Shown piece by piece: positions 1-64,000 of a DNA stretch of 64,000 bases; the stretch's first letter is position 1, and every line of letters starts with the position of its first letter. A program made the position numbers and the translations under genes. The notes below the pieces were generated by a model that was given only the letters and a program-made list of their open reading frames with translations, made no database searches and was not told the origin of the DNA. Origin of the DNA: Hungatella sp. (lineage in GTDB: Bacteria > Bacillota > Clostridia > Lachnospirales > Lachnospiraceae); assembly GCA_022792815.1 (NCBI GenBank), contig JAAWBS010000037.1, positions 50,127 through 114,126 on the forward strand. The letters run 5' to 3'.

Positions 1-609
1 ACGCTCTCTCCACTGGTCACTGCCGGTCCAGACCACTGCCCACCCGCTGCCGGCCCTGTGGACGATGGCCTTCTTTCTCCCCTCGTCATAGATAATCCAG
101 TTCTCCTCGGGAAGCCGGTCGGCGAAGTGGGGGGCCATCAGGAGAATCACATCATTCTTCGGGCCGACACTGCACACGAGGACTCCGTCTCCGGTCCTTG
201 AAAAACGGGCAAACTCGATGAGAAGATGGGCCTCATTGCCCACGTTCCGGTCCATGCGAAACACCTCATATACCGCCGGAATCTGCAGCATGGCCGTAAT
301 ATCCTGCTTTAAGTTGAGGGCATAGACAAGAAACCGGTAGATCCGATCCGCCTTCTCCTCTTCCCGGCTTAAGGAAGCCCGAAACACCATCTCGTAGGCC
401 GGCTCCCCTGCCGTCCGCCTGATGGACTCCGCCACCTTCTCCGTCTTCTCCGGCGTCTCCTCTGCCTCTCTGTAATCGCAGAACATCTTAAGGTTGCCCC
501 GGTTCTCCAGCTCCAGAGCCACATTGGCATGGCCCAGCCGGCTCATCCACGCATCGTAGACGCCGCAGAGAATCCCTTCAAAGCTGTCATGGCACACAAA
601 TACAGTCAT
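1..609 (-). CDS. DUF4130/TIGR03915-like DNA metabolism protein, partial
   Basis: Reading the minus strand from the ATG at 609 gives an open frame of 203 codons that leaves the window at base 1, so the C-terminus is missing. The protein begins MTVFVCHDSFEGILCGVYDA, typical of the DUF4130 family (TIGR03915, probable DNA metabolism protein), which is almost always encoded beside the radical SAM protein found here 65 bases upstream. A perfect AGGAGG (complement at 618-623) precedes the ATG by 8 bases. The family is thought to partner the radical SAM enzyme in DNA modification or repair, but its reaction is unknown. It is probably co-transcribed from the LexA-flanked promoter at about 2058-2086. 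Family assignment is confident, function is not. Confidence 0.85.
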   Translation of the reverse strand, partial: MTVFVCHDSFEGILCGVYDAWMSRLGHANVALELENRGNLKMFCDYREAEETPEKTEKVAESIRRTAGEPAYEMVFRASLSREEEKADRIYRFLVYALNLKQDITAMLQIPAVYEVFRMDRNVGNEAHLLIEFARFSRTGDGVLVCSVGPKNDVILLMAPHFADRLPEENWIIYDEGRKKAIVHRAGSGWAVVWTGSDQWRER

Positions 610-674
610 ATCATCATCCTCCTAAGAGCGTGTGTGAACACTGCTTTTGTCAGATGTGGGTCACCGTTTTGCTC

Positions 675-2021
675 CTACATCTGCCCCAGCACCGCTGTCT
701 CCACATCCTGAACAGTGGGGGGCGGCGACAGCCAGCCGTCATCAAACATAGACATCTGCCGATAGCTTCCCGATGTACCGATATCCCACACCTTCCGGCG
801 CTCCTCTCCCACCAACTGGCTGGTGATAAAGTCCTGATCCACCTTCACCGGGTACATCATCCGTCCTCTGCAGGTGATAAAGTACACTGCCCGCTTCAGC
901 GCGACCCCAAGCTTCTTTAGGTCGGGAAAATCCAGGGCTGCGGCTCTCCTGGCCGCCACGATCCTCTTCGCCGACTTGACACCGATCCCCGGCACTCTGA
1001 GGATGGTCTGATAGTCTGCCCGGTTGATCTCCACGGGAAAGAGCTCCAAGTGGCGCAGAGCCCAGTCACACTTAGGGTCTAAGAGCACATTGAAATGGGG
1101 CTGTCTCTCCGTCAGCAGCTCATCTGCCGCAAATCCGTAAAACCGTAACAGCCAGTCTGCCTGATACAGTCTGTGCTCCCGCAAAAGAGGCGGCCCTCCC
1201 GGCAGCACGGGAAGACGGCTGTCATCGTTGACACGGACAAAGGCGGAATAGAACACTCTCCTTAAGTCATAATTCCGATACAGGGCCTCTGCCACCTTGA
1301 TCATCTGATAATCGTTCTCCGGTGTGGCTCCCACGATCATCTGGGTGCTCTGGCCTGCCGGCACAAACCTCTGCCCTCTCTCATAGGGAATCATCTCCAG
1401 CTTTCTGGTCCGTATGCCGTTCTGAATCTGCCTCATAGGCCCCAGGATCCTGGTGCGTGACTTGGATGGGGCCAGGCTCTTTAGGCCCTCTGCCGTAGGA
1501 AGTTCCAGATTGACACTCATACGGTCCGCCAGGAACCCCACCTTCTCGATCAGCACCGGGTCCGCACCGGGGATGGCCTTCACATGGATGTACCCGTTAA
1601 ACCGGCACTCGCCTCGCAGCTTTCTCAAGGTCTGGTAGATCAGATCCATGGTATAGTCCGGGCTGTGCAGAATGCCGGAGCTCAAGAACAGCCCTTCAAT
1701 GTAGTTGCGCCGGTAGAACTCCATGGTCAGGGTGCAGACCTCGTCAGGAGTGAAGGCGGTGCGCACCACATCATTGGAACGCCGGTTGACACAGTATCGG
1801 CAGTCATAGATACACTGATTGGTAAACAATATTTTAAGAAGAGAAATACACCTTCCGTCCGCCGCAAAACTGTGACAGAGCCCGGCCGACACCGCATTCC
1901 CCAACATCCCTTTCTTTCCCTTTCGGTCCACACCGCTGGACGTGCAGGACACATCGTACTTGGCCGCATCCGACAGGATCGCCAGCTTTTCCTGTAAATC
2001 CATCTGTTCCTGAATCAACAT
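675..2021 (-). CDS. Putative DNA modification/repair radical SAM protein
   Basis: The 448-residue protein has the radical SAM cluster motif NQCIYDCRYC (CxxxCxxC, about residues 70-80), which binds the 4Fe-4S cluster and SAM. It also has a helix-hairpin-helix DNA-binding motif, VPGIGVKSAKRI, near residue 340. This layout is that of TIGR03916, distantly related to spore photoproduct lyase. The start at 2021 has a GGAGGA site 6 bases upstream. The partner DUF4130 gene lies 65 bases downstream. The promoter region holds two LexA-box-like sequences, so SOS induction is likely. The chemical substrate on DNA is not known for the family. Confidence 0.9.
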   Translation of the reverse strand: MLIQEQMDLQEKLAILSDAAKYDVSCTSSGVDRKGKKGMLGNAVSAGLCHSFAADGRCISLLKILFTNQCIYDCRYCVNRRSNDVVRTAFTPDEVCTLTMEFYRRNYIEGLFLSSGILHSPDYTMDLIYQTLRKLRGECRFNGYIHVKAIPGADPVLIEKVGFLADRMSVNLELPTAEGLKSLAPSKSRTRILGPMRQIQNGIRTRKLEMIPYERGQRFVPAGQSTQMIVGATPENDYQMIKVAEALYRNYDLRRVFYSAFVRVNDDSRLPVLPGGPPLLREHRLYQADWLLRFYGFAADELLTERQPHFNVLLDPKCDWALRHLELFPVEINRADYQTILRVPGIGVKSAKRIVAARRAAALDFPDLKKLGVALKRAVYFITCRGRMMYPVKVDQDFITSQLVGEERRKVWDIGTSGSYRQMSMFDDGWLSPPPTVQDVETAVLGQM

Positions 2022-2039
2022 CTCTCATCCTCCAAGTGC

Positions 2040-2051
2040 AAACATATGTTC
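2040..2051. promoter_or_regulatory. LexA box (downstream of -10)
   Basis: AAACATATGTTC differs by one base from the Gram-positive LexA consensus GAAC-N4-GTTC. It overlaps the expected +1 region of the promoter at 2058-2086, a position where LexA would block RNA polymerase. Confidence 0.65.
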
Positions 2052-2057
2052 TTTCCC

Positions 2058-2086
2058 ATTATACCATTTGCAACTGTAAAATGCAA
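2058..2086 (-). promoter_or_regulatory. Sigma-A promoter of the radical SAM operon
   Basis: On the minus strand TTGCAT (complement 2081-2086) is followed after exactly 17 bases by a perfect TATAAT (complement 2058-2063). The start codon lies 37 bases further on. The two LexA-like boxes sit just upstream of the -35 and at the expected transcription start. Confidence 0.75.
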
Positions 2087-2095
2087 CTGTTTTTA

Positions 2096-2107
2096 GAACA
2101 TTTGTTC
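2096..2107. promoter_or_regulatory. LexA box (upstream of -35)
   Basis: GAACATTTGTTC is a perfect GAAC-N4-GTTC palindrome, 9 bases upstream of the -35 element on the minus strand. With the box at 2040-2051 it brackets the promoter. Confidence 0.75.
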
Positions 2108-2149
2108 TTGATTTATTTCCGGCCAATGGATTTCTGCCCTCGCATCAAA

Positions 2150-2186
2150 ACAGAGGGCGGAGAAAGACTCCTCTCTCCGCCCCCTG
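2150..2186 (-). terminator. Terminator after galE
   Basis: A stem formed by 2152-2163 and 2174-2185 (GGGCGGAGA arms) begins about 30 bases past the galE stop. On the minus strand it ends in a short run, CTGTTTTG. It also separates galE from the convergently spaced LexA-controlled promoter region. Confidence 0.6.
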
Positions 2187-2214
2187 AGACTGCTTCTTTG
2201 CCGCTTTATTGAAT

Positions 2215-3234
2215 CTACTGCTCATACCCTTCCGGGTTATTCTTCTGCCATCTCCAGGAATCCTGGCACATCTCCTTGATCCCTCTCGCAGCCTTCCAGC
2301 CGAGCTCTGCCCCGGCCTTCGACGGATCCGCGTAGCAGGCAGGCACGTCTCCGGCCCGGCGGTCCTTGAAGACATAGTTGATCTTTAAGTCGTTGGCCTC
2401 CTCAAAGGCGTTGATCACGTCCAGAACGCTGTATCCGGTTCCCGTGCCCAGATTGTAGATCCACACGCCGCCCTCGCTCTTCTCCAGCTTCTGGAGAGCC
2501 TTCACATGGCCGTCCGCCAGGTCCACCACATGGATGTAGTCTCTGATACAGGTTCCGTCCGGTGTATCGTAGTCATTGCCGAACACGCCCAGGCACACCA
2601 GCTTGCCCACGGCCACCTGAGTGATGTAGGGAAGAAGGTTGTTGGGGATTCCCTTGGGATTCTCGCCGATCCTTCCGGACTCGTGAGCTCCGATGGGGTT
2701 GAAATACCGAAGGAGCATGATCTGCCACTCCGGATCCGCCGTGTGAAGATCGGTCAGAACCTGCTCCAGCATGCCCTTGGTGCGGCCGTAGGGATTGGTG
2801 ATCTCGCCCTTGGGGCACTCCTCCGTGATGGGCACGAAGGCGGGATTGCCGTACACCGTGGCGGAGGAACTGAACACGATGCTCTTCACCCCGTGCTTCC
2901 TCATCTCGTCACAGAGAATCAGGGTTCCCGTGATGTTGTTGTGGTAATACTCCAGAGGCTTAAACACAGACTCACCCACTGCCTTCAATCCGGCAAAATG
3001 GATGACGGAATCAATCTTTTCATTGTCAAACACCTTCTTGACCGCCGGCTGGTCCAGGAGATCCACTTTATAAAAGGTTACCTTTTTCCCGGTGATCTCC
3101 TCCACCCGGTTCAAGGATTCCTGACAGGAATTACAGAGGTTGTCCAGTACCACCACATCGTACCCTGCGTTCAGCAGTTCCACGCAGGTATGGCTGCCGA
3201 TATATCCGGCGCCGCCAGTTACCAAGATTGCCAT
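2215..3234 (-). CDS. galE: UDP-glucose 4-epimerase
   Basis: The 339-residue protein interconverts UDP-glucose and UDP-galactose (or the GlcNAc/GalNAc forms) in the cytosol. It starts [17 protein letters not shown], which carries the Rossmann GxxGxxG NAD motif. The SDR catalytic Ser-Ser-Ala ([10 protein letters not shown]) and YxxxK (YGRTK) follow at about 125-155. Length fits GalE (about 338). The open frame extends upstream to 3282, but the start at 3234 has a GAGGAAAACG ribosome site and matches the family N-terminus. It lies downstream of a GlcNAc-type PTS operon and has its own likely promoter within the hairpin region 3283-3323. Confidence 0.95.
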
Positions 3235-3282
3235 ATCGTTTTCCTCCATTTCTGATGGCTCTCTATAAAGAATATGAAGCAA

Positions 3283-3323
3283 GCCTTCCCCTCTATTATA
3301 AAGGGGAAGGCCCGGAAAGACAA
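3283..3323 (-). promoter_or_regulatory. Promoter embedded in an inverted repeat upstream of galE
   Basis: A 10-base inverted repeat (GCCTTCCCCT at 3283-3292, AGGGGAAGGC at 3302-3311) could fold in RNA from the PTS operon. In its loop the minus strand reads TATAAT (complement 3295-3300), preceded at 17 bases by TTGTCT (complement 3318-3323). The site may serve both as end signal for the PTS operon and as promoter for galE; it lacks a good U run. Confidence 0.5.
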
Positions 3324-3360
3324 TGCTATTTTGTATCCTTTATTTATAAAATTATCTTGT

Positions 3361-4815
3361 TTATTTGCACAATTTCTTAAACTCGTCAGCCACAAACTGC
3401 ACCTGAGTTCCCACGATAACCTGCACGGAATTCTTGCCTGGACGGATGACGCCGGCCACGCCTGCGGACTTGATCTTCTTCTCGTCCACGCCCGTGTAAT
3501 CCTTGATCTCCAGACGGAGTCTGGTGATACAGTTGTCGATGGAGGTGACGTTGGCAGCTCCGCCTACGCCTTCCAGGATGATCCTGGCAACCTCGGTAAA
3601 GTCGTTGTTGGCCAGAACAACCTGAGTCTCGTCGTCGTCGTCCTCACGGCCGGGAGTCTTTAAGTTGAACTTGGTGATCACAATCCGGAACACCAGATAA
3701 TAGACAACGCCTACCACCACGCCGATGGGGATCAGGAACCAGGGGTTCTGAGCCAGCGGAGTGAAGGAGCTGAGCACCATATCCACGGCGCCGCCGGAGA
3801 AGGAGAAGCCTGCACGGATGGGAAGAGCCACGGTGATGCCTGCGGTAATACCGGCCAGCAGAGCGTGTACCACGTACAGTCCGGGAGCCAGGAACATAAA
3901 TGCGAACTCAATGGGCTCTGTAACGCCTGTGAAGAAGGAACAGAAGGCTGCGGAAAACAGAAGGCCGTAAGCCATTTTCTTCTTCTCGGGTTTTGCGGTC
4001 TGATACATAGCCAGACACGCCGCCGGGAGACCGAACATCATGAACGGGAAGAAGCCCGTCATGTACATACCGGTCTGACCGAAGACGCCGGTGTTGCCCC
4101 AGAAGTTGCCCAGGTCATTGATGCCCGCCACGTCAAACCAGAATACGGAGTTCAGTGCGTGGTGCAGTCCGAAAGGAATCAGCAGACGGTTAAAGAACGC
4201 GTAGATTCCTGCGCCCAGAGCGCCCATGCCGATAAACGCCTTGCCCATGGCCACCAGTGCACCGTACACGATGGGCCATACGATAAACAGAACCAGGGAA
4301 GCCACGATGGAATACAGGGCCGTAAAGATGGCCACCGCTCTCTTGCCGCTGAAAAACGCCAGGGCGTCCGGAAGCCTTACGCCTTTGTACTTGTTATAGC
4401 AGGTAGCGCCGATGAGACCGGAGATGATACCCACAAACTGGTTCACGATCTTGCCGAAAGCCGGGTCTGCCTCTTTGCCTGTGATACCTGCAACCGTGCC
4501 GCTGCTGAGAAGGGTGGTGATCATGTACATGGACACCAGACCGGCCAGTGCAGCCGCGCCGTCGTTGTCATCTGCCATGCCCACGGCCACTCCGATGGCA
4601 AACAGCCATGACATATTGTCAATCAGCGCTCCGCCTGCCTTGATGAGGAACAGACCTGCAGAATACAAAAATCCTCCTGCCGTAAAGCCCTGAACCTCGC
4701 CTGCCATGGCAGCCGGCGCCAGTATGTATCCGATACCCATGAGAATACCGCAAATGGGCAGACACGCTACGGGAAGCATCAACGACTTACCAAGTTTCTG
4801 AAAATACTTCATCAT
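3361..4815 (-). CDS. nagE: PTS EIICB, N-acetylglucosamine/glucose type
   Basis: This 484-residue membrane permease imports and phosphorylates an amino sugar or glucose. Residues 1-370 form the multi-span EIIC domain, with the NagE-like stretch LLIPFGLHHALNSVFWFDV. After an acidic linker the EIIB domain follows, with the phosphorylated cysteine in IDNCITRLRL. No EIIA is fused; that domain is encoded separately at 5151-5666. The start at 4815 has AAAGGAG upstream; a second ATG follows at once. It is last of the antiterminator-EIIA-HPr-EIICB operon. GlcNAc is my preferred substrate because of the EIIC sequence and the glycosaminoglycan locus elsewhere in the window. Confidence 0.88.
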   Translation of the reverse strand: MMKYFQKLGKSLMLPVACLPICGILMGIGYILAPAAMAGEVQGFTAGGFLYSAGLFLIKAGGALIDNMSWLFAIGVAVGMADDNDGAAALAGLVSMYMITTLLSSGTVAGITGKEADPAFGKIVNQFVGIISGLIGATCYNKYKGVRLPDALAFFSGKRAVAIFTALYSIVASLVLFIVWPIVYGALVAMGKAFIGMGALGAGIYAFFNRLLIPFGLHHALNSVFWFDVAGINDLGNFWGNTGVFGQTGMYMTGFFPFMMFGLPAACLAMYQTAKPEKKKMAYGLLFSAAFCSFFTGVTEPIEFAFMFLAPGLYVVHALLAGITAGITVALPIRAGFSFSGGAVDMVLSSFTPLAQNPWFLIPIGVVVGVVYYLVFRIVITKFNLKTPGREDDDDETQVVLANNDFTEVARIILEGVGGAANVTSIDNCITRLRLEIKDYTGVDEKKIKSAGVAGVIRPGKNSVQVIVGTQVQFVADEFKKLCK

Positions 4816-4880
4816 AATAAAAACTCCTTTCCTGCGGCCATAGGACCGCCTGCTTGGTTTATTTAAATCCCGGTCGGGAT

Positions 4881-5141
4881 CTAAATCATAGTGCCGTTCA
4901 AAGCTTTTTCAATCTCCTCCGAAATCTCCTGCTCCCGCGCTCCCTCTGCTGTTATGATAATCTCGTCGCCATATCGGGCTCCGAGAGACATGATTTCCAG
5001 AATGTTTCCCCCATCTGCAGTCTCTCCCCGATATTCCAGCGTCACTGAAGTCTCACTGTCTCTGCATGCCATGACTACCTTTGCGGAATTCCTGGCATGA
5101 ATTCCCTCCAAATCCTTTAGTACAAAGATCCTCCTGACCAT
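4881..5141 (-). CDS. HPr-family phosphocarrier lacking Ser46
   Basis: The 86-residue protein aligns along its whole length with HPr. It keeps the phosphorylatable histidine and arginine (GIHAR, about residues 13-17), but the usual following proline is Asn. At the regulatory Ser46 position the usual KSIMGVMSLG reads GNILEIMSLG, so serine is replaced by Asn. HPr passes phosphate from EI to EIIA. Without Ser46 it should not be a target of HPr kinase or a CcpA co-repressor. It lies 9 bases after the EIIA stop and 65 bases before EIICB, so it may be dedicated to this PTS. Confidence 0.85.
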   Translation of the reverse strand: MVRRIFVLKDLEGIHARNSAKVVMACRDSETSVTLEYRGETADGGNILEIMSLGARYGDEIIITAEGAREQEISEEIEKALNGTMI

Positions 5142-5150
5142 AAAACCTGC

Positions 5151-5666
5151 CTATAACTCAATGATCGGATCCAACGCCTTCACTTCCATGCCGCTGTGGC
5201 ACACCATATTGGGGAAGGAAGGAGTATTGCAGATGATCACCGGGGTGGTCACATCGTACCCCGCCGCCTTCACCTGCTCCAAATCCACTTCCACCAGCGT
5301 ATCTCCCGCCTTCACCGCGTCCCCCTGGGCCACACAGGCCCGGAAGTACCGGCCTTTTAGATTTACCGTGTCCAGCCCGATGTGGACGATCAGCTCCGCA
5401 CCGGAGTCCGTCTTTAAACTGACTGCGTGGCCGGTCTCAAACATGACCGCCACCGTACCTGCCGCCGGAGCCACGATGGTCCCGGACGTGGGGACGATGG
5501 CCACCCCTTTGCCCAGAATCTCCTGGCTGAAGGTAGGGTCCGCCACCTCGCTCATGGGGATGGCCTTTCCCGACACAGGCGCCAGAATCACCTTCTTCTC
5601 CTCCTGCCCGCCAAACAGCTTCTTCAGTGAACCAAACAAGTAAACCGCCTCTCTTTCTCTACACAT
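5151..5666 (-). CDS. PTS EIIA, glucose (Crr) family
   Basis: This cytosolic phosphocarrier passes phosphate from HPr to EIIB. The single domain carries the active histidine in LIVHIGLDTV and the Crr-type start VSGKAIPMSEVADPTFS. The ATG at 5666 overlaps the upstream stop by 8 bases but has poor spacing to its ribosome site. A TTG at 5639, just before FGSLKKLFGG and preceded by GAGAGGCGG, is an equally likely start, giving 162 residues. It sits between the antiterminator and HPr genes and probably serves the EIICB at 3361-4815. Confidence 0.9.
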   Translation of the reverse strand: MCREREAVYLFGSLKKLFGGQEEKKVILAPVSGKAIPMSEVADPTFSQEILGKGVAIVPTSGTIVAPAAGTVAVMFETGHAVSLKTDSGAELIVHIGLDTVNLKGRYFRACVAQGDAVKAGDTLVEVDLEQVKAAGYDVTTPVIICNTPSFPNMVCHSGMEVKALDPIIEL

Positions 5667-6486
5667 GCACCCTCTTGATGTGCACGGCTAAATATGACAC
5701 TTCCTCATCAGTTACATAATGCTCATACTTCTCCCGGATATAATCCCGGATCTTTAAACTGCACTTATATTCCTCCGGGTACATCCCGGCGATCATGCGG
5801 GAGAACTCCAGGTTCTCTCCGTTAAGCAGCTCCCTGCAGTAGATCCGCTCTGCCAGAAATCTCAGATGGGTGATCAGCCGCTCATAGCTCAGAGAAGTCT
5901 CATCCAATTCGATCTGAAAATACTCTCTGATGATCCCCATGACCTCCTGAATCAGGTTGGTAATGTCTATGGTGTCCCTCATCTTGATATTATATTCCGC
6001 ATTGACGATGTGAAGGGCTATGGAAGCCGCCTCATCCGCCGGAAAATGAATCCCAAGCTTTCTCTCGATCAGGGCTATGGCGTATTCGCCCACCAGGTAT
6101 TCCTCTTTGTAAAAATTCTTCACTTCCCGAATCAGCGGGTTGGTAAACATCATATTGTTCTGATACCGCTCGATGGAGAAATTAATGTGGTCCGTCAGGG
6201 TCAGATAGATGCTGTGGTTCAGCTTTCGGTTGAGCACATTCTTCGCATAGTCAATGATCTCCGCGGAGATCTGCAGGTGCTCCAGCGGCATCTGAGCCAG
6301 AAGGTTCCGGAACTTGGTGACGGTTCCCGGGTTGTCCAGGCGGAAGATCTTCTCCACCTTCTCCTCCGGGATCTCCATCCCCTTTTTCATGTGGTAACCG
6401 ACCCCTCTTCCCATGATCACCACCTCGGCTCCCTCCGGATCCATGGCGCTCACCACATTGTTGTTGATGACCTTATCGACTTTCAT
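5659..6486 (-). CDS. BglG/LicT-family transcriptional antiterminator
   Basis: The 275-residue protein has an N-terminal RNA-binding (CAT) domain (about 1-55, KVINNNVVSAMDPEGAEVVI). Two PTS regulation domains follow, with histidines in EHLQIS/LNHSIYLTLTDH (PRD1) and ITHLRFLAERI/HIKRVHV (PRD2). The family binds a ribonucleic antiterminator hairpin and prevents termination when sugar flux dephosphorylates it. Such a target and an overlapping terminator lie directly upstream (6508-6585), so the gene controls itself and the PTS genes after it. It is the first gene of the operon. Confidence 0.93.
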   Translation of the reverse strand: MKVDKVINNNVVSAMDPEGAEVVIMGRGVGYHMKKGMEIPEEKVEKIFRLDNPGTVTKFRNLLAQMPLEHLQISAEIIDYAKNVLNRKLNHSIYLTLTDHINFSIERYQNNMMFTNPLIREVKNFYKEEYLVGEYAIALIERKLGIHFPADEAASIALHIVNAEYNIKMRDTIDITNLIQEVMGIIREYFQIELDETSLSYERLITHLRFLAERIYCRELLNGENLEFSRMIAGMYPEEYKCSLKIRDYIREKYEHYVTDEEVSYLAVHIKRVHV

Positions 6487-6507
6487 ATTCCCAATTATCC
6501 TTTAAAG

Positions 6508-6564
6508 AAAAAAACCAATTTTGAACCATGGCTCTCTAAGAAGTCATATTCAAAACTGGTTTTG
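6508..6564 (-). terminator. Leader terminator controlled by the antiterminator
   Basis: On the minus strand AACCAGTTTTGAA pairs with TTCAAAATTGGTT, followed by a run of seven T (complement 6508-6514). Its 5' arm overlaps the end of the ribonucleic antiterminator at 6558-6585, the classic mutually exclusive arrangement of the BglG/SacY class. Confidence 0.8.
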
Positions 6565-6585
6565 CCTGCTTATCAGTTACAATCC
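6558..6585 (-). promoter_or_regulatory. Ribonucleic antiterminator (RAT) site
   Basis: The minus strand here begins GGATTGTAACTG and ends AGCAGGCAAAACC, very close to the LicT/BglG RAT (GGATTGTTACTG, GCAGGCAAAACC). It overlaps the first arm of the leader terminator, so binding of the antiterminator should favour read-through. Confidence 0.8.
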
Positions 6586-6608
6586 AATCGATATGTTGTT
6601 ATAGGTAT

Positions 6609-6637
6609 AATTTAGCAGATTTTTACAGGATTGTCAA
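6609..6637 (-). promoter_or_regulatory. Promoter of the PTS operon
   Basis: On the minus strand a perfect TTGACA (complement 6632-6637) and TAAATT (complement 6609-6614) are 17 bases apart, immediately upstream of the RAT site. The remaining bases up to about 6756 are A/T-rich with no gene seen. Confidence 0.6.
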
Positions 6638-6756
6638 TTGTTTTTTATTTTTTGTTTAGATTTTCTTAATAAGTTTTCCATTGAGAGAAAATTTCTTCCG
6701 TTTTCTTCTCTTTAGAAACAGTTTCCTGATCCCACGGCAACTTATACCGCCTCTAA

Positions 6757-6785
6757 GAAAAAAGCCATAGATTTTACTCTATGAC
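6757..6785 (-). terminator. Terminator of the DUF4038-isomerase operon
   Basis: The minus strand reads GTCATAGA, a short loop, TCTATGGC and then TTTTTTC, about 12 bases past the stop of the DUF4038 gene. It is a standard rho-independent terminator that ends the operon running from 14100. Confidence 0.8.
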
Positions 6786-6796
6786 TTTCTCCCCAT

Positions 6797-8071
6797 CTAC
6801 ACCCTTTTCCCTATGATCAGCACGTCCTCCTCCAGATTGTGCATCTTGACAAAGCTTTTCCCATCATGAAAGTCCACATCCGGGTAGAGAACCTTTCTCT
6901 CCGCCAGATCGATCACGATAAACCGGTACCCGCTGTAATCTCCCCGAAGCCTTACAGTGGTGTTGGAAGGCACATAGATGAGCACAAAGGAATCATCCTC
7001 CGACCTGGCCACCCGGATTTCCTCGGTCCCGTTTTCACAGACATCGATAATGGGAATCAGATGATCCCACTGATAAGTCTCAAACAGGTATTTCAGATAT
7101 CCGTAATCCCAAGCTCCCGGAAACTTTACCGCATCCTCCCAAGGCATAGGCGCATCAAACCCCTCTCCCAGAAGACTTCCAAAAGCCTTTCCTGCCTTGT
7201 GCCAACTCCACACCCCGTGAGCCCCATAGGTGATGCCTGCACAGGCTCCGGACAGGATACTGAGCCAAGCCGCACGCCGGATATCTCTCCTCGAGAACCG
7301 TCCGTACATCCGGCGGCTGAATCCCATCTGTTCATAACAAGGTTCACTGTTGATCACAGGCTTTTTTGGATATTCATCATAATACCTCCGAGCCAGAAGA
7401 TAGGGCATAGCCGGATTTTGGGCATTGTGTCCCGACTGATACATGTAAAAGTCCATCTGATCCAGGAACACCTCCGGGATTTCCTCCAATCGTCCCTTGA
7501 TGTGAAGAGTCTTTAGGGTATCCGGACTAAGCTGACAGATCCTGTCCATCACCTTCTTGTAGTAGGCGATGCTTCGGTCCGTATCAAAATCCGTATCCCC
7601 GCTGATGATATAGACGGGCTTAAACTCGTCAAACGTCTCGTACTGCTTATCCACCAGCTCCTCGAGGAAATCGTACTCCATCACATTGCAGTCCTTCAGC
7701 CTGCTGGCCCAGGTGTCCGGCACATAGTTGCTCCACAAAAGCACTAAGGCCAGCTCAAATCCTTTCTCCGCCGCCATGCGGCACATCACCTTTGCCCGGT
7801 CAAAATACTCCTGATTCCAGGTGCTGAACCGAAACACCTGATTGTCCTCGGTAGGAAACGGATACAGATTCAGATCCGACCCGGACCTGTCCCACTGAGG
7901 CAGAGTATTGATCTGAAGCACGTTGAATCCCTGGTACTTCCTCTGAGTCAGATAATACTCCCACTCCTCCAAGGACACATTGGTAAAGGCACTCCAGACG
8001 GTATCTGCCAGATAAAAAAACGGTTTTTTATCCCTCTCAAAGCTTCTTTTGTTTTTGCTGACCGTAATCAT
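6797..8071 (-). CDS. DUF4038 apiosidase-like glycoside hydrolase, cytoplasmic
   Basis: The 424-residue protein belongs to the DUF4038 group (GH140 apiosidase-like TIM barrel). It begins with FFYLADTVWSAFTNVSLEEW, the usual N-terminal barrel signature. Candidate catalytic acids are the Asp in ISGDTDFD (about 150) and the Glu in INSEPCYEQM (about 246), with the typical HGVWSWH further on. There is no signal peptide, so it should act inside the cell, and the C-terminal part is a small beta domain. It is the last gene of a sugar operon with an isomerase, kinase, split transketolase and PTS EIIC. Release of a branched pentose such as apiose is an inference from the family and context. Confidence 0.8.
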   Translation of the reverse strand: MITVSKNKRSFERDKKPFFYLADTVWSAFTNVSLEEWEYYLTQRKYQGFNVLQINTLPQWDRSGSDLNLYPFPTEDNQVFRFSTWNQEYFDRAKVMCRMAAEKGFELALVLLWSNYVPDTWASRLKDCNVMEYDFLEELVDKQYETFDEFKPVYIISGDTDFDTDRSIAYYKKVMDRICQLSPDTLKTLHIKGRLEEIPEVFLDQMDFYMYQSGHNAQNPAMPYLLARRYYDEYPKKPVINSEPCYEQMGFSRRMYGRFSRRDIRRAAWLSILSGACAGITYGAHGVWSWHKAGKAFGSLLGEGFDAPMPWEDAVKFPGAWDYGYLKYLFETYQWDHLIPIIDVCENGTEEIRVARSEDDSFVLIYVPSNTTVRLRGDYSGYRFIVIDLAERKVLYPDVDFHDGKSFVKMHNLEEDVLIIGKRV

Positions 8072-8093
8072 AAGAAACTCCTCTCCTCAAAAC

Positions 8094-9353
8094 TCAGTCT
8101 TCCTGCCCCTGCTGCTCTTCTTTCAATGCCATGGCATCCGCTTTCTTCAGAAACGGCAGATATATGGCACACCCGATGACCACCAGCACGATCTGCAAAA
8201 GGGCAGCTCTCCATCCCCCGGCGATAAACCCACTGGCCACCACCGGCATGCCGAAAGGCACCTGAACACCGCTTAATTTGGGCACCAGGCCGATCGCCAT
8301 AGCGCCGTAAGCCACAGCCACCTGAACCAGCGGCACGGTGATGAAGGGGACTGCCATCAGGGGATTCAGCACCATAGGCATACCGAAGACCACCGGCTCG
8401 TTGATGGTAAAGCAGCCCGGAACCAGAGATAACTTTCCGATGGCTTTGTGCTTCTCGGCCTTGCAGAAGAATACTAAAAGGATGCATAAGGACAGGGTTC
8501 CTCCCGCTCCTCCGATGCCGGCAAACAGGCTGTAAAAGGTCTTTCCTAAGATATTGGGCAGCTGAGAGTTGGGGATTCCGGCCGCCACCGCCTCCATCTG
8601 AATGGTGTCAAGAGGCAGATACAGGGCATTGATAAAGGCCGAGATCACCAGAGAACCGTGGATCCCGAAGAACCACAAAAACATCTGGAACAGCACCAAA
8701 ATCAGCAGAGAGAACACATTGTTGCTGAGGCTCTGTAAGGGAGCTGCCAGGATCGCATAGATCATTTCCGCAAAAGACCCCCATGGAGTGAAGGAAAACA
8801 CGACAGCCACGGCCACAAAGACACAGCCTGCCATAATGGCCGGAAACAGGCTGGAAAATGTGGTGGCAACCACAGGAGGAACACTCTCCGGCATCTTGAT
8901 GGTAAATCCCTTCTGCTTAAACAGAACATAGAGCCTAGTGGCAGCCAGGGAAACGATCATACCGGTGAAAAGACCTTTGGCTCCCAGCCATCCGATATCC
9001 AGATAACTGGCCCCCTCCACATTGGCCATGGGGGTCACGATAAGGAAAGCAAACAGGGAAATCAGTCCTGCCGGAAGGCCTCCCTCGTGAAACTCGTCGG
9101 CCAGGCGGTAGGCAATCATAAATACAGCATACAGTGTCATACAGCTGGTTGTCAATGTAGAAGTCGCCATCAGATAGGGACGAACTCCCGTGTTGCTTAA
9201 AATATCTTTCCAGCCCGGAATTGGAAGCACTGCCACCAGAAGGGCCAGAGACCCGATCATCAGGATGGGCAGAAGAGCCATGAGTCCGTTGGATATGGAT
9301 TTCAAATACTTGTTTCCCTGAACTGCTAATGCGATTTCCTGAACCTTTTCCAT
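8094..9353 (-). CDS. PTS EIIC, lactose/cellobiose (CelB) family, orphan
   Basis: This 419-residue integral membrane protein has about ten hydrophobic segments and the CelB-type features INEPVVFGMPMVLNPLMAVP and FGIHGSLV. EIIC transports a sugar while EIIB phosphorylates it, but no EIIA or EIIB gene is nearby. It must borrow these from elsewhere in the genome or act as a plain transporter. GGAGG precedes the ATG. It lies 23 bases after the kinase gene and 22 before the DUF4038 gene, so it is part of the operon. A glycoside or disaccharide that the cytoplasmic DUF4038 protein cleaves is the likely cargo. Confidence 0.9.
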   Translation of the reverse strand: MEKVQEIALAVQGNKYLKSISNGLMALLPILMIGSLALLVAVLPIPGWKDILSNTGVRPYLMATSTLTTSCMTLYAVFMIAYRLADEFHEGGLPAGLISLFAFLIVTPMANVEGASYLDIGWLGAKGLFTGMIVSLAATRLYVLFKQKGFTIKMPESVPPVVATTFSSLFPAIMAGCVFVAVAVVFSFTPWGSFAEMIYAILAAPLQSLSNNVFSLLILVLFQMFLWFFGIHGSLVISAFINALYLPLDTIQMEAVAAGIPNSQLPNILGKTFYSLFAGIGGAGGTLSLCILLVFFCKAEKHKAIGKLSLVPGCFTINEPVVFGMPMVLNPLMAVPFITVPLVQVAVAYGAMAIGLVPKLSGVQVPFGMPVVASGFIAGGWRAALLQIVLVVIGCAIYLPFLKKADAMALKEEQQGQED

Positions 9354-9376
9354 AAATTAACCTCCATTTCTGGTAT

Positions 9377-10888
9377 CTAATGTTGTCTGACCGTTTTTCC
9401 TCCGGCCAGTGTTATCGCTACGGCTTCCTTCCAGCCCCGATACCGGTCCTCCATGTCCCCTCGGCTGGCTTTTGGCTGGAAACAGGAAGCCCTGTGCCCA
9501 TTAAAAATCTCATTCTTGTCATAGATTCCGGCCCGGATTCCCGCCATATAAGCGGCGCCGATGCCGGACAATTCCTCTGACTCAGGGACTTTGACCGGGA
9601 TTCCCAGCACATCACTCTGAAACTGCATAAGATATTCGTTTTTCGTCGGCCCTCCATCCACCCAGAGCTCTCTCTGCCGGATTTGGGATGCCCTCTCCAT
9701 GGTAACGACCAGGTCCGTGATCTGGTAGGCGATACAGTCCAGAGCCGCCTTGACGATTTCCGCTTTTCCCGTAGTCCGGCTCATGCCCAGGAGAGAGGCG
9801 CGGGCCTCTGTATCCCAGTAGGGAGCCCCTAGACCCGTAAAGGCAGGCACCAGATAGGTCCGGTCCTCCATGTTTGCATCTCCGGCCAAAAACTCTGTCT
9901 CCCACGGAGAAGAGATCAGCCCCAAGCTGTCTTTCAGCCATGTGATCACCGCACCCGTATAGTTGATGTTGCCTTCCAGCACATAGACTACATGGCTGTC
10001 CACGGACCAGCCCAGAGACGTGACCACATCCGGCGACATCACCGGGGCGTCCCCGATGTTCATCATCACTGAAGAGCCGGTGCCGTAGGTAGCCTTGATC
10101 ATGCCCTTCTCATGACACCCGTGTCCGAACAGGGCCCCTTGAGAATCCCCCAGAACCCCGAAAATCGGAACCGGATTTTCGAAAAACCCGTCAAAATCCG
10201 TCTCGCCGAAAAATCCGTTGGAGTCTGTCACCTCCGGAAGACACTGAGGCGGAATCCGAAATCTGCGGCACAATTCCTCATCCCACTCCAAAGTCAGAAT
10301 GTTGAACAGCTGAGTTCGGGAAGCGTTGGAGTAATCTGTCCGAAACTCCTTTCCCCCTGTAAGCCGGTACACCAGCCAGGAATCTATGGTGCCGCAGCAC
10401 AGACCGCCCTGCCAGGCCTTCTCTTTCGCTCCCGGCACATGCTCCAGGATCCAGGACCATTTGGCGGCTGAAAAATAGGGGGACAGCTTTAAACCGGTCC
10501 GTTTTTTTACCATCTCCGATGCCCCGTTCTCCGCCAAGCGCCTGCAGATCTCGGCTCCTCTGGCACACTGCCACACCACCGCGTTGCACACCGGCTCCCC
10601 GGTAGCCCGATCCCAGGCTGCGGCGGTCTCCCTCTGGTTGCTGATTCCCACCGCCCTCACCAGCGAGGGGTCGATCCCCGCCTTTTGGACCACATCCCGT
10701 ACAGCCTGGATCGCATTATAATAAATCTCCATCAGATTGTGTTCCACCCAGCCCTTGTCATTGACGATCTGAACGTGAGAAAGGTCGGATCTGGCAAGGA
10801 TTTTTCCGCTTCCATCAAAGATCAGAGCCTTGGTCCCCTGAGTACTCTGATCGATTCCCAGTATGTAGGAATCCTTTGGGTGTCTCAT
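9377..10888 (-). CDS. FGGY carbohydrate kinase, glycerol kinase-like
   Basis: The 503-residue protein matches glycerol kinase in length and order of motifs: ATP-binding start LGIDQSTQGTKA, NQRET, VVWQC, PAFTGLGAPYWD and LWVDGG. Several residues around the substrate differ from GlpK. The usual DQGTTSSR start is DQSTQGTK, and the catalytic GDQQ is GDSQ, so the Gln after the catalytic Asp is Ser. The Arg-Glu, Trp and Tyr ligands are kept. No glp genes are near; instead it sits with an isomerase and a split transketolase. I infer a ketose kinase, for example an apulose kinase, rather than a true glycerol kinase, but cannot prove it. Confidence 0.8.
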   Translation of the reverse strand: MRHPKDSYILGIDQSTQGTKALIFDGSGKILARSDLSHVQIVNDKGWVEHNLMEIYYNAIQAVRDVVQKAGIDPSLVRAVGISNQRETAAAWDRATGEPVCNAVVWQCARGAEICRRLAENGASEMVKKRTGLKLSPYFSAAKWSWILEHVPGAKEKAWQGGLCCGTIDSWLVYRLTGGKEFRTDYSNASRTQLFNILTLEWDEELCRRFRIPPQCLPEVTDSNGFFGETDFDGFFENPVPIFGVLGDSQGALFGHGCHEKGMIKATYGTGSSVMMNIGDAPVMSPDVVTSLGWSVDSHVVYVLEGNINYTGAVITWLKDSLGLISSPWETEFLAGDANMEDRTYLVPAFTGLGAPYWDTEARASLLGMSRTTGKAEIVKAALDCIAYQITDLVVTMERASQIRQRELWVDGGPTKNEYLMQFQSDVLGIPVKVPESEELSGIGAAYMAGIRAGIYDKNEIFNGHRASCFQPKASRGDMEDRYRGWKEAVAITLAGGKTVRQH

Positions 10889-10932
10889 GGTTTTTCGCCT
10901 CCTTTCCGGCTTTTCCGAGCAGTTATGTCACC

Positions 10933-11871
10933 TCAGCTTCTTCTCAGAAGGGTCTCCATCTGTCCGGCTATTCCTGCGGCGTTCAGTCCATAATAGTCGA
11001 AGATCTCCCTGGAAGTTCCTGAAATCACCGGCTCATCGGGAAGAGACATATTTACCATCGGTCTGGGACAGTTTGCCCCCAATACCTGGGCCACCATAGA
11101 GCCAAGCCCGCCGAAGGGGGAATGCTCTTCTGCCGTTACCACTGCCCTGGCATTTTGGGCCGCTCTGATAATCGCTTCCTGGTCAAGGGGTTTTAGACAG
11201 TACATGTCGAGAACGGTTACGGATATCTGTCTTGCCGCCAGAATCTGTGCCGCCTCAAGAGTCGGTTTTACCATCTCCCCGCAGGCGATAAGCACCCCAT
11301 CTGTACCCTCTCTCAAAACCGCAGCCCTGTTCATAACAAAAGGACAGTCGGATTCCTCATAGATATCTTCCACCGGGTTTCTCCCCACACGCACATAGGC
11401 CGGCTTTTCGTCCTGTAACAGCGCCTCTATCAGTTTCCTTGTCTGGTGACGGTCGCTGGGCAGGTACACCCGCATGTTAGGGATGGCGGACATGGCGGCG
11501 ATGTCCTGAGCGGAGTGATGGCTCATACCCAGAGCTCCGTAGCTGACACCGCCTGAGATTCCGATCAGGGTCACATTGGTGTCAGAGTAGGCCACGTCCA
11601 CCTTGCACTGTTCATAGCTTCTGGTGGTGAGGAAACAGGCTGGGGAGGCGGCAAAAGGCTTCTTGCCGCATTTTGCCAGTCCCGCAGAGATCCCTACCAG
11701 ATTCTGCTCTGCGATTCCCACCTCCACAAACCTGTCCGGGAAGACCTGGGCAAAATAGGTCATGGACGCAGAGCCTCTGGAGTCACAGCACAGCACCACA
11801 ATGTCTTTGTCCTGGGCTGCCTTTTCCATCAACACTTCACAGATAGCCTGGCGGTTAGGTATTTGATTCAT
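10933..11871 (-). CDS. Transketolase, C-terminal subunit
   Basis: The 312-residue protein holds the pyrimidine-binding and C-terminal domains of transketolase, with FVEVGIAEQNLVGISAGLA (including the catalytic Glu), SYGALGMSHHS and the late VVTAEEHSPFGGLGS. Together with the N-terminal subunit upstream it forms one thiamine diphosphate enzyme. The frame is open to 11898, but GGAGG sits 9 bases before the ATG at 11871, which starts MNQIPNRQAI; it overlaps the upstream gene by 17 bases. Split transketolases are common in clostridial catabolic operons, and one such pair acts on apulose 4-phosphate. Confidence 0.92.
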   Translation of the reverse strand: MNQIPNRQAICEVLMEKAAQDKDIVVLCCDSRGSASMTYFAQVFPDRFVEVGIAEQNLVGISAGLAKCGKKPFAASPACFLTTRSYEQCKVDVAYSDTNVTLIGISGGVSYGALGMSHHSAQDIAAMSAIPNMRVYLPSDRHQTRKLIEALLQDEKPAYVRVGRNPVEDIYEESDCPFVMNRAAVLREGTDGVLIACGEMVKPTLEAAQILAARQISVTVLDMYCLKPLDQEAIIRAAQNARAVVTAEEHSPFGGLGSMVAQVLGANCPRPMVNMSLPDEPVISGTSREIFDYYGLNAAGIAGQMETLLRRS

Positions 11872-12697
11872 GACAGCACGCCTCCTTTTCTCTTGCAAAA
11901 TCTGAGATAATCTGCTGATATTCTTCCGCCGTGGGCACTCTGTGGTGCCAGCCGGCCTGGTTCTCCATCACGGGAGAACCGCAGCCTTTCACCGTGTAGG
12001 CGATGATAACACTGGGCTGTCCCTTTGTCCTTCCCGCCTCCTCAAATGCCCTGTGAAGCTGATCCATATCATTTCCGTCGGGCACGGAGATCACATGCCA
12101 GCCGAAGCTTGCCCACCGCTCTTCTTGACTGTCCTGAGACATGACTTCCTCTGTAGAGCCGGAGATCTGGAGGCGGTTTCGATCCACCACGGCGCAGAGG
12201 TTGTCCAACTTATAGTGGCCGGCGGCCATGGCTCCCTCCCACACAGAGCCTTCCGCCAATTCTCCGTCTCCCATAACCGTGTAGACTCTTGAGGTCCGGC
12301 GGTCCATCCTGGCCGCCAGGGCCATGCCTGTACACACCGAAAGCCCATGTCCTAAGGAGCCGGAATTCATCTCGATCCCAGGCAGTTTATTGTTGGGGTG
12401 GCCTATGTATCTGGTGCCGAACTTGGAAAAACCGGCCTTCACCTCTTCCAAATCCAGAAAGCCTTTTGATGCCAGAACCGCGTAGAGAGCTTCCACCGCA
12501 TGGCCCTTGCTGAGGACAAACAGGTCCCGGTTGGGGTCTTCTAAATTGTCCAAAGAGATGTTCATCTCCCTATAGTACAAGGTAATCAGGATGTCTATGA
12601 CGCTCATGTCGCCGCCAATATGGCCTGCCTTCCCTTCCATGATGATATCAACCACATCTTTTCGCAGATCGTAAGACAATGCTTTTAAGTTCTCCAT
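11855..12697 (-). CDS. Transketolase, N-terminal (TPP-binding) subunit
   Basis: The 280-residue protein is the thiamine-diphosphate domain, with GKAGHIGGDMS, the NSGSLGHGLS turn and the metal/TPP motif GDGELAEGSVWEGAMAA ending near VVDRNRLQ. An ATG at 12703 overlaps the isomerase stop, but the AGAGGAGA ribosome site touches it, so the ATG at 12697 (6 bases spacing) is the better start. It forms the enzyme with the next gene and moves a two-carbon ketol unit. The context suggests a dedicated catabolic substrate rather than the pentose phosphate pathway. Confidence 0.92.
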   Translation of the reverse strand: MENLKALSYDLRKDVVDIIMEGKAGHIGGDMSVIDILITLYYREMNISLDNLEDPNRDLFVLSKGHAVEALYAVLASKGFLDLEEVKAGFSKFGTRYIGHPNNKLPGIEMNSGSLGHGLSVCTGMALAARMDRRTSRVYTVMGDGELAEGSVWEGAMAAGHYKLDNLCAVVDRNRLQISGSTEEVMSQDSQEERWASFGWHVISVPDGNDMDQLHRAFEEAGRTKGQPSVIIAYTVKGCGSPVMENQAGWHHRVPTAEEYQQIISDFAREKEACCHESNT

Positions 12698-12699
12698 AG

Positions 12700-14100
12700 T
12701 CATTCTCCTCTGATAAAGGCTTTTACCTCTTCTTCTATGGGATCGTAAAGATCCGGCCTGACCTGAATGTACTTGCAGGCCTCATAAAGGCTGGGAACCA
12801 GATCCATGTGAACTCCCACACAGTGATGAATGTAGGGACCGCATACCAGTTTGTCCTCCAGCCGCTTTAGATTCTCCACTTCCACCCACACATAGGTCCC
12901 CTTAGTGTAAGGTCCGTCGATGCCCCAGGCTCTCCCCAAAAGAAGGGAGTACTCACCGTTATCCCCGTCGAATCGGCACAGGGTCATCTGACCATGTTTT
13001 GCCTCTGCCTCCACGGCACCCGGATGATTGAATGCCAGAGGATAGCCGATGGAAGGCTTTTCCTTCGCCACGGAAACAGGCCACGGACCGCAGTGTTGAA
13101 GCAGCTCTCCGTTTTCACAGTCCGGGTGACGGACGGTCCAGTCGGCAAAGAAACTTCTGGCCTCTCCCATGGCCGCCGCCTCTGCCATAAGAGCCGTCAC
13201 CGCTCCATGGATATCGGTCTCACAGACCACAGGAATCCCCTCCTCGTTGAGAAGGGAGTTGGCGGCGCAGGGCATGATCCCGATCTCCGCCTGAAGAGCA
13301 TTCCAGCACTGGATGGCGACAGCACGGCATCCATACCTATCTGCAAGATGTTTCATGGCCACCTTCAGGGCCGCCACCTGGTGAAGCTCCTCCGGCTTGA
13401 TGCAGACGTTCATGGAACTGCGGCAGTAAACCATGACCTCCTCCACCTCTGTCCCCTCGGCCTTGGCCTTCTCCATCTCCTGCCTAAGCTCTGTCATAGG
13501 GATAGGCGCCAGCTGAATGTTGAACTTCTCAAGCAGCTCTCCCTCGTTGCACATGGTACTCCAGAAGTCAAAGGGCCTGGGTGCGATCTGGAGGATTCGG
13601 ATATCCCGGAACACCTTTACAATATTGCAGACTCTCAGGAAATTATCGATCCCCCTCTCAAATTCCGGGTCTGTCAGACGACAGTTGCACAGGTAGGTGA
13701 ATGGAACCTGAAATCTTCTCAACACCTTTCCCGTGGCAAAGAGACCGCACTGGCTGTCTCTGAGGCGGACACCGTTCTCGTCTGGTCTCTCGTCCCTGGG
13801 CCCCCACAAAAGCACCGGCACATTCAGCTCCTTGGCCAGCCTTGCGCAGACATACTCCGTGCCGAAATTGCAATGGGGAAGGAAAAGCCCGTGTATCTTT
13901 TCTCTTCTGAACTTCTCGGCCACAGCGCTGCGATCTCGGTCGTCATAGAGCAGTCCTTCTTCATTGATGTCATCCAGATCCACCAGCTCAACTCCCAACT
14001 CCTTTAGACGCTGCCTGGTCAGCCCCGCATATCTGACTGCATCTGGGGCACTGAATATGCTCCTTCTGGTAGGAGCATACCCAATCTTGATCCCATTCAT
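12700..14100 (-). CDS. L-fucose isomerase-like sugar isomerase
   Basis: The 466-residue protein has the fold pattern of the FucI/AraA-like family. An N-terminal Rossmann-like part comes first, and the metal-binding stretch follows: QAEIGIMPCAANSLL with Glu, CETDIHGAVTAL with Asp and His, and a late HHCVGVH. It is shorter than classic FucI (about 590), as in the many uncharacterised fucose isomerase-like proteins. It should convert an aldose to a ketose. It is the first gene of the operon, behind the promoter at 14154-14182, with AGGAGG before the ATG. The sugar is unknown; the downstream kinase, transketolase and apiosidase-like gene suggest a branched pentose. Confidence 0.85.
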   Translation of the reverse strand: MNGIKIGYAPTRRSIFSAPDAVRYAGLTRQRLKELGVELVDLDDINEEGLLYDDRDRSAVAEKFRREKIHGLFLPHCNFGTEYVCARLAKELNVPVLLWGPRDERPDENGVRLRDSQCGLFATGKVLRRFQVPFTYLCNCRLTDPEFERGIDNFLRVCNIVKVFRDIRILQIAPRPFDFWSTMCNEGELLEKFNIQLAPIPMTELRQEMEKAKAEGTEVEEVMVYCRSSMNVCIKPEELHQVAALKVAMKHLADRYGCRAVAIQCWNALQAEIGIMPCAANSLLNEEGIPVVCETDIHGAVTALMAEAAAMGEARSFFADWTVRHPDCENGELLQHCGPWPVSVAKEKPSIGYPLAFNHPGAVEAEAKHGQMTLCRFDGDNGEYSLLLGRAWGIDGPYTKGTYVWVEVENLKRLEDKLVCGPYIHHCVGVHMDLVPSLYEACKYIQVRPDLYDPIEEEVKAFIRGE

Positions 14101-14153
14101 GGTGAAATCCTCCTTGCTTAATTATTCAACAACTATTAAATAACTATAGTTTA

Positions 14154-14182
14154 ATTTTACTTAATATTAAGCAAGTTGTCAA
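14154..14182 (-). promoter_or_regulatory. Promoter with LacI-type operator in its spacer (isomerase operon)
   Basis: TTGACA (complement 14177-14182) and TAAAAT (complement 14154-14159) are exactly 17 bases apart on the minus strand. The spacer contains the perfect 12-base palindrome CTTAATATTAAG (14160-14171), where a bound repressor would block polymerase. A second palindrome AACTATAGTT lies at 14142-14151. Confidence 0.75.
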
Positions 14183-14303
14183 GTGGTAATTCAAATAAAA
14201 TTTAGATAATTATTAAAATAAAATTTAATTACACGTCTCAAACCAGGCTGGTTGGGATCGGCCCCTCAGTCTCCTTGTCTTGACTGCTGACGCTATATTG
14301 TTA

Positions 14304-14332
14304 TTGACGAAATCAAACTTTTTATGTATGAT
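14304..14332 (+). promoter_or_regulatory. Promoter of the first LacI gene
   Basis: TTGACG (14304-14309) and TATGAT (14327-14332) are separated by 17 bases, about 100 bases before the start codon. Confidence 0.65.
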
Positions 14333-14436
14333 TAATTATTATTTAACTTTCTTGAATAGTATAAGTTTTGCGGGACTCAACCTTGACTTCCGCAATTATC
14401 TAGTGTTAATATCAAACATGAAAGGATTTGCCCCCT

Positions 14437-15441
14437 ATGTCCATATCCGCAAAAGAACTTGCCCGAAAACTCAACATCTCCGCCGCCACAGTCTCCATGG
14501 TCCTCAACCACAAACCGGGAATCAGCGAGGCCACCAGGCAGATGGTGTTGAACGCCGCCAAAGAGTACGGATACCAGTTTAAGAAAGCTTTAGAGGATCC
14601 GGACACACGCACCATACAGATCGTAATCTACCACAAAAACGGCCTGATTCTGTCAGACACTCCTTTTTTTAACCATGTGATCGAGGGTATCAGTTACCGG
14701 TGTCAGAGTCTGGGGTTCACCCTCCATATGTCTTATTTTTATGAGCGGGATTCTATGGAAGAACAGCTGGAACATCTGCGGGAGCTGGATGTAGACGGGA
14801 TTTTGCTTCTGGGAACTGAGATGGCAGAAGAAGATTTCGCTCCATTTACCACCTTGTCCATGCCTCTGGTGGTTTTGGACAGCTATTATGAAGGGATTCC
14901 TTTCGACAGTGTGGTGATCAACAATGTCCAGGGAGCTTTTGCCGGGACCTGCCATCTGGCCAAGCTGGGACACAAAAAAATTGGCTATCTTCGCTCCAGC
15001 TTTTCCATCCATAATTTTGAAGAGCGGGCTGAAGGGTACTTTAAGGCTCTCCGGGTCTTCGGCCTTGACACCTTCCACCCCTATGTATGCCGGATCTGTC
15101 CGGTTCCGGACAAGGGTTATGAGGATATGCTCCGCTATCTGGAAGAAGACCCCCTGCTTCCCACCGCCTATTTCGCCGACAACGATATCGTGGCCGGAGC
15201 TGCTATCCGTGCACTAAAGGTAAAAGGGTTCCGGATTCCTGAGGATGTGGCGGTCATAGGCTTTGACAATATCCCCTTCGGATCCCTCATGGAGCCGCCT
15301 CTCGCCACTATGGAAGTAGAGAAGCAGCAACTTGGGATTCTGGCCGTGGATACCTTAAACCGTCGGATCCAGAATCCCAACGGAGAGCTGGTGAAGGTGG
15401 CGCTGGGGACTAAGGTGATTCACCGGACAAGCGCCGGCTGA
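14437..15441 (+). CDS. LacI-family transcriptional regulator 1
   Basis: The 334-residue protein starts MSISAKELARKLNISAATVS, the LacI helix-turn-helix, followed by the hinge and a periplasmic-binding-like sugar domain with GILLLGTEMAEEDFAPF and the end motif VIGFDNIPFGSLMEPPL. A TTG at 14428 is in frame, but AAAGGA lies about 10 bases before the ATG at 14437. It diverges from the isomerase operon and should repress it. It is closely similar along its whole length to the regulator at 18941-19945, including the shared phrases SMVLNHKPG/SMALNHKPG and HNFEERAEG/HNFEERADG, so the two arose by duplication. Confidence 0.93.
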   Translation: MSISAKELARKLNISAATVSMVLNHKPGISEATRQMVLNAAKEYGYQFKKALEDPDTRTIQIVIYHKNGLILSDTPFFNHVIEGISYRCQSLGFTLHMSYFYERDSMEEQLEHLRELDVDGILLLGTEMAEEDFAPFTTLSMPLVVLDSYYEGIPFDSVVINNVQGAFAGTCHLAKLGHKKIGYLRSSFSIHNFEERAEGYFKALRVFGLDTFHPYVCRICPVPDKGYEDMLRYLEEDPLLPTAYFADNDIVAGAAIRALKVKGFRIPEDVAVIGFDNIPFGSLMEPPLATMEVEKQQLGILAVDTLNRRIQNPNGELVKVALGTKVIHRTSAG

Positions 15442-15647
15442 CTTCTGTGTACTCTGCCCGTATGTCGGTTCTTTCCATGGCTCCTCCGGCCCTCCCAGGG
15501 CCAAAGCCTTCTTCCCAGCACCGCCACATAATCGAAGCCCAGCTTCTCTATGACAGGCATCAGCAGGCTGGCCATCATCCCTGCTGCTCATAATGGCAGT
15601 ATTTTAACAGACCAAAACTTTCATGTCAAAATTCTCTTCCTGTCTCA

Positions 15648-17267
15648 TCACTCCACCCACTCTGCCGCCAAAAGCCAGTCTCCGTCTCCCTTCTTTTCCG
15701 GCAGCCCTAAATTTCCGTCTTCCTTTGTCTCTTTCTCCCCTTCTTTTGTCTCCTCCCCGGTTCTGGGGTCAAACCACCACAGACGGTATCGTCCTGCCCT
15801 CATCCCCCCTGCCACTGCTCCTCTCCGGCAGGTGTCTCCATAGTAGACTGCCGCTCTGGTCCTCTCCTCATTGACCGTGATGAGAGGTGATTTCCTGGCA
15901 AACAAGGCCGTGTCCTCCTCCCCATAACCTGTGTAGGGGAGCATCTCCCAGAAATGAATCTTCTCATAAAACTTCTTCATGTATCCCATCTGCCTGCCGC
16001 CTACTCCGTCGATAGCCTCATACCAGGTAACATCAAAGCGGTTGAACAGAGCCATAGGATTCTTCTGACCTTTTTCCCACACACAGTCCCAGATCCCCTG
16101 GGCTCCGTATGTATAACCGCAGCCGCCCAGCTGGATACTCATATAGGCCACTCGCCTCAACATGTCCGCCGTACACAGACGGGTTCCCATCTCCTCAAGA
16201 GTGGAGCAGAATTCGTAGAGGGCCTCCCCCTCGATAAACGGCTTGTCCGGATATTTTTTCCTGAATTCCCGGTAGTGGGATGGGCTTATGGCATAATCCC
16301 CATGTCCTGCCTGATTCAGGGTAAAATCAAACCAGTCCTCCTGCTGATAATAATCGGCAAACGGCCTCTCATTGGTAGAATGAGCGGTCTTAAGGGTGCC
16401 GTAACCGTCGATGGAGGCGAGATAACGGGCCACGGACTGCCATCCTTTTAAATACTCCGAGCGGAGAGGTTCCCCGCTGTACCCGGCCACCTCCCCTGCC
16501 AGAGTCCACACCACCGGGAGGGCTCCATACCGGGCCACCATGTAGCGGGCTAAATTTTTCTGACGGTCCACCTGACCTTTGACAGACATAAACCAGGCAA
16601 ACCCAAGGGCATTGACCAAACCCAAGTCTGCCAGAGCCCTCATGCGGCGATCCAGCTCTTTCTGATAGAACTCGATGTTAGGCAGGTCTTTCCCGTTTTT
16701 TTGTCTCCAATAACGCTCCTCGCCGCCCATAGCCTGATCACTTCGCAGGTTGGTCTGATACACATTATAGCCCTGCTCTGCTCTCCTCCTCGCCATACCC
16801 AGAAACATGCTGTCCATATCCGGATGGTTGGACTGATCCCAGGACTCCCGCCAGGCAAATTCCCAGTGAGTATCTCCCAGCCAGAAAAAAGGGGTCCCAT
16901 CGTCATAGACCAGATACCTGCCTGACGGATGGACTCTCAAAAATCCGTGGCGGTAAATGTCCAGGTCACCTGTATAGGCTCTGCACTCCAGGGTGCCTGA
17001 CAGCCCGTCAAGCCCTGTGTCCTCAGGCGCCTTTAACACCCAAAGCCAGGTCCCCGTCTCCGTGGGAGCAAAAGCCACCTTGTAGGATCGCCCTCCGTCC
17101 CAATAGGCCTCCCGCAGGATCCTGCGGCCTGATGGGCCTGTAAAGACCGCCATAATCCGCACATCCAAAAAGGGGTTGTCATACTCCCGGCTGCTCTCAA
17201 ATTCCAGAATCTCCTGCCGCCACCGACAAACACTCCTCTCCTGTCTCATGATCTTGCCCCCATTCAT
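15648..17267 (-). CDS. DUF5060-DUF4038 glycoside hydrolase-like protein
   Basis: The 539-residue protein has an N-terminal DUF5060 beta domain (about 20-105). A DUF4038 apiosidase-like barrel follows (about 110-440, from YDDGTPFFWLGDTHWEFAWR), then a small C-terminal beta domain. Candidate catalytic residues are Glu in WTLAGEVAGYS and Glu in FIEGEALYEF. No signal peptide is visible, so it should be cytoplasmic. The ATG at 17267 overlaps the upstream stop (ATGA) and has AGGAGGGG upstream. It pairs with the alpha/beta hydrolase and is the second DUF4038 protein under a paralogous LacI regulator. Confidence 0.8.
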   Translation of the reverse strand: MNGGKIMRQERSVCRWRQEILEFESSREYDNPFLDVRIMAVFTGPSGRRILREAYWDGGRSYKVAFAPTETGTWLWVLKAPEDTGLDGLSGTLECRAYTGDLDIYRHGFLRVHPSGRYLVYDDGTPFFWLGDTHWEFAWRESWDQSNHPDMDSMFLGMARRRAEQGYNVYQTNLRSDQAMGGEERYWRQKNGKDLPNIEFYQKELDRRMRALADLGLVNALGFAWFMSVKGQVDRQKNLARYMVARYGALPVVWTLAGEVAGYSGEPLRSEYLKGWQSVARYLASIDGYGTLKTAHSTNERPFADYYQQEDWFDFTLNQAGHGDYAISPSHYREFRKKYPDKPFIEGEALYEFCSTLEEMGTRLCTADMLRRVAYMSIQLGGCGYTYGAQGIWDCVWEKGQKNPMALFNRFDVTWYEAIDGVGGRQMGYMKKFYEKIHFWEMLPYTGYGEEDTALFARKSPLITVNEERTRAAVYYGDTCRRGAVAGGMRAGRYRLWWFDPRTGEETKEGEKETKEDGNLGLPEKKGDGDWLLAAEWVE

Positions 17268-18757
17268 TGAAGTCCCCTCCTCTCTGCCAAGGAAACAGCC
17301 AGATGAATCAGCTCCTCCGCGTCTTCCCTACACAAAAATCCTTTGCTCACCTGCTCTTTTGTGTCCTCCGTCACCAGCCTCCGATAGTGGTCCAAGGTGC
17401 CGTAGAGCTCCCGCACCATGGCGGCAGAAAATCCCTCCTGATATCCGAAGAGTCCGTCTTGCTCTGACTCCGGATCCACAAAGCTTAAGCCCTTTTGGAT
17501 GCGGCTGGTACTGTGGTATCTGCCTGTGGGATAATTGAGAAGACAGGTGCGCAGGCCGCCTATGGTATTGCCGAACGCGTCCTTTCGGTTCTCCCCCTCG
17601 GCATTCGTAAGGATCCGCTCACAGTGTCCCGGCGCCGCCCCGGTTCGAACCCACCGAAACAGATTGCGGAAAGCAGCGGCAAACAGCAGATGGGAGGGAT
17701 AGTCATTGCCCTCCTCGTGCTCCCCCCTGTATGCGGGCAGATGGTTGATCCGCTCTAAATCCGGATCCTTTTCATAGTAATCCACATAACTATACATTGT
17801 GTCATGGCTGGCTCCTGTGACCTCGTAGAGCCGGTAGAGGAAATCCGGCCTGTCGCTGTCCTGACGCATAGTCCTCCAGCTTCCGAACCGCCCGTTCTCG
17901 CTTTCTGTCTGGACGGCAATAAACGGCTGGGATACCTTCTCCACCCGGTACAGCCTGTGACTGTAAGTCCTTCCCGTCTCATACTGATTTACCGGAGTCA
18001 CCACCCGTCTGACACCGCCTCCCGCCAAATACCCGTCAAAAACACAGCCGTCTCTGGCCACCTCCGGCCTGTAAGCAAAGCTGTTCACATACCGGAACAG
18101 ATAGCAGGCAGACTGAGACCAGCCGGTGAGATAAAGATACTCTCTCCTGTAATCCCTAAGAGGATTTTTCTTGTCGTCAGAGCGAAGCAGCCAGGCTAAG
18201 TCGGTCAGCATATCCCAAAAAAGCCCTGTCTCATAGCGGATGTCCAGATCAGGAAGGTTGCTGTTTCTCCGAATCGTCTCCTCCATATCAAAGGGAAAAG
18301 GGATGTCCCGGTTTGGATTGTTCCAGGACAGGATACCATATCGGGTCGGATCAAACTCTATCAGTTTCGGGATGGTGTTGGGCTTGCTGGTAATCCCCAC
18401 ATAGATATCCCCGTTCCGCATAAATTCCCGGTGGCCTAAGATCCACATGCGGTCAATCTCCATAAAGGAGGTAGGGTTGATGATTTCGACCACTATGTTG
18501 CCGCTGCACCTTTTCGGATCCGACGGTGCCCGGACGATAAAGCGGTTTATGTACGGGGCATCTTTGGTCATGACCTCCACTTGACCGGCATGGTCCTCGT
18601 CGTCAGCCCCTTCCCGTGTCCGGTAGACATGGGCGGTACCGTACATGTAGTATTCCTGTTCCTGATAACCTTTTTGGGAAAGGCGGCAGTATTTTTCTGC
18701 ACTGGCAAATGGGTAGCTTTCCGGTGTAATGGGAATCTCCTGAATCTTCTCTATCAT
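17264..18757 (-). CDS. Alpha/beta hydrolase domain protein (PF20091-like)
   Basis: The 497-residue protein resembles the large alpha/beta hydrolase family annotated as PF20091 (Abhydrolase_10). The nucleophile elbow is GWSQSACYLFRYVN (G-x-S-x-S, about 218), and the catalytic His probably lies near the C-terminal third. No signal peptide is seen. The ATG is preceded by AAAGGAGG and a promoter at 18798-18826. It is the first gene of a two-gene operon with the DUF5060-DUF4038 protein. A role as a carbohydrate or glycoside esterase is plausible; the substrate is unknown. Confidence 0.7.
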   Translation of the reverse strand: MIEKIQEIPITPESYPFASAEKYCRLSQKGYQEQEYYMYGTAHVYRTREGADDEDHAGQVEVMTKDAPYINRFIVRAPSDPKRCSGNIVVEIINPTSFMEIDRMWILGHREFMRNGDIYVGITSKPNTIPKLIEFDPTRYGILSWNNPNRDIPFPFDMEETIRRNSNLPDLDIRYETGLFWDMLTDLAWLLRSDDKKNPLRDYRREYLYLTGWSQSACYLFRYVNSFAYRPEVARDGCVFDGYLAGGGVRRVVTPVNQYETGRTYSHRLYRVEKVSQPFIAVQTESENGRFGSWRTMRQDSDRPDFLYRLYEVTGASHDTMYSYVDYYEKDPDLERINHLPAYRGEHEEGNDYPSHLLFAAAFRNLFRWVRTGAAPGHCERILTNAEGENRKDAFGNTIGGLRTCLLNYPTGRYHSTSRIQKGLSFVDPESEQDGLFGYQEGFSAAMVRELYGTLDHYRRLVTEDTKEQVSKGFLCREDAEELIHLAVSLAERRGLQ

Positions 18758-18797
18758 GAGATGGCCTCCTTTTTATAAATTGTCTGCTGTTGAAAGA

Positions 18798-18826
18798 AGT
18801 ATAAGAGTTAAATAACTTAATTACAA
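18798..18826 (-). promoter_or_regulatory. Promoter of the alpha/beta hydrolase operon
   Basis: TTGTAA (complement 18821-18826) and TATACT (complement 18798-18803) are 17 bases apart on the minus strand. The spacer reads TTAAGTTATTTAA, again an operator-like sequence inside the promoter. Confidence 0.65.
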
Positions 18827-18830
18827 TAGA

Positions 18831-18870
18831 TTCTTAAGTAACTTTACTTAATATATTACTTAATTATTCC
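18831..18870. promoter_or_regulatory. Cluster of CTTAA operator-like words
   Basis: The stretch contains TTCTTAAGTAA, TTTACTTAATAT and CTTAATTATTC in close succession. The last two also occur in the control region of the isomerase operon (TTTACTTAATAT at 14157-14168 and CTTAATTATTC at 14117-14127). They are likely binding sites of the paralogous LacI regulators. Confidence 0.55.
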
Positions 18871-18879
18871 GGTTCGGTC

Positions 18880-18908
18880 TTGCGCTTTCTGCAAAAATCT
18901 CTTATACT
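18880..18908 (+). promoter_or_regulatory. Promoter of the second LacI gene
   Basis: TTGCGC (18880-18885) and TATACT (18903-18908) are 17 bases apart, 32 bases before the start codon. Confidence 0.6.
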
Positions 18909-18940
18909 TACCGTATAGAAATCACAGACAAAGGAGCCTT

Positions 18941-19945
18941 ATGATCATGTCCGTCACTGCCAAACAGATCGCCCGACAACTAAATCTGTCAGAAGCTGCC
19001 GTGTCCATGGCTTTAAATCACAAGCCTGGTGTCAGCACTCAAACCAGGCGTCGGGTTTTGGAGACCGCCAGAAGCTTGGGTTACGATTTTTCCAGAATCT
19101 CCTCTCTGAGAACCGCCCCAGGCTTGATCTATTTTATCTACTATAACAAACTGGACATCTTCACCATGCCCTTTTTCAGGGAATTGATCCGCGGTGTGGA
19201 GGAAACTTTTGATGGATCTGGATACCGTCTGAGTCATCAGCATATCTATGCCGTAGACGACGTAGAAGAACAATTAGAAAGGCTTTCTATTCACGGCTGT
19301 GACGGGATCATCCTGCTGGGAACCCAGATGACCAGGGAGGATTTTGCCCCCTTCGCCTTTTTAGACCGGCCCATCGTCCTTCTCGACACCGGCATCAGCT
19401 CCGTCAAGGCAGATTGCATTCAGATTAATAACATGGAGGGCGCCCGCACAGCCACGGACTATCTGATCAAAAAGCGGCGCAGACAGCCCGGATATCTTCG
19501 CTCCGTCTGCCCGCTCCATAATTTTGAGGAGCGGGCGGACGGGTTTTTCAAGGCCATCCGGCAAAACGGCATGTCCCCCTCTCATTCTGTCGTCCACCGC
19601 CTGGGCTCCACGGTGAATGCCGCCTATGCGGACATGCTGGCAATTCTGGGCCAGAAGGAGCCTTTGGCCTCCTGCTACTTCGCAGACAATGACGACCTGG
19701 CCATCGGCGCCATGAAGGCTCTGAAGGAGCAGGGATATCGTATCCCTCAGGATATCAGTCTCATCGGCTTTGACAATACCCCTTTTTCTGCCTATGTGGA
19801 CCCGCCCCTGACCACAGTCCATGTTCCCAAATACTACATGGGACAGTTGGCGGCCCAGCGGATGCTTTCCGTGTTAAAGGCAACTGAATTTCACTCGGTG
19901 AAGGTGGAGGTCAACACCAATCTGATCATCCGAAAGTCGGTTTGA
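18941..19945 (+). CDS. LacI-family transcriptional regulator 2
   Basis: The 334-residue protein has the LacI helix-turn-helix TAKQIARQLNLSEAAVSMAL and a sugar-binding domain ending in LIGFDNTPFSAYVDPPL. Alignment with regulator 1 suggests the ATG at 18947 (MSVTAKQIA) as the equivalent start; the ATG at 18941 has AAAGGAG only 4 bases upstream, so either is possible. It diverges from the alpha/beta hydrolase operon. Regulators 1 and 2 may answer to the same or related sugars. Confidence 0.93.
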   Translation: MIMSVTAKQIARQLNLSEAAVSMALNHKPGVSTQTRRRVLETARSLGYDFSRISSLRTAPGLIYFIYYNKLDIFTMPFFRELIRGVEETFDGSGYRLSHQHIYAVDDVEEQLERLSIHGCDGIILLGTQMTREDFAPFAFLDRPIVLLDTGISSVKADCIQINNMEGARTATDYLIKKRRRQPGYLRSVCPLHNFEERADGFFKAIRQNGMSPSHSVVHRLGSTVNAAYADMLAILGQKEPLASCYFADNDDLAIGAMKALKEQGYRIPQDISLIGFDNTPFSAYVDPPLTTVHVPKYYMGQLAAQRMLSVLKATEFHSVKVEVNTNLIIRKSV

Positions 19946-20099
19946 GCGTGGGACAAGGCTTGTTCCTTTCCACAAACTCACCTGCTTCACGGAGAAAAAC
20001 GTCCCATGATTCCGGTTGTTTCTCATATTCCTGCAGAGATACCAGGACTCAGAATCTGACAAGGTAAGGGGGATGGAGAAATGGAAGCAGCATGAAATA

Positions 20100-20783
20100 T
20101 TAGTCACAGACATTAAAATTCGTGCCCCCATACTCCAGAATCCGGTCTGCCATCTCCCGGCCGTAATCTTCTGCAAAATCTCTCAGCACCAGCTCACTCA
20201 TCTTCTCCCCCTCGCTCTGAAAGACGGCGGCTGCCACCTCCCGGTAAGCCCAGAACGAGTGGGCGCAGTGGTACTCAAAACTTCTTAACCCCTCCGGAAA
20301 CTTGCCTCTCTCAGCGCCCTCCCCGATCTTCCCTCGGGCCAGCCGGTGGATACAGCAGTCGCCGGTGTGAAGGGTCTGGTCCACCACATAATTCAGTTCC
20401 GGGTTAAAGCCTGTCGATATGGCGCTGTCCAAGTGTTTACAGTACTCCTTCCCAGCCTCCGAAAGGCCCATATCCCGAAACTGGAGATACCAGGGGCACT
20501 GAGTAATCTTAAGACTCCCATCCGGAGTCATCTCCGACCGGCTCTGACAGCCTTCCGCTGCCATGTCCTCGGTTCCCACCCACTCTCCATAGTAGTTGTA
20601 GGCAGACTGAGTCAGGTATTCCCCCTGGCGGATAGCCCGCTGGGCCATCCGTCTTCCTCTCTGCATACCGTAGTATCGGGTCCCGTGGATGAACGCGTTC
20701 AATCCTCTGTCTCCGAAGGTCTCTGTCAGGTAATAGTAGTATTTTGCGGCAATGTACGCGTGTGTCTTCTCGTTGAATCCCAT
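20100..20783 (-). CDS. L-2-amino-thiazoline-4-carboxylic acid hydrolase family protein
   Basis: The 227-residue protein resembles the ATC hydrolase family (PF14196), with the N-terminal KTHAYIAAKYYYYLTETFGD, the central YNYYGEWVGTED and the C-terminal HTGDCCIHRLARG. The founding member opens a thiazoline ring in bacterial cysteine synthesis; most family members in gut Firmicutes have no known substrate. It stands alone between the second LacI gene and the purine cluster, so context does not settle its function. No signal peptide. Confidence 0.7.
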   Translation of the reverse strand: MGFNEKTHAYIAAKYYYYLTETFGDRGLNAFIHGTRYYGMQRGRRMAQRAIRQGEYLTQSAYNYYGEWVGTEDMAAEGCQSRSEMTPDGSLKITQCPWYLQFRDMGLSEAGKEYCKHLDSAISTGFNPELNYVVDQTLHTGDCCIHRLARGKIGEGAERGKFPEGLRSFEYHCAHSFWAYREVAAAVFQSEGEKMSELVLRDFAEDYGREMADRILEYGGTNFNVCD

Positions 20784-21158
20784 TTCGATTCCTCCCGTCA
20801 GTTGGCTTGATTAATATTATAAATGTAATAGGACGGCTGCAAAACGGGCTGGGCAAAATTATAATTTTCAGGTTCTCCTATCTCCCCACCCTCTTTTCCT
20901 GTGGTATAGACGAAAGTATACTGGGCGCCGGAAGCAGAACCGTAAGCTTCCGAACGTATTGTTCATGCCCTTGTCGCCTACTTTTGTCGAGATCTCCGTC
21001 CCCTAAACCACCTGAATCCCTTCCAGACTGGGAAACGCACTGCTTGCTGTAAAGGCGGCTGCCAACATCAGCACTGCTGCTTTTCTCATCTTCATACTCA
21101 GTGCTCCTTTGTCATCTTTTTCTTTATCCTAACATGTTTCCGACCACATGGCAAGTCC
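20784..21158. other. Intergenic stretch with a gene remnant
   Basis: These 375 bases hold no full gene. On the minus strand an 18-residue signal-peptide-like start is followed soon by a stop (21003-21095, listed separately). The rest is AT-rich near 20807-20880 and otherwise featureless to me. Confidence 0.5.
21003..21095 (-). pseudogene. Signal-peptide remnant or 30-residue secreted peptide
   Basis: An ATG at 21095 with AAAGGAG 9 bases upstream starts a good signal peptide (MKMRKAAVLMLAAAFTASSA) and stops at TAG after 30 codons. The frame then stays open past the stop for about 45 more codons without homology that I recognise. This looks like a disabled secreted protein, but a real micropeptide cannot be excluded. 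Confidence 0.35.
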
Positions 21159-22538
21159 TCACTCTACCTTCTGATACGTCCCCCTGGCCACATATTTTCC
21201 CTCATACTTCCTGACAAGTTTCCCGTCCTCAGCTGCCAGTTTCCCCCGCAGATACACCTGTGCGGGCCTCCCCTTCACCGGAAATCCTTCATAAGCCTGA
21301 TAATCCACATTGGCCGTCTGGTTCTCACGGGTAAGCACCCAGGAGGCCTCCGGATCCCACACCACCAAATCCGCGTCGCTCCCTGCCGCGATACACCCTT
21401 TCTCAGGATAGACGCCGTACAGCTTGGCCGGATTCTCCGACAGCACCTGACACATCTGTTCCGCGGTCAGCAGGCCCTTGGCCACGCCGTAAGTGTACAG
21501 AAGCACCGGCCTGGTCTCCACCCCGGCCATGCCTCCGGGAATCTTGGTGAAATCCTCCCTCCCCATGTCCTTCTGGGCCAGAGTAAAGCTGCAGTGGTCC
21601 GTGGAAATGGTCTGGATCTGCCCCTTTCTCAGCGCATTCCACAGTCTGGTCCGGTCCTTCTCCCCCCGGAGAGGCGGGGCGATGACATACCGTCCTCCCT
21701 CAAAACCCGGCAGGTCGTAGAGACTCTCGTCCAGGAGCAGATACTGGGGGCAGGTCTCAACATACACTTCCTGCCCCCGCTCCCTGGCATATTTTACCTC
21801 CTGAAAGCCGATTCCGGAGCTCAGATGCACCACGATCACCGGCGCCCCGGCCAGAGCCGCGATTTTCAACAGCCTGCTTACAGCCTCCGCCTCCACTGCC
21901 GCCGGCCGTGTGTTTTTGTGAGCACAGGGCCCTGTATTTCCCCGTGCCTTCTCCTCCTCCACCAGAGCCTTGATGACCCCGCTGTTCTCGCAGTGAACCC
22001 CGGCGATGCCTCCTAAGTGCCGCAGCCTTTTCAGCACCTGGTAGATGGCCTTGTCCTCCAGAATCATGTCATCGTAGGTCATGTACAGCTTAAAGGAGGA
22101 CGTCCCTTCCTCTATGATCGACTTCAGCTCCTCGGAAACGTCCTGATTCCAGTCGGAGATGGCCAGATGAAACCCGTAATCGCAGGAGCTGACCCCGCCC
22201 GCCTTCCTGTGCCAGTTTTCCAGGGCCTTATGAAGGCTCTCTCCTTTATACTGAGTGGCAAAATCAATGACCATGGTGGTGCCGCCGCTGACGGCCGCCC
22301 TGGTCCCCGTCTCAAAATCATCGGCCGTCACCGTCCCTGCCACCTCCAGATCAAAGTGGGTGTGAGCGTCGATAAATCCGGGAAAAATCCATTTTCCCGT
22401 CACGTCCACCACCTGAGCCCCTGTCTCCGAAAGATCCGTTCCCACCTGCCTGATCTTCTCTCCCTCTATGAGTACGTCCGCTTCCCTCCAGCCGTCGCCG
22501 CTTACCACGCGGCCTCCTTTTAATAATGTCTTCATCAT
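21159..22538 (-). CDS. hydA: Dihydropyrimidinase/hydantoinase
   Basis: The 459-residue cyclic amidohydrolase opens dihydropyrimidine or hydantoin-type rings. Metal ligands appear as DAHTHFDLE (about 59), the carboxylated lysine in SSFKLYMTY (about 150), VVHLSSGIG and STDHCSF (about 316). Length matches E. coli YgeZ/HyuA (about 461). The GGAGGAACATG site allows either of two adjacent ATGs. In purine clusters of gut bacteria this enzyme acts with YgfK and SsnA on ring-opened urate products; that role here is inferred from its neighbours. It lies last on the minus strand, after a terminator, so it probably has its own promoter in 22539-22676. Confidence 0.92.
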   Translation of the reverse strand: MMKTLLKGGRVVSGDGWREADVLIEGEKIRQVGTDLSETGAQVVDVTGKWIFPGFIDAHTHFDLEVAGTVTADDFETGTRAAVSGGTTMVIDFATQYKGESLHKALENWHRKAGGVSSCDYGFHLAISDWNQDVSEELKSIIEEGTSSFKLYMTYDDMILEDKAIYQVLKRLRHLGGIAGVHCENSGVIKALVEEEKARGNTGPCAHKNTRPAAVEAEAVSRLLKIAALAGAPVIVVHLSSGIGFQEVKYARERGQEVYVETCPQYLLLDESLYDLPGFEGGRYVIAPPLRGEKDRTRLWNALRKGQIQTISTDHCSFTLAQKDMGREDFTKIPGGMAGVETRPVLLYTYGVAKGLLTAEQMCQVLSENPAKLYGVYPEKGCIAAGSDADLVVWDPEASWVLTRENQTANVDYQAYEGFPVKGRPAQVYLRGKLAAEDGKLVRKYEGKYVARGTYQKVE

Positions 22539-22676
22539 GTTCCTCCGGATCTTTCCAATCGTGTCTGTCTCTTAAAAGAATTCTGTTCTGCAGGATTCTC
22601 CGCCGGCATCGGGCCGCCTTGGCAGCATCAGCCTTTACCGCCGCAGCGCGCCCCGCATGCAGTTCCTCCCGTGATA

Positions 22677-22717
22677 CAAAAAAAGAGAGGACAGGGATCC
22701 TGATCCTCTGCCTCTCC
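22677..22717 (-). terminator. Terminator after the flavoprotein gene
   Basis: On the minus strand GAGAGGCAGAGGATC pairs imperfectly with GATCCCTGTCCTCTC and is followed by TTTTTTTG. It starts 10 bases past the flavoprotein stop. Confidence 0.75.
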
Positions 22718-22726
22718 GTTTTCTGA

Positions 22727-24475
22727 CTACTGTCCTAAAATATACTCTGCTGCTTTGGTGCCTGAGATGCGTCCGAAGACAACGGCAGCGCTGTAGGCTC
22801 CGCTTGTGCTGGTGACTTCACCGGCAGCGTAGAGTCCCTCTACCACTTCCTTGTCCGTGGTCAGCACCTGAGCGTTCTCATTGGCCAGGACGCCGCCCTT
22901 GGTCATATGGTTGGCAGCCTCCACCTTCACGCCGTAGTAAGGCCCTTCCTGGTCAAAGGCGCGCTTGCCTTCCGGAACATTGCTGTTGTACTCGTCCACC
23001 GTGGCCTGAAGCTGGTCTCCGTCGATGCCCAGCGCCTGGGCCAGTTCTCCGATGGTCTCGCCCTGGGAATAGTAGCCCAGTCCCACATGCTTTCTGATGC
23101 GGTAGAAGGAGTCATATCCCGTCTGGTCTGTGATATAGAACACAGATCTCCCGGTCTGCTCCAGAATGGTCTTGCCCCGGTCCAGGCTGGTTCCCTCGTG
23201 AACCATCAGCTGGCCTTCTGCGTTGACCTCCAGAGACAGGTCCGCACCGCCGGTCAGATCGCGGCGGGGAACGATGATGTTGGCGAACACGCTCATGGTA
23301 TCCATGTGATCCAGAGCATATCCCTTCTCCTCAAACACCTTGACAAAATCGCCGGTGGCGCCCATCTGGTTGGACGTGTTCATCACCTCATAGCCCGGGG
23401 CGTACTCGGCCAGCAGGTCCTTGTTGTTGCAGAAACCGCCGGTGGCGATGATCACCGCCTTGGCGTTGATGTCGTATGTATTGTTCTTGTTCTGCACCTT
23501 CACTCCCGTGACTTTTCCGCTTTCGTCCACGATGAGGTCAAAGCCCTTGGTTCCCGTGCGCACATCGATGCCCAGCTCTTTTACCTTGGCCTCCATGCCG
23601 TCCAGGATCTCCTCACCTGCGTAGGCATCCGCCTCCGCCATATGGTTGGTCCCGCCGTAGTTGTAGTTCAGCTCCACGCCAAACCCTCTCAGCCACTCAT
23701 CCAACTCCCACTCGCCGTCAGCCCACGCCTGAATCCGCTCCGGCGAATCCCAGCTGGATTCCTTGCTGGCGATAAATTCTTCTTTTGTCATCTCGTTGCC
23801 GGCTTCGATCATGGCTTTGGAATTGATCAGGTCAAAGAAATTCATGTCGAATTTGCCGTTGCCGCCCAGGATGTCCAGCTTCTCCACCACGATAATGTCC
23901 GTCAGTCCCGCGTCGCTGGCCGCGATGGCAGCTCCGAGTCCTGCAGGGCCTCCGCCTACGATCACCAGATCCGTAGTCACGGGATCCAGCTCTTTGGCCT
24001 CCTCCTGGGGGCCTGCGGTGGTCATGGTGATCTCACCGAAATCCGTTCCCGCCTCTTTTGCCGCCTCTGCCACGGCCTTCTTCACCGCAAACGAGGTGAA
24101 GGTGGCTCCTGACACGCTGTCCACTACCGGGGACTGAGCTTCGAGAATCCGCTCCTCCAGCACAGGCAGCATCCGCTTCTGTACCAGGCTGGTCTCGTTG
24201 CCTCCTGTGATCTCGATGCCGGTCATCTTGCCGCCGGCCACCGTCAGAGTGACCTCCACGTCTCCGCCGTAACCAGATCCTGTGGCCACATAGGTGCCGT
24301 CCTTCAAGCCTTCCTCCTGTGCCGAAGCCTCGGTGGAAGCCGGTTCTTCAGCTGCGGCTGTGGTAGCAGCCTCGGTGGTCGGCTCTGTGGAAGCTTCCGT
24401 CTGAGAAGTCTCAGGAGACGAACAAGCTGACAGCAGCACAGCGCCTGCAAGCAGCAGGCTCAATGATTTCTTCAT
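22727..24475 (-). CDS. Exported FMN- and FAD-binding flavoprotein reductase (lipoprotein)
   Basis: The 582-residue protein has a lipoprotein signal (LLAGAVLLSACSS, Cys18) and a Thr/Ser/Glu/Ala-rich linker. An FMN-binding domain follows (about 58-135), with the ApbE flavinylation motif DSVSGATFTS. Then comes a FAD-binding fumarate-reductase-type domain (about 160-582), starting DLVIVGGGPAGLGAAIAAS and ending GEVTSTSGAYSAAVVFG. Such proteins work outside the cell as terminal reductases for organic acceptors, fed through flavin electron transfer. The active-site stretch NHMTKGGV differs from the classic HHTMGG, so the acceptor is not evident. It has its own promoter and sits inside the purine cluster, between hydA and ygfK. 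Confidence 0.92.
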   Translation of the reverse strand: MKKSLSLLLAGAVLLSACSSPETSQTEASTEPTTEAATTAAAEEPASTEASAQEEGLKDGTYVATGSGYGGDVEVTLTVAGGKMTGIEITGGNETSLVQKRMLPVLEERILEAQSPVVDSVSGATFTSFAVKKAVAEAAKEAGTDFGEITMTTAGPQEEAKELDPVTTDLVIVGGGPAGLGAAIAASDAGLTDIIVVEKLDILGGNGKFDMNFFDLINSKAMIEAGNEMTKEEFIASKESSWDSPERIQAWADGEWELDEWLRGFGVELNYNYGGTNHMAEADAYAGEEILDGMEAKVKELGIDVRTGTKGFDLIVDESGKVTGVKVQNKNNTYDINAKAVIIATGGFCNNKDLLAEYAPGYEVMNTSNQMGATGDFVKVFEEKGYALDHMDTMSVFANIIVPRRDLTGGADLSLEVNAEGQLMVHEGTSLDRGKTILEQTGRSVFYITDQTGYDSFYRIRKHVGLGYYSQGETIGELAQALGIDGDQLQATVDEYNSNVPEGKRAFDQEGPYYGVKVEAANHMTKGGVLANENAQVLTTDKEVVEGLYAAGEVTSTSGAYSAAVVFGRISGTKAAEYILGQ

Positions 24476-24516
24476 AATGTTATCCTCCTTGGATTTTATG
24501 GACTTTTCCGCGATTC

Positions 24517-24545
24517 AGGATAACATTTTTTAAGATACCTGTCAA
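24517..24545 (-). promoter_or_regulatory. Promoter of the flavoprotein gene
   Basis: A perfect TTGACA (complement 24540-24545) and TATCCT (complement 24517-24522) are 17 bases apart on the minus strand, about 40 bases before the start codon. Confidence 0.75.
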
Positions 24546-24662
24546 TCATATATTCGATTTTTACATTTTTTTAATTTACTTTTACTCGTTCTCTGTCAAT
24601 TTTTTAAATTCCTCCTATATGCCGGCCTGTTATCCGGGCTCAAAACGTCCCCTCTGCCCCGA

Positions 24663-27659
24663 CTACCCCAGCAGATACCCATAATCCCGGCACACGGTCT
24701 CCATGATCCGGCACAGTTCCTCCGGAATCCTTCCGTCCGGCTCCTTGGCCTTCACCACATACTCATGTCCCAGATATCGGACCCGGCACGTCGTCTCCTC
24801 CCGGTCCAGCACCACGAAACCCTGGTTTTTGCTGTCCCCGAAATCCCTCTCATCGGCAAAGAGCGTAAACTTATCCAGGTAAGGGGCGCTGTCGTAGGGG
24901 CAGAAGCTTCGGCAGTTTCCGCACTCATTGCACATAAAGTCCGCATGGATGATCTGATGTCTCTCCATCCCCGGCACCACAATGGCTATATTGGCCCGGT
25001 TAGGACAGGCCTCCACGCAGTTCTCGCAGATGTCGGAGCAGCCCAGGCACCGCCCGCTCTCCTTCTTGTCAGCCCTCTCCTCCACAAGGACTCCTCTCCG
25101 ACCGTAAAGACCGGACAGATCCGCTGCCTTGTCGTCAAAATCCCGGGCAGCCGGAGCTTTTAGAATCGCCTCCGCCGCCTTTTTGGCATCCCTCATGGCC
25201 TCCACCACCGTGGCCGGTCCCCCCAGGCCGTCTCCGACCACATAGACTCCCTCCACGCTGGTTTCTAAGGTGTTCTGGTTCACAACGGCTCTTCCCCGGT
25301 CGTCGACCGCGATTCCCCAGGATTTCAGAAGCTCCACGTCCACCTTCTCGCCCACTGCCCCGATGACGACGTCAGCCAAAACCTCCTCCGTCTCCCCGGT
25401 GGCTTCCACTCCTCTTCTGCCGGATTCGTCCGGATCCGACAGCCTCATCACCTGGCACAAAAGCCGTCCGCCTGTCAGCTTCACCGGAGCCAGAAGCTCT
25501 TTAAACTCCACTCCGTCCTCCAGGGCCATCTTAAGCTCCTCTCCGTCCGCCGGCATATACCGCTTGGTCCTCCGATACACCAGATACACATGTTCCACGC
25601 CCGTGGTCCTCTTGGCCGCCCTGGCCGTGTCCATGGCCGTGTTGCCGCCTCCGATGACCACAACGTGGGATCCCAGATCCACATGGCCGTCCTTCTCCTT
25701 AAACTCTGCCAGGAAATCAAGGGCGTTTCTCACCTCCCCTTCCTCCAGCCTCAGAGTCCCGGGCTTGGAGGCGCCCATGGCCAGAATCACCCGGTCAAAT
25801 CCCTGATCCCTCAGCTCCTGGATGCTCTCCACCCTGGTATTCAGCCGCACCTGGGCCCCGTAAGCCGTCACCAGGGCCGCGTCTTTCCCGATGGCCTCAT
25901 CTCCGATGCGGAATCCGGGAATCACATGCTTCACCACTCCCCCCAGACTTCCGGTCTTCTCAAAAATCACGGCAGGCATCCCGTTCTTCGTCAGATAGTA
26001 GGCCGCCGCCATACCTGCCGGGCCTCCTCCCACGACGGCCGTCTTAGGCCCTGCCAGCTCCTTCTTCTTTCCGGCCACAGTCTCCATCACCTTATCATAC
26101 CCCTTCCTGGCGCACTCCAGCTTCACCCGGCGGATGTTGACCGGCTCCTCGTAGAAATTCCGGCTGCACCGGCTCATACAGTTGTGGGCGCAGATGGTTC
26201 CCGTGATAAAGGGAAGGGGATTCTTCTCCGCGATCACCTCCAGGGCCTCCTCGTACCGGTCCTCCCCGGCCAGCTGGAGGTAGGCGGTAATGTCCTGATG
26301 GATCGGGCAGCCCTCCTTGCAGGGCGCAAAGAAACAGTCGCTCAGAGGAACCTGCCGCTTCACCTTCCTGGAGGGCAGAGGCTTTCCGTCTTTCACATGG
26401 CGGGGGTGAGAGACGGCCTCACAGGCGATCTTCTTCGCCTTCTCCACGTCCACCCCGGCAAACACGGCGCCCTCCTGATTCAAAAGTTGGGCCATCTGAC
26501 CAAGTCTTTGATACCCGCCCGGCTTCAGCAGCGTGGTGGCCACCGTCACCGGCCAGATTCCCGCATCCACGATCTCTTTTATATTGAAGAAATCCGCTCC
26601 GCCGGAGTAGGAGATCCGCAGCCTCCCCCCAAACTCCCCGGCCAGCTTTGCCGCCAGAGAGACAGACAGGGGATACAGAGATTTTCCCGACATGTACATC
26701 TCCTCGCTGGGCAGCTCCCTCTGCTTTACGTCCACCGGGAAAGTGTTGCTGATCTTCACCCCGAACTCCAGCCCCTTCTCCTCTGCCAGGGCCATAAGCC
26801 TTTCAAGCATAGGAACCGCGTCCTTGTACTGAAGATCGTCCAGGAAATGGAAATCCCCGAAAGCCACATAGTCATACCCCATGGCGTCCATGGTCTCCCT
26901 GGCAAACTCATACCCAAGAAGGGTAGGGTTGCATTTGATAAAGGTGTGAAGCCCTTTCTCTTCTATGAGATACACGGCGATCCGTTCAATCTCCTGGGGC
27001 GGGCAGCCGTGAAGCGTGGACAGGGTAACCGAGTTGCAGATTCGGGAAGAGATTCCCTCCACGTCCTCCCGGGTCACACGGTCAAACAAGTGGAGATTCT
27101 CAAGAAGCCAGTCCCTGCATTCGCCAAAGACCCTGTCTTCTGCCGCCTCCATCATAGTGTCAATAAACGTGTTCACCTTGGGAGATTTGATCCCTTCCAG
27201 GTCATAGCCCACGCTCATGTTAAACCGGAACCCGTCCATGCTCCCCAGCCCATACTCCTTCGCCATCACATGGAGCAGAAACCAGGCCTTGATGTACTCT
27301 GCCTGAGCCTGGGGCACATACAGCTCTGTGGACCACTCGCAGTTGTAGCACTCGTCATCCGCCTTGATACAGGGCTTTGCCACCGGCAGGTCCTCCCCGT
27401 CGATGATCTGCACCGTCTTCAGCTCAAAGAACCGGCTGCCTCCATAGTAGGCTGCCGCGAGATTCTGGGCCAGCTGCGTGTGAGGCCCCGCCGCCGGCCC
27501 CAGGGGAGTCTCCAGCTTCCTCCCGAAGATCGACCGGTTATACCTCTCCTCAGCCACAAATCCCCGCTGCACTCCAAACACGGTTCCGCTCTCTTTTCTC
27601 TCAGTCATCATCCATCTCACCAGCTGGGGAAACGGAATCGGGGTCATACGATCTGACAT
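24663..27659 (-). CDS. ygfK: YgfK, putative selenate-reductase-like Fe-S flavoprotein
   Basis: The 998-residue protein matches YgfK (E. coli about 1032). It has an N-terminal dihydroorotate-dehydrogenase-like barrel (FGVQRGFVAEERY, SYSGGADFFN). A glutamate-synthase-small-chain-like part follows, with Cys motif CKEGCPIHQD, the FAD site VVGGGPAGMAAAYYLTKNG and the NADPH site VVIGGGNTAMD. Two 4Fe-4S motifs close the protein (CLGCSDICENCVEACP and CNECGNCRSFCP). The frame is open to 27854, but GGAGGACATTATC precedes the ATG at 27659. YgfK is needed for anaerobic purine/urate breakdown and probably reduces the ring. It follows ssnA by 124 bases. Confidence 0.96.
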   Translation of the reverse strand: MSDRMTPIPFPQLVRWMMTERKESGTVFGVQRGFVAEERYNRSIFGRKLETPLGPAAGPHTQLAQNLAAAYYGGSRFFELKTVQIIDGEDLPVAKPCIKADDECYNCEWSTELYVPQAQAEYIKAWFLLHVMAKEYGLGSMDGFRFNMSVGYDLEGIKSPKVNTFIDTMMEAAEDRVFGECRDWLLENLHLFDRVTREDVEGISSRICNSVTLSTLHGCPPQEIERIAVYLIEEKGLHTFIKCNPTLLGYEFARETMDAMGYDYVAFGDFHFLDDLQYKDAVPMLERLMALAEEKGLEFGVKISNTFPVDVKQRELPSEEMYMSGKSLYPLSVSLAAKLAGEFGGRLRISYSGGADFFNIKEIVDAGIWPVTVATTLLKPGGYQRLGQMAQLLNQEGAVFAGVDVEKAKKIACEAVSHPRHVKDGKPLPSRKVKRQVPLSDCFFAPCKEGCPIHQDITAYLQLAGEDRYEEALEVIAEKNPLPFITGTICAHNCMSRCSRNFYEEPVNIRRVKLECARKGYDKVMETVAGKKKELAGPKTAVVGGGPAGMAAAYYLTKNGMPAVIFEKTGSLGGVVKHVIPGFRIGDEAIGKDAALVTAYGAQVRLNTRVESIQELRDQGFDRVILAMGASKPGTLRLEEGEVRNALDFLAEFKEKDGHVDLGSHVVVIGGGNTAMDTARAAKRTTGVEHVYLVYRRTKRYMPADGEELKMALEDGVEFKELLAPVKLTGGRLLCQVMRLSDPDESGRRGVEATGETEEVLADVVIGAVGEKVDVELLKSWGIAVDDRGRAVVNQNTLETSVEGVYVVGDGLGGPATVVEAMRDAKKAAEAILKAPAARDFDDKAADLSGLYGRRGVLVEERADKKESGRCLGCSDICENCVEACPNRANIAIVVPGMERHQIIHADFMCNECGNCRSFCPYDSAPYLDKFTLFADERDFGDSKNQGFVVLDREETTCRVRYLGHEYVVKAKEPDGRIPEELCRIMETVCRDYGYLLG

Positions 27660-27783
27660 GATAATGTCCTCCTTAATATTTAGTCGTTTTTGTCCAGGAT
27701 GGCGGCAGACGGTCCGGCAGACCAGGCTTTGTGGGGAATCTATGGCTAGAATGTTCTCACAGCCCGCCCTCCTCCGCCCGCCT

Positions 27784-29115
27784 TCACCCGTTAATGCTTC
27801 TCTCCAGTTCCTTTGCCGCCTGCCTGCAGTCGGCCATGATCTTCTCCTCATCAAGATCCGCGAGAACCCGGTCCTTCATCAGCACCTTCCCGCCTGCCAC
27901 CGTCGTCACCACGCTTCTCCCGCTCATGCCGAAAAGCACATGACTGTTTACATTGTTCTCGTCCATGGGAGTCAGGGGAATGTAGTCCAGGACGATGACG
28001 TCCGCCGCCGCCCCCTCCTTCAGCACTCCCAGGGGCCGGTCAAAATACCTGGCCGCAATCCCGGCGTTGTTCTCAAACAGCATGAGCGGCACCTCGCTCC
28101 AGGCCGCGTTGGCATCGCACAGGTGATGTTTGTGGAGCACATTGGCCACCTTGTAGGACTCCAGCATGTCGTGGGTGTAGCCGTCGGTCCCAAGGCCGGT
28201 CAGCACCCCTGTATGTACCAGTTCCATGGTGGGGGGACAGCCGCAGGCGTTGCCCATGTTGGACTCCGGGTTGTGAACCACGCAGGTATCCGTCTCTCTC
28301 AGAAGCTCCATCTCGTGCTTATTGATGTAGATACAGTGAGCCGCCAGGGATTTCTCCCCCAGAATTCCCCGGTCCATCAGACGGTCGATGATCCGCTTGC
28401 CGTGAACCCTGAGACAGGCGTGAAGATCCTCGATGCCCTCCGCCACATGGATGTGATACCCGGCTCCGGACGGCTTGTGGGCGGCGCACAGCTCCATGGT
28501 CTTGTCGGAGATCGTAAAGGAGGCGTGCATCCCCATCATCCCCGCGATCATGCCGCTGTCGTCTGCCTGTGCATGGCGGATGAACGCTTCATTTTCCAGC
28601 ACAGACTCCCTGGCTTTGTCCTCCCCGTCACGGTCCGAAACCTCATAGCACAGGCAGCTTCGGATTCCCGCCTTCTTCGCCGCCTCCTCAATCCGAAACA
28701 GAGACCCGCCGATGTGTCCGAAACTGGCATGGTGGTCGAATATGGTGGTGACTCCGTTCTTAATACAGTCTATATATGTGGCCACAGCGCTCAAATAGGT
28801 CTGTTCCAGGGTCAAATGTCTGTCGATGGTCCACCACATCCCGTCCAGAATGTCCAGAAATCCCCTGGGATGATACCCATGGATACTGAGCCCTCTGGCA
28901 AATGCACTGTAAATGTGCTCATGGATATTGATGAACGCCGGCATGATCACCCCGCCCCTGGCATCGATCCACTCCCCCTCGGGGTATTCTCTCCTCATCT
29001 GGTCCGTCTGGCCGACTCTGACGATCTCCGGTCCGTCCAGGACCACTGCGCCATTCTCCATAAACGGCCGGTCCTTGTCTCTGGTCACCAGCCTTCCGTT
29101 ACCGATCACAATCAT
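27784..29115 (-). CDS. ssnA: SsnA, putative aminohydrolase
   Basis: The 443-residue amidohydrolase-superfamily protein equals E. coli SsnA (442) in length. It has the metal motif FINIHEHIYSAFARG (about 60) and later GYHIHVAEG and LGTDGYTHDM. It should deaminate or hydrolyse a purine-derived ring. AGGGAGAAGCT precedes the ATG. It is the first gene of the minus-strand arm and is divergent from the YheO-like regulator, an arrangement also seen in other purine clusters. Confidence 0.95.
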   Translation of the reverse strand: MIVIGNGRLVTRDKDRPFMENGAVVLDGPEIVRVGQTDQMRREYPEGEWIDARGGVIMPAFINIHEHIYSAFARGLSIHGYHPRGFLDILDGMWWTIDRHLTLEQTYLSAVATYIDCIKNGVTTIFDHHASFGHIGGSLFRIEEAAKKAGIRSCLCYEVSDRDGEDKARESVLENEAFIRHAQADDSGMIAGMMGMHASFTISDKTMELCAAHKPSGAGYHIHVAEGIEDLHACLRVHGKRIIDRLMDRGILGEKSLAAHCIYINKHEMELLRETDTCVVHNPESNMGNACGCPPTMELVHTGVLTGLGTDGYTHDMLESYKVANVLHKHHLCDANAAWSEVPLMLFENNAGIAARYFDRPLGVLKEGAAADVIVLDYIPLTPMDENNVNSHVLFGMSGRSVVTTVAGGKVLMKDRVLADLDEEKIMADCRQAAKELERSING

Positions 29116-29437
29116 AGCTTCTCCCTTCCGCCACCTTACCGGCTCACCTTCCTAAATTTTTTCAGTTTTCCTAATTTAAATTTTGCACACAACGATCCTG
29201 CCGGGGCCCCGGAACAATTAGAATATTCTATGCAATTTAGAAGATTTTCCAATCTCCTCTTATACAGAATGCACTACATTTGCTCTGCTGCCATCAATAT
29301 ATCATTGTTAATCAGAAAAAGCAAGCAGAAAATACAAAAATTTTTAGATCGCCTAAAAAATTTTTAGAAAACACTTGATTTCTATTTTTTTTGTGGTATG
29401 ATGGACTCATGAACAAAGCGTAAAGGAGGTATGACAC
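29116..29437. promoter_or_regulatory. Divergent control region of the purine cluster
   Basis: These 322 bases hold no gene. They contain three palindromes: CCGGGGCCCCGG (29201-29212), AGAATATTCT (29220-29229) and the near-palindrome CTAAAAAATTTTTAG (29353-29367), the last just upstream of the regulator promoter. Any of them could be an operator for the YheO-like protein or another regulator. I could not assign the ssnA promoter with confidence. Confidence 0.55.
29375..29402 (+). promoter_or_regulatory. Promoter of the YheO-like regulator and ygeX
   Basis: TTGATT (29375-29380) and TATGAT (29397-29402) are 16 bases apart, 35 bases before the start codon, which has AAAGGAGG upstream. Confidence 0.7.
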
Positions 29438-30094
29438 ATGGATAACCTGGAACTGCTGAGACAGCTGGCCCACGGTATTGCCTCCCAGTTCGGCACTTCC
29501 TGCGAGGTGGTCATTCACGACCTGAAGCAGGAAGACTTGGAAAGCTCCATTGTACATATTGAAAATGGACACATCAGCAGCCGCAAGCTGGGGGACGGTC
29601 CTTCCGGGATCGTGCTGGAGACCCTGACCAGGGACCAGTCACAGATCACCGACCGGCTCTCCTATCTGACCAGAACCGACGACGGGCGGATCTTAAAGTC
29701 CAGCACCCTGTACATCCGGGACGAGGACCAGAGCATCCGATACATCTTCGCCTTAAACTACGACATCACGGGTCTCATCACCATGGACCAGGCTTTAAAA
29801 TCCCTGATCGCCACAGAGGAGACCGAGGACAGACAGCCTAGCCGGATCACCACCAATGTAAATGATCTTCTGGACTCTCTCATCCAACAGTCGGTGGAGC
29901 TGGTGGGAAAACCGGTGGCTCTCATGACCAAGGACGACAAGGTGACCGCTGTCCGCTACTTAAACGACGCAGGCGCTTTCCTCATCACCAAGTCCGGCGA
30001 CAAGGTTTCTTCCTATTTCGGAATATCCAAGTTTACGCTCTACAGCTATTTAGATTCAGGAAAAGATGCAAAAAGTAAGAAGATGGAGGGATGA
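29438..30094 (+). CDS. YheO-like PAS/HTH transcriptional regulator
   Basis: The 218-residue protein has an N-terminal YheO-type PAS domain (PF08348; about 5-120, with SQFGTSCEVVIHDLKQED). The C-terminal helix-turn-helix (PF13309; about 150-212) ends GISKFTLYSYLD. Proteins of this family often control neighbouring amino-acid or purine genes (DauR is a known relative). Its stop overlaps an ATG just before ygeX, so it is co-transcribed with ygeX. Divergent placement from ssnA makes it the likely regulator of the whole cluster. Confidence 0.9.
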   Translation: MDNLELLRQLAHGIASQFGTSCEVVIHDLKQEDLESSIVHIENGHISSRKLGDGPSGIVLETLTRDQSQITDRLSYLTRTDDGRILKSSTLYIRDEDQSIRYIFALNYDITGLITMDQALKSLIATEETEDRQPSRITTNVNDLLDSLIQQSVELVGKPVALMTKDDKVTAVRYLNDAGAFLITKSGDKVSSYFGISKFTLYSYLDSGKDAKSKKMEG

Positions 30095-30096
30095 TT

Positions 30097-31302
30097 ATGG
30101 AACCAATCAAGTGGGCCAAAAACCACATGCCCAAGACCTCGGACCTGCAATTGCAGGTCATGGCTCTGTCCCAGGTGGAAAAAGCCAGAGCATTTCACGA
30201 GAGTTTTCCCCAGTACGCCCGGACTCCTCTGGCCAAGCTGGATCAGATGGCAAAGCACTTAGGGCTGGGGGAAGTCTATGTCAAGGACGAATCCTACCGT
30301 TTCGGCCTCAACGCCTTCAAGGTGCTGGGCGGCTCCTTCGCCATGGCCCGCTACATCGCCTCTGAGACCGGCAGGGACGTGGCAGAACTTCCTTACTCCG
30401 TCCTCACCTCCGACAAACTCCGGGAAGAGTTCGGTCAGGCCACATTCTTCACCGCCACCGACGGCAACCACGGCCGGGGAGTGGCCTGGGCGGCAGCCAG
30501 ACTCAGACAGAAGGCAGTGGTCCACATGCCCGTGGGCACCACCCAGACCCGTCTGGAGAATATCAGAAAAGAGGGGGCTCAGGTGGACATTACCGACATG
30601 AACTACGACGACTGCGTGCGCCTGGCCGCCAGGGAAGCCGGGGAGACCCCGAGAGGCGTCATCATCCAGGACACTGCCTGGGACGGCTACGAGGAGATCC
30701 CCGCCTGGATCATGCAGGGCTACGGCACCATGGCCATGGAGGCTGCCGATCAGCTGAAAGGCTACGGCTGCGACCGCCCCACCCACGTGTTTGTCCAGGC
30801 AGGAGTCGGCTCCCTGGCCGGCGCCGTGGTGGGATATTTCACCAACCTTTACCCGGACAATCCGCCGATCTTCGTGGTGGTGGAGGCCGAGGCTGCCGCC
30901 TGTCTCTACAAAGGAGCCGTGGCCGGGGACGGACAGATCCGTATGGTGGACGGCAGCCTGGAGACCATCATGGCCGGTCTTGCCTGCGGCGAGCCCAACA
31001 CCATCTCCTGGGACATCTTAAAGAACCATGTGTCCGTATTTACCGCTGCCCCCGACTGGGCCGCTGCCAGAGGCATGCGCATGCTGTCCGCCCCCCTAAA
31101 AGGCGATCCCCAGGTGGTATCCGGCGAATCCGGCGCCGCTCCCTTCGGAGTCCTGGCCTCCGTCATGACCATGGACGAATACAAAACACTGCGGGATTCC
31201 ATAGAACTCAACGAGAACTCCAGGGTGCTTCTGTTCTCCACGGAAGGAGACACGGACCCGGAGCGCTATCGCAGCATCGTCTGGGAAGGAAAAGAGCGCT
31301 GA
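30097..31302 (+). CDS. ygeX: Diaminopropionate ammonia-lyase (YgeX)
   Basis: The 401-residue PLP enzyme splits 2,3-diaminopropionate to pyruvate and two ammonia. The PLP lysine is in GLNAFKVLGGSFA (about 73), with ATDGNHGRGVAWAA for phosphate binding and AGVGSLAGAV. An ATG at 30091 touches the GGAGGG site, so the ATG at 30097, 6 bases away, is the better start and gives a length near E. coli YgeX (398). It overlaps the upstream regulator's end region. In the purine pathway it yields pyruvate. Confidence 0.96.
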   Translation: MEPIKWAKNHMPKTSDLQLQVMALSQVEKARAFHESFPQYARTPLAKLDQMAKHLGLGEVYVKDESYRFGLNAFKVLGGSFAMARYIASETGRDVAELPYSVLTSDKLREEFGQATFFTATDGNHGRGVAWAAARLRQKAVVHMPVGTTQTRLENIRKEGAQVDITDMNYDDCVRLAAREAGETPRGVIIQDTAWDGYEEIPAWIMQGYGTMAMEAADQLKGYGCDRPTHVFVQAGVGSLAGAVVGYFTNLYPDNPPIFVVVEAEAAACLYKGAVAGDGQIRMVDGSLETIMAGLACGEPNTISWDILKNHVSVFTAAPDWAAARGMRMLSAPLKGDPQVVSGESGAAPFGVLASVMTMDEYKTLRDSIELNENSRVLLFSTEGDTDPERYRSIVWEGKER

Positions 31303-31321
31303 CCTGCGCCGTCCGTCTCCC

Positions 31322-31361
31322 GCCTGCCGGCCCTGTCCTTCTGCCTTTCCGGCCGGCAGGC
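31322..31361 (+). terminator. Strong inverted repeat between ygeX and ygeY
   Basis: GCCTGCCGGCC (31322-31332) and GGCCGGCAGGC (31351-31361) are perfect 11-base arms. The downstream sequence AATTATTAG lacks a proper U run, so this may be a partial terminator or an RNA-stability hairpin. Confidence 0.5.
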
Positions 31362-31435
31362 AATTATTAGAAAAAAATTGTAATATATTAATATTTTAAT
31401 ATCTTAATAAATAATCACTTTCAGGAGGTATGATC

Positions 31436-32746
31436 ATGGATTTCAACAAAATCAAAGAAGCCGCCCGGTCCTACGAGAAGGACATGACCCAATTTCTGCG
31501 GGACATCGTAAAATTCCCGGGAGAGAGCTGCGACGAGAAGGCCCACATCGACCGGATCGCCCAGGAGATGAGGAAACTTGAGTTCGACAAAGTGGAGATC
31601 GACCCCATGGGCAATGTTCTGGGCTACATGGGAACCGGAACAACGCTCATCGGCTTTGACGCCCACATCGACACCGTGGGAATCGGCAACCGGAACAACT
31701 GGAACTTCGACCCTTACGAGGGCTACGAGAACGACTCCCAGATCGGCGGCCGGGGCACCTCCGACCAGCTGGGCGGGATCGTGTCCGCCGTCTACGGCGC
31801 CAGGATCATGAAGGATCTGGGGCTCTTAAACGACAAATACACGGTTCTGGTGACCGGAACGGTCCAGGAGGAGGACTGCGACGGCCTCTGCTGGCAGTAC
31901 ATCATCAACGAGGACAAGGTCCGCCCGGAATTCGTGGTGTCCACAGAGCCCACTGACGGCGGAATCTACCGGGGTCAGAGGGGCCGCATGGAGATCCGGA
32001 TCGACGTCAAGGGAGTATCCTGCCACGGCTCTGCCCCCGAGAGAGGCGACAACGCCATCTACAAGATGGCAGACATCCTCCAGGACGTCCGGGCCCTCAA
32101 CGAAAATGACGCGGCGGATACAACCGAGATCAAGGGACTTGTGAAAATGCTGGACGAGAAGTTCAATCCCCAGTGGAAGGAAGCCCGTTTCCTGGGCCGG
32201 GGCACTGTGACCACCTCCGAGATCTTCTTCACCTCACCCAGCCGCTGCGCTGTGGCCGACTCCTGCTCCGTGTCCTTAGACCGCCGCATGACCGCCGGCG
32301 AGACCTGGGAGAGCTGCCTGGAGGAGATCCGCCGGCTGCCCAACGTCAAAAAATACGGCGATGACGTCACCGTCTCCATGTACGAGTACGCCCGTCCTTC
32401 CTACAAGGGGCTCACCTACCCCATCGAGTGCTACTTCCCCACCTGGGTGATCCCTGAGGACCACAAGGTGACAAAGGCTTTGGAGGAGGCCTACAGGGGA
32501 CTTTACGGCGACAGCCGCATCGGCTCCGACGAGACTCTTGCCATGAGACAGGCTCGTCCTCTCACGGACAAATGGACCTTCTCCACCAACGGAGTGTCCA
32601 TCATGGGCCGCAACCAGATCCCCTGCATCGGATTCGGACCGGGAGCCGAGGCTCAGGCCCACGCTCCCAATGAGATCACCTGGAAACAGGACCTGGTGAC
32701 CTGCGCGGCGGTGTACGCGGCGCTGCCGGGAACGTACTGCAAGTAG
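31436..32746 (+). CDS. ygeY: YgeY, M20-family hydrolase
   Basis: The 436-residue zinc hydrolase of the M20 family has [12 protein letters not shown] (about 80) and the catalytic Glu pair in [10 protein letters not shown] (about 143). An ATG at 31430 is one base from the AGGAGG site; the ATG at 31436 has 7 bases and starts [12 protein letters not shown], matching the family. In the purine pathway YgeY probably removes a carbamoyl or ureido group before YgeX acts; the substrate is inferred, not shown. Confidence 0.95.
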
Positions 32747-32857
32747 TCTTTTTGGAGAGGCCGTCCCGCGGCAGCCCGCGTAGAACGGACAGAACATTTA
32801 AAAAACGTTTCACTTAACACACGCCCCTGGAAGGGGTACTTGAAGGAGGTTATTTTT

Positions 32858-34051
32858 ATGAAAACTTTACAGGATTACATCGACAAACTGAACTCTCTGA
32901 ATTTTAAGGACATGTACAACGGCGACTTTTTCCTTACCTGGGAGAAGACGGACGAGGAGCTGGAGGCGGTGTTTACCGTGGCCGACGCGCTGCGGTTTAT
33001 GAGGGAGAACAACATTTCCACGAAGGTATTTGAAAGCGGTCTGGGCATCTCTTTGTTCCGGGACAACTCCACCCGCACCCGCTTCTCCTTCGCCTCTGCC
33101 TGCAATCTGCTGGGGCTGGAGGTTCAGGACCTGGACGAAGGGAAATCTCAGGTCGCCCACGGTGAGACCGTGAGAGAGACTGCCAACATGATCTCCTTTA
33201 TGGCTGACGTCATCGGAATCCGGGATGACATGTACATCGGCAAGGGCAACGCCTACATGCACGAGGTGGTCGATGCCGTGACCCAGGGCCACGAGGACGG
33301 GGTCCTGGAGCAGAAGCCCACTCTGGTGAACTTACAGTGCGACATCGACCACCCGACTCAGTGTATGGCTGACATGCTCCACATTATCCACGAGTTCGGC
33401 GGCATCGAGAATCTGAAGGGCAAAAAGCTGGCCATGACCTGGGCCTACTCTCCTTCCTACGGAAAGCCCCTGTCCGTTCCCCAGGGCGTGGTGGGACTGA
33501 TGACCCGCATGGGCATGGACGTGGTTCTGGCTCACCCGGAGGGCTATGAGATCATGCCCGAGGTGGAGGAAGTGGCCAGAAAGAACGCGGAAAAATCCGG
33601 CGGTTCCTTCCGGGTGTCCCACGACATGGCAGATGCCTTCCAGGATGCCGACATCGTGTACCCCAAGAGCTGGGCTCCTTTCGCGGCCATGGAGAAGCGC
33701 ACCGACCTCTACGGCAAGGGCGACTCTGACGGAATCAAGGCTCTGGAGAAAGAACTGCTGGCTCAGAACGCGGAGCACAAGGACTGGTGCTGTACCGAGG
33801 AGCTGATGAAGACCACCAGGGACGGAAAGGCTCTGTACCTCCACTGCCTGCCCGCCGACATCAACGACGTCAGCTGCAAGGACGGCGAGGTGGAGGCCTC
33901 TGTCTTCGACCGCTACCGCACTCCTCTGTACAAAGAAGCCAGCTTCAAGCCCTACATCATCGCCGCCATGATCTTCCTGGCCAAATTCGAGAATCCCGCC
34001 CAGATCTTAAAGAAGCTGGAAGAGCGGGGAATGGACAGAATCTTCAAATAG
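32858..34051 (+). CDS. ygeW: YgeW, knotted carbamoyltransferase
   Basis: The 397-residue protein matches YgeW (E. coli 396), with the carbamoyl-phosphate site STRTRFSFASACN (about 73) and HCLPADINDV near 330. The family transfers carbamoyl groups to or from an as yet uncertain acceptor; in purine catabolism it is thought to release carbamoyl phosphate for ATP synthesis. The start has GGAGGTTATTTTT upstream; a TTG frame from 32840 is less likely. It lies 111 bases after ygeY and 112 before carbamate kinase. Confidence 0.96.
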   Translation: MKTLQDYIDKLNSLNFKDMYNGDFFLTWEKTDEELEAVFTVADALRFMRENNISTKVFESGLGISLFRDNSTRTRFSFASACNLLGLEVQDLDEGKSQVAHGETVRETANMISFMADVIGIRDDMYIGKGNAYMHEVVDAVTQGHEDGVLEQKPTLVNLQCDIDHPTQCMADMLHIIHEFGGIENLKGKKLAMTWAYSPSYGKPLSVPQGVVGLMTRMGMDVVLAHPEGYEIMPEVEEVARKNAEKSGGSFRVSHDMADAFQDADIVYPKSWAPFAAMEKRTDLYGKGDSDGIKALEKELLAQNAEHKDWCCTEELMKTTRDGKALYLHCLPADINDVSCKDGEVEASVFDRYRTPLYKEASFKPYIIAAMIFLAKFENPAQILKKLEERGMDRIFK

Positions 34052-34087
34052 AGCACCGCGCCGCCTGGGCGAAGCGCGCCATAACCA

Positions 34088-34130
34088 CAGCCATGGTGAT
34101 CAGGTCCCCAAAGGCCTGATCCCATGGCTG
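34088..34130 (+). other. Intergenic hairpin between ygeW and carbamate kinase
   Basis: CAGCCATGG-T-GATCAGG pairs with CCTGATC-C-CATGGCTG (one mismatch), giving a stem of about 17 pairs. No U run follows, so RNA processing or differential stability is more likely than termination. Confidence 0.55.
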
Positions 34131-34163
34131 AAATAAAATAACCATGAGAAGGAGATCTGCTTT

Positions 34164-35114
34164 ATGGAAAAGAAAAAACGAATCGTCATTGCCTTGGGGG
34201 GCAACGCTCTGGGAAATACTCTTCCCGAACAGATGACGGCTGTGAAAATCACCGCCAAAGCCATCGTGGACCTGATCGAGGAGGGCTGTCAGGTCATCGT
34301 GGCCCACGGAAACGGGCCTCAGGTGGGCATGATCAACAACGCCATGGCCGCCCTCTCCAGGGAAAATCCCGCTCAGCCAAACACCCCTCTCTCCGTGTGC
34401 GTGGCCATGAGCCAGGCCTACATCGGCTATGATCTTCAGAACGCCCTGCGGGAAGAGCTGCTGAACCGGAACATCGAAAACATCCCTGTGACTACCATGA
34501 TCACCCAGGTCCGAGTGGACTTAAACGATCCGGCTTTTCAGTCTCCCTCCAAGCCCATCGGCCACTTTATGACCGAGGAGGAAGCCAGGGCCGCCGAGGA
34601 ACAATACGGCTATGTCACCAAGGAGGACTCCGGCCGGGGCTACCGGCGGGTCGTGGCCTCCCCCAAGCCGGTGGAGATCATCGAGACCGGGGCCATCCGC
34701 TCCCTGGTGGAGGCAGGACAGATCGTCATCGCCTGCGGAGGCGGCGGAATCCCCGTGACCTTGAAGGACAACCACTTAAAGGGCGCCGCGGCGGTCATTG
34801 ACAAAGACTTTGCCAGCGAACTTCTGGCAGAGGAGCTGGACGCGGACTTTCTGATCATCCTCACCGCCGTGGAGAAAGCGGCCATCCGCTACGGAAAGCC
34901 GGACCAGCAGTGGCTGTCCCACATCACCACAGACCAGGCCCGCAGATATATAAGCGAAGGGCATTTCGCTCCCGGCTCCATGCTTCCCAAGGTGGAGGCG
35001 GCAGTGAAGTTTGCCGAGTCCAAGGAAGGGCGCACCTCTCTCATCACGTTACTGGAAAAGGCAAAGGAGGGAATCCAGGGGAAAACAGGAACCCGCATTT
35101 CCTCCCCCATGTAA
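34164..35114 (+). CDS. arcC: Carbamate kinase
   Basis: The 316-residue amino-acid-kinase-family enzyme makes ATP and carbamate from carbamoyl phosphate. Motifs are IALGGNALG, VAHGNGPQVGMINNA, IACGGGGIPV and FAPGSMLPKVEAAVKF. AAGGAGATC precedes the ATG. It follows YgeW directly and precedes the purine permease by 15 bases, closing the energy-yielding end of the pathway. Confidence 0.96.
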   Translation: MEKKKRIVIALGGNALGNTLPEQMTAVKITAKAIVDLIEEGCQVIVAHGNGPQVGMINNAMAALSRENPAQPNTPLSVCVAMSQAYIGYDLQNALREELLNRNIENIPVTTMITQVRVDLNDPAFQSPSKPIGHFMTEEEARAAEEQYGYVTKEDSGRGYRRVVASPKPVEIIETGAIRSLVEAGQIVIACGGGGIPVTLKDNHLKGAAAVIDKDFASELLAEELDADFLIILTAVEKAAIRYGKPDQQWLSHITTDQARRYISEGHFAPGSMLPKVEAAVKFAESKEGRTSLITLLEKAKEGIQGKTGTRISSPM

Positions 35115-35129
35115 GACAGGAGGCGCCCT

Positions 35130-36476
35130 ATGATGAAATCCAAGAAACCTGCTGCTTCTATCTTTCAACTGGACGGCGTGCCCGCCATGTCCCAGGCTTT
35201 TCCTCTGGCTCTCCAGCATGTGGTGGCCATGATCGTGGGCTGCGTCACTCCCGCCATCATCGTGGCAGGAGCCGCAGGCCTTGACGGCACGGACCGGGTG
35301 TATCTGATCCAGGCGGCGCTGGTGGTATCCGCCCTCAGCACCCTTCTCCAGCTGTTTCCCCTGATCAAGAGTCCAAATCACCGGACGGATCACACGTTCC
35401 AGCTGGGGTGCGGGCTGCCTGTGATCATGGGAGTCAGCTTTGCCTATGTGCCCAGCATGCAGGCCATCGCCGAGAGCTTCAACGTGGCCACCATCCTGGG
35501 AGCCCAGCTGGTAGGGGGAATCGTGGCAATCCTCGTAGGCCTGACCGTCAAGAAGATCCGGCCTCTGTTTCCCCCCATCATCACGGGAACCGTGGTATTT
35601 ACCATCGGCCTCTCCCTGTACCCCACAGCCGTCAACTACATGGCCGGCGGAACCGCAAGCCCCACCTACGGTTCCTGGCAGAACTGGGCTGTGGCCGCCT
35701 TCACCCTGGCCGTGGTCACGGGTTTGAATCATTTTGCCAGGGGGATCCTGAAGCTGGCCTCCATCCTCATGGGAGTCATCGCCGGATACATCCTGGCAGC
35801 GCTTTTCGGCATGGTCAGCTTTGCCAGCGTGGCTGAGGCCGGCATGTTTCAGTTCCCCTCCCCGCTCCATTTCGGCCTCACCTTCGAGCCGTCTGCCTGT
35901 GTGGCCATCGGCCTGCTGTTCGCCATCAACTCCATCCAGGCCATCGGCGATCTCTCCGCCACCACGGTGGGAAGCATGGACCGGGAGCCGGAAGATAAAG
36001 AACTTCAGGGCGGCATCGTCATGTACGGGATCACCAACATTCTGGGGGCCCTGGCCGGGGGACTTCCCACGGCCACCTACAGCCAAAACGTGGGAATCGT
36101 CACCACCACCCGAGTCATCAACCGCTGCGTCCTGGGAGGGGCGGCCCTGATTCTTTTGGCCGCCGGTCTGATCCCCAAGTTCTCCGCCCTGCTGACCACC
36201 ATCCCCCAGTGCGTCTTAGGCGGCGCCACGGTGTCGGTCTTCGCCTCCATCACCATGACGGGAATCAAGCTGATCACCTCGGAGGAGCTGAACTACCGCA
36301 ACACCTCCATCGTGGGCCTGGCCGCCGCCCTGGGCATGGGGATCTCCCAGGCCTCCGGAGCACTGGCGGCATTCCCCGCCTGGGCTACCACCATATTCGG
36401 AAGATCCCCTGTGGTGGTGGCCACCATCACGGCGGTGGCTCTGAATCTGATCCTGCCCAAGGGGCGCAAGCAATAA
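35130..36476 (+). CDS. NCS2 xanthine/uric-acid permease
   Basis: The 448-residue membrane protein (about 12-14 spans) belongs to the nucleobase:cation symporter 2 family. It has the signature SQNVGIVTTTRV and AIGDLSATTVGSMDRE, and the start LQHVVAMIVGCVTPAI. Its place at the end of the purine operon suggests it imports the purine substrate, uric acid or xanthine, with protons or sodium. Two adjacent ATGs follow an AGGAGG site. Exact purine specificity cannot be read from sequence alone. Confidence 0.93.
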   Translation: MMKSKKPAASIFQLDGVPAMSQAFPLALQHVVAMIVGCVTPAIIVAGAAGLDGTDRVYLIQAALVVSALSTLLQLFPLIKSPNHRTDHTFQLGCGLPVIMGVSFAYVPSMQAIAESFNVATILGAQLVGGIVAILVGLTVKKIRPLFPPIITGTVVFTIGLSLYPTAVNYMAGGTASPTYGSWQNWAVAAFTLAVVTGLNHFARGILKLASILMGVIAGYILAALFGMVSFASVAEAGMFQFPSPLHFGLTFEPSACVAIGLLFAINSIQAIGDLSATTVGSMDREPEDKELQGGIVMYGITNILGALAGGLPTATYSQNVGIVTTTRVINRCVLGGAALILLAAGLIPKFSALLTTIPQCVLGGATVSVFASITMTGIKLITSEELNYRNTSIVGLAAALGMGISQASGALAAFPAWATTIFGRSPVVVATITAVALNLILPKGRKQ

Positions 36477-36494
36477 GATTTTTCGATCTGCTAA

Positions 36495-36540
36495 AAAATC
36501 CGGCAGTCTTCTCTTTCGGAAGAATCTGCCGGATTTCTGA
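36495..36540. terminator. Bidirectional terminator between permease and tag
   Basis: AAATCCGGCAG (36498-36508) pairs with CTGCCGGATTT (36528-36538) between two convergent genes. On the minus strand it ends in TTTTTTAG, a strong signal for the tag operon; on the plus strand the U run is short. Confidence 0.75.
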
Positions 36541-36576
36541 CATCCTTAGCACGACGGAAATCTTTTTGCCGTGGGA

Positions 36577-37146
36577 TTACTGTTCTTTTTTGCCCTTCTC
36601 CAGAAAACACCCCTCCTCGTGGGAATCAATAACTCCCACCGCCTGCAGATAGGCATAGATGATGGTAGTGCCCACAAATTTCATGCCCCGTTTTTTCAGA
36701 TCCTGTGACATCTGATCCGAGAGCCGGGAGCTGCTAAGCCCCCTCTCCCGGACCACCTTTCCCCCGGTCCAGTGCCAGACATAATCCGAAAAGCTTCCGT
36801 ACTCTCTCTGAATCTCCCGGAAAATTCTGGCGTTATTCACCGCCGCCCGGATCTTGAGCCTGTTTCGGATAATCCCCGGATTCTCCTGCAACTTTGCCAT
36901 CCGCTCCTGGTCATAGTCACAGATCTTCTCCAGGTCAAAGTCATCGAAGGCCTCGCGGAAAGCCTCCCGCTTGTTGAGCACGCACTCCCACGACAGACCT
37001 GCCTGAAAGGACTCCAAAATCAGCATCTCCAGCAGCTTTTTGTCGTCATGGACAGGGACTCCCCACTCCTCATCGTGATAGCGGATATACCGGTCATTTT
37101 TCGGGTTTGCCCACCAGCATCTCGTCTTTCCGTCCGCCCATTCCAT
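36577..37146 (-). CDS. tag: DNA-3-methyladenine glycosylase I
   Basis: The 189-residue base-excision enzyme removes 3-methyladenine. The zinc ligands of Tag are visible as RCWWAN, RYHDEEWG and DSHEEGC, and the substrate pocket as AGLSWECVLNKREAFR. It is the last gene of the ogt-Nudix-esterase-tag operon, 22 bases after the esterase. Confidence 0.96.
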   Translation of the reverse strand: MEWADGKTRCWWANPKNDRYIRYHDEEWGVPVHDDKKLLEMLILESFQAGLSWECVLNKREAFREAFDDFDLEKICDYDQERMAKLQENPGIIRNRLKIRAAVNNARIFREIQREYGSFSDYVWHWTGGKVVRERGLSSSRLSDQMSQDLKKRGMKFVGTTIIYAYLQAVGVIDSHEEGCFLEKGKKEQ

Positions 37147-37168
37147 GTGATCTCCTCCTTCGCATCTG

Positions 37169-37969
37169 TTATCCCAGGTCCCCTTCGATTCCCAGCCACC
37201 ACCGGAGCACGTCCTGAATCTTCTCGTCCCAGTACTTCCACTGGTGGTCTCCCGCCGACTCTTCCCATGTCAGATCAAACCCCAGCTTTCTCACATGGTC
37301 CCATGCCTTCCGGTTATCCTCGTACAGAAAATCCTCCGTCCCGCACCAGGCGTAGAGCCGGGGAAGAGCCTTATTCTCCGAGATCAGTTTGTCCGCCAAG
37401 GCCAGCAGATCATTGTCTGAGCCTTTCAGCTGTTCCGGATCTCCGAAGATCCCTCTGAACAGCGTCTCCTTACTGTCTCCCCTGTGTCTGTGATGATCTG
37501 CCCCTATATCCAGAGCGCCGGACAGGGAGGCCGCCGCCCCGAAGGTCTCCCCTGCCCCCAGTCCCAGCTTCCAGGCACCGTAGCCGCCCATGGAAAGTCC
37601 CGCCGCCAGAGTGTCCTCCCTTTTATCGGACATGCGCGGGAAGAATTCCCGACAGATACGGGGAAGTTCCCAGGAGATAAAGGTCCAGTAGTTTAGCCCA
37701 TAGGTCGTATCCGTGTAAAAGCCAAGGTGGGTGGTGGGCATCACCACGGCGATCCCCAGTTTGCTCACATACCGCTCAATGGATGTCCTTCTCTGCCAGA
37801 TGGTCTGGTCGTCGCTCATGCCGTGGAGGAGATACATGGTCTTGTACTGTCCTTCCCCCGCTTTCCCCTCCATCCCGATCTGTCCCTTGGTCTTCTGAGG
37901 GATAATCACATCCATATCCATGCACATTCCCAAAACATCCGAAAAAAAATCCACATGCATCAAAGCCAT
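37169..37969 (-). CDS. Alpha/beta hydrolase esterase (tributyrin esterase/FrmB-like)
   Basis: The 266-residue cytosolic esterase has the nucleophile GLSMGGYGAWKLG (about 118) and the catalytic His in SAGDHQWKYWDE near the end. The family includes S-formylglutathione hydrolase-like and acyl-ester hydrolases. It lies within a DNA-alkylation repair operon, which hints at detoxification of a formyl or other reactive ester, but no substrate can be assigned. Confidence 0.85.
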   Translation of the reverse strand: MALMHVDFFSDVLGMCMDMDVIIPQKTKGQIGMEGKAGEGQYKTMYLLHGMSDDQTIWQRRTSIERYVSKLGIAVVMPTTHLGFYTDTTYGLNYWTFISWELPRICREFFPRMSDKREDTLAAGLSMGGYGAWKLGLGAGETFGAAASLSGALDIGADHHRHRGDSKETLFRGIFGDPEQLKGSDNDLLALADKLISENKALPRLYAWCGTEDFLYEDNRKAWDHVRKLGFDLTWEESAGDHQWKYWDEKIQDVLRWWLGIEGDLG

Positions 37970-38072
37970 CTCTCGATTCCTCCTGATTCTGTCATGTTAT
38001 CGGGGCCTGTCTCTCCTGGTCCGCGGAGGATGAGTCCCCTGCCCCCTGTGGGGCCCTCTCCGCTTTGCAGTC

Positions 38073-38579
38073 CTATGCGCCGGATGAAACGCAGCGAACC
38101 TTCATCGGGCTTCCGTCCAGAACCGCCTCTGCCAGCCTCTCCCCCTGGTACCGAAGCTTCAGAGAGAAAAACGGCGCCTCCTCCTTGAGAAGCCTGAAAA
38201 AGATCTTGTCCCCCTCCCAGACAGGGAGATCGCACACCTTCTCTTTGTCCACCCACTGGAGGACTCCCTCGTCGCATTCCCTCTGCTCCCCGGTCCAGCC
38301 GTCGGCCGTGTAGAGACACAGATACTCGGTCCCCCACTGATCGGACACAAAGGTCACCAGCCCCCGGAACCGATAGGAGGTCAGCGTCAGCCCCGTCTCC
38401 TCTCTTACCTCTCTCACCAGACAGTCCTCCGGACTCTCCCCTGCCTCCACATGGCCGCCTACTCCGATCCATTTGTCCCGATTCTCGTCGTTCTCCTTGG
38501 AAATCCGGTGGAGCATCAGATATTGTCCGTCCCTCTCCAGATGACACAGAGTCGTCATCCGGCATGCCGGCGCCGTCAC
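38073..38579 (-). CDS. Nudix hydrolase (8-oxo-dGTP diphosphatase-like)
   Basis: The 168-residue protein has the Nudix box GGHVEAGESPEDCLVREVRE continuing into EETG (about 46-70). A GTG at 38579 overlaps the ogt stop (GTGA) and has AGGGGG 8 bases upstream; the ATG at 38558 (MTTLCHLE) has no such site, so I chose the GTG. MutT-like proteins clean the nucleotide pool of oxidised dGTP. Translational coupling with ogt fits a DNA-protection role. Confidence 0.88.
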   Translation of the reverse strand: MTAPACRMTTLCHLERDGQYLMLHRISKENDENRDKWIGVGGHVEAGESPEDCLVREVREETGLTLTSYRFRGLVTFVSDQWGTEYLCLYTADGWTGEQRECDEGVLQWVDKEKVCDLPVWEGDKIFFRLLKEEAPFFSLKLRYQGERLAEAVLDGSPMKVRCVSSGA

Positions 38580-39124
38580 AGAGCCGTCCCCCTGGAAGGG
38601 ACAAAGAAACGCTCCGTGGAAATCCCCTCGCAGGCAAGAAGCCGGATCTTCTTGTCCAGCCCTCCCGCGTAGCCGGTCAGACTCCCGTCGGCCCCTGTGA
38701 CCCGGTGGCAGGGAACGATGACGGAGACCGGGTTGTGCCCCACAGCCCCTCCCACTGCCTGGGCCGACATGTGATCTCTCCCCAGCTGTTTTGCCGTCTC
38801 TGCGGCCAGCCGGCCGTAAGTGGTGACGGTCCCGTAGGGAATCTGCAGCAAAAGGTTCCACACACACATCTGAAAAGGGGTCCCCGTCAGGTGAAGAGGC
38901 GGGGTAAAGTCCGGCTCTTTTCCTCTGAAATAGACGTCCAGCCAGTGCCGAGCCGCTTCAAAAAACGGCAGCTCCCTCTCCTCGTGTTCCGGATCCAGAT
39001 TTCTGGCATAATATTTCTGTCCCTCAAACCAGAGCCCGGTCAGGCCTGTCTCGTCTCCGGCCAGAAGCATGACGCCTATAGGCGACTGATAGACAGCCGT
39101 ACATTGTCTCTCTTGGTGTTTCAT
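38576..39124 (-). CDS. ogt: Methylated-DNA-protein-cysteine methyltransferase
   Basis: The 182-residue protein carries the acceptor-cysteine motif IVPCHRVTG (about 135) and the Ogt-type FQMCVWNLLLQIPYGTVTTY. It transfers the alkyl group from O6-alkylguanine to its own cysteine. A GTG at 39175 extends the frame, but the ATG at 39124 (MKHQERQ) matches the family start. It is the first gene of the repair operon. Confidence 0.93.
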   Translation of the reverse strand: MKHQERQCTAVYQSPIGVMLLAGDETGLTGLWFEGQKYYARNLDPEHEERELPFFEAARHWLDVYFRGKEPDFTPPLHLTGTPFQMCVWNLLLQIPYGTVTTYGRLAAETAKQLGRDHMSAQAVGGAVGHNPVSVIVPCHRVTGADGSLTGYAGGLDKKIRLLACEGISTERFFVPSRGTAL

Positions 39125-39185
39125 CAAAATTCTCTGCCTTTCTTTTCCGCAATTTTCATCTGTCCCGTATGCCACAGTGCCAAAC

Positions 39186-39710
39186 CTATGAGTTTTGAGT
39201 CCCTTTTGTGATCTTTATCCACGCCCGGTACACACGCTCCTCATCATAATCCGGGGCAAAAGATTCGGCAGCCCGACAGATTATCCCGATCACCTCGACA
39301 GGCTCCTCCAGATCCTCCGCAATCCGGGCCGGGGTCTTCTCCTTTCTCAGCTTTCTGCAGCACTGATCGATCAGTTTACGGTCGGTTCCCTGAGTAATCC
39401 CCTGGGAGATCCCCTGACCGATCCCCTCCTTTAAGCCCTTGTCAAAAATCATCTTTCCTATCTGTGTCATCTCAATCTCCTCCTCGATTCTCTGCCGATA
39501 GCTCTCATCGATGATCTTATCCGTGAAGGTCAAAAGTCCTGCCAGTACCTCCACGGCCTCATGGTGATCCCTCATCTTTTGGGTCAGCGCCACAGTCTTT
39601 AGAATCACTTCCTGCTTTCCTTCTGTTCCTTTCACCGTCAGAGGCAAGGTCATCAGCCGGATCCTGTCTTCCCCGTCCAGCTTCTCTCCCCGCCTGATCT
39701 TCTCCTCCAA
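39186..39710 (-). pseudogene. Rpn-family nuclease, N-terminally broken
   Basis: This frame encodes the C-terminal half of an Rpn/PD-(D/E)XK transposase-like protein. It has LTFTDKIIDESYRQRIEEEI, a GIGQGISQGITQG turn and a charged tail. Its apparent start is a TTG without a ribosome site, and a TAA lies just upstream in frame. Between 39711 and 39900 the minus strand carries another broken piece (SLAEILSDRIPIDLFITRDF) in a different frame. The gene is therefore a remnant. Rpn proteins promote recombination in other bacteria. Confidence 0.7.
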
Positions 39711-39918
39711 CTCCCGGTAGACTCCATATTATTATACTGCATTTCTCCTTAAATCCGCAAGAACAATATCCTTATAAATCCCAACGCCCTGTCCCACTGT
39801 TTTCTGGTGAATCGTTCTGTGAAATCACGTGTGATAAAAAGATCAATCGGAATCCTGTCGGAGAGAATCTCCGCCAAAGACTGGTTTTAGTATAGCCCTT
39901 TTCTTGAGCCTTGTCAAT

Positions 39919-39960
39919 GAAAAACAGACCGGAAGAAAAAGCTCTTCCGGCCTGTTTTTA
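39919..39960 (-). terminator. Terminator of the glycosaminoglycan operon
   Basis: On the minus strand AAAACAGGCCGGAAGA pairs with TCTTCCGGTCTGTTTT and is followed by TTC. It lies 20 bases past the PL8 stop. Confidence 0.85.
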
Positions 39961-39978
39961 TCACCTTATCTGTATCGT

Positions 39979-42900
39979 TTATCTGATCCAGGCTCCCTGG
40001 TCATCCACCTGATATCCATCCGGTGTCACTTTGGACTGATAGAGCGCACCTGCGGGCATTCCGGGATTCTCTGTGGTTTCAAATCCCCAGATGCCGTTTT
40101 GATATCCCCAGCCGCTTGCACCGGTGGGCGACGGATTGAAATAATACCACATTCCGTCGATCTCAAGCCAGCCAAGAGCCATGGCCCCATCGGGTTTCAG
40201 ATAATACCAGTAACCGTCATGACTCTCAAGATGCCATCCGGTCCTCATATCACCTTTTGCGTCAAAACAATACCACTGCTGATTCACATATTCCCAGCAG
40301 TTTACAGCATATCTTCCGTCCGGACGGCGATATCTCCAACGTCCGCCTACTCTCACCCATCCGTCTTCATAATCAGAATCGTCGTCATCGCTGTCGTCCT
40401 CAGACTCCGTCGGCTTCGCCGGTTCTGTAGGCTTCTCCGGCTCGGTAGGTTTCTCCGGTTCTGTGGGTTTCTCCGGCTCAGTAGGTTTCTCCGGTTCCTG
40501 CTTCTCCTCCTCATTGGCCAAAACCACGGTTCCGGTCATCGTCGGGAAGAAGGTCAGTTTTCCTTCTTCTTTGCCAAATTCAAAGGACAAGGGATACAGA
40601 TCACCTTTCTCGTCGATCATGGCTGCCAGAATCGTCTTCTCCGGATCAACGGATTCCGGAAGACTCATGGTCACCATATAGGGGATCTTCTGTTCCAGAC
40701 TGGACCGCGTCTCCTCGTCTTCCTTTTCCCAGAACAGCTTGCAGCCAAACTTAAACAGACTTTCCGGATCCACTGTCTTGCCGCCGATCTCCGTGATCTC
40801 CTTGTCGGATACTCTGCCGTAATCCGCCAAAGAGCCGGACTTTCTCGAAGCCCCGGATGGTGTGGCGTACCGAGTTTCGACAGCAGATCTTCTCTTGGCT
40901 ACGGAAGAGGTAGCTTTCTGAGCCTCCGCTTTTTTCTCCGCTGCTGACGGGGTAGCCGTCTCGATCCCTACAGGATCGGGCGCATCCTCTCCGGTGAGCA
41001 CCAGCACCGCTGTGGATGGCTGCTCCTTATAATCCGGAGAAATGTTCAGCACCATGCCTTTGGCAACGGGCTTCAATGCCTCCATGCTCTTTCCTATCGG
41101 TTCTACCCGCTCGTCTACCGGAGCCCCTACTGCCTCCCGAACTTCTATGTACAGATCAGCCAGCTTCAGAAGGGCATCCATCATATATTTCACCAGGTTA
41201 TCACTTTCCGAGTTCTCGGCGGAGACAATGGCAGCCTTTACCGCTTTCTCCGTCTCCGGATCATCGGCTCCCAGGTCTTCCATCGCTTTCAATGCCTGGT
41301 CGATCTTTACCTCCAGCTTCTTCACATCCTCCGGCAGCTCTGTGATCACCACATCCCCTCCCAGAGAAACGCTTGCATTCAGAGTCAAATCGGATTCTGT
41401 CTTTGCCGTGACGGTCAGGGCCTTATTTTCCTCGGTCGGATCGATCCACAAGATTCCGTCATCGTCTATAGTGGTCCCGGCAGACAGAGAACCGTCGCAG
41501 CCCTTCACGGACCAGGTAACCTGACCCATATCTCCCAGATAGTCACGCACCTCAAAGATCCGGCTTTCTCCCGGTCTCATCATCGCTGCAGATGGGTGAA
41601 TGGAGGCAGCCAGCTGTACCTTGGCCATAGAAGCAGCTCCGTTCGTTCCCTTCATCTGGAATGTCAGCACTGCGCTGCCGTCTTCCAGGATCTCACAGGA
41701 GACATTGCCGTCCAGTGCTGCCTCAGAGACCACAGGCCTGTGAAGCGTCACCCGGATGGTTCCCTTGTTCTTCATCGTCGGGTCGGAGACCGCCACGGTC
41801 AGCAGTCCGTCTTCCTCTTCCTGAAGCATAACAGAAGCCTTCTTGTCACAGGTCACATCTCCAGCCGTAGTCTCTTCGTCCTCCCAGAAATTGATCCCTG
41901 TGATCCCCAGTTCTTCATGATGAACCGCCTGGGCCTTGGAAGTATTCATGAGAATGGCTACCTTGGGCGCCTGAGCGTAATCCGCCGTCTCGTCTGCCGT
42001 CTTTCCGGGCAGCAGCACGTATCCGTAAGAAGCATTCTCAGGATTCACCCCATGGTCAAGCCACATCTCCATATAATTCTGTGTGCTCTCCCCCTCAAAG
42101 GTTCCCACATCTTTCCAGCTTCCCGTAGTCCGGGCTTTGCGGACATTCAGTTCCGTATTCTCATAGGGGAAGTAGTATCCGGTTCCGGACGTCTGGTTCC
42201 CCTCCAAATGGGCCCATGTCACATGTTCTGCCAAAGTCCCTGTCACATCTGCGGTCCCTGCAACATAATCTTTCACATCTGCCGCTTGGGCCGAAAGTTC
42301 CATGACAGTTCCGTCTACAGTCAGATGATTCCCTCCGTCCTCGCTCAGCTTTCTGTTTTCCACCGTGGTCTCCACGGAAAGATCCATGCCCGAGTTGGTG
42401 ATGCCCGCACCCAGACAGACGATCTCGTCGTCAAACATGAACCAGGATTTCTTTCCCCTTAAGTTGGGGGCATAAGCGACCTCCCCACTGTCACCGCTCT
42501 TGCCCTTGCCTGCGATCACACCGCTGAAGGCCATTCCGCTGATACCGTAGTCTCCTATGGCACTTCCTCCCACCCAGCTCTGGTCGGAACGGAAATCACC
42601 GCCCTGGAGGAAACCGGAGCTGTCCGGTTCACCGTTGCCGATATTCATGGGAACCACCGTTGTCCCCGGCAGTCTCAGGGGATTCACCGTGTTCCAGTAA
42701 TTGTCCGTATACTGGTCATCCTCGTCGTAGAGATAGGTCATACCGTTTCCCTGATGCCAGCCGAACTTGTTCTCATCGTTCATGATCTCCGTATTCTGGA
42801 TCCGCTCCGAGTACATAGACAGCGCGAACAGATAGGAGTCCCGCCTGTGGACCGCTCGGTCCATAAGTGGGAAGGAGCGATGCATGGAGGGCACATAGCT

Positions 42901-45688
42901 CTCTATGGAGTCATCCTGAAGGATCTCCTGAGCTTTCCGCTTGATGGCCATATTCTCCACGCCTACAAGACTGTCTAAAAAGCCCGGATCCTCCTCCATC
43001 CAGTATTTCATGGCAGACAGCACGGTTTCTTTTGCCTCCTCGCTGAGGGAGTCCACCATCTGCAGGGTGATGGCCATGGCCTCCCTTCCTACCGCCCGGT
43101 TGCTGGAGCCTGGCCTCGAGACAGAACGTCCCTTTAAGCTGTCCAGCATCATGCCTCGATAGATAGAATTTCCAAAACCTTCCACAATATAGTATTCCAG
43201 ATTCTGGCGAACCTCATCCGGATACTGCCACGGCGTTCCTCCGATGAGAGAAGGAATCTTGACTCCGCCTTTCATAAACTCGATTCCGTAAGCCCCGATA
43301 TACGGCACATGGCTGTGATCGAGATAGGAACCGTCGGAATAGAAACCGCTGGTGTAACCGCTGATAGGCAGATTGGCACTGTCTTCCACCTGCTGGATCA
43401 CAAAGGTCTGGGAGGATGCCAGCATTCCCACATATACCAGCTCATTGTCTTCTCTCAATGCCCCCAACCCTACGGCTGTGGTAGAACAGTCGATGATATT
43501 GGCGCCCTGGGCTTCCCGGTATCCCTGGGCATGGGTACTTCCGATTCCGATCGCTCCCTCATGGTACGGATCCGGCTGGAAGAAATACAGTCCCTCCGTG
43601 TAGGTCATGATCTGCTCCTCGGTCAGATCGTCATAGAGAAGGATCAGAGCAGGAATCAAATCCTTGGGAATTCCGATCTCCCACGTCCACCAGTTGTCGG
43701 TCTGGCTCTTTGGCGTGTAACATACCGTGCACAGATAATCCAAAATACAGATCATATCCTGAAGCATCTCCTGATTGCCGCAGTACTGGCTTCCTTCTGT
43801 GCTGTAGGCTTTTGCCATGGCAAGGACTTTCTTAAATGCAGGGCGGAATTCCACCGCATCGTCCTGATACACAATGTCTTTATTTCCCGCTGCTCCTACG
43901 TCCTTGGGCCACGGAATATCCGGACAGGAATTCTGTCCTTTATATGCATATTCATCCCAGGCGGTTTTCGCCTCCTGATCAATAGCCTGCAGGATCTCCG
44001 CCCCGCCTTCTGCCGAAGTGATGTCGCTTCCGATCAGAGACTCTTTCCACACCTGGCGGATCTTGGCGTAATCGGCATCCGTAACCTGGGGAAGATTTGC
44101 GGGATCCTCATAGAGAATCACTGTGGGATACACTTTTTCCTTTCCGCTGGTATCCCTTGCAACGATGACCAGATTGCCCTTCTCTTTGGCAGTCAGCGTC
44201 ACATCACCGTTTGATAGTTTTTTTACGTTGATCAGATGGTCAGCCGGCGTGTCTCCCGCCTTTCTGGTTCCATCCGTCTCCCCGTCTTTCAGTTCTCTCT
44301 TTTTTGTGTTGCTGCCCACGTTCCGGATATAGGTGCCGTCCTTCTTCACGAATTTGGCGCTCCAGGTCACATCCCCTGACAGTTCGTCCGGTTTACTTAA
44401 GTTCACCACATCGCCCCGCACCATAGTAATAGAATCACCGGTTACATATTCTGGTTTCTTTAAGTTTACTTCTATAGCCACCGGCCCGGACATCTTTGTG
44501 CCATCCAGGGTCAACGACAGATTTCCTGTTTCCACCTTGGACTGGATTACTGCCTCCGGATCGCTTATGCTGCCTACAGACTCCGCCATAAGATCCGCAG
44601 CCACTTCGATGGTGGAGGAGGTATCCGTTGTAAGCTTTGACACGATAACTGTGGCCTTGTCTCCCGTCTCGGATTTCCTGATATACACGGAGACAGGCTG
44701 GTTTAAACTCAGATCAGCTACTGCACCGGACAAGTCCACCGAGCCGGCAGTCCACTTGTTCACAGCCATAAGTCCCTCAACCTGGCTTTCGGCCGCCTGC
44801 AGGTCCTTGGTGTTGCTCAGGACCTTGTTTTGGGTTTCCACTTGCGTACTATTAGGGAGAGTCTTCTGATCTCCTCCTCCCCCTAAAGTATACTGATACA
44901 CCCCGTTAATCGGTTCTGTCCACAATTCGAACCTGGCTACCGTTCCATCTACTGTAGGAAAACGATAATATACATTCGAATTCTTGATGGTATCACTAAA
45001 AATATATCGCCATTCCAACGGCTGAGTAGTTCCAACATCCTTAAGACCACTTGCGCTTAACCAATTACGAGTTGTATGGGTTCCTTTCGTCGCCGTATCT
45101 ACAATATCTTTCCATGAATATTTAGGATTCTCATCAACTGCAGCAGTCAATATATAGCGATATCCATTATTAGGGTTGGTAAGACTTGCTCTGAGATTGT
45201 TATCCACAGCCACATTATCTACCACATTGATAATCCGGTCTGTACCCCCCCCCCACGCTACTTTCCAGGCCTGCCCCAAGACAGACCACTTCGCTGTCAA
45301 AAAGGAACCAGGACTTCACCCCGGCGACTTCTCCGGACATCCGGATCCCTGCTACTCCGCCGCTTCCGTCCCCATTGTCAAATGCTCCGTCCACCGTCAT
45401 ATTGGCCGGTCTCACTTGGTTATTGCTGTCCAGAAACATGGTAGCTCCTGGGCTCATCCCATCTGCCGTATTCCAGTCCTTCGTATGGTCACTGTTGCAG
45501 GACAGCAGTACTGTCCCCGAATCCAGATCAAGTGCTGCCCGATACCCATTGGTCTCAACTGCAGATGACCTGCCAGTTCCGCTTCCACCCTCCGTCGGAG
45601 CAGCCGCCGTGTTTACCGAACTTCCCACAACCATCGCCGCGGCCAAAGCCGCACTGACGGTTCTGCGTATTTCTTTACGAATATACAT
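39979..45688 (-). CDS. Surface PL8 polysaccharide lyase, split by a G10 frameshift
   Basis: Two frames abut: 45215-45688 (signal peptide, about 145 residues) and 39979-about 45244. Removing one G from the G10 tract at 45245-45254 joins them into 1902 residues. Order: signal peptide (about 1-30); a partial copy of the PL8 beta-sandwich (about 45-180); Ig-like domains; the PL8 alpha barrel with NWWTWEIGIP (about 664) and the catalytic His/Tyr region DGSYLDHSHVPYIGAYG (about 780); Arg in SRPGSSNRAVGR; the beta-sandwich with KSWFMFDDEIVCLG; a PEKPTE repeat linker; and choline-binding-like repeats (GWHLESHDGYWYYLKPDG). PL8 enzymes cut hyaluronan, chondroitin or xanthan. It is the last gene of the GAG operon. 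Confidence 0.85.
40411..40497 (-). repeat. PEKPTE tandem repeat linker
   Basis: About five 18-base units encode PEKPTE, forming a rigid Pro/Glu spacer between the lyase and the cell-wall-binding repeats. It is a slippage-prone stretch that keeps frame. Confidence 0.8.
45245..45254 (-). repeat. Homopolymer G10 tract in the PL8 gene
   Basis: Ten C on the plus strand (G10 on the coding strand) shift the reading frame by one base. With G9 or G12 the signal-peptide frame runs into the lyase frame. It is the kind of tract used for slipped-strand phase variation, although a sequencing error would look the same. Confidence 0.9.
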
Positions 45689-45789
45689 GGTTCACCCTCT
45701 CCTCTTCCATTTATTTGTCCCTTGCCCCGCTTGAGGCAATTGCGGGACTTAAATCCCTGGCGTCCCGCAGCCTTTGTCTTTGCAGCTTC

Positions 45790-47802
45790 CTACCACTGCA
45801 AAATCGTCATGTGATCCGGCTCTCTGCCCAGATCGCACACCATGGTTCTCCCCAGGCCATAGACCCCGCGGATGCCGTTATAATCAGCCTGATTCCCCAC
45901 CTCCTGGTGCAAAAGCACCAGACCGATCTTCCTGCTCCCCGCCTCGATCACATACCCCTCCGCCTCAGAAGGCGTCAGTTCTCTCCCGTTGACCCCGTTG
46001 ACCACGGTCTCCTCCGTGATGTTTACCGGCTGGTCTCCCCGGCGTCTCACAAGAAACGTCGTCAGAGTCCGAACCTTCTTCCCGCTGACCACCAGCTCCT
46101 TCGTCTGTCCCAGCTGATTGTAATGTCTGGAGACAGGCGCCGTCCCAAGCTCCACGGATGCTTCCTCTCCCTCCGCAAATGCTCTCATCACAAAGCTGCA
46201 CTTCTCGCCCTGGCCGAGGACTCTTCCTTCCGCCTCAGACAGCCCGATGGTCTCGCCGAAATGGAAACTCTGGATGATTTCCTCCGGCATAGTCCCGTAA
46301 AACGTATCGCTGACAGCCAGAATATCCCAGGCCACCTCCACGATACGCCGCCTTACAAAGATTCCCCGGTCCGCGTACCCTCCGTGGGCTCCTTCCACAA
46401 AGAGATATTCCCCCTTCTGACATGCGTGATTGGGAAAACACTGAGGAAGCGCCTCATAGTTCCAGGTGTTCTTGCTGTCCGCATACTCCATCCCTCTGAT
46501 CATAGGCACATTGTGGGCTCGTGCCGCCTTCAGCTCATAGCGGACGGGAACATCGATATAGGTATATCGGCCGCTGTCCGTCATCACCTCCTCTCCGTCC
46601 ATCCAAAATCCGATATGTAATTTGTCCTGGTGTCCGTGGCCGCCGCCTAAGGGTCCGTTGATGAAATACAGCATGTTTGCATCCCTCTCCCAGCTGCTGC
46701 GCATCACCACCTGGCCGGAACTGGGCAATTCCACAAGACCTGCCTCCTGTTCCAGGGCCTTTAACCCCCGGTATTCCTCAAACCCCTCCTGGCCGAAGAG
46801 CCAGATGCTCTCATAATCCAGGTTCTCAAAACCTCCTGCCTTTAAGCTGCCGCTCTCCAAAAGCAGAGCCGCCTCACTCAGCAGGTCTCTCACATCCGTG
46901 TCGTCCGAATCCCCGATCATAGGCTGACATCCGGCAGGAGTCTTGAGATTCATGGTGACCGCAGCCATCTTCCCGATCACCTGAATCTCCTCCTCGGAAA
47001 AAGGCTCATCCCCCCAGATCTCGGCCACCCGCAGCACTTCCAGATAGGCCATCAGAACCTCATTGTGATACATGGGAGACGCCTCCCACTGCATCCCGTC
47101 ATCCATGATCTGGACATGGAGGCCATGTCTTAAATACCACCGGGACCGCTCCACGTACTCCTCATTGCCCAGAAGGAAGCCCAGCAGATACAGCCCGGCA
47201 AACTCCATGACGCCCCAGTTGCTCTTTCGGGAAAACCCGGTCTTCGGATTGTCATAGAGCCGCTTTGCGTGAACCTCCAGCCCCTCCAGAAATGCTTCCG
47301 CTGCCTCCTCTGTCACCGCCGGGCTGTCCGCACACAGGGCCATGGCCCGCACCCAGTAGTCCGCCCGAAGGCCCGCCTCCAGAGTCCTCCAGACCAGACC
47401 CTCATTTTCCTCTGTCCAAGGCACTCTCTTCACCCAGTCCTGAAGCTGGCTCACCAGCTCTTTAACATACATCTCCTCCCCGGTCAGTCCATAAGCCTGC
47501 CCCAGGCAGATCCAGTAGCGATGCCGGTTCATCTGGTAGGCAAATTCCGGATCCTCATGAAGCACGTATTTCCAGTCGATCTCCCCCGTAAAGCGGACCG
47601 GTTCCTGAGTCTGCTCCATATCCCAGGGCAGCTGGAACAAAAAGGTGTGGCTCAGCACCTCATCCGCCGTCTTCATGGTCCTCTTACAGTCCTCCGGCCA
47701 GTGCTCTCTGCTCAGCTTGGCGCACTGCGCCCTCTTTTCGGCGCTGACCCCCATCTTCTCCCGAAACCGATTCCACTGTGTTCTCTGTCTCTCGTCCAAC
47801 AT
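45790..47802 (-). CDS. Heparinase II/III-like polysaccharide lyase
   Basis: The 670-residue protein has an alpha/alpha N-terminal part (Hepar_II_III_N-like, about 1-330). The Hepar_II/III beta domain follows, with GGGHGHQDKLHIGFWMDG, TDSGRYTY and ARAHNVPM, which carry the expected catalytic His and Tyr. No signal peptide is seen, so it acts in the cytoplasm on imported oligosaccharides. The frame extends to 47832, but AAGGAGAGTGATC precedes the ATG at 47802. It follows the sulfatase stop by two bases. Heparan or another uronate-containing glycan is likely. Confidence 0.88.
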   Translation of the reverse strand: MLDERQRTQWNRFREKMGVSAEKRAQCAKLSREHWPEDCKRTMKTADEVLSHTFLFQLPWDMEQTQEPVRFTGEIDWKYVLHEDPEFAYQMNRHRYWICLGQAYGLTGEEMYVKELVSQLQDWVKRVPWTEENEGLVWRTLEAGLRADYWVRAMALCADSPAVTEEAAEAFLEGLEVHAKRLYDNPKTGFSRKSNWGVMEFAGLYLLGFLLGNEEYVERSRWYLRHGLHVQIMDDGMQWEASPMYHNEVLMAYLEVLRVAEIWGDEPFSEEEIQVIGKMAAVTMNLKTPAGCQPMIGDSDDTDVRDLLSEAALLLESGSLKAGGFENLDYESIWLFGQEGFEEYRGLKALEQEAGLVELPSSGQVVMRSSWERDANMLYFINGPLGGGHGHQDKLHIGFWMDGEEVMTDSGRYTYIDVPVRYELKAARAHNVPMIRGMEYADSKNTWNYEALPQCFPNHACQKGEYLFVEGAHGGYADRGIFVRRRIVEVAWDILAVSDTFYGTMPEEIIQSFHFGETIGLSEAEGRVLGQGEKCSFVMRAFAEGEEASVELGTAPVSRHYNQLGQTKELVVSGKKVRTLTTFLVRRRGDQPVNITEETVVNGVNGRELTPSEAEGYVIEAGSRKIGLVLLHQEVGNQADYNGIRGVYGLGRTMVCDLGREPDHMTILQW

Positions 47803-47804
47803 GA

Positions 47805-49202
47805 TCACTCTCCTTCTCGCTTCTTCTCCCACAAAAACGGATCCTCCAACCGATCCAGATACTCTTTTAACAGACTCCGAAACTCCGACACCTTGGGATC
47901 TTCACATCCCCTCTCGATGACCCGGGGATGAAGCTGCCACGGGTCCTGTCTGTCATCATACAGGTATTCCTTCTGCTTCTCCCCCGGCATGTAGCCGTTG
48001 GTGATCACATAGGTATAGTCCCGTGTCTTGATCCCCCGCCACCCGCAGGCCTTGTGGGTCAGTCCCAGCTTCGCGTAAGCCGAAACACTCTCCGCGCTTC
48101 CCGGGTAGGAGCAGAGAAACATGTGTTCCGGCCCGCTTTCTTCCCTCCCCAGCAGGGAGGCGGCATGGCTGATTCCCTCACAGGTATCCGGCACCGGCAG
48201 TCCAAGATACTCAAGCAGCGTGGGCATATGGTCCGGACTGGCAAAGATCACGCCGCTCTTTCCGGGTGTGATCCTGTTTTTCTGCCTCATCATCAGAGGA
48301 ATATGTACCGACTCCTCATACCACACGTTCTTGCTCATGAGCCCGTGGGAACCCATCATCTCCCCGTGGTCTGCAGACAGCACAACCAGGGTATTCTCCT
48401 CCATCTGACTGTCCCTCAGATAGGTCAGAATCCGCCCAAACTGCTCGTCGATGCCACAGACAGCGGCAAAATACTGCCTGGCGATGACTTCCATCTCAGG
48501 AGTCCGCTTCTCCTTCGGCACATTAGGCCGCCACCGGATCTCTAAGTCACGGAATCTGTCATAATACCGTTCCGGCACCAGCTCATAGGGCAGATGAGGC
48601 GGATTGTAGGACAAAAACAGAGCAAACGGCTTCTCTCCCTCTCTGTGGCTCTCCAGATATTCCAAAGTTTTATCCGTCTCATATTCCGCTGACCATTTCC
48701 CCGGACGAATCTGCTCCGGCGCGTCTGCCCAGTAGTGGGGATCCAGGTGATCATCACAGGCCCCGTAGGACAGCCAGTAGTCAAAGCCCTGCCGCCTCTC
48801 CCCGGGAGGCGTATAGGCGTCCCAGTTTTGGGCTTTCGACTCCGGGTGACCGGTAAAGTTCTGCTCCGACGCATCCAGATGCCATTTCCCGATATACGCC
48901 GTCTCATATCCACTGTCCTTTAACACGTTTCCGATACAAATCTCCTGGGGCTTTAACATCAGCTTCTCCTCCAGGCCGATCTTGCAGTTGGTCCACAGCC
49001 CGATGGAAAGGGGATACTTGCCGGTCATGAGGCTGCCCCTGTGAGGCGTGCAGAGGGGAAATGTGCTGTAGGCGTGGTCAAAAAAGAGGCTCTCTCGGGC
49101 AAATCCGTCCATATTTGGAGTGAGCACCTGATCCTGACCGACGCAGCCCATGGCGTGATACCTCCACTGATCCGCAAAAATGTAGATCAAATTTGTCTTC
49201 AT
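47805..49202 (-). CDS. Sulfatase (Cys-type formylglycine), GAG-associated
   Basis: The 465-residue sulfatase has the CxPxR maturation motif CTPHRGSLMTG with Cys51, and metal ligands in IYIFADQWR (Asp11) and SADHGEMMGSHG. A Cys-type sulfatase needs an anaerobic sulfatase-maturating radical SAM enzyme, which I do not see in this window. There is no signal peptide. It sits between GH88 and the heparinase-like gene and probably removes sulfate from unsaturated disaccharides. Confidence 0.93.
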   Translation of the reverse strand: MKTNLIYIFADQWRYHAMGCVGQDQVLTPNMDGFARESLFFDHAYSTFPLCTPHRGSLMTGKYPLSIGLWTNCKIGLEEKLMLKPQEICIGNVLKDSGYETAYIGKWHLDASEQNFTGHPESKAQNWDAYTPPGERRQGFDYWLSYGACDDHLDPHYWADAPEQIRPGKWSAEYETDKTLEYLESHREGEKPFALFLSYNPPHLPYELVPERYYDRFRDLEIRWRPNVPKEKRTPEMEVIARQYFAAVCGIDEQFGRILTYLRDSQMEENTLVVLSADHGEMMGSHGLMSKNVWYEESVHIPLMMRQKNRITPGKSGVIFASPDHMPTLLEYLGLPVPDTCEGISHAASLLGREESGPEHMFLCSYPGSAESVSAYAKLGLTHKACGWRGIKTRDYTYVITNGYMPGEKQKEYLYDDRQDPWQLHPRVIERGCEDPKVSEFRSLLKEYLDRLEDPFLWEKKREGE

Positions 49203-49218
49203 AGCCGATCCCTTCCTG

Positions 49219-50397
49219 TTACCAGTACATCTTCCAGTCCGAAAGCATTCTTGTCAAAGCTTCCATATAGAAGTAATCACCCCAGGTATTGCACTCGTCC
49301 ACCCCTCTGTTGGTGCAGGTGTTTTCTTTGGAATCTCTGGCATAAGTTCCGTGAAGCAGGATGCCGTTGGACTGCTTTAAGTCCCTATTGCCGCAGTGGG
49401 TGATCAGGGCTGCCATAAGCCGGTCTGCCACCTCCCGGTACTTTTTCCCACGCTCCTCATCCAGATATTTTACCATCTCCAGGATTCCGCACACAGCCAC
49501 CGCCGCCGCAGAGGAATCTCTCGGCTCCGTGCTTCCGGTGTCGAAATCAAAATCCCAGTAGGGAACCAGATCCTCAGGAAGATGACGGATAAAAAAGTCC
49601 GTCACTCTGCAGAACAGATCAATATAGGATTCATCCTTCAGATAATGGTAACTGAGTGCTATCCCATAGATCCCCCATGCCTGCCCGCGGGCCCAAGCCG
49701 AATTGTTCCGATTTCCCTGGTGAGTCACACCATAAGCCGGCTCCCCTGTCTCCATGTCGATAAAATAGGTATGGTAGGTAGAATCATCCTCTCTCAGGAC
49801 ACACCTCATGGCAGTCCGGATATGGTTCTCCGCCATCTGGGCATAGCGCTTCTCCCCCGTCACCTCGCTGGCCCAATAGAGAATAGGCAGATTCAACAGG
49901 CAGTCGATGATCAGGCGATACTCGGAAGCCTCTCCCACATTGCCCCATGCCTGAAGAAACTTCCCGTTCTCCCGATACCGTTCTGCCAGATGATCCGCCG
50001 CCATCAGTGCTGCTTCCTTTCCCTTCTCGCTGCCTGTCAGCTTGTAAGCCGCCACACAGGAAAGGCTGAAAAGAAATCCCATATCATGGTGATTCACGTC
50101 AATTTTATTCTGAATCCGATCGAGGAAGCTGTCCACCTGAACCAGCGCCGCCTCCTTAAAAGCCTCATCCTTGGTGTACTCATAGGCCAGCCAGATGGCT
50201 CCTGTCCAGAATCCTGTGGTCCACTCCACATTCTCCGTGGCCTCATAAAATCCGTCGAAACTGTTGGATGACGGAAACTTCTCCGTAAATACCGGAAGAT
50301 CTGCCCTGACGATCCTGACAGCCTCCTCCATGGCCTCCCTGACCATCTTCTCGTCCGCCGCCGGATACCCCATGACCGACTCAAACGTCTGCGCCAT
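49219..50397 (-). CDS. GH88 unsaturated glucuronyl hydrolase
   Basis: The 392-residue cytosolic enzyme hydrolyses the unsaturated uronate left by polysaccharide lyases. GH88 motifs are VEWTTGFWTGAIWLAYE, HHDMGFLFSLS with a catalytic Asp, and the substrate-site phrase NSAWARGQAWGIYG. Length fits the family (about 380). AAAGGAG precedes the ATG. It follows the second permease by 116 bases in the same operon. Confidence 0.95.
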   Translation of the reverse strand: MAQTFESVMGYPAADEKMVREAMEEAVRIVRADLPVFTEKFPSSNSFDGFYEATENVEWTTGFWTGAIWLAYEYTKDEAFKEAALVQVDSFLDRIQNKIDVNHHDMGFLFSLSCVAAYKLTGSEKGKEAALMAADHLAERYRENGKFLQAWGNVGEASEYRLIIDCLLNLPILYWASEVTGEKRYAQMAENHIRTAMRCVLREDDSTYHTYFIDMETGEPAYGVTHQGNRNNSAWARGQAWGIYGIALSYHYLKDESYIDLFCRVTDFFIRHLPEDLVPYWDFDFDTGSTEPRDSSAAAVAVCGILEMVKYLDEERGKKYREVADRLMAALITHCGNRDLKQSNGILLHGTYARDSKENTCTNRGVDECNTWGDYFYMEALTRMLSDWKMYW

Positions 50398-50513
50398 AAC
50401 TCGTTACTCCTTTCGTTTTTGAAATATTTACTGAACTTTTTCCGGGAAGAGATTGGGGGATCTGTCCCAATTAGAGGAAGATCCCTTTTCACCAATCGCC
50501 GTCCCAAAAAGTT

Positions 50514-51341
50514 CTACCCCTTAATACCGCTTGCCGCCACGCCTTCCACAAAGAACCTCTGACAGCTGAGGAACACGATCACGATAGGAATCAGGGAGCA
50601 CACCGACGCGGCCATGATCCAGGCATAGTCTGCCCCGTACTGGGAGATGAACATGCGGATACCAAGCTGTACGGTCTTCAGCTCTTTGGTCTTTAAGTAA
50701 ATCAACGGACCCATGAAATCATTCCACACATTGGTGAAGGTGAAGATGGTCAGGGTCGCCATGGCCGGTTTGCCCAGAGGGAACACGATCCTGCGGAAGA
50801 TTCCGAACTCGTTCAGTCCGTCGATCCGGGCCGCCTCGCACAGTTCATCGGGAATGCTGATGTAGAACTGCCGGATGAGGAACACCCCGAACGCCGAGAA
50901 GGCCTGCATGAGGATCAGTCCGATATGGGTGTCGTTGAGACCCATCTTGGATACCAGGATAAACTGAGGCACCATGTACACCTGCCAGGGCACTGCTATG
51001 GTGGTTACATACATGAGGAAGATCAGGTCTCTTCCCACAAACTTACACTTGGTAAATCCGTACGCCGCAAAACAGCTGGTGCACAGCTGAACGATGGTGG
51101 TGATGATGGTCAGCTTGGCAGTATTCTTGAAGAAGATCACCAGAGGCAGCTTCTTCCAGATCACGCTGTAGTTCTCCGGGTGCATGGTCTCGGGCCACCA
51201 TTTCATGGGGATGGAAAATACGTCCTTGTTCAGCTTCAGGGAAGAGATCACCATCCAGTAAAAAGGAACCATCATGGCGATTCCCAGACAGATCAGAAGA
51301 ACGTACAGGATTATTTTTGTTGCTTTTCTCTTTGCATTCAT
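50514..51341 (-). CDS. Carbohydrate ABC transporter permease 2
   Basis: The 275-residue protein has about six spans (first at 10-30). The EAA loop contacting the ATPase reads EAARIDGLNEFGIFRRIVFP. It belongs to the MalG/AraQ class and forms the channel with the next permease. No ATPase gene is nearby, so a shared MsiK-type ATPase is expected. Confidence 0.95.
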   Translation of the reverse strand: MNAKRKATKIILYVLLICLGIAMMVPFYWMVISSLKLNKDVFSIPMKWWPETMHPENYSVIWKKLPLVIFFKNTAKLTIITTIVQLCTSCFAAYGFTKCKFVGRDLIFLMYVTTIAVPWQVYMVPQFILVSKMGLNDTHIGLILMQAFSAFGVFLIRQFYISIPDELCEAARIDGLNEFGIFRRIVFPLGKPAMATLTIFTFTNVWNDFMGPLIYLKTKELKTVQLGIRMFISQYGADYAWIMAASVCSLIPIVIVFLSCQRFFVEGVAASGIKG

Positions 51342-51354
51342 GACGTCTCTCCTC

Positions 51355-52272
51355 CTATAAGTCTTTGGACCACTTCTTCTCGCCGCTGAACTGGATCAAA
51401 GTGATGGTTAACACGATGGCAAACAGCACGATGGCGCCTGCACTGGCAGGTCCGAATTCCCAGCTGGTAAATGCCTTCTCATAGATGTAGTTGACCAGTG
51501 TCTTGGTGGCATTGCCCGGGCCGCCGCCTGTCATGACGTACACCAGGTCAAAGACCTTAAAGCACTGGATGGTCAGCATGATCAGTACGAAGAACGTGGT
51601 GGGGGTCAGCATGGGCACGGTGATGTACCACAGCTTCTGCCAGCCGTTGGCCCCGTCGATGCCGGCCGCCTCGTAGAGGGAAGCAGAGATGCCCTGCAGC
51701 GCTGCCAGGTACACGATCATGTAGTAGCCCATATATTTCCACACGCTGACGATGGACACGGCCACCATGGCCCAGTCTTTGTCCACCACCCATCTCGGGG
51801 GATTTTTCAGGCCGATAAACTTTAAGATCTCATTGATGGGACCGAAATCCGGCTGAAACAGCATGTTCCAAACAGCGCCCACGGCCACGATGGAGGCGAT
51901 ATAGGGAAAGTAAAACGCAGTTCGGAAGATGGCCACGCCTTTTATCTTGTTATTTAAGAGCACTGCCAGCAAAAGAGCCAGCACCAGGGTGGGCACCACA
52001 GTCATCAAGGCATAGCTGACGGTGTGTACCAGGGTTCCCCGGAAGATCCTGTCTCCGAAGATATCCACAAAATTTGCCAGCCCCACAAACTTCATGGGTC
52101 TCTGGGAACCGTCCCAGCTCATGACACTCAGCACGAAAGAGAAGATTACCGGTATGAAGACAAATATGGTATATCCGATCAGATTAGGGATAATAAACAT
52201 ATATCCTGTCAGATTATTCCGGATCTTTCTTCTCTGCTTGGAAGTAAGAAAAGTCGTCTTTTCTCCGCTCAT
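51355..52272 (-). CDS. Carbohydrate ABC transporter permease 1
   Basis: The 305-residue MalF/UgpA-class permease has the EAA loop EAAGIDGANGWQKLWYITVP. The frame is open to 52389 inside the binding-protein gene, but AAAGGAGGTTGCAT precedes the ATG at 52272 (MSGEKTTFLT). It precedes permease 2 by 13 bases. Confidence 0.95.
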   Translation of the reverse strand: MSGEKTTFLTSKQRRKIRNNLTGYMFIIPNLIGYTIFVFIPVIFSFVLSVMSWDGSQRPMKFVGLANFVDIFGDRIFRGTLVHTVSYALMTVVPTLVLALLLAVLLNNKIKGVAIFRTAFYFPYIASIVAVGAVWNMLFQPDFGPINEILKFIGLKNPPRWVVDKDWAMVAVSIVSVWKYMGYYMIVYLAALQGISASLYEAAGIDGANGWQKLWYITVPMLTPTTFFVLIMLTIQCFKVFDLVYVMTGGGPGNATKTLVNYIYEKAFTSWEFGPASAGAIVLFAIVLTITLIQFSGEKKWSKDL

Positions 52273-52295
52273 ATGCAACCTCCTTTGGATTTTAA

Positions 52296-52341
52296 GATAC
52301 TCTCGGAACCTCTTACTTGCTGAAGGGATCCCGAGAGTATT
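52296..52341 (-). other. Hairpin between binding protein and permease genes
   Basis: ATACTCTCGG arms (complement 52331-52341 and 52296-52306) form a stem in the mRNA. Such a structure after a binding-protein gene usually raises its level relative to the permeases by partial termination or by blocking decay. Confidence 0.65.
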
Positions 52342-52363
52342 CTCTGTTAATGGGGTATTAGAC

Positions 52364-53767
52364 TTAATTCCAGCCTTTGATTTCTGCAACTCGCTCAGTC
52401 AGTTCCGCAATTCCCTCGTCCACACTGTAGGAGTGGATCATAATCATCTCATGTACCTCGTTCAGCACGGTACGGATCTCTTCAATCTGAGGATCCAGCG
52501 GACGGTCAAAGGAATAATGTACATATCTCAGAGCCTCTACATTGCTGTCGCCTTCCGGGAAACGCTCTGCGGAAGCGATGGTCTCAAGAGCGGCGTCAGA
52601 CGGAATACCGGTAAACACGCCCTGCTCTGCCAGAATCTCTGCAGCTTCCTCAGAAGATGCAAACTTGATGAAATCCCATGCCAGGTCGGCCTGATCGGTA
52701 AATGCACTGATTGCGATGGGAGTAAGAGCTCCTACCGTGTAGCCTGCCTCTGTATCCTTGGAGTGAGGAATGGTAGCCACGCCCCAGTTGAAGTTGGTCT
52801 CGCCTTCTTCCTGTGACTGCATCATGGTTGCGATAAACCAGGTGCCCATGGGCATCATAGCGCACTGCTGATTCTTAAATACGGAAGAATAGTGGATGTT
52901 GGCTGTCTTTAATGTGGAGTAATCCTGGATGTAGCCGCCGTCCTGAAGTGCCAGAGCATCCTCATACCAGGACTTCATGAAGCTGTAATCCTTCTCCACA
53001 ACGGTGTTCTTTCCATCCTGCACTGCCCAGTTGGTCACCAGTGCCTGCCATGTATGGTTGTGAGTACCGTACACCTTGCTGCTGCCCTCGCCGCTTGTCA
53101 TCTTGGCTGCCAGCTCATAGTACTCTTCCCAAGTCATATCGTTGGAGGGATACTCCACACCTGCTGCGTCAAACAGGTCCTTATTATAATAGAGAACATA
53201 CCAGTCGTTTCTGTAGGGAAGGGCATAAGCTTTTCCGTTGTACATCAGCTGCTCTGCCGCCCCTTTATAGATGGACATGTCAAAGTTGTCTTTCGCGATA
53301 AAATCGTCGATGGGGAGAAGCTGTTCCTTGTCCGCCATCTGAAGCATGGAACCCATGTCCTTCACCCAGATTACATCCGGATCCGGCTGCGCCGCGGAAA
53401 GGCTGATTCCCAGGGAGTTGTTATACTCGTCTGCAGAAGTGTCGATGATTTTGATCTCCACATTGGGATTTTTCTCCTCATATGCGTCGATGACTGCCTG
53501 GAACTGAGGGCTTGACTCGTTGTCCCAAGTGGTTACGGACAAGACCTGCTTCTCGCCGGAAGCCTGAGCCCCGCTGTTGTCCCCGCCTGCGGCCTGTGTT
53601 CCGCTGTTGTCCCCGGAAGCGGCTGTGGTCGATGTCTGGCCGGCTGCGGTTGTCGTATCCCCTGCTCCGCCCTGGTTATCGGCTGTTTTCTGGCCGCTGC
53701 AGGCTGCCATACTGCTGCAAACCACTGCTCCTGCCATAAGTGCTGCGATCCATTGTTTTTTTCTCAT
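52364..53767 (-). CDS. Extracellular sugar-binding lipoprotein of ABC importer
   Basis: The 467-residue solute-binding protein has a lipoprotein signal (ALMAGAVVCSSMAACSG, Cys near 23). A low-complexity Thr/Ala/Gly/Asn linker with repeated GDNSG/QA follows, then a family 1 binding domain. It should capture oligosaccharides, probably GAG disaccharides released by the surface PL8 lyase, and pass them to the two permeases. It is the first gene of the minus-strand GAG operon. AGGAGG precedes the ATG. Confidence 0.94.
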   Translation of the reverse strand: MRKKQWIAALMAGAVVCSSMAACSGQKTADNQGGAGDTTTAAGQTSTTAASGDNSGTQAAGGDNSGAQASGEKQVLSVTTWDNESSPQFQAVIDAYEEKNPNVEIKIIDTSADEYNNSLGISLSAAQPDPDVIWVKDMGSMLQMADKEQLLPIDDFIAKDNFDMSIYKGAAEQLMYNGKAYALPYRNDWYVLYYNKDLFDAAGVEYPSNDMTWEEYYELAAKMTSGEGSSKVYGTHNHTWQALVTNWAVQDGKNTVVEKDYSFMKSWYEDALALQDGGYIQDYSTLKTANIHYSSVFKNQQCAMMPMGTWFIATMMQSQEEGETNFNWGVATIPHSKDTEAGYTVGALTPIAISAFTDQADLAWDFIKFASSEEAAEILAEQGVFTGIPSDAALETIASAERFPEGDSNVEALRYVHYSFDRPLDPQIEEIRTVLNEVHEMIMIHSYSVDEGIAELTERVAEIKGWN

Positions 53768-53802
53768 GATAATCTTTCCTCCTCTTTCGATTGCTCATCT
53801 GA

Positions 53803-53842
53803 TGGATTCAGTTTATCAAACATTTTATGGTTTCTGAATCCA
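53803..53842. promoter_or_regulatory. Inverted repeat upstream of the GAG operon
   Basis: TGGATTCAG (53803-53811) and CTGAATCCA (53834-53842) are perfect 9-base arms, 36-75 bases before the binding-protein start. Their distance fits a dimeric AraC-type regulator such as the YesN-like protein encoded next door. Confidence 0.5.
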
Positions 53843-53953
53843 CTATTTTCGGATTAAGATTTCTTTTTTTGAGATTCCCCTCTTTCACGGCAACAAAAAC
53901 ATATACTATTTTTATATTCTGTTACTATTTATATGTATTGTATATATTTTCTC

Positions 53954-53982
53954 TTGTAAGCGGCCTGTTTTTTATGTATGAT
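53954..53982 (+). promoter_or_regulatory. Promoter of the two-component system
   Basis: TTGTAA (53954-53959) and TATGAT (53977-53982) are 17 bases apart, about 22 bases before the histidine kinase start, which follows an AAAGGAGGG site. Confidence 0.7.
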
Positions 53983-54004
53983 ATGGTGAGAAAGGAGGGT
54001 TTCC

Positions 54005-55783
54005 ATGAAAAAAATACCAATCACTTTCCGAAAACGATTGATTTTGTACAACCTTCTGATCATCGTCTGCATCGCGTTTACCATCAGCATCTATACCTAT
54101 TCTTCCTATAAAAAGGAGGTTATTGCCAATGAAACCGCAAGCTCCGTCAGCCGGCTCCATTCCCTCTCCTTCCGACTGGAGATGGCCTGTGACGAGATGA
54201 TCAACATCGTTCAGAACTGTGCCGGGCGCAAATCTCTGTTCCTCACGTCCGTTCTCTCCGGCAGCGAGACCCGCTCCAACAAGCAGACCGGGATCTATGC
54301 CTCTGATGTGCTGAAAGATTTGTGTGCCGTCTCCGGCTACAACCAGTACATCTACAAGATCACGATGTATGAGGAGGACTCTCTTTTTATCCAGGCCGGC
54401 ACTTCCTCCGGCAGCTACAACGATGCCGACTGCCTTATGGCTGCCCCCTGGTTTGAGGAGCTGCTGAACAAAGATATGAGAGAATATACCTTGACCTTGA
54501 AGGACAACCCTTTCAGCGTAAACACCATAGCCACCCCCAAGCTTCTCCCGCTGATTCGGCCTCTTCAGTACTCCAAGAAGGACCTGCCTACCGAGGCCTG
54601 GGTCTGCCTTACCGTGTCCCCGAAACTGTTTCGGGATGCCTTAGAGCTGCTGCCCGAGGGCAAATCGGTCTTTGTCATGACCGACGACCGTTCTGTGGTG
54701 GGCAGCATGAACATGGAGGATTTCTCCATGGAGGAGATCGGAAGCCGGCTGGATACTCTGCCGGCTCAGAAAGGCCATATGCGCACCAAACTTTCCGGTC
54801 TCTCCTGTGTCTTTACCTGGGAGAGACAGCCCGTAAGCGGGCTGATCCTCTGCGAAGTCCTTCCCTTAGACCAGATGCCCTTAAATCCCAGGGCCATCAA
54901 CGCCACCATCGGGCTGGTGTTTGTGTCCAGCATCGCCATCGGCTTCATCCTGTCGCTCTCATTTACCCGGTATTTAACCCGGCCCATCACCCGGCTGACG
55001 GATCACATGGAAGTGATCTCCTCCGGAGATTTCCGACCGAATCCGGATATTGAGACCGACGATGAGCTTGGGGTCATCGGGCGGCAGATCAACCGGATGT
55101 CCTCCCATGTCTCTGAGCTGATGGAGAACCGGATCCGTGACGAGCAGGAGAAGCTGGGGCTGGAGATCAAGATGCTTCAGGCACAGATCAACCCCCATTT
55201 TCTCTACAACACCTTAGATTCCATCAAATGGATCGCCACCATGCAGCACAATTCGGGGATCGTGAAGGTGGTCTCCGCCCTCTCCTCCCTTCTGAAAAAT
55301 ATGGCCAAGGGCTTTAACGAGAAGGTGACGGTCCGCCAGGAGCTGGACTTTCTCGACAGCTATGTCACCATCGAAAAGATCCGCTACATCGAACTCTTCG
55401 ACGTGGATATTTCTGTGGAGGACCCCTCCCTCTACAATGCGGGCATCATCAAGCTGACTTTACAGCCTTTGGTGGAAAACAGCATCTTCTCCGGCATCGA
55501 ACCCAGCGGAAAGCCGGGGCTCATCCAGATCCACGTCTTTGCCAGGGATCAGGTGCTCTATATCCAGGTCCGGGACAACGGAGTCGGCATGTCGGAGGAG
55601 AATATCGCCCGCATGCTCACCGACACCTCCCGGGTCACCAAGCATTACATGAGCGGAATCGGCCTTCCCAATGTGGACCGCCGGCTCAAGCTGGTATACG
55701 GGGAGGAATACGGTCTCCACATCGAGAGTCAGATCGGAATCTACACCTGCGTCACCGTATCCCTGCCGCTGGAGTTTGTATGA
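54005..55783 (+). CDS. YesM-type sensor histidine kinase
   Basis: The 592-residue membrane kinase has a first span at about 12-33, an extracellular sensor domain to about 290, and a second span near 295-318. HAMP follows (TRYLTRPITRL onward), then the histidine box INPHFLYNTLDSI (His near 398) and an ATPase domain with VRDNGVGMSEENI. It should sense sugars outside the cell and phosphorylate the response regulator downstream. It diverges from the GAG import operon, which it probably controls. Confidence 0.95.
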   Translation: MKKIPITFRKRLILYNLLIIVCIAFTISIYTYSSYKKEVIANETASSVSRLHSLSFRLEMACDEMINIVQNCAGRKSLFLTSVLSGSETRSNKQTGIYASDVLKDLCAVSGYNQYIYKITMYEEDSLFIQAGTSSGSYNDADCLMAAPWFEELLNKDMREYTLTLKDNPFSVNTIATPKLLPLIRPLQYSKKDLPTEAWVCLTVSPKLFRDALELLPEGKSVFVMTDDRSVVGSMNMEDFSMEEIGSRLDTLPAQKGHMRTKLSGLSCVFTWERQPVSGLILCEVLPLDQMPLNPRAINATIGLVFVSSIAIGFILSLSFTRYLTRPITRLTDHMEVISSGDFRPNPDIETDDELGVIGRQINRMSSHVSELMENRIRDEQEKLGLEIKMLQAQINPHFLYNTLDSIKWIATMQHNSGIVKVVSALSSLLKNMAKGFNEKVTVRQELDFLDSYVTIEKIRYIELFDVDISVEDPSLYNAGIIKLTLQPLVENSIFSGIEPSGKPGLIQIHVFARDQVLYIQVRDNGVGMSEENIARMLTDTSRVTKHYMSGIGLPNVDRRLKLVYGEEYGLHIESQIGIYTCVTVSLPLEFV

Positions 55784-55859
55784 CACCAAGCTCAGCATGT
55801 CATGCCTCCACAGATATCCATGACTTTTAGACCTGCAACAATATGAACAGGAGTTTCTT

Positions 55860-57476
55860 ATGTACCGAGTGATTTTGATAGATGATGAACCTTTGATTCT
55901 GGCAGGCATCGCCTCCCTGATCTGCTGGGAGGACCATGAGTGCGCCATCGTAGGCGAGGCCACCAACGGCCACACAGCCATCGACCTGATCCTGGAGGCC
56001 AGACCGGATATCGTCATTACGGATATCCGCATGCCGGTCATGAACGGTCTGGAGGTGATCGAGGCCTGCAAGAGACAAGGCTGCGAGTTTTCCTTTATCT
56101 GCCTTACAAATCTGGAGGACTTTCAGCTGGCCAAGCAGGCCCTGCGCCTGGGGGCCACAGACTATCTGGTCAAACTGGATCTGCAGCCCCAGGCCCTGAT
56201 TCAAGCGCTGAACCGGGCCAAAGAATACTGTTCCCGCATGGAGAGTCACCACAATAAGAAACTGTATGACCACCTTCTGCAGGACAACAAAAAACAGCTG
56301 GAATACACTTACTTCTCCCAACTGATCCAAAACCCGACAGAGGCCGACTTTGGTCTCAATCCGGAGATCGCCGCCAGCTATCCCGTCATTTACCTGATTC
56401 TGCTTCAGATGAAACCGGAGCAGATTCTCTTCGGTCAGGCGGGAAGCTATGACTTCCAGTTTATTGCCAGCCAGCTTCAGGATGTGGTCTCCGGCATCGC
56501 CTCCCGCTATTTTTCCGGCTATACCATCCTGGAGCCTCAGAAAGACACCAGGCTCCTTGTGGTTTCTCCCAAGGCAGAAAGCGACAACAGGAAATCCCTG
56601 GCAGACTTCTGCACCAAGGTCAACGTGACTCTGGGCACTTACTTTGCCCTCACCGCCCTCTTTGGTGTCAGCCGGAAGAAGACGGAGCTCTCCCTGCTTG
56701 GCGAGGCCGCCGGGGAAGCCCGGTCCGCCCTGGACCACTGCTACTATGATTCGGCTTCCCGGATCGTCTTTTACGGGGATCAGGATCTAAGGCAGCAGCC
56801 CTCCACAGAGCGGGAATTCAACATTAATTTCCTGAAAAAGCCTATGTCAGCCGCCGTGGCGGACAACAAAAGCCAGGACTTAAGAGAGATCTTCTCCCAG
56901 CTCTCCCAGCTGTTTACCCAGTACAAGCCCAATAAGACCCAGGCAGCCAGCGCCTGCATCAACATCTATACTTACCTCCACGACCTTTTACAGAATGAAG
57001 GCTCGGAGAACAATGCGTTTCCCTACACCATCGACATCGCCGAACAGCTGTCTCAGCTGGGAAGTCTGGACGATATTTTGGCTTGGCTTGACAGCTTCTG
57101 CGAAAAAGTCTGCGCTCTGCTGACTGACCGGAAAGAAAATCGTTCCGACCGGCTGGTGTATCTGGCCAAACGTTACATCCATGAACATTACACGGAAAAA
57201 CTGACTCTGTCGGATATCGCCGACTATCTGAAGATCAGCTCCGGACACTTAAGCTCCACCTTCAGCCGGTATATGAATCAGACGGTCTCAGACTACATCG
57301 CCGAGGTAAAGATCGCCCACGCCAAAGAGCTGATCGACTCCGGCCAGTATCTGATCTACGAGATCGCGGATCAGCTGGGTTTTGAGAACGCCTATTATTT
57401 CAGCAAGGTATTTAAAAAGGTTACCGGTATGTCCCCCAAAAACTATGAGGGGTTACATAAGCAAAATCATTCTTAG
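55860..57476 (+). CDS. YesN-type response regulator, AraC output
   Basis: The 538-residue protein has a receiver domain with LIDDEP and the phosphorylated Asp55 in DIVITDIRMP. A long middle part follows, then a C-terminal AraC double helix-turn-helix (about 430-535, LTLSDIADYLKISSGHLSSTF and a second part with ENAYYFSKVFKKVTG). It lies 76 bases after the kinase. The inverted repeat at 53803-53842 is a candidate target. Confidence 0.95.
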   Translation: MYRVILIDDEPLILAGIASLICWEDHECAIVGEATNGHTAIDLILEARPDIVITDIRMPVMNGLEVIEACKRQGCEFSFICLTNLEDFQLAKQALRLGATDYLVKLDLQPQALIQALNRAKEYCSRMESHHNKKLYDHLLQDNKKQLEYTYFSQLIQNPTEADFGLNPEIAASYPVIYLILLQMKPEQILFGQAGSYDFQFIASQLQDVVSGIASRYFSGYTILEPQKDTRLLVVSPKAESDNRKSLADFCTKVNVTLGTYFALTALFGVSRKKTELSLLGEAAGEARSALDHCYYDSASRIVFYGDQDLRQQPSTEREFNINFLKKPMSAAVADNKSQDLREIFSQLSQLFTQYKPNKTQAASACINIYTYLHDLLQNEGSENNAFPYTIDIAEQLSQLGSLDDILAWLDSFCEKVCALLTDRKENRSDRLVYLAKRYIHEHYTEKLTLSDIADYLKISSGHLSSTFSRYMNQTVSDYIAEVKIAHAKELIDSGQYLIYEIADQLGFENAYYFSKVFKKVTGMSPKNYEGLHKQNHS

Positions 57477-57489
57477 GAGGTCTCTTCTT

Positions 57490-58992
57490 ATGGGAAAAAA
57501 AGTGATACTGATCATGACCGATACCACCCGCACGGATATGCTGGGCTGCTACGGCAATCCGGATATGGATACGCCGAATCTGGACCGCCTGGCCGCAGAA
57601 GGCATCCGCTTCGACCAGGCTTACACCACCCAGCCCGTGTGCCAGCCTGCCAGGTCTGCCATCTTCACCGGCAGCTATCCTCACTCCTGCGCCGGCTGGT
57701 CCAACTGCATGGGGCTGTCGGACAATGTTCAGAACATCGGACGCCGTCTAAAGGATCACGGCATCCACAGCGCCTACATCGGCAAATGGCACTTGGACGG
57801 CGGAGACTACTTCGGCCTCGGCCGATGCCCGGACGGCTGGGATCCGGATTACTGGTATGACATGCGCAATTATCTGGATGAGCTGACCCCCGAGGAGCGG
57901 TATCTGTCCCGTCAGACCTCCTCCATGGAGACCCGCGACATCCCCGAGACCTTTACCTACGGCCACCGGTGCTCTGACCGGGCCATCGGTTTCCTCCAAA
58001 ATCATCAGGACTCGAAGGAAGACTATTTTCTGGTGGTCTCCTACGACGAGCCCCACGATCCCTGCCTGTGCCCCAGAGATTTCTGGTCCAAGTACGAGAA
58101 CCTGGAGTTTCGCCCCAGAAATAATCTCCACGACACCCTGAAGGACAAACCGGAGCACCACCGCATCTGGGCGGGGGACAACTACCTAAAGGCCGCATCC
58201 CCGGATTTCCCCATGAACTTCAAGTATTTCCTGGGCTGCAACAGCTTTGCTGACTACGAGATCGGCCGCGTGCTGAATGCCGTCGACCGATACGCCCGGG
58301 ATGCCGTCGTCATCTACACCTCGGACCACGGCGACATGCTTTACTCCCACTCCCTGACCCAGAAGGGGCCTGCCATGTACGAGGAGATCACCCATATCCC
58401 CCTGATCGTGAGGGGATTCGGGAAAAATCAGGTGAACAAAAACCCGGTGTCCCACATCAATCTGGCTCCCACCATCTTCGACCTGTTCCAGGTTCCAAAG
58501 CCAAAGGTGTTTGAGGGCAAAAGCATCTATGAGGAGCTTGAGACCGGACATCGGACCAATGACTATGTGTTTATGGAGTTCGGCCGCTACGAGGTGGACC
58601 ATGACGGCTTCGGTGGCTATCAGCCTGTCCGCTGCGTCTTCGACGGCCGCTATAAGCTGGTGATCAACCTGATGACCACCGACGAGCTCTATGATCTGAA
58701 GGAAGACCCGGAGGAGATGAACAACCGGATCCTGGACGGGGTTCTGACAGAAGAAAAAAAGCGTCTCCACAAGGCGCTTTTGGATAACATGTATGACACC
58801 CGGGATCCCTTCCGGGGTTACTACTGGGAGAACCGGCCGTGGAACAGCTATCCGGATGACAAAACCTGGGACAGCCGCCGGATGACCAGACAGCGGGAAA
58901 ATGAGGAGTATGAGCCCCGGCAGTTGGACTACGGCACCGGGCTGACTATGACAGAAGCGTCCCGGAAAAAGGGTGTCTGTGTGTCCAGATAG
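57490..58992 (+). CDS. Sulfatase (Cys-type), second of the locus
   Basis: The 500-residue sulfatase has CQPARSAIFTG with the formylglycine Cys51, metal ligands in LIMTDTTRTD and YTSDHGDMLYSH, and a C-terminal EDPEEMNN region common in the family. The frame is open upstream inside the regulator gene, but AGGAGG precedes the ATG at 57490, 13 bases after the regulator stop. It is only distantly similar to the sulfatase at 47805-49202, so it probably removes sulfate from a different position. No signal peptide. Confidence 0.93.
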   Translation: MGKKVILIMTDTTRTDMLGCYGNPDMDTPNLDRLAAEGIRFDQAYTTQPVCQPARSAIFTGSYPHSCAGWSNCMGLSDNVQNIGRRLKDHGIHSAYIGKWHLDGGDYFGLGRCPDGWDPDYWYDMRNYLDELTPEERYLSRQTSSMETRDIPETFTYGHRCSDRAIGFLQNHQDSKEDYFLVVSYDEPHDPCLCPRDFWSKYENLEFRPRNNLHDTLKDKPEHHRIWAGDNYLKAASPDFPMNFKYFLGCNSFADYEIGRVLNAVDRYARDAVVIYTSDHGDMLYSHSLTQKGPAMYEEITHIPLIVRGFGKNQVNKNPVSHINLAPTIFDLFQVPKPKVFEGKSIYEELETGHRTNDYVFMEFGRYEVDHDGFGGYQPVRCVFDGRYKLVINLMTTDELYDLKEDPEEMNNRILDGVLTEEKKRLHKALLDNMYDTRDPFRGYYWENRPWNSYPDDKTWDSRRMTRQRENEEYEPRQLDYGTGLTMTEASRKKGVCVSR

Positions 58993-59062
58993 GAGTGTGA
59001 CAGGGAATATGGCATCTCGATGGCTGAAATAATCGGAATCAACAGAGAAAGAAGGAAACCAC

Positions 59063-60040
59063 ATGAATATCGTCTACGCGTCCAATGAAACTTATGTCCG
59101 GCACATGGCTGCTTCCATGGTATCTTTGCTGGAACAAAACCGGAGAGCCGGACAGCTGACCATCTACGTGCTCTCCATCGGAATCACCGAAGAGAGCCGG
59201 GAAAAGCTTTCCGGGATGGCAAAACAATACGGGCGGAAGCTCTGTTTTATTCAGCTCTCTGATATCCGGGAGAAATTTGGGTTTGACGTGGATACACGGG
59301 GATTTGATATCAGCGCCATGGGGCGGCTGTTCGTAGGGCGGCTGCTTCCCGAAAAGGTGATCCGGGTGCTGTATCTGGACTGTGACACCATCGTGACAGA
59401 GCCTCTGGGAAAGCTGTGGAACCAGGATCTTCAGGGAAAGGTCTTAGGAGCCGTCATGGAGCCCACCATCTATCAGGCGGTGAGAGACGACATCGGCCTT
59501 GGGGAGAAAGACCCCTATTTCAACTCCGGAGTCCTCCTCATCGACTTAAAGCGGTGGCGTGAGACTCAGGCGGAACAAAGGCTTTTAAACTTTTACCGGT
59601 CCAAAGGCGGCAGTCTCTTCGCCTGCGATCAGGACACCATCAACGGAGGATTGAAGGGAGAGATCTTCGCCCTCTCCCCCCGCTATAATTTCTTCCCCAA
59701 TTACCGGTATTTCCCCTACCGGGAGCTGGTCCGCTGCTGTAAGGCCTACAGACAGGTGGGGAAAACAGAATTTCTGCAGGCCAAACGCCGGCCGGCCGTC
59801 ATCCACTATGCCGGGGATGAGAGACCCTGGCTTTCCGGTAATCTCAACCATTACCGGAAGGCCTACGAGAACGCCCTTGCCCTGACTCCCTGGGCAGGCG
59901 CCGAAAAGGAGCGGGGAAAGGAGTGGTATCTGCTGGCCTATCATCTCATGGATTACCTCACCTGGATCTGCCCGCCTGCCAGACGGGCCATCAGCCGGGC
60001 CTTCGGCATGAAGGTGGTGGAGGCCAGAAGGAAGGGCTGA
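59063..60040 (+). CDS. Glycosyltransferase family 8 protein
   Basis: The 325-residue transferase begins NIVYASNETYVRHMAASM and has the metal/nucleotide motif YLDCDTIVTEP (DxD, about 108), with FNSGVLLIDLKRWR and the late HYAGDERPWLSG, all hallmarks of GT8 (LgtC/GspA-like). It transfers a galactose or glucose unit from UDP-sugar. It follows the sulfatase by 70 bases on the same strand; a synthetic enzyme in a degradative operon is unusual. Confidence 0.92.
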   Translation: MNIVYASNETYVRHMAASMVSLLEQNRRAGQLTIYVLSIGITEESREKLSGMAKQYGRKLCFIQLSDIREKFGFDVDTRGFDISAMGRLFVGRLLPEKVIRVLYLDCDTIVTEPLGKLWNQDLQGKVLGAVMEPTIYQAVRDDIGLGEKDPYFNSGVLLIDLKRWRETQAEQRLLNFYRSKGGSLFACDQDTINGGLKGEIFALSPRYNFFPNYRYFPYRELVRCCKAYRQVGKTEFLQAKRRPAVIHYAGDERPWLSGNLNHYRKAYENALALTPWAGAEKERGKEWYLLAYHLMDYLTWICPPARRAISRAFGMKVVEARRKG

Positions 60041-60067
60041 AGATAAGGGTAATGACCCCCCGCCGTC

Positions 60068-61021
60068 TCACTCCTTCAGCTGCAAGACAATCTCCCCGTC
60101 CTTGATGCAGTAGTTCTCAGACACTCCCAGAGACTGCATCCACTCCCGTGTCTCAATCGTCCTCCAAGGGCCGGTGTCATATCCCTCCCCCTTGTCGTTA
60201 TCCCACAGCCACTGGGGAGTGGGCCACAGACAGACCCTGGGGGATATGGCCTGATATACCGGCTTGTCCACTCCGTTCTGGCCGTGATGAGCCATCTGGA
60301 CGAGATCGGCCTTCAGCAGCTCCTCAGAATCCTTTAAAAGGCGATAGCCGCCGTCATACCCCATGTCGCCTAAAAACAGGATAGTCTGTCCGCCTGCCTT
60401 CACTGAGTACACGATAGAGCTGTTGTTAATCGGGTCGCTGTCCAAGGCATATCTGTCATTGAGCACCGTGATATGGATGTCTCCCGCCTCGATCTCAAAT
60501 CCCTTTTTGATGGTGTCACACAGGGTACCTTGGGGAAGCTTCCGCAGTTCCTCCATCAGAGTCGATACCGTGGGGGCATCCTCAGGCGCCACCTCCTCAT
60601 ACCAGCTTAAAGGGGCAAAGGAATAGTAGATTTTATCGATGAGAATCTGGTCTGCCCTCTCCCGCAGAATGTGCCTCAGGGCGCCGATATGATCCGAATG
60701 GGGATTGGTGATCAGCCACACATCCACTTTTTGTCCCTTTCTCTTTATGGTCTCCAGCAGCTGGTCCCCGTCATCGTCCCATCCTCCATCGATCACCACA
60801 GTTTTTCCACCCTCCGAGTGGATCACCACCCCCAGCATCTGGGATCCTCCGGCGCCAGACAGCATCGTCAGTTCCGCGCCGGAGGCTTCTGACTCCTCTT
60901 TCTCCCCGGCAGTCTGAGTGATCGGTGTCTCCTGCCCAGCCTCCTTGGAGGCCGCCGCTCCCGGCCCTGTCACAGCCATCGCTGTGGTTAACAACATAGA
61001 AAGTACTATGCTTTTTATCAT
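60068..61021 (-). CDS. Secreted metallo-beta-lactamase-fold hydrolase (ComEC-C-like)
   Basis: The 317-residue protein has a signal peptide (MIKSIVLSMLLTTAMAVTGP) and an MBL domain with ITNPHSDHIGAL (HxxDH-like), FLGDMGYDGG and MAHHGQNG. It resembles the stand-alone versions of the ComEC C-terminal domain. In ComEC this domain is linked to DNA uptake; the free secreted proteins have unknown substrates, possibly nucleic acids or phosphoesters. It is last in the GNAT-cupin-MBL run. Confidence 0.85.
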   Translation of the reverse strand: MIKSIVLSMLLTTAMAVTGPGAAASKEAGQETPITQTAGEKEESEASGAELTMLSGAGGSQMLGVVIHSEGGKTVVIDGGWDDDGDQLLETIKRKGQKVDVWLITNPHSDHIGALRHILRERADQILIDKIYYSFAPLSWYEEVAPEDAPTVSTLMEELRKLPQGTLCDTIKKGFEIEAGDIHITVLNDRYALDSDPINNSSIVYSVKAGGQTILFLGDMGYDGGYRLLKDSEELLKADLVQMAHHGQNGVDKPVYQAISPRVCLWPTPQWLWDNDKGEGYDTGPWRTIETREWMQSLGVSENYCIKDGEIVLQLKE

Positions 61022-61044
61022 CTTCTCGCCTCTCTCCCCATCGA

Positions 61045-61368
61045 TTAAAAGGAGACCGTAAGCTGCATCTTAAACCGCTCTTCCCCGTACACGGCGTGGG
61101 GGATGTCTTTAGGCATGATCAGGGTCTCCCCCTCCTTCAGCACAAACACCTGACCGTCCACAGTAAATCTTCCGGTCCCCTCCAGCACTGTCACCATGGC
61201 ATCTCCCCCCGCCGCGTGAGTGGAGATCTCCTCCCCCTTGTCAAAAGAAAAGATCGTCATACTGACCATTTCATTCTGCACCAGTGTCCTGCTGACTACC
61301 TGGCCCTCCTGGTAAGCCACAAGGTCCTTCAGCTGAAATTTCATCTGTTTCTCTACATTCTTATACAT
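61045..61368 (-). CDS. Small cupin-domain protein
   Basis: The 107-residue single-domain cupin has the motif stretch GEEISTHAAGGDAMVTVLEG and the second one GETLIMPKDIPHAV. The frame continues upstream in the GNAT gene, but AAAGGAGAATAAG precedes the ATG at 61368 (MYKNVEKQ). It lies 23 bases before the MBL gene. Function is unknown; such cupins often sense or bind small ligands. Confidence 0.88.
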   Translation of the reverse strand: MYKNVEKQMKFQLKDLVAYQEGQVVSRTLVQNEMVSMTIFSFDKGEEISTHAAGGDAMVTVLEGTGRFTVDGQVFVLKEGETLIMPKDIPHAVYGEERFKMQLTVSF

Positions 61369-61453
61369 CTTATTCTCCTTTTTGCAGCCTCTCTGATGAG
61401 TACTGCCTGTGATGTCTCCGGAATCTTCCCCATGGACAGGGGCACCGCCTGAC

Positions 61454-61987
61454 CTACAGCCTGCACTCCAACTGGCAGTCATAAGGCTCTCTCTCGACGT
61501 GTCCCTGGTGATAGAGTACTGCCTCCACACATCCCATCTTCTTGTAGAAGGCCTGGGTCTCCACCGCCGAGTGGGCAGAGATATACAGCTTGGCGGCGCC
61601 ATGATTCTTCGCCCACTCCTTTGCCATGGCAAAGAGCTGTCTTCCGATGCCCTCACAGCGCATGTCCTCGGACACATGGATGCTGGATAAGTCGAGATAC
61701 TTGTGCTCTCCCCCAAACAGCCCCGGCTCCACGGACACGAATCCTTTCAGCCCCCCGTCACAGAAAGCGCCGCACACCAGCCCGCCGCTCTCGACGGTAT
61801 GTCTCAGGCAGGAGATCAGCACCTGATACTCCTCCTCGGTCCAGTCATCGATAAAAGGGGCATCCTTGACGAGCCACTGCCCCTGTTCCTTTCTCCAGCA
61901 CTTGGTCACCGTCTGATGACGGACAAAATCCTGAAACAGTTCCCGGCAGAGTTCTTCTGCCTTTAAGTCTCTGTAACAAATCTTCAT
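61454..61987 (-). CDS. GNAT-family N-acetyltransferase
   Basis: The 177-residue protein has the acetyl-CoA signature RCEGIGRQLFAMAKEWAKN (about 115-133) and the usual C-terminal AFYKKMGC. The frame extends to 62335 over the divergent gene, but the ATG at 61987 (MKICYRDLKAEEL) has GGAAAG nearby and suits the fold. It acetylates an unknown amine substrate. Confidence 0.9.
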   Translation of the reverse strand: MKICYRDLKAEELCRELFQDFVRHQTVTKCWRKEQGQWLVKDAPFIDDWTEEEYQVLISCLRHTVESGGLVCGAFCDGGLKGFVSVEPGLFGGEHKYLDLSSIHVSEDMRCEGIGRQLFAMAKEWAKNHGAAKLYISAHSAVETQAFYKKMGCVEAVLYHQGHVEREPYDCQLECRL

Positions 61988-62129
61988 CGGGCTTTCCTGC
62001 CTCCTTCCCGTGTTCTGACTATTTTTCTGCACTCCGGGCATACTTTCCTTATAGATTCGTGCCAATCTCTGCAATTCATCGGTCCGCATCACAAAAAGGG
62101 CCCTCATCAGCCCGGAAACGAGGTATTTT

Positions 62130-63536
62130 ATGGAATCCATCTGGACGAAAACCTGCAGCCTGCCCGCCTTCCCTTCCCTTTCGGAAGATAAGAACGTCGA
62201 TGTAGCCATCGTCGGAGGCGGCCTGACCGGCCTTCTTGCCGCCCGCCTGTTAAAAGAGAGCGGCCTTTCCGTCGTCGTACTGGAAAAAGGCTGCCTCGGC
62301 CGCGGGGCCACCGGCTTTACCACCGCGAAGATCACCAGCCAGCATGGGCTGATCTACCACAAGCTTATCAAGACCATAGGGCCTGGTCCGGCCCGGCAGT
62401 ACGCCGCGGCCAGTGAGAAAGCCATCGACTCTTACCGACATCTGATTGAAAAAGAGAACATCGACTGCGATTTCTCCAATCAGCCGTCTTACCTGTACAG
62501 CACCTTGGATAGTGATATCCTGAGACGGGAAGCGGACAGCGCCAGCCGCCTGGGACTGCCGGCTTCCTTCACGAGGAAAACCAGCCTTCCGTTTCCGGTA
62601 GCCGGCGCTGTCCGCTTCGAACATCAGGCCCAGTTTCATCCTTTGAAATTTATAAAGGGGATTCTGCCGGGTCTTACGGTCCACGAACATTCCGGAGTCA
62701 CCAAAATCCGCGGCCACATCCTTCAGGTCACCACTCCCGGCGGCACACATCAGGTGAGAGCCGAAAAGATCCTGCTGACCACCCATTTCCCCACCAAAAA
62801 TATCCCCGGATTTTATTTCCTGCGGCAGCACCAGGAGATTTCCTATGTAGTGGCTCTGAACCATGCCGGTTCTTTAGAGGGGATGTATTACTGCTGCGAC
62901 CCAAGCGGCCATTCCTTCCGCTCTCAGGATCAGGTTCTGCTCTTCGGCGGTCTGGGACACCGCACCGGCAAGCTCCACCCAGGCGATGCCTACCGGGCAC
63001 TTCGGCAGACAGCCAGGCAATGGTATCCCCAGGCGGAGGTGGCCGCCCACTGGTCCAATGAGGATGCCCTCACCCACGACGGAGTCCCCTTTATCGGGCC
63101 ATTCTCCGTCTGGACTCCCCACATCTATGTGGCCACCGGCTTTCAGAAATGGGGGATGACCCACGCCATGACCGCCGCCTCCATCCTGGCAGACCAAGTT
63201 CTTGACCGCCCAAACGAGGCCTGTCAAGTCTATCACCCGGTCAGACTGAACCTGTCTGCCGCGCTCCCCTTTCTGTCCGACATGGGAGCCTCCCTGTTCC
63301 ATCTGCTTCTGCAGAAACCATTCGCTCCCCATACCAGAAAACGGGCTGTCGAAAAGGGATTCGGTCCGGTCTGCCCTCACATGGGCTGTACTCTTTCCTG
63401 GAATCCGGCCGACAAAACCTGGGACTGCCCCTGCCACGGCAGCCGTTTCGACGCAGACGGCAATCTTCTGGCGGAACCGGCGACCAGGGCTATGGGGAAA
63501 CCGCAGAAACAAGGTTATGGTATGGATTACCATTGA
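62130..63536 (+). CDS. FAD oxidoreductase with C-terminal Rieske domain
   Basis: The 468-residue protein begins with an FAD site, DVAIVGGGLTGLLAARLLKE, of the DadA/GlyOX-like family. It ends in a Rieske 2Fe-2S domain with CPHMGCTL and CPCHGSRFDADG (about 425-450). Such two-domain oxidoreductases are found in many bacteria with unknown substrates; oxidation of an amine or amino acid is possible. It diverges from the GNAT gene. The 142-base gap between them holds no other gene that I see. Confidence 0.92.
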   Translation: MESIWTKTCSLPAFPSLSEDKNVDVAIVGGGLTGLLAARLLKESGLSVVVLEKGCLGRGATGFTTAKITSQHGLIYHKLIKTIGPGPARQYAAASEKAIDSYRHLIEKENIDCDFSNQPSYLYSTLDSDILRREADSASRLGLPASFTRKTSLPFPVAGAVRFEHQAQFHPLKFIKGILPGLTVHEHSGVTKIRGHILQVTTPGGTHQVRAEKILLTTHFPTKNIPGFYFLRQHQEISYVVALNHAGSLEGMYYCCDPSGHSFRSQDQVLLFGGLGHRTGKLHPGDAYRALRQTARQWYPQAEVAAHWSNEDALTHDGVPFIGPFSVWTPHIYVATGFQKWGMTHAMTAASILADQVLDRPNEACQVYHPVRLNLSAALPFLSDMGASLFHLLLQKPFAPHTRKRAVEKGFGPVCPHMGCTLSWNPADKTWDCPCHGSRFDADGNLLAEPATRAMGKPQKQGYGMDYH

Positions 63537-63548
63537 AACTACAGCAAG

Positions 63549-64000
63549 TTAATCGGACTGAATCTCTCCCGTATGGGTGTAGGAGAACCGGACCCAGTCG
63601 GAGCAGGACTCCTCATCACCGTCAGTCTTGACCGTCCTTATGGCAAAGTAATAGGTGGTGCCCTTTTGCAGCTTTGTCGCTGACGTTTTGGGGGCTGTCT
63701 TAGAAGACTCTTTCCACACTTCCCCGTATGTGGAATCCTTATACAAACGCAACTGATACTCCGTCGCTCCCGGCACCTCATCCCAGGTGGCCTGCATGGC
63801 ATCTTCCCCGGTACAGACCGTTTTGATGTTGGCCGGCGCGGCGGGTTTATCGGATCCCGCCTCGCCTGTGTGCGTGTAAGTGAAGGAAACCCAGTCAGAG
63901 CAGGACTCCTCATCACCGGCAGTCCCGACCGCCCTCACGGCAAAGTAATAGGTGGTGCCCTTTTTCAGCTTTGTCAGTGACAGTCTGGGGGCAGTTTTGG
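63549..64000 (-). CDS. Fibronectin-III-like repeat protein, partial
   Basis: The minus-strand frame enters from the right edge and ends at 63549, so only the C-terminal 149 residues are seen. It holds one full repeat of about 95 residues and part of another. Each contains KLxKGTTYYFA, GDEESCSDWV and YTHTGE, the pattern of fibronectin type III-like modules in surface proteins. The two copies are nearly identical, suggesting recent duplication. The N-terminal catalytic or binding part is outside the window. Confidence 0.8.
   Translation of the reverse strand, partial: KTAPRLSLTKLKKGTTYYFAVRAVGTAGDEESCSDWVSFTYTHTGEAGSDKPAAPANIKTVCTGEDAMQATWDEVPGATEYQLRLYKDSTYGEVWKESSKTAPKTSATKLQKGTTYYFAIRTVKTDGDEESCSDWVRFSYTHTGEIQSD

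Follow-up and report, generated by a model that had tools for sequence, protein, structure and literature searches.

A likely transketolase-type D-apiose pathway with an isomerase of a separate FucI/AraI-superfamily clade in an operon of Hungatella sp.

A six-gene operon of Hungatella sp. (contig JAAWBS010000037.1) likely encodes a transketolase-type pathway for the catabolism of D-apiose. Five lines of sequence comparison point to this sugar: the substrate pocket of the kinase, the clade and motif of the transketolase, a swapped isomerase in a clostridial locus, a context of GH140-like glycosidases, and an ABC/DUF2291 transporter. Apiose is a constituent of rhamnogalacturonan-II and of numerous plant glycosides, and its use therefore constitutes a real niche. 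The genes occupy positions 6797–14100 of the window, that is, of the entire 64,000-nucleotide stretch analysed, and follow one another along the operon in this order:

12700..14100, minus strand: ISO, aldose-ketose isomerase of 466 aa with the L-arabinose/L-fucose isomerase fold; predicted D-apiose isomerase
11855..12703, minus strand: TktA, N-terminal, ThDP-binding half of a split transketolase (PF00456); predicted apulose-4-phosphate transketolase subunit A
10933..11871, minus strand: TktB, C-terminal half of the split transketolase (PF02779/PF02780) with the motif YGxLxx[ST]HH
9377..10888, minus strand: FGGY kinase, GlpK-like with Q247S/F271S; predicted apulose kinase of the AplK type
8094..9353, minus strand: PTS EIIC of the lactose/cellobiose family (TIGR00410, 328 bits, cut-off 236); predicted importer of an apiosyl glycoside
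6797..8071, minus strand: GH140-like (DUF4038/PF13204) cytoplasmic glycosidase (PF13204, 289 bits, cut-off 26.5); predicted (phospho)apiosidase

For TktB, the list of open reading frames gives a TTG start at 11898 (10933–11898); the ATG at 11871, which is preceded by GGAGG, is likelier. ISO and TktA have 4 bases (ATGA) in common, TktA and TktB have 17, and the remaining gaps measure 22–44 bases; the layout is thus that of a single operon. Another Hungatella locus (L002) carries all six genes in identical order, and the operon is real, more than chance proximity of genes. Every component listed by the first-pass annotation (DUF4038 protein, EIIC, isomerase, FGGY kinase, split transketolase) was found, tightly spaced; the order it gave, isomerase–kinase–transketolase, was wrong, as both transketolase halves precede the kinase. 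Its apiose reading gained support from comparison with the apt clusters of Enterobacterales, which extends to kinase and transketolase signatures, the transporter, glycosidases and the isomerase-swap locus.

In the pathway envisaged, EIIC, together with IIA and IIB from elsewhere, would import and phosphorylate an apiosyl-glucoside, from which the cytoplasmic GH140-like enzyme would free apiose. ISO would isomerize apiose to apulose, which the GlpK-like kinase would convert to apulose-4-phosphate; the split transketolase would then transfer C1–C2 of this compound to glyceraldehyde-3-phosphate, the products being xylulose-5-phosphate and dihydroxyacetone phosphate. The signal sensed by the LacI regulator would be apiose or a derivative. 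We know of no assayed enzyme of the window-type clade.

Seven residues of E. coli GlpK (R84, E85, W104, Y136, D246, Q247 and F271) are taken here to form the glycerol pocket, with Q247 and F271 serving as reference positions. The window kinase retains the other five, and both reference positions are changed to Ser. The same pair of serines is present in all 73 core kinases and in 4/4 AplK kinases; in the comparison at large it marks 23/23 window-type and AplK sequences, as against Q and F in 13/13 on the GlpK side, while four further sequences fit neither pattern. By score the window kinase is GlpK-like (578 bits against the subfamily model, cut-off 498; 561 against the equivalog, below the cut-off of 590), and so is AplK of E. 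coli SE15 (495 bits). Only when distant outgroup sequences are included do AplK and the window-type kinases group as a single clade (95/95); without these and without the signature columns, the three-way split between window-type, AplK and GlpK receives no resolution, and a shared ancestry of the core kinases with AplK is therefore not claimed as shown. The comparison with the apulose kinase proposed by the first-pass annotation accordingly came out divided: the signature is shared with AplK, but the clade depends on outgroups and overall identity is slightly higher to GlpK (41.7%) than to AplK (39.5%).

The same sugar could also be processed in another order, in which the transketolase cleaves free apulose, yielding dihydroxyacetone besides xylulose-5-phosphate, and the kinase of GlpK type acts on the dihydroxyacetone. 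The gene order (isomerase, transketolase, kinase) and the score of the kinase above the GlpK subfamily cut-off would fit, and the sulfofructose transketolase, described in a passage of PMC9594981 as cleaving an unphosphorylated ketose, provides a precedent; however, the smaller residues at positions 247 and 271, common to AplK, suit a substrate larger than a triose, which makes this order of events unlikely.

As for the transketolase that would act on apulose-4-phosphate in the preferred pathway, TktA shares 42% identity with AptA of E. coli. In an unrooted tree the window-type enzymes, AptAB and three other sequences (24 in all) are split from 20 ordinary split transketolases at 100/98; the ordinary ones still stand apart, at 100/100, after removal of the motif columns and three long sequences. 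The active-site motif YGxLxx[ST]HH is found in 22/24 sequences on the window/AptAB side and in all 73 core TktB, versus GEDGxx[ST]HQ in 17/20 ordinary ones; the TktB of locus L146 lacks the second His. The first-pass suggestion to compare the transketolase with apulose enzymes was thereby borne out, as it lies on the AptAB side of that branch and has the motif in common with them. Steroid desmolase DesAB might be an offshoot of this transketolase clade, which is offered as an idea only.

ISO fits the fold of the L-fucose/L-arabinose isomerase superfamily across its whole chain, as judged by the predicted structure, so that, as far as fold is concerned, the earlier label "FucI-like" is right; by sequence, ISO scores 22.1 bits against the Pfam model PF02952, below the curated cut-off of 29.3, and the Rahnella relative passes at 110 bits. 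A PDB sequence search with ISO or its 38-sequence profile returned no match. The isomerase gene beside aptAB is annotated as fucose isomerase family in three apt clusters of Enterobacterales (Klebsiella, Rahnella, Sodalis), and we infer that it is the published ApsI. The contrast that the first-pass annotation drew between a FucI-like enzyme and the apiose isomerase already described consequently does not hold in that form; the difference is one of clade, since ISO and the Enterobacterales isomerase are 27% identical and occupy separate clades of one superfamily. ISO is thus not orthologous to the ApsI type, provided that this assignment of the Enterobacterales gene is right, and for this reason the operon is filed as a variant working like the known pathway PWY-8089. 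Neither ApsI nor AptA appears as a name among the 120 matches listed in each of two homologue listings, in which names are truncated and most entries are unnamed. In the Clostridia locus L146, TktA, TktB and a window-type kinase are followed by an isomerase of the Enterobacterales type (40% identity; 100/99 in the isomerase tree) and a DUF5060/PF13204 glycosidase; on sequence grounds this appears to be a natural isomerase swap, pointing to D-apiose. Less in keeping with the apiose reading, the transketolase-linked isomerase of another locus (L145) clusters with a paralog lacking any transketolase neighbour.

Among 80 loci retained from close relatives, ISO, TktA, TktB and the kinase occur together in 71 and form a fixed core; transketolase is absent from five loci in which a contig end is no explanation, and a TktA-like reading frame lies nearby in one (L102) of 12 loci of ISO paralogs. 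Where records name the core genes, they do so as fucose isomerase, transketolase and glycerol kinase. The core is common: of 150 genomes from the family to which the window belongs, 22 encode ISO (at least 71% identity). The core is also found in Listeria and Anaerovibrio, so that the attribution to "gut Clostridia" in the first-pass annotation is likely right but too narrow. GH140-like genes accompany 25 of the 80 core loci, as against 0/12 ISO-paralog and 0/11 GlpK loci (0/23 controls; Fisher p 8e-4); in 19 of the 25 only the distant DUF5060 type is present, whose representative matches PF13204 at 48 bits. At genome level PF13204 goes along with ISO (at least 71%) in 13/22 genomes versus 8/128 others (p 3e-8; p 1.4e-7 minus the window's own genome). 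An Rbs ABC transporter with DUF2291 is found in 14/80 loci; its substrate-binding protein shares 57% identity with the one encoded in the apt cluster of Rahnella, and for both proteins PDB 5IBQ/4RY0 are by far the best matches. 5IBQ is presumably an apiose-binding protein; the sole paper found that names it does not mention apiose.

The core could instead serve a different plant sugar that is branched or furanosidic, such as hamamelose or a non-apiose sugar of rhamnogalacturonan-II, in which case the apiosidase-like genes would reflect co-metabolised pectin side chains. PF13204 is a broad family, the prevailing DUF5060/DUF5605 type matches it only at the low score given above, and GH78, GH127 and GH3 are among the neighbours (11, 4 and 3 of 80 loci); yet in its kinase and transketolase the core bears the signatures found in the E. 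coli apiose cluster, and the swap in L146 and the shared transporter indicate the same sugar. This proposal is held slightly less probable than the already unlikely one of free apulose as substrate.

With D-apiose retained as the sugar, the EIIC and the window-type glycosidase are an exchangeable front end on the fixed core. The pair is present in just one of the 80 loci (L002), so that recurrence supports the front end poorly. The operon has no IIA or IIB of its own; Lac-type IIA and IIB are encoded elsewhere in the genome. The glycosidase opens directly with its catalytic domain and, by eye, has no signal peptide, which bears out its earlier description as cytoplasmic. It matches PDB 8T9W ("Apiosidase") with an E value of 7e-29, and its Asp of GD and Glu of EPxYE align with 3KZS and 8T9W; we take these to be the catalytic residues of GH140, and 3KZS/5MSY to be BT1012. 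With PF13204 above cut-off and both residues in place, it can be placed in GH140, and cleavage of apiosides is predicted. It is distant from the GH140 apiosidases of the PDB (104 and 89 bits) and, unlike them, cytoplasmic and linked to a PTS.

With D-apiose degradation I (PWY-8089; ApsI, AplK and AptAB of Pectobacterium and in part of E. coli ST131), the window operon has in common an aldose-ketose isomerase, the S247/S271 kinase and the split transketolase with its motif and, through its relatives, the ABC/DUF2291 transporter and GH140-like glycosidases; identities to the Enterobacterales enzymes are 39–40% for the kinase, 41–42% for TktA and 37–41% for TktB. It differs by its isomerase clade, by a PTS and cytoplasmic glycosidase in place of ABC uptake, and by LacI in place of an annotated "sugar-binding transcriptional regulator". 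The apiose cluster with two SDR genes in E. coli and Klebsiella has AplK and AptAB of the same types and, unlike the window, no isomerase; passages of PMC13001218 propose the two SDR oxidoreductases as its replacement, report growth on apiose of ST131 and STc14 carriers of the cluster holding the SE15 AplK, and link apiose use to pandemic E. coli clones. The isomerase would thus be replaced, by another FucI-family clade or by two SDRs, while the kinase and transketolase types persist. The lmo1030–1036-like operon of Listeria monocytogenes has the same order of LacI, isomerase (72%), TktA (57%), TktB (56%), kinase (38%), PTS and DUF4038 protein (47%), but with a fused beta-glucoside IIBCA PTS instead of the Lac/Cel EIIC; the lmo numbers are tentative assignments to the NCTC7974 record, aided by gene descriptions. 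A passage of PMC3091722 treats lmo1031–1036 as a glycerol metabolism operon, with lmo1031 possibly in fucose utilisation.

We put forward, at a little under an even chance, that apiose use in Firmicutes has a fixed four-gene core, an isomerase recruited separately from Enterobacterales, and varied front ends: ABC transporters for free apiose, pectin glycosidases or, in the window and Listeria, a PTS importing phosphorylated apiosyl-glucoside for a cytoplasmic phospho-apiosidase. If so, this would mark the first apiose route coupled to a PTS and add an activity to GH140, and the Listeria operon now assigned to glycerol would be reassigned. The two signatures would permit correct annotation of core loci and give lmo1031–1036 a testable substrate. 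Titles, abstract beginnings and passages of the literature found hold no assignment of apiose to Lachnospiraceae or Listeria loci; a passage of PMC13001218 credits Carter 2018 with apiose degradation by gut Clostridia, and no priority is therefore claimed.

The sulfo-TK pathway for sulfoquinovose likewise proceeds from a FucI-superfamily isomerase (SqvD) to a split transketolase (SqwGH), and the SftI model for sulfoquinovose isomerase (NF048012) is the only one in NCBIfam that ISO matches. The score is 103 bits, however, against a cut-off of 700 that no protein in the 150 genomes reaches; SftI-like proteins fall on other branches of the isomerase tree; SqwI, SqwF and sulfoquinovosidase genes are missing from the operon; no kinase is needed there; and its transketolase carries another motif, RAFDR, according to a passage of PMC11659671. 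Model score, missing genes and motif rule this pathway out (its probability is close to nil), in a comparison that covered seven SftI-like loci with flanks, none of them with a recognised split transketolase. Just as improbable is glycerol or fucose metabolism, suggested by the GlpK similarity and the Listeria labels but ruled out by the pocket residues changed in every core kinase; a canonical GlpK is encoded separately in the same genome as the window (61% identity to that of E. coli, with Q and F retained), and glycerol requires neither an isomerase nor a dedicated transketolase.

Upstream of the predicted D-apiose operon lie the following features:

14154..14182, minus strand: promoter-like site TTGACA-17-TAAAAT upstream of ISO (11/12 consensus bases; consensus match only)
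14428..15441, plus strand: divergent LacI-family regulator (PF00356/PF13377); by eye, ATG 14437 is the likelier start
15648..17267, minus strand: second PF13204 protein (DUF5060, apiosidase-like domain, Collagen_bind_2), associated but outside the core operon
17264..18757, minus strand: Abhydrolase_10 (PF20091) protein, perhaps an esterase, whose gene shares 4 bases with that of the second PF13204 protein

Promoter-like sites number 10 in the region (shuffle mean 6.3, sd 2.8). Between LacI and ISO, operator palindromes of at least 7 pairs were absent from the window, L002 and five other loci, and two were present in L020. A scan gave no terminator-like site at the operon end and a count of 7, not above shuffles (7.5); a short A+T-rich inverted repeat is visible by eye near 6757–6785. 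A LacI-like gene is present somewhere in 65/80 loci, in 46 of them at most 1.5 kb from ISO. The two neighbours beyond it are kept in L002, the second PF13204 protein at 79–80% and the Abhydrolase_10 protein at 78%.

All genes named in the first-pass annotation (a DUF4038 protein, an EIIC, an isomerase, an FGGY kinase and a split transketolase) are found in one stretch of the minus strand, where six genes have overlaps and gaps that fit a single operon. The features concerned are:

6797–14100, minus strand: the six-gene operon
14428–15441, strand opposite the operon: divergent LacI gene
15648–18757, minus strand: second operon, adjoining the core, encoding proteins of DUF5060/PF13204/Collagen_bind_2 and of Abhydrolase_10 type
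18941–19945, plus strand: LacI gene next to the second operon

The isomerase (ISO) gave only sub-threshold matches, with 22.1 bits to Fucose_iso_C and 103 bits to the sulfoquinovose isomerase model, for which 700 are needed. TktA and TktB are the two halves of one transketolase, the kinase matches the glycerol kinase subfamily model with 578 bits, and the EIIC belongs to the lactose/cellobiose family. The last gene encodes an apiosidase domain (PF13204, 289 bits); its product retains an Asp and a Glu that align with the corresponding residues in 3KZS and 8T9W, and it lacks a signal peptide, in keeping with the cytoplasmic location proposed for it earlier.

In transketolase-type apiose catabolism, apiose is converted to apulose and apulose-4-phosphate, which then reacts with glyceraldehyde-3-phosphate, the products being xylulose-5-phosphate and DHAP. 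The operon probably functions like this pathway: the isomerase would form apulose from apiose, the kinase would phosphorylate apulose to apulose-4-phosphate, and the split transketolase would transfer C1-C2 from it to glyceraldehyde-3-phosphate, yielding xylulose-5-phosphate and DHAP, while the EIIC front end would take up an apiosyl-glucoside. It is not a plain member of the pathway because its isomerase is not an ortholog of the Enterobacterales one. More tentatively, with the chances about balanced, it may represent a Firmicutes apiose core with a separately recruited isomerase and exchangeable front ends, among them PTS import to a cytoplasmic phospho-apiosidase. No apiose assignment of such loci was found in the searchable literature, a scope outside which the founding paper lies; novelty is therefore claimed at the level of the variant.

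A search of genome contigs with ISO returned 560 encoding places, the best 80 of which (75–90% identity) were retained. The four-gene core is complete in 71 of these, and in 68 of the 71 TktA, TktB and kinase share the strand of ISO and lie no more than 7 kb downstream of it. ISO orthologs are also present in commensals such as Blautia parvula (L013) and Eisenbergiella tayi (L023). Nine loci are incomplete, of which four (L005, L035, L073, L074) stop at a contig end; from the other five (L046, L050, L064, L070, L081) the transketolase is missing, and from L064 and L081 the kinase as well, but all five have a GH140-like (apiosidase-like) gene.

The kinase and transketolase were compared with apulose enzymes, as had been suggested. 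Numbered by mapping to E. coli GlpK, positions Q247 and F271, which line the glycerol site of GlpK, are serine in all 73 core kinases, the remaining pocket residues being mostly retained. The same two serines occur in four Enterobacterales kinases including the apulose kinase AplK of E. coli SE15, so that window kinase and AplK have them in common, versus Q and F in 13/13 GlpK-side sequences; four further kinases (two of L147, one of L156, one XylB-like) show neither pattern. Carriers of the AplK-containing apiose cluster (ST131 and STc14) are reported to have grown on apiose (PMC13001218). When two distant outgroup kinases were included in the tree, AplK joined the core kinases in a group of 23 (support 95/95); without outgroups and signature columns, the AplK, core and GlpK groups do not separate. 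Since overall identity does not favour AplK (39.5%, versus 41.7% to GlpK), the kinase argument rests on the signature rather than on overall similarity.

In an unrooted tree of joined TktA and TktB, the core sequences, AptAB (the split apulose transketolase) of four Enterobacterales, L165, L170 and one L147 pair are split from 20 ordinary split transketolases (100/98), the window enzyme thus lying on the AptAB side; without motif columns and three long sequences, the 18 remaining ordinary ones still stand apart (100/100, likewise unrooted). In the stretch where transketolases contact their substrate, ordinary enzymes have GEDGxx[ST]HQ (17/20; exceptions L139, L166 and L183) and the core/AptAB side YGxLxx[ST]HH (22/24; exceptions L146 and one L147 pair), the latter also in all 73 core TktB examined.

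The L165 (1277–3823) and L170 (846–3381) transketolases, on the apulose-type side, lie in SDR-TktA-TktB clusters, an order similar to that in E. coli apiose clusters of the SDR variant. Steroid-17,20-desmolase DesAB cleaves a ketol beside a tertiary alcohol, the chemistry also required for apulose-4-phosphate; by this analogy, DesAB may have been derived from the apulose-type clade. The order is also that reported for the desmolase operon desEAB (PMC12876203). In L147 (G239:C1:2722000-2741900), two pairs of split transketolase genes accompany two SDR genes and two genes for GlpK-like kinases (Q247, I/V271), perhaps for another polyol or branched-sugar pathway.

The front ends vary. An Rbs-type ABC transporter with DUF2291 occurs in 14/80 core loci; one, L003, resembles the Rahnella apt (apiose) cluster in binding protein (57% identity), RbsC (52%) and RbsA (46%), while the DUF2291 proteins of E. 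coli and core loci share only 27%. Both binding proteins best match 5IBQ/4RY0 (Rhizobium etli RHE_PF00037) in the PDB, with 372 versus 194 and 436 versus 183 bits for the next entry; Foldseek gave 60% identity to 4RY0. The 5IBQ ligand is probably alpha-D-apiose; 4RY0 is titled a ribose transporter component. The pair of EIIC and window-type glycosidase recurs among the 80 loci only in L002, a Hungatella MAG, which also retains both second-operon genes next to the core; Abhydrolase_10 relatives are also encoded close to ISO in L047 (44%) and L073 (34%). Lac-type IIA and IIB are encoded elsewhere in the window's genome. A separate PTS operon (3361–6486, minus strand) comprises a LicT antiterminator, Glc-type EIIA, an HPr-like stretch (about 4880–5140, by eye) and EIIBC.

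GH140-like genes, counted as BLASTP matches to any of five reference proteins, occur in 25/80 core loci (starting within 6 kb of ISO in 23) versus 0/23 control loci (p 8e-4), these being 12 loci of distant ISO paralogs (38–58%) and 11 GlpK loci searched identically. The DUF5060 type alone was matched in 19 of the 25, a stronger type in six; a DUF5060-type representative scores 48 bits against PF13204, and this weak match of most neighbouring glycosidases slightly lowers confidence in both the apiose reading and the novel variant. Among 150 genomes of the window's family, ISO (at least 71% identity) is present in 22, PF13204 in 21 and both in 13 (Fisher p 3e-8; 1.4e-7 without the window's own genome), lying on one contig within 20 kb in 5 of the 22. 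Core loci further include GH78 alpha-rhamnosidase-like (11/80), GH127 (4/80) and GH3 (3/80) genes. A nucleoside-hydrolase-like protein (PF01156; 11/80, e.g. L026 16249–17181) could be a furanosidase.

In Listeria monocytogenes NCTC7974 (L097, 5296–13086), LacI, isomerase (72% to ISO), TktA, TktB, “glycerol kinase”, PTS beta-glucoside IIBCA and a DUF4038 protein follow in the gene order of the window. The operon fits lmo1031-1036, labelled hypothetical L-fucose isomerase, transketolase etc. and called responsible for glycerol metabolism in PMC3091722; two other papers report that lmo1035-1036 is a target of the RNA RliI (PMC8079631) and that lmo1031-1033 and lmo1036 are absent from L. innocua (pan-genome paper, PMC2996996). 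The Listeria kinase has both signature serines but a long branch. The Listeria glycosidase is 47% identical to the window's, versus about 25% for other PF13204 proteins, and the two therefore likely constitute a PTS-linked subfamily, as judged from sequence.
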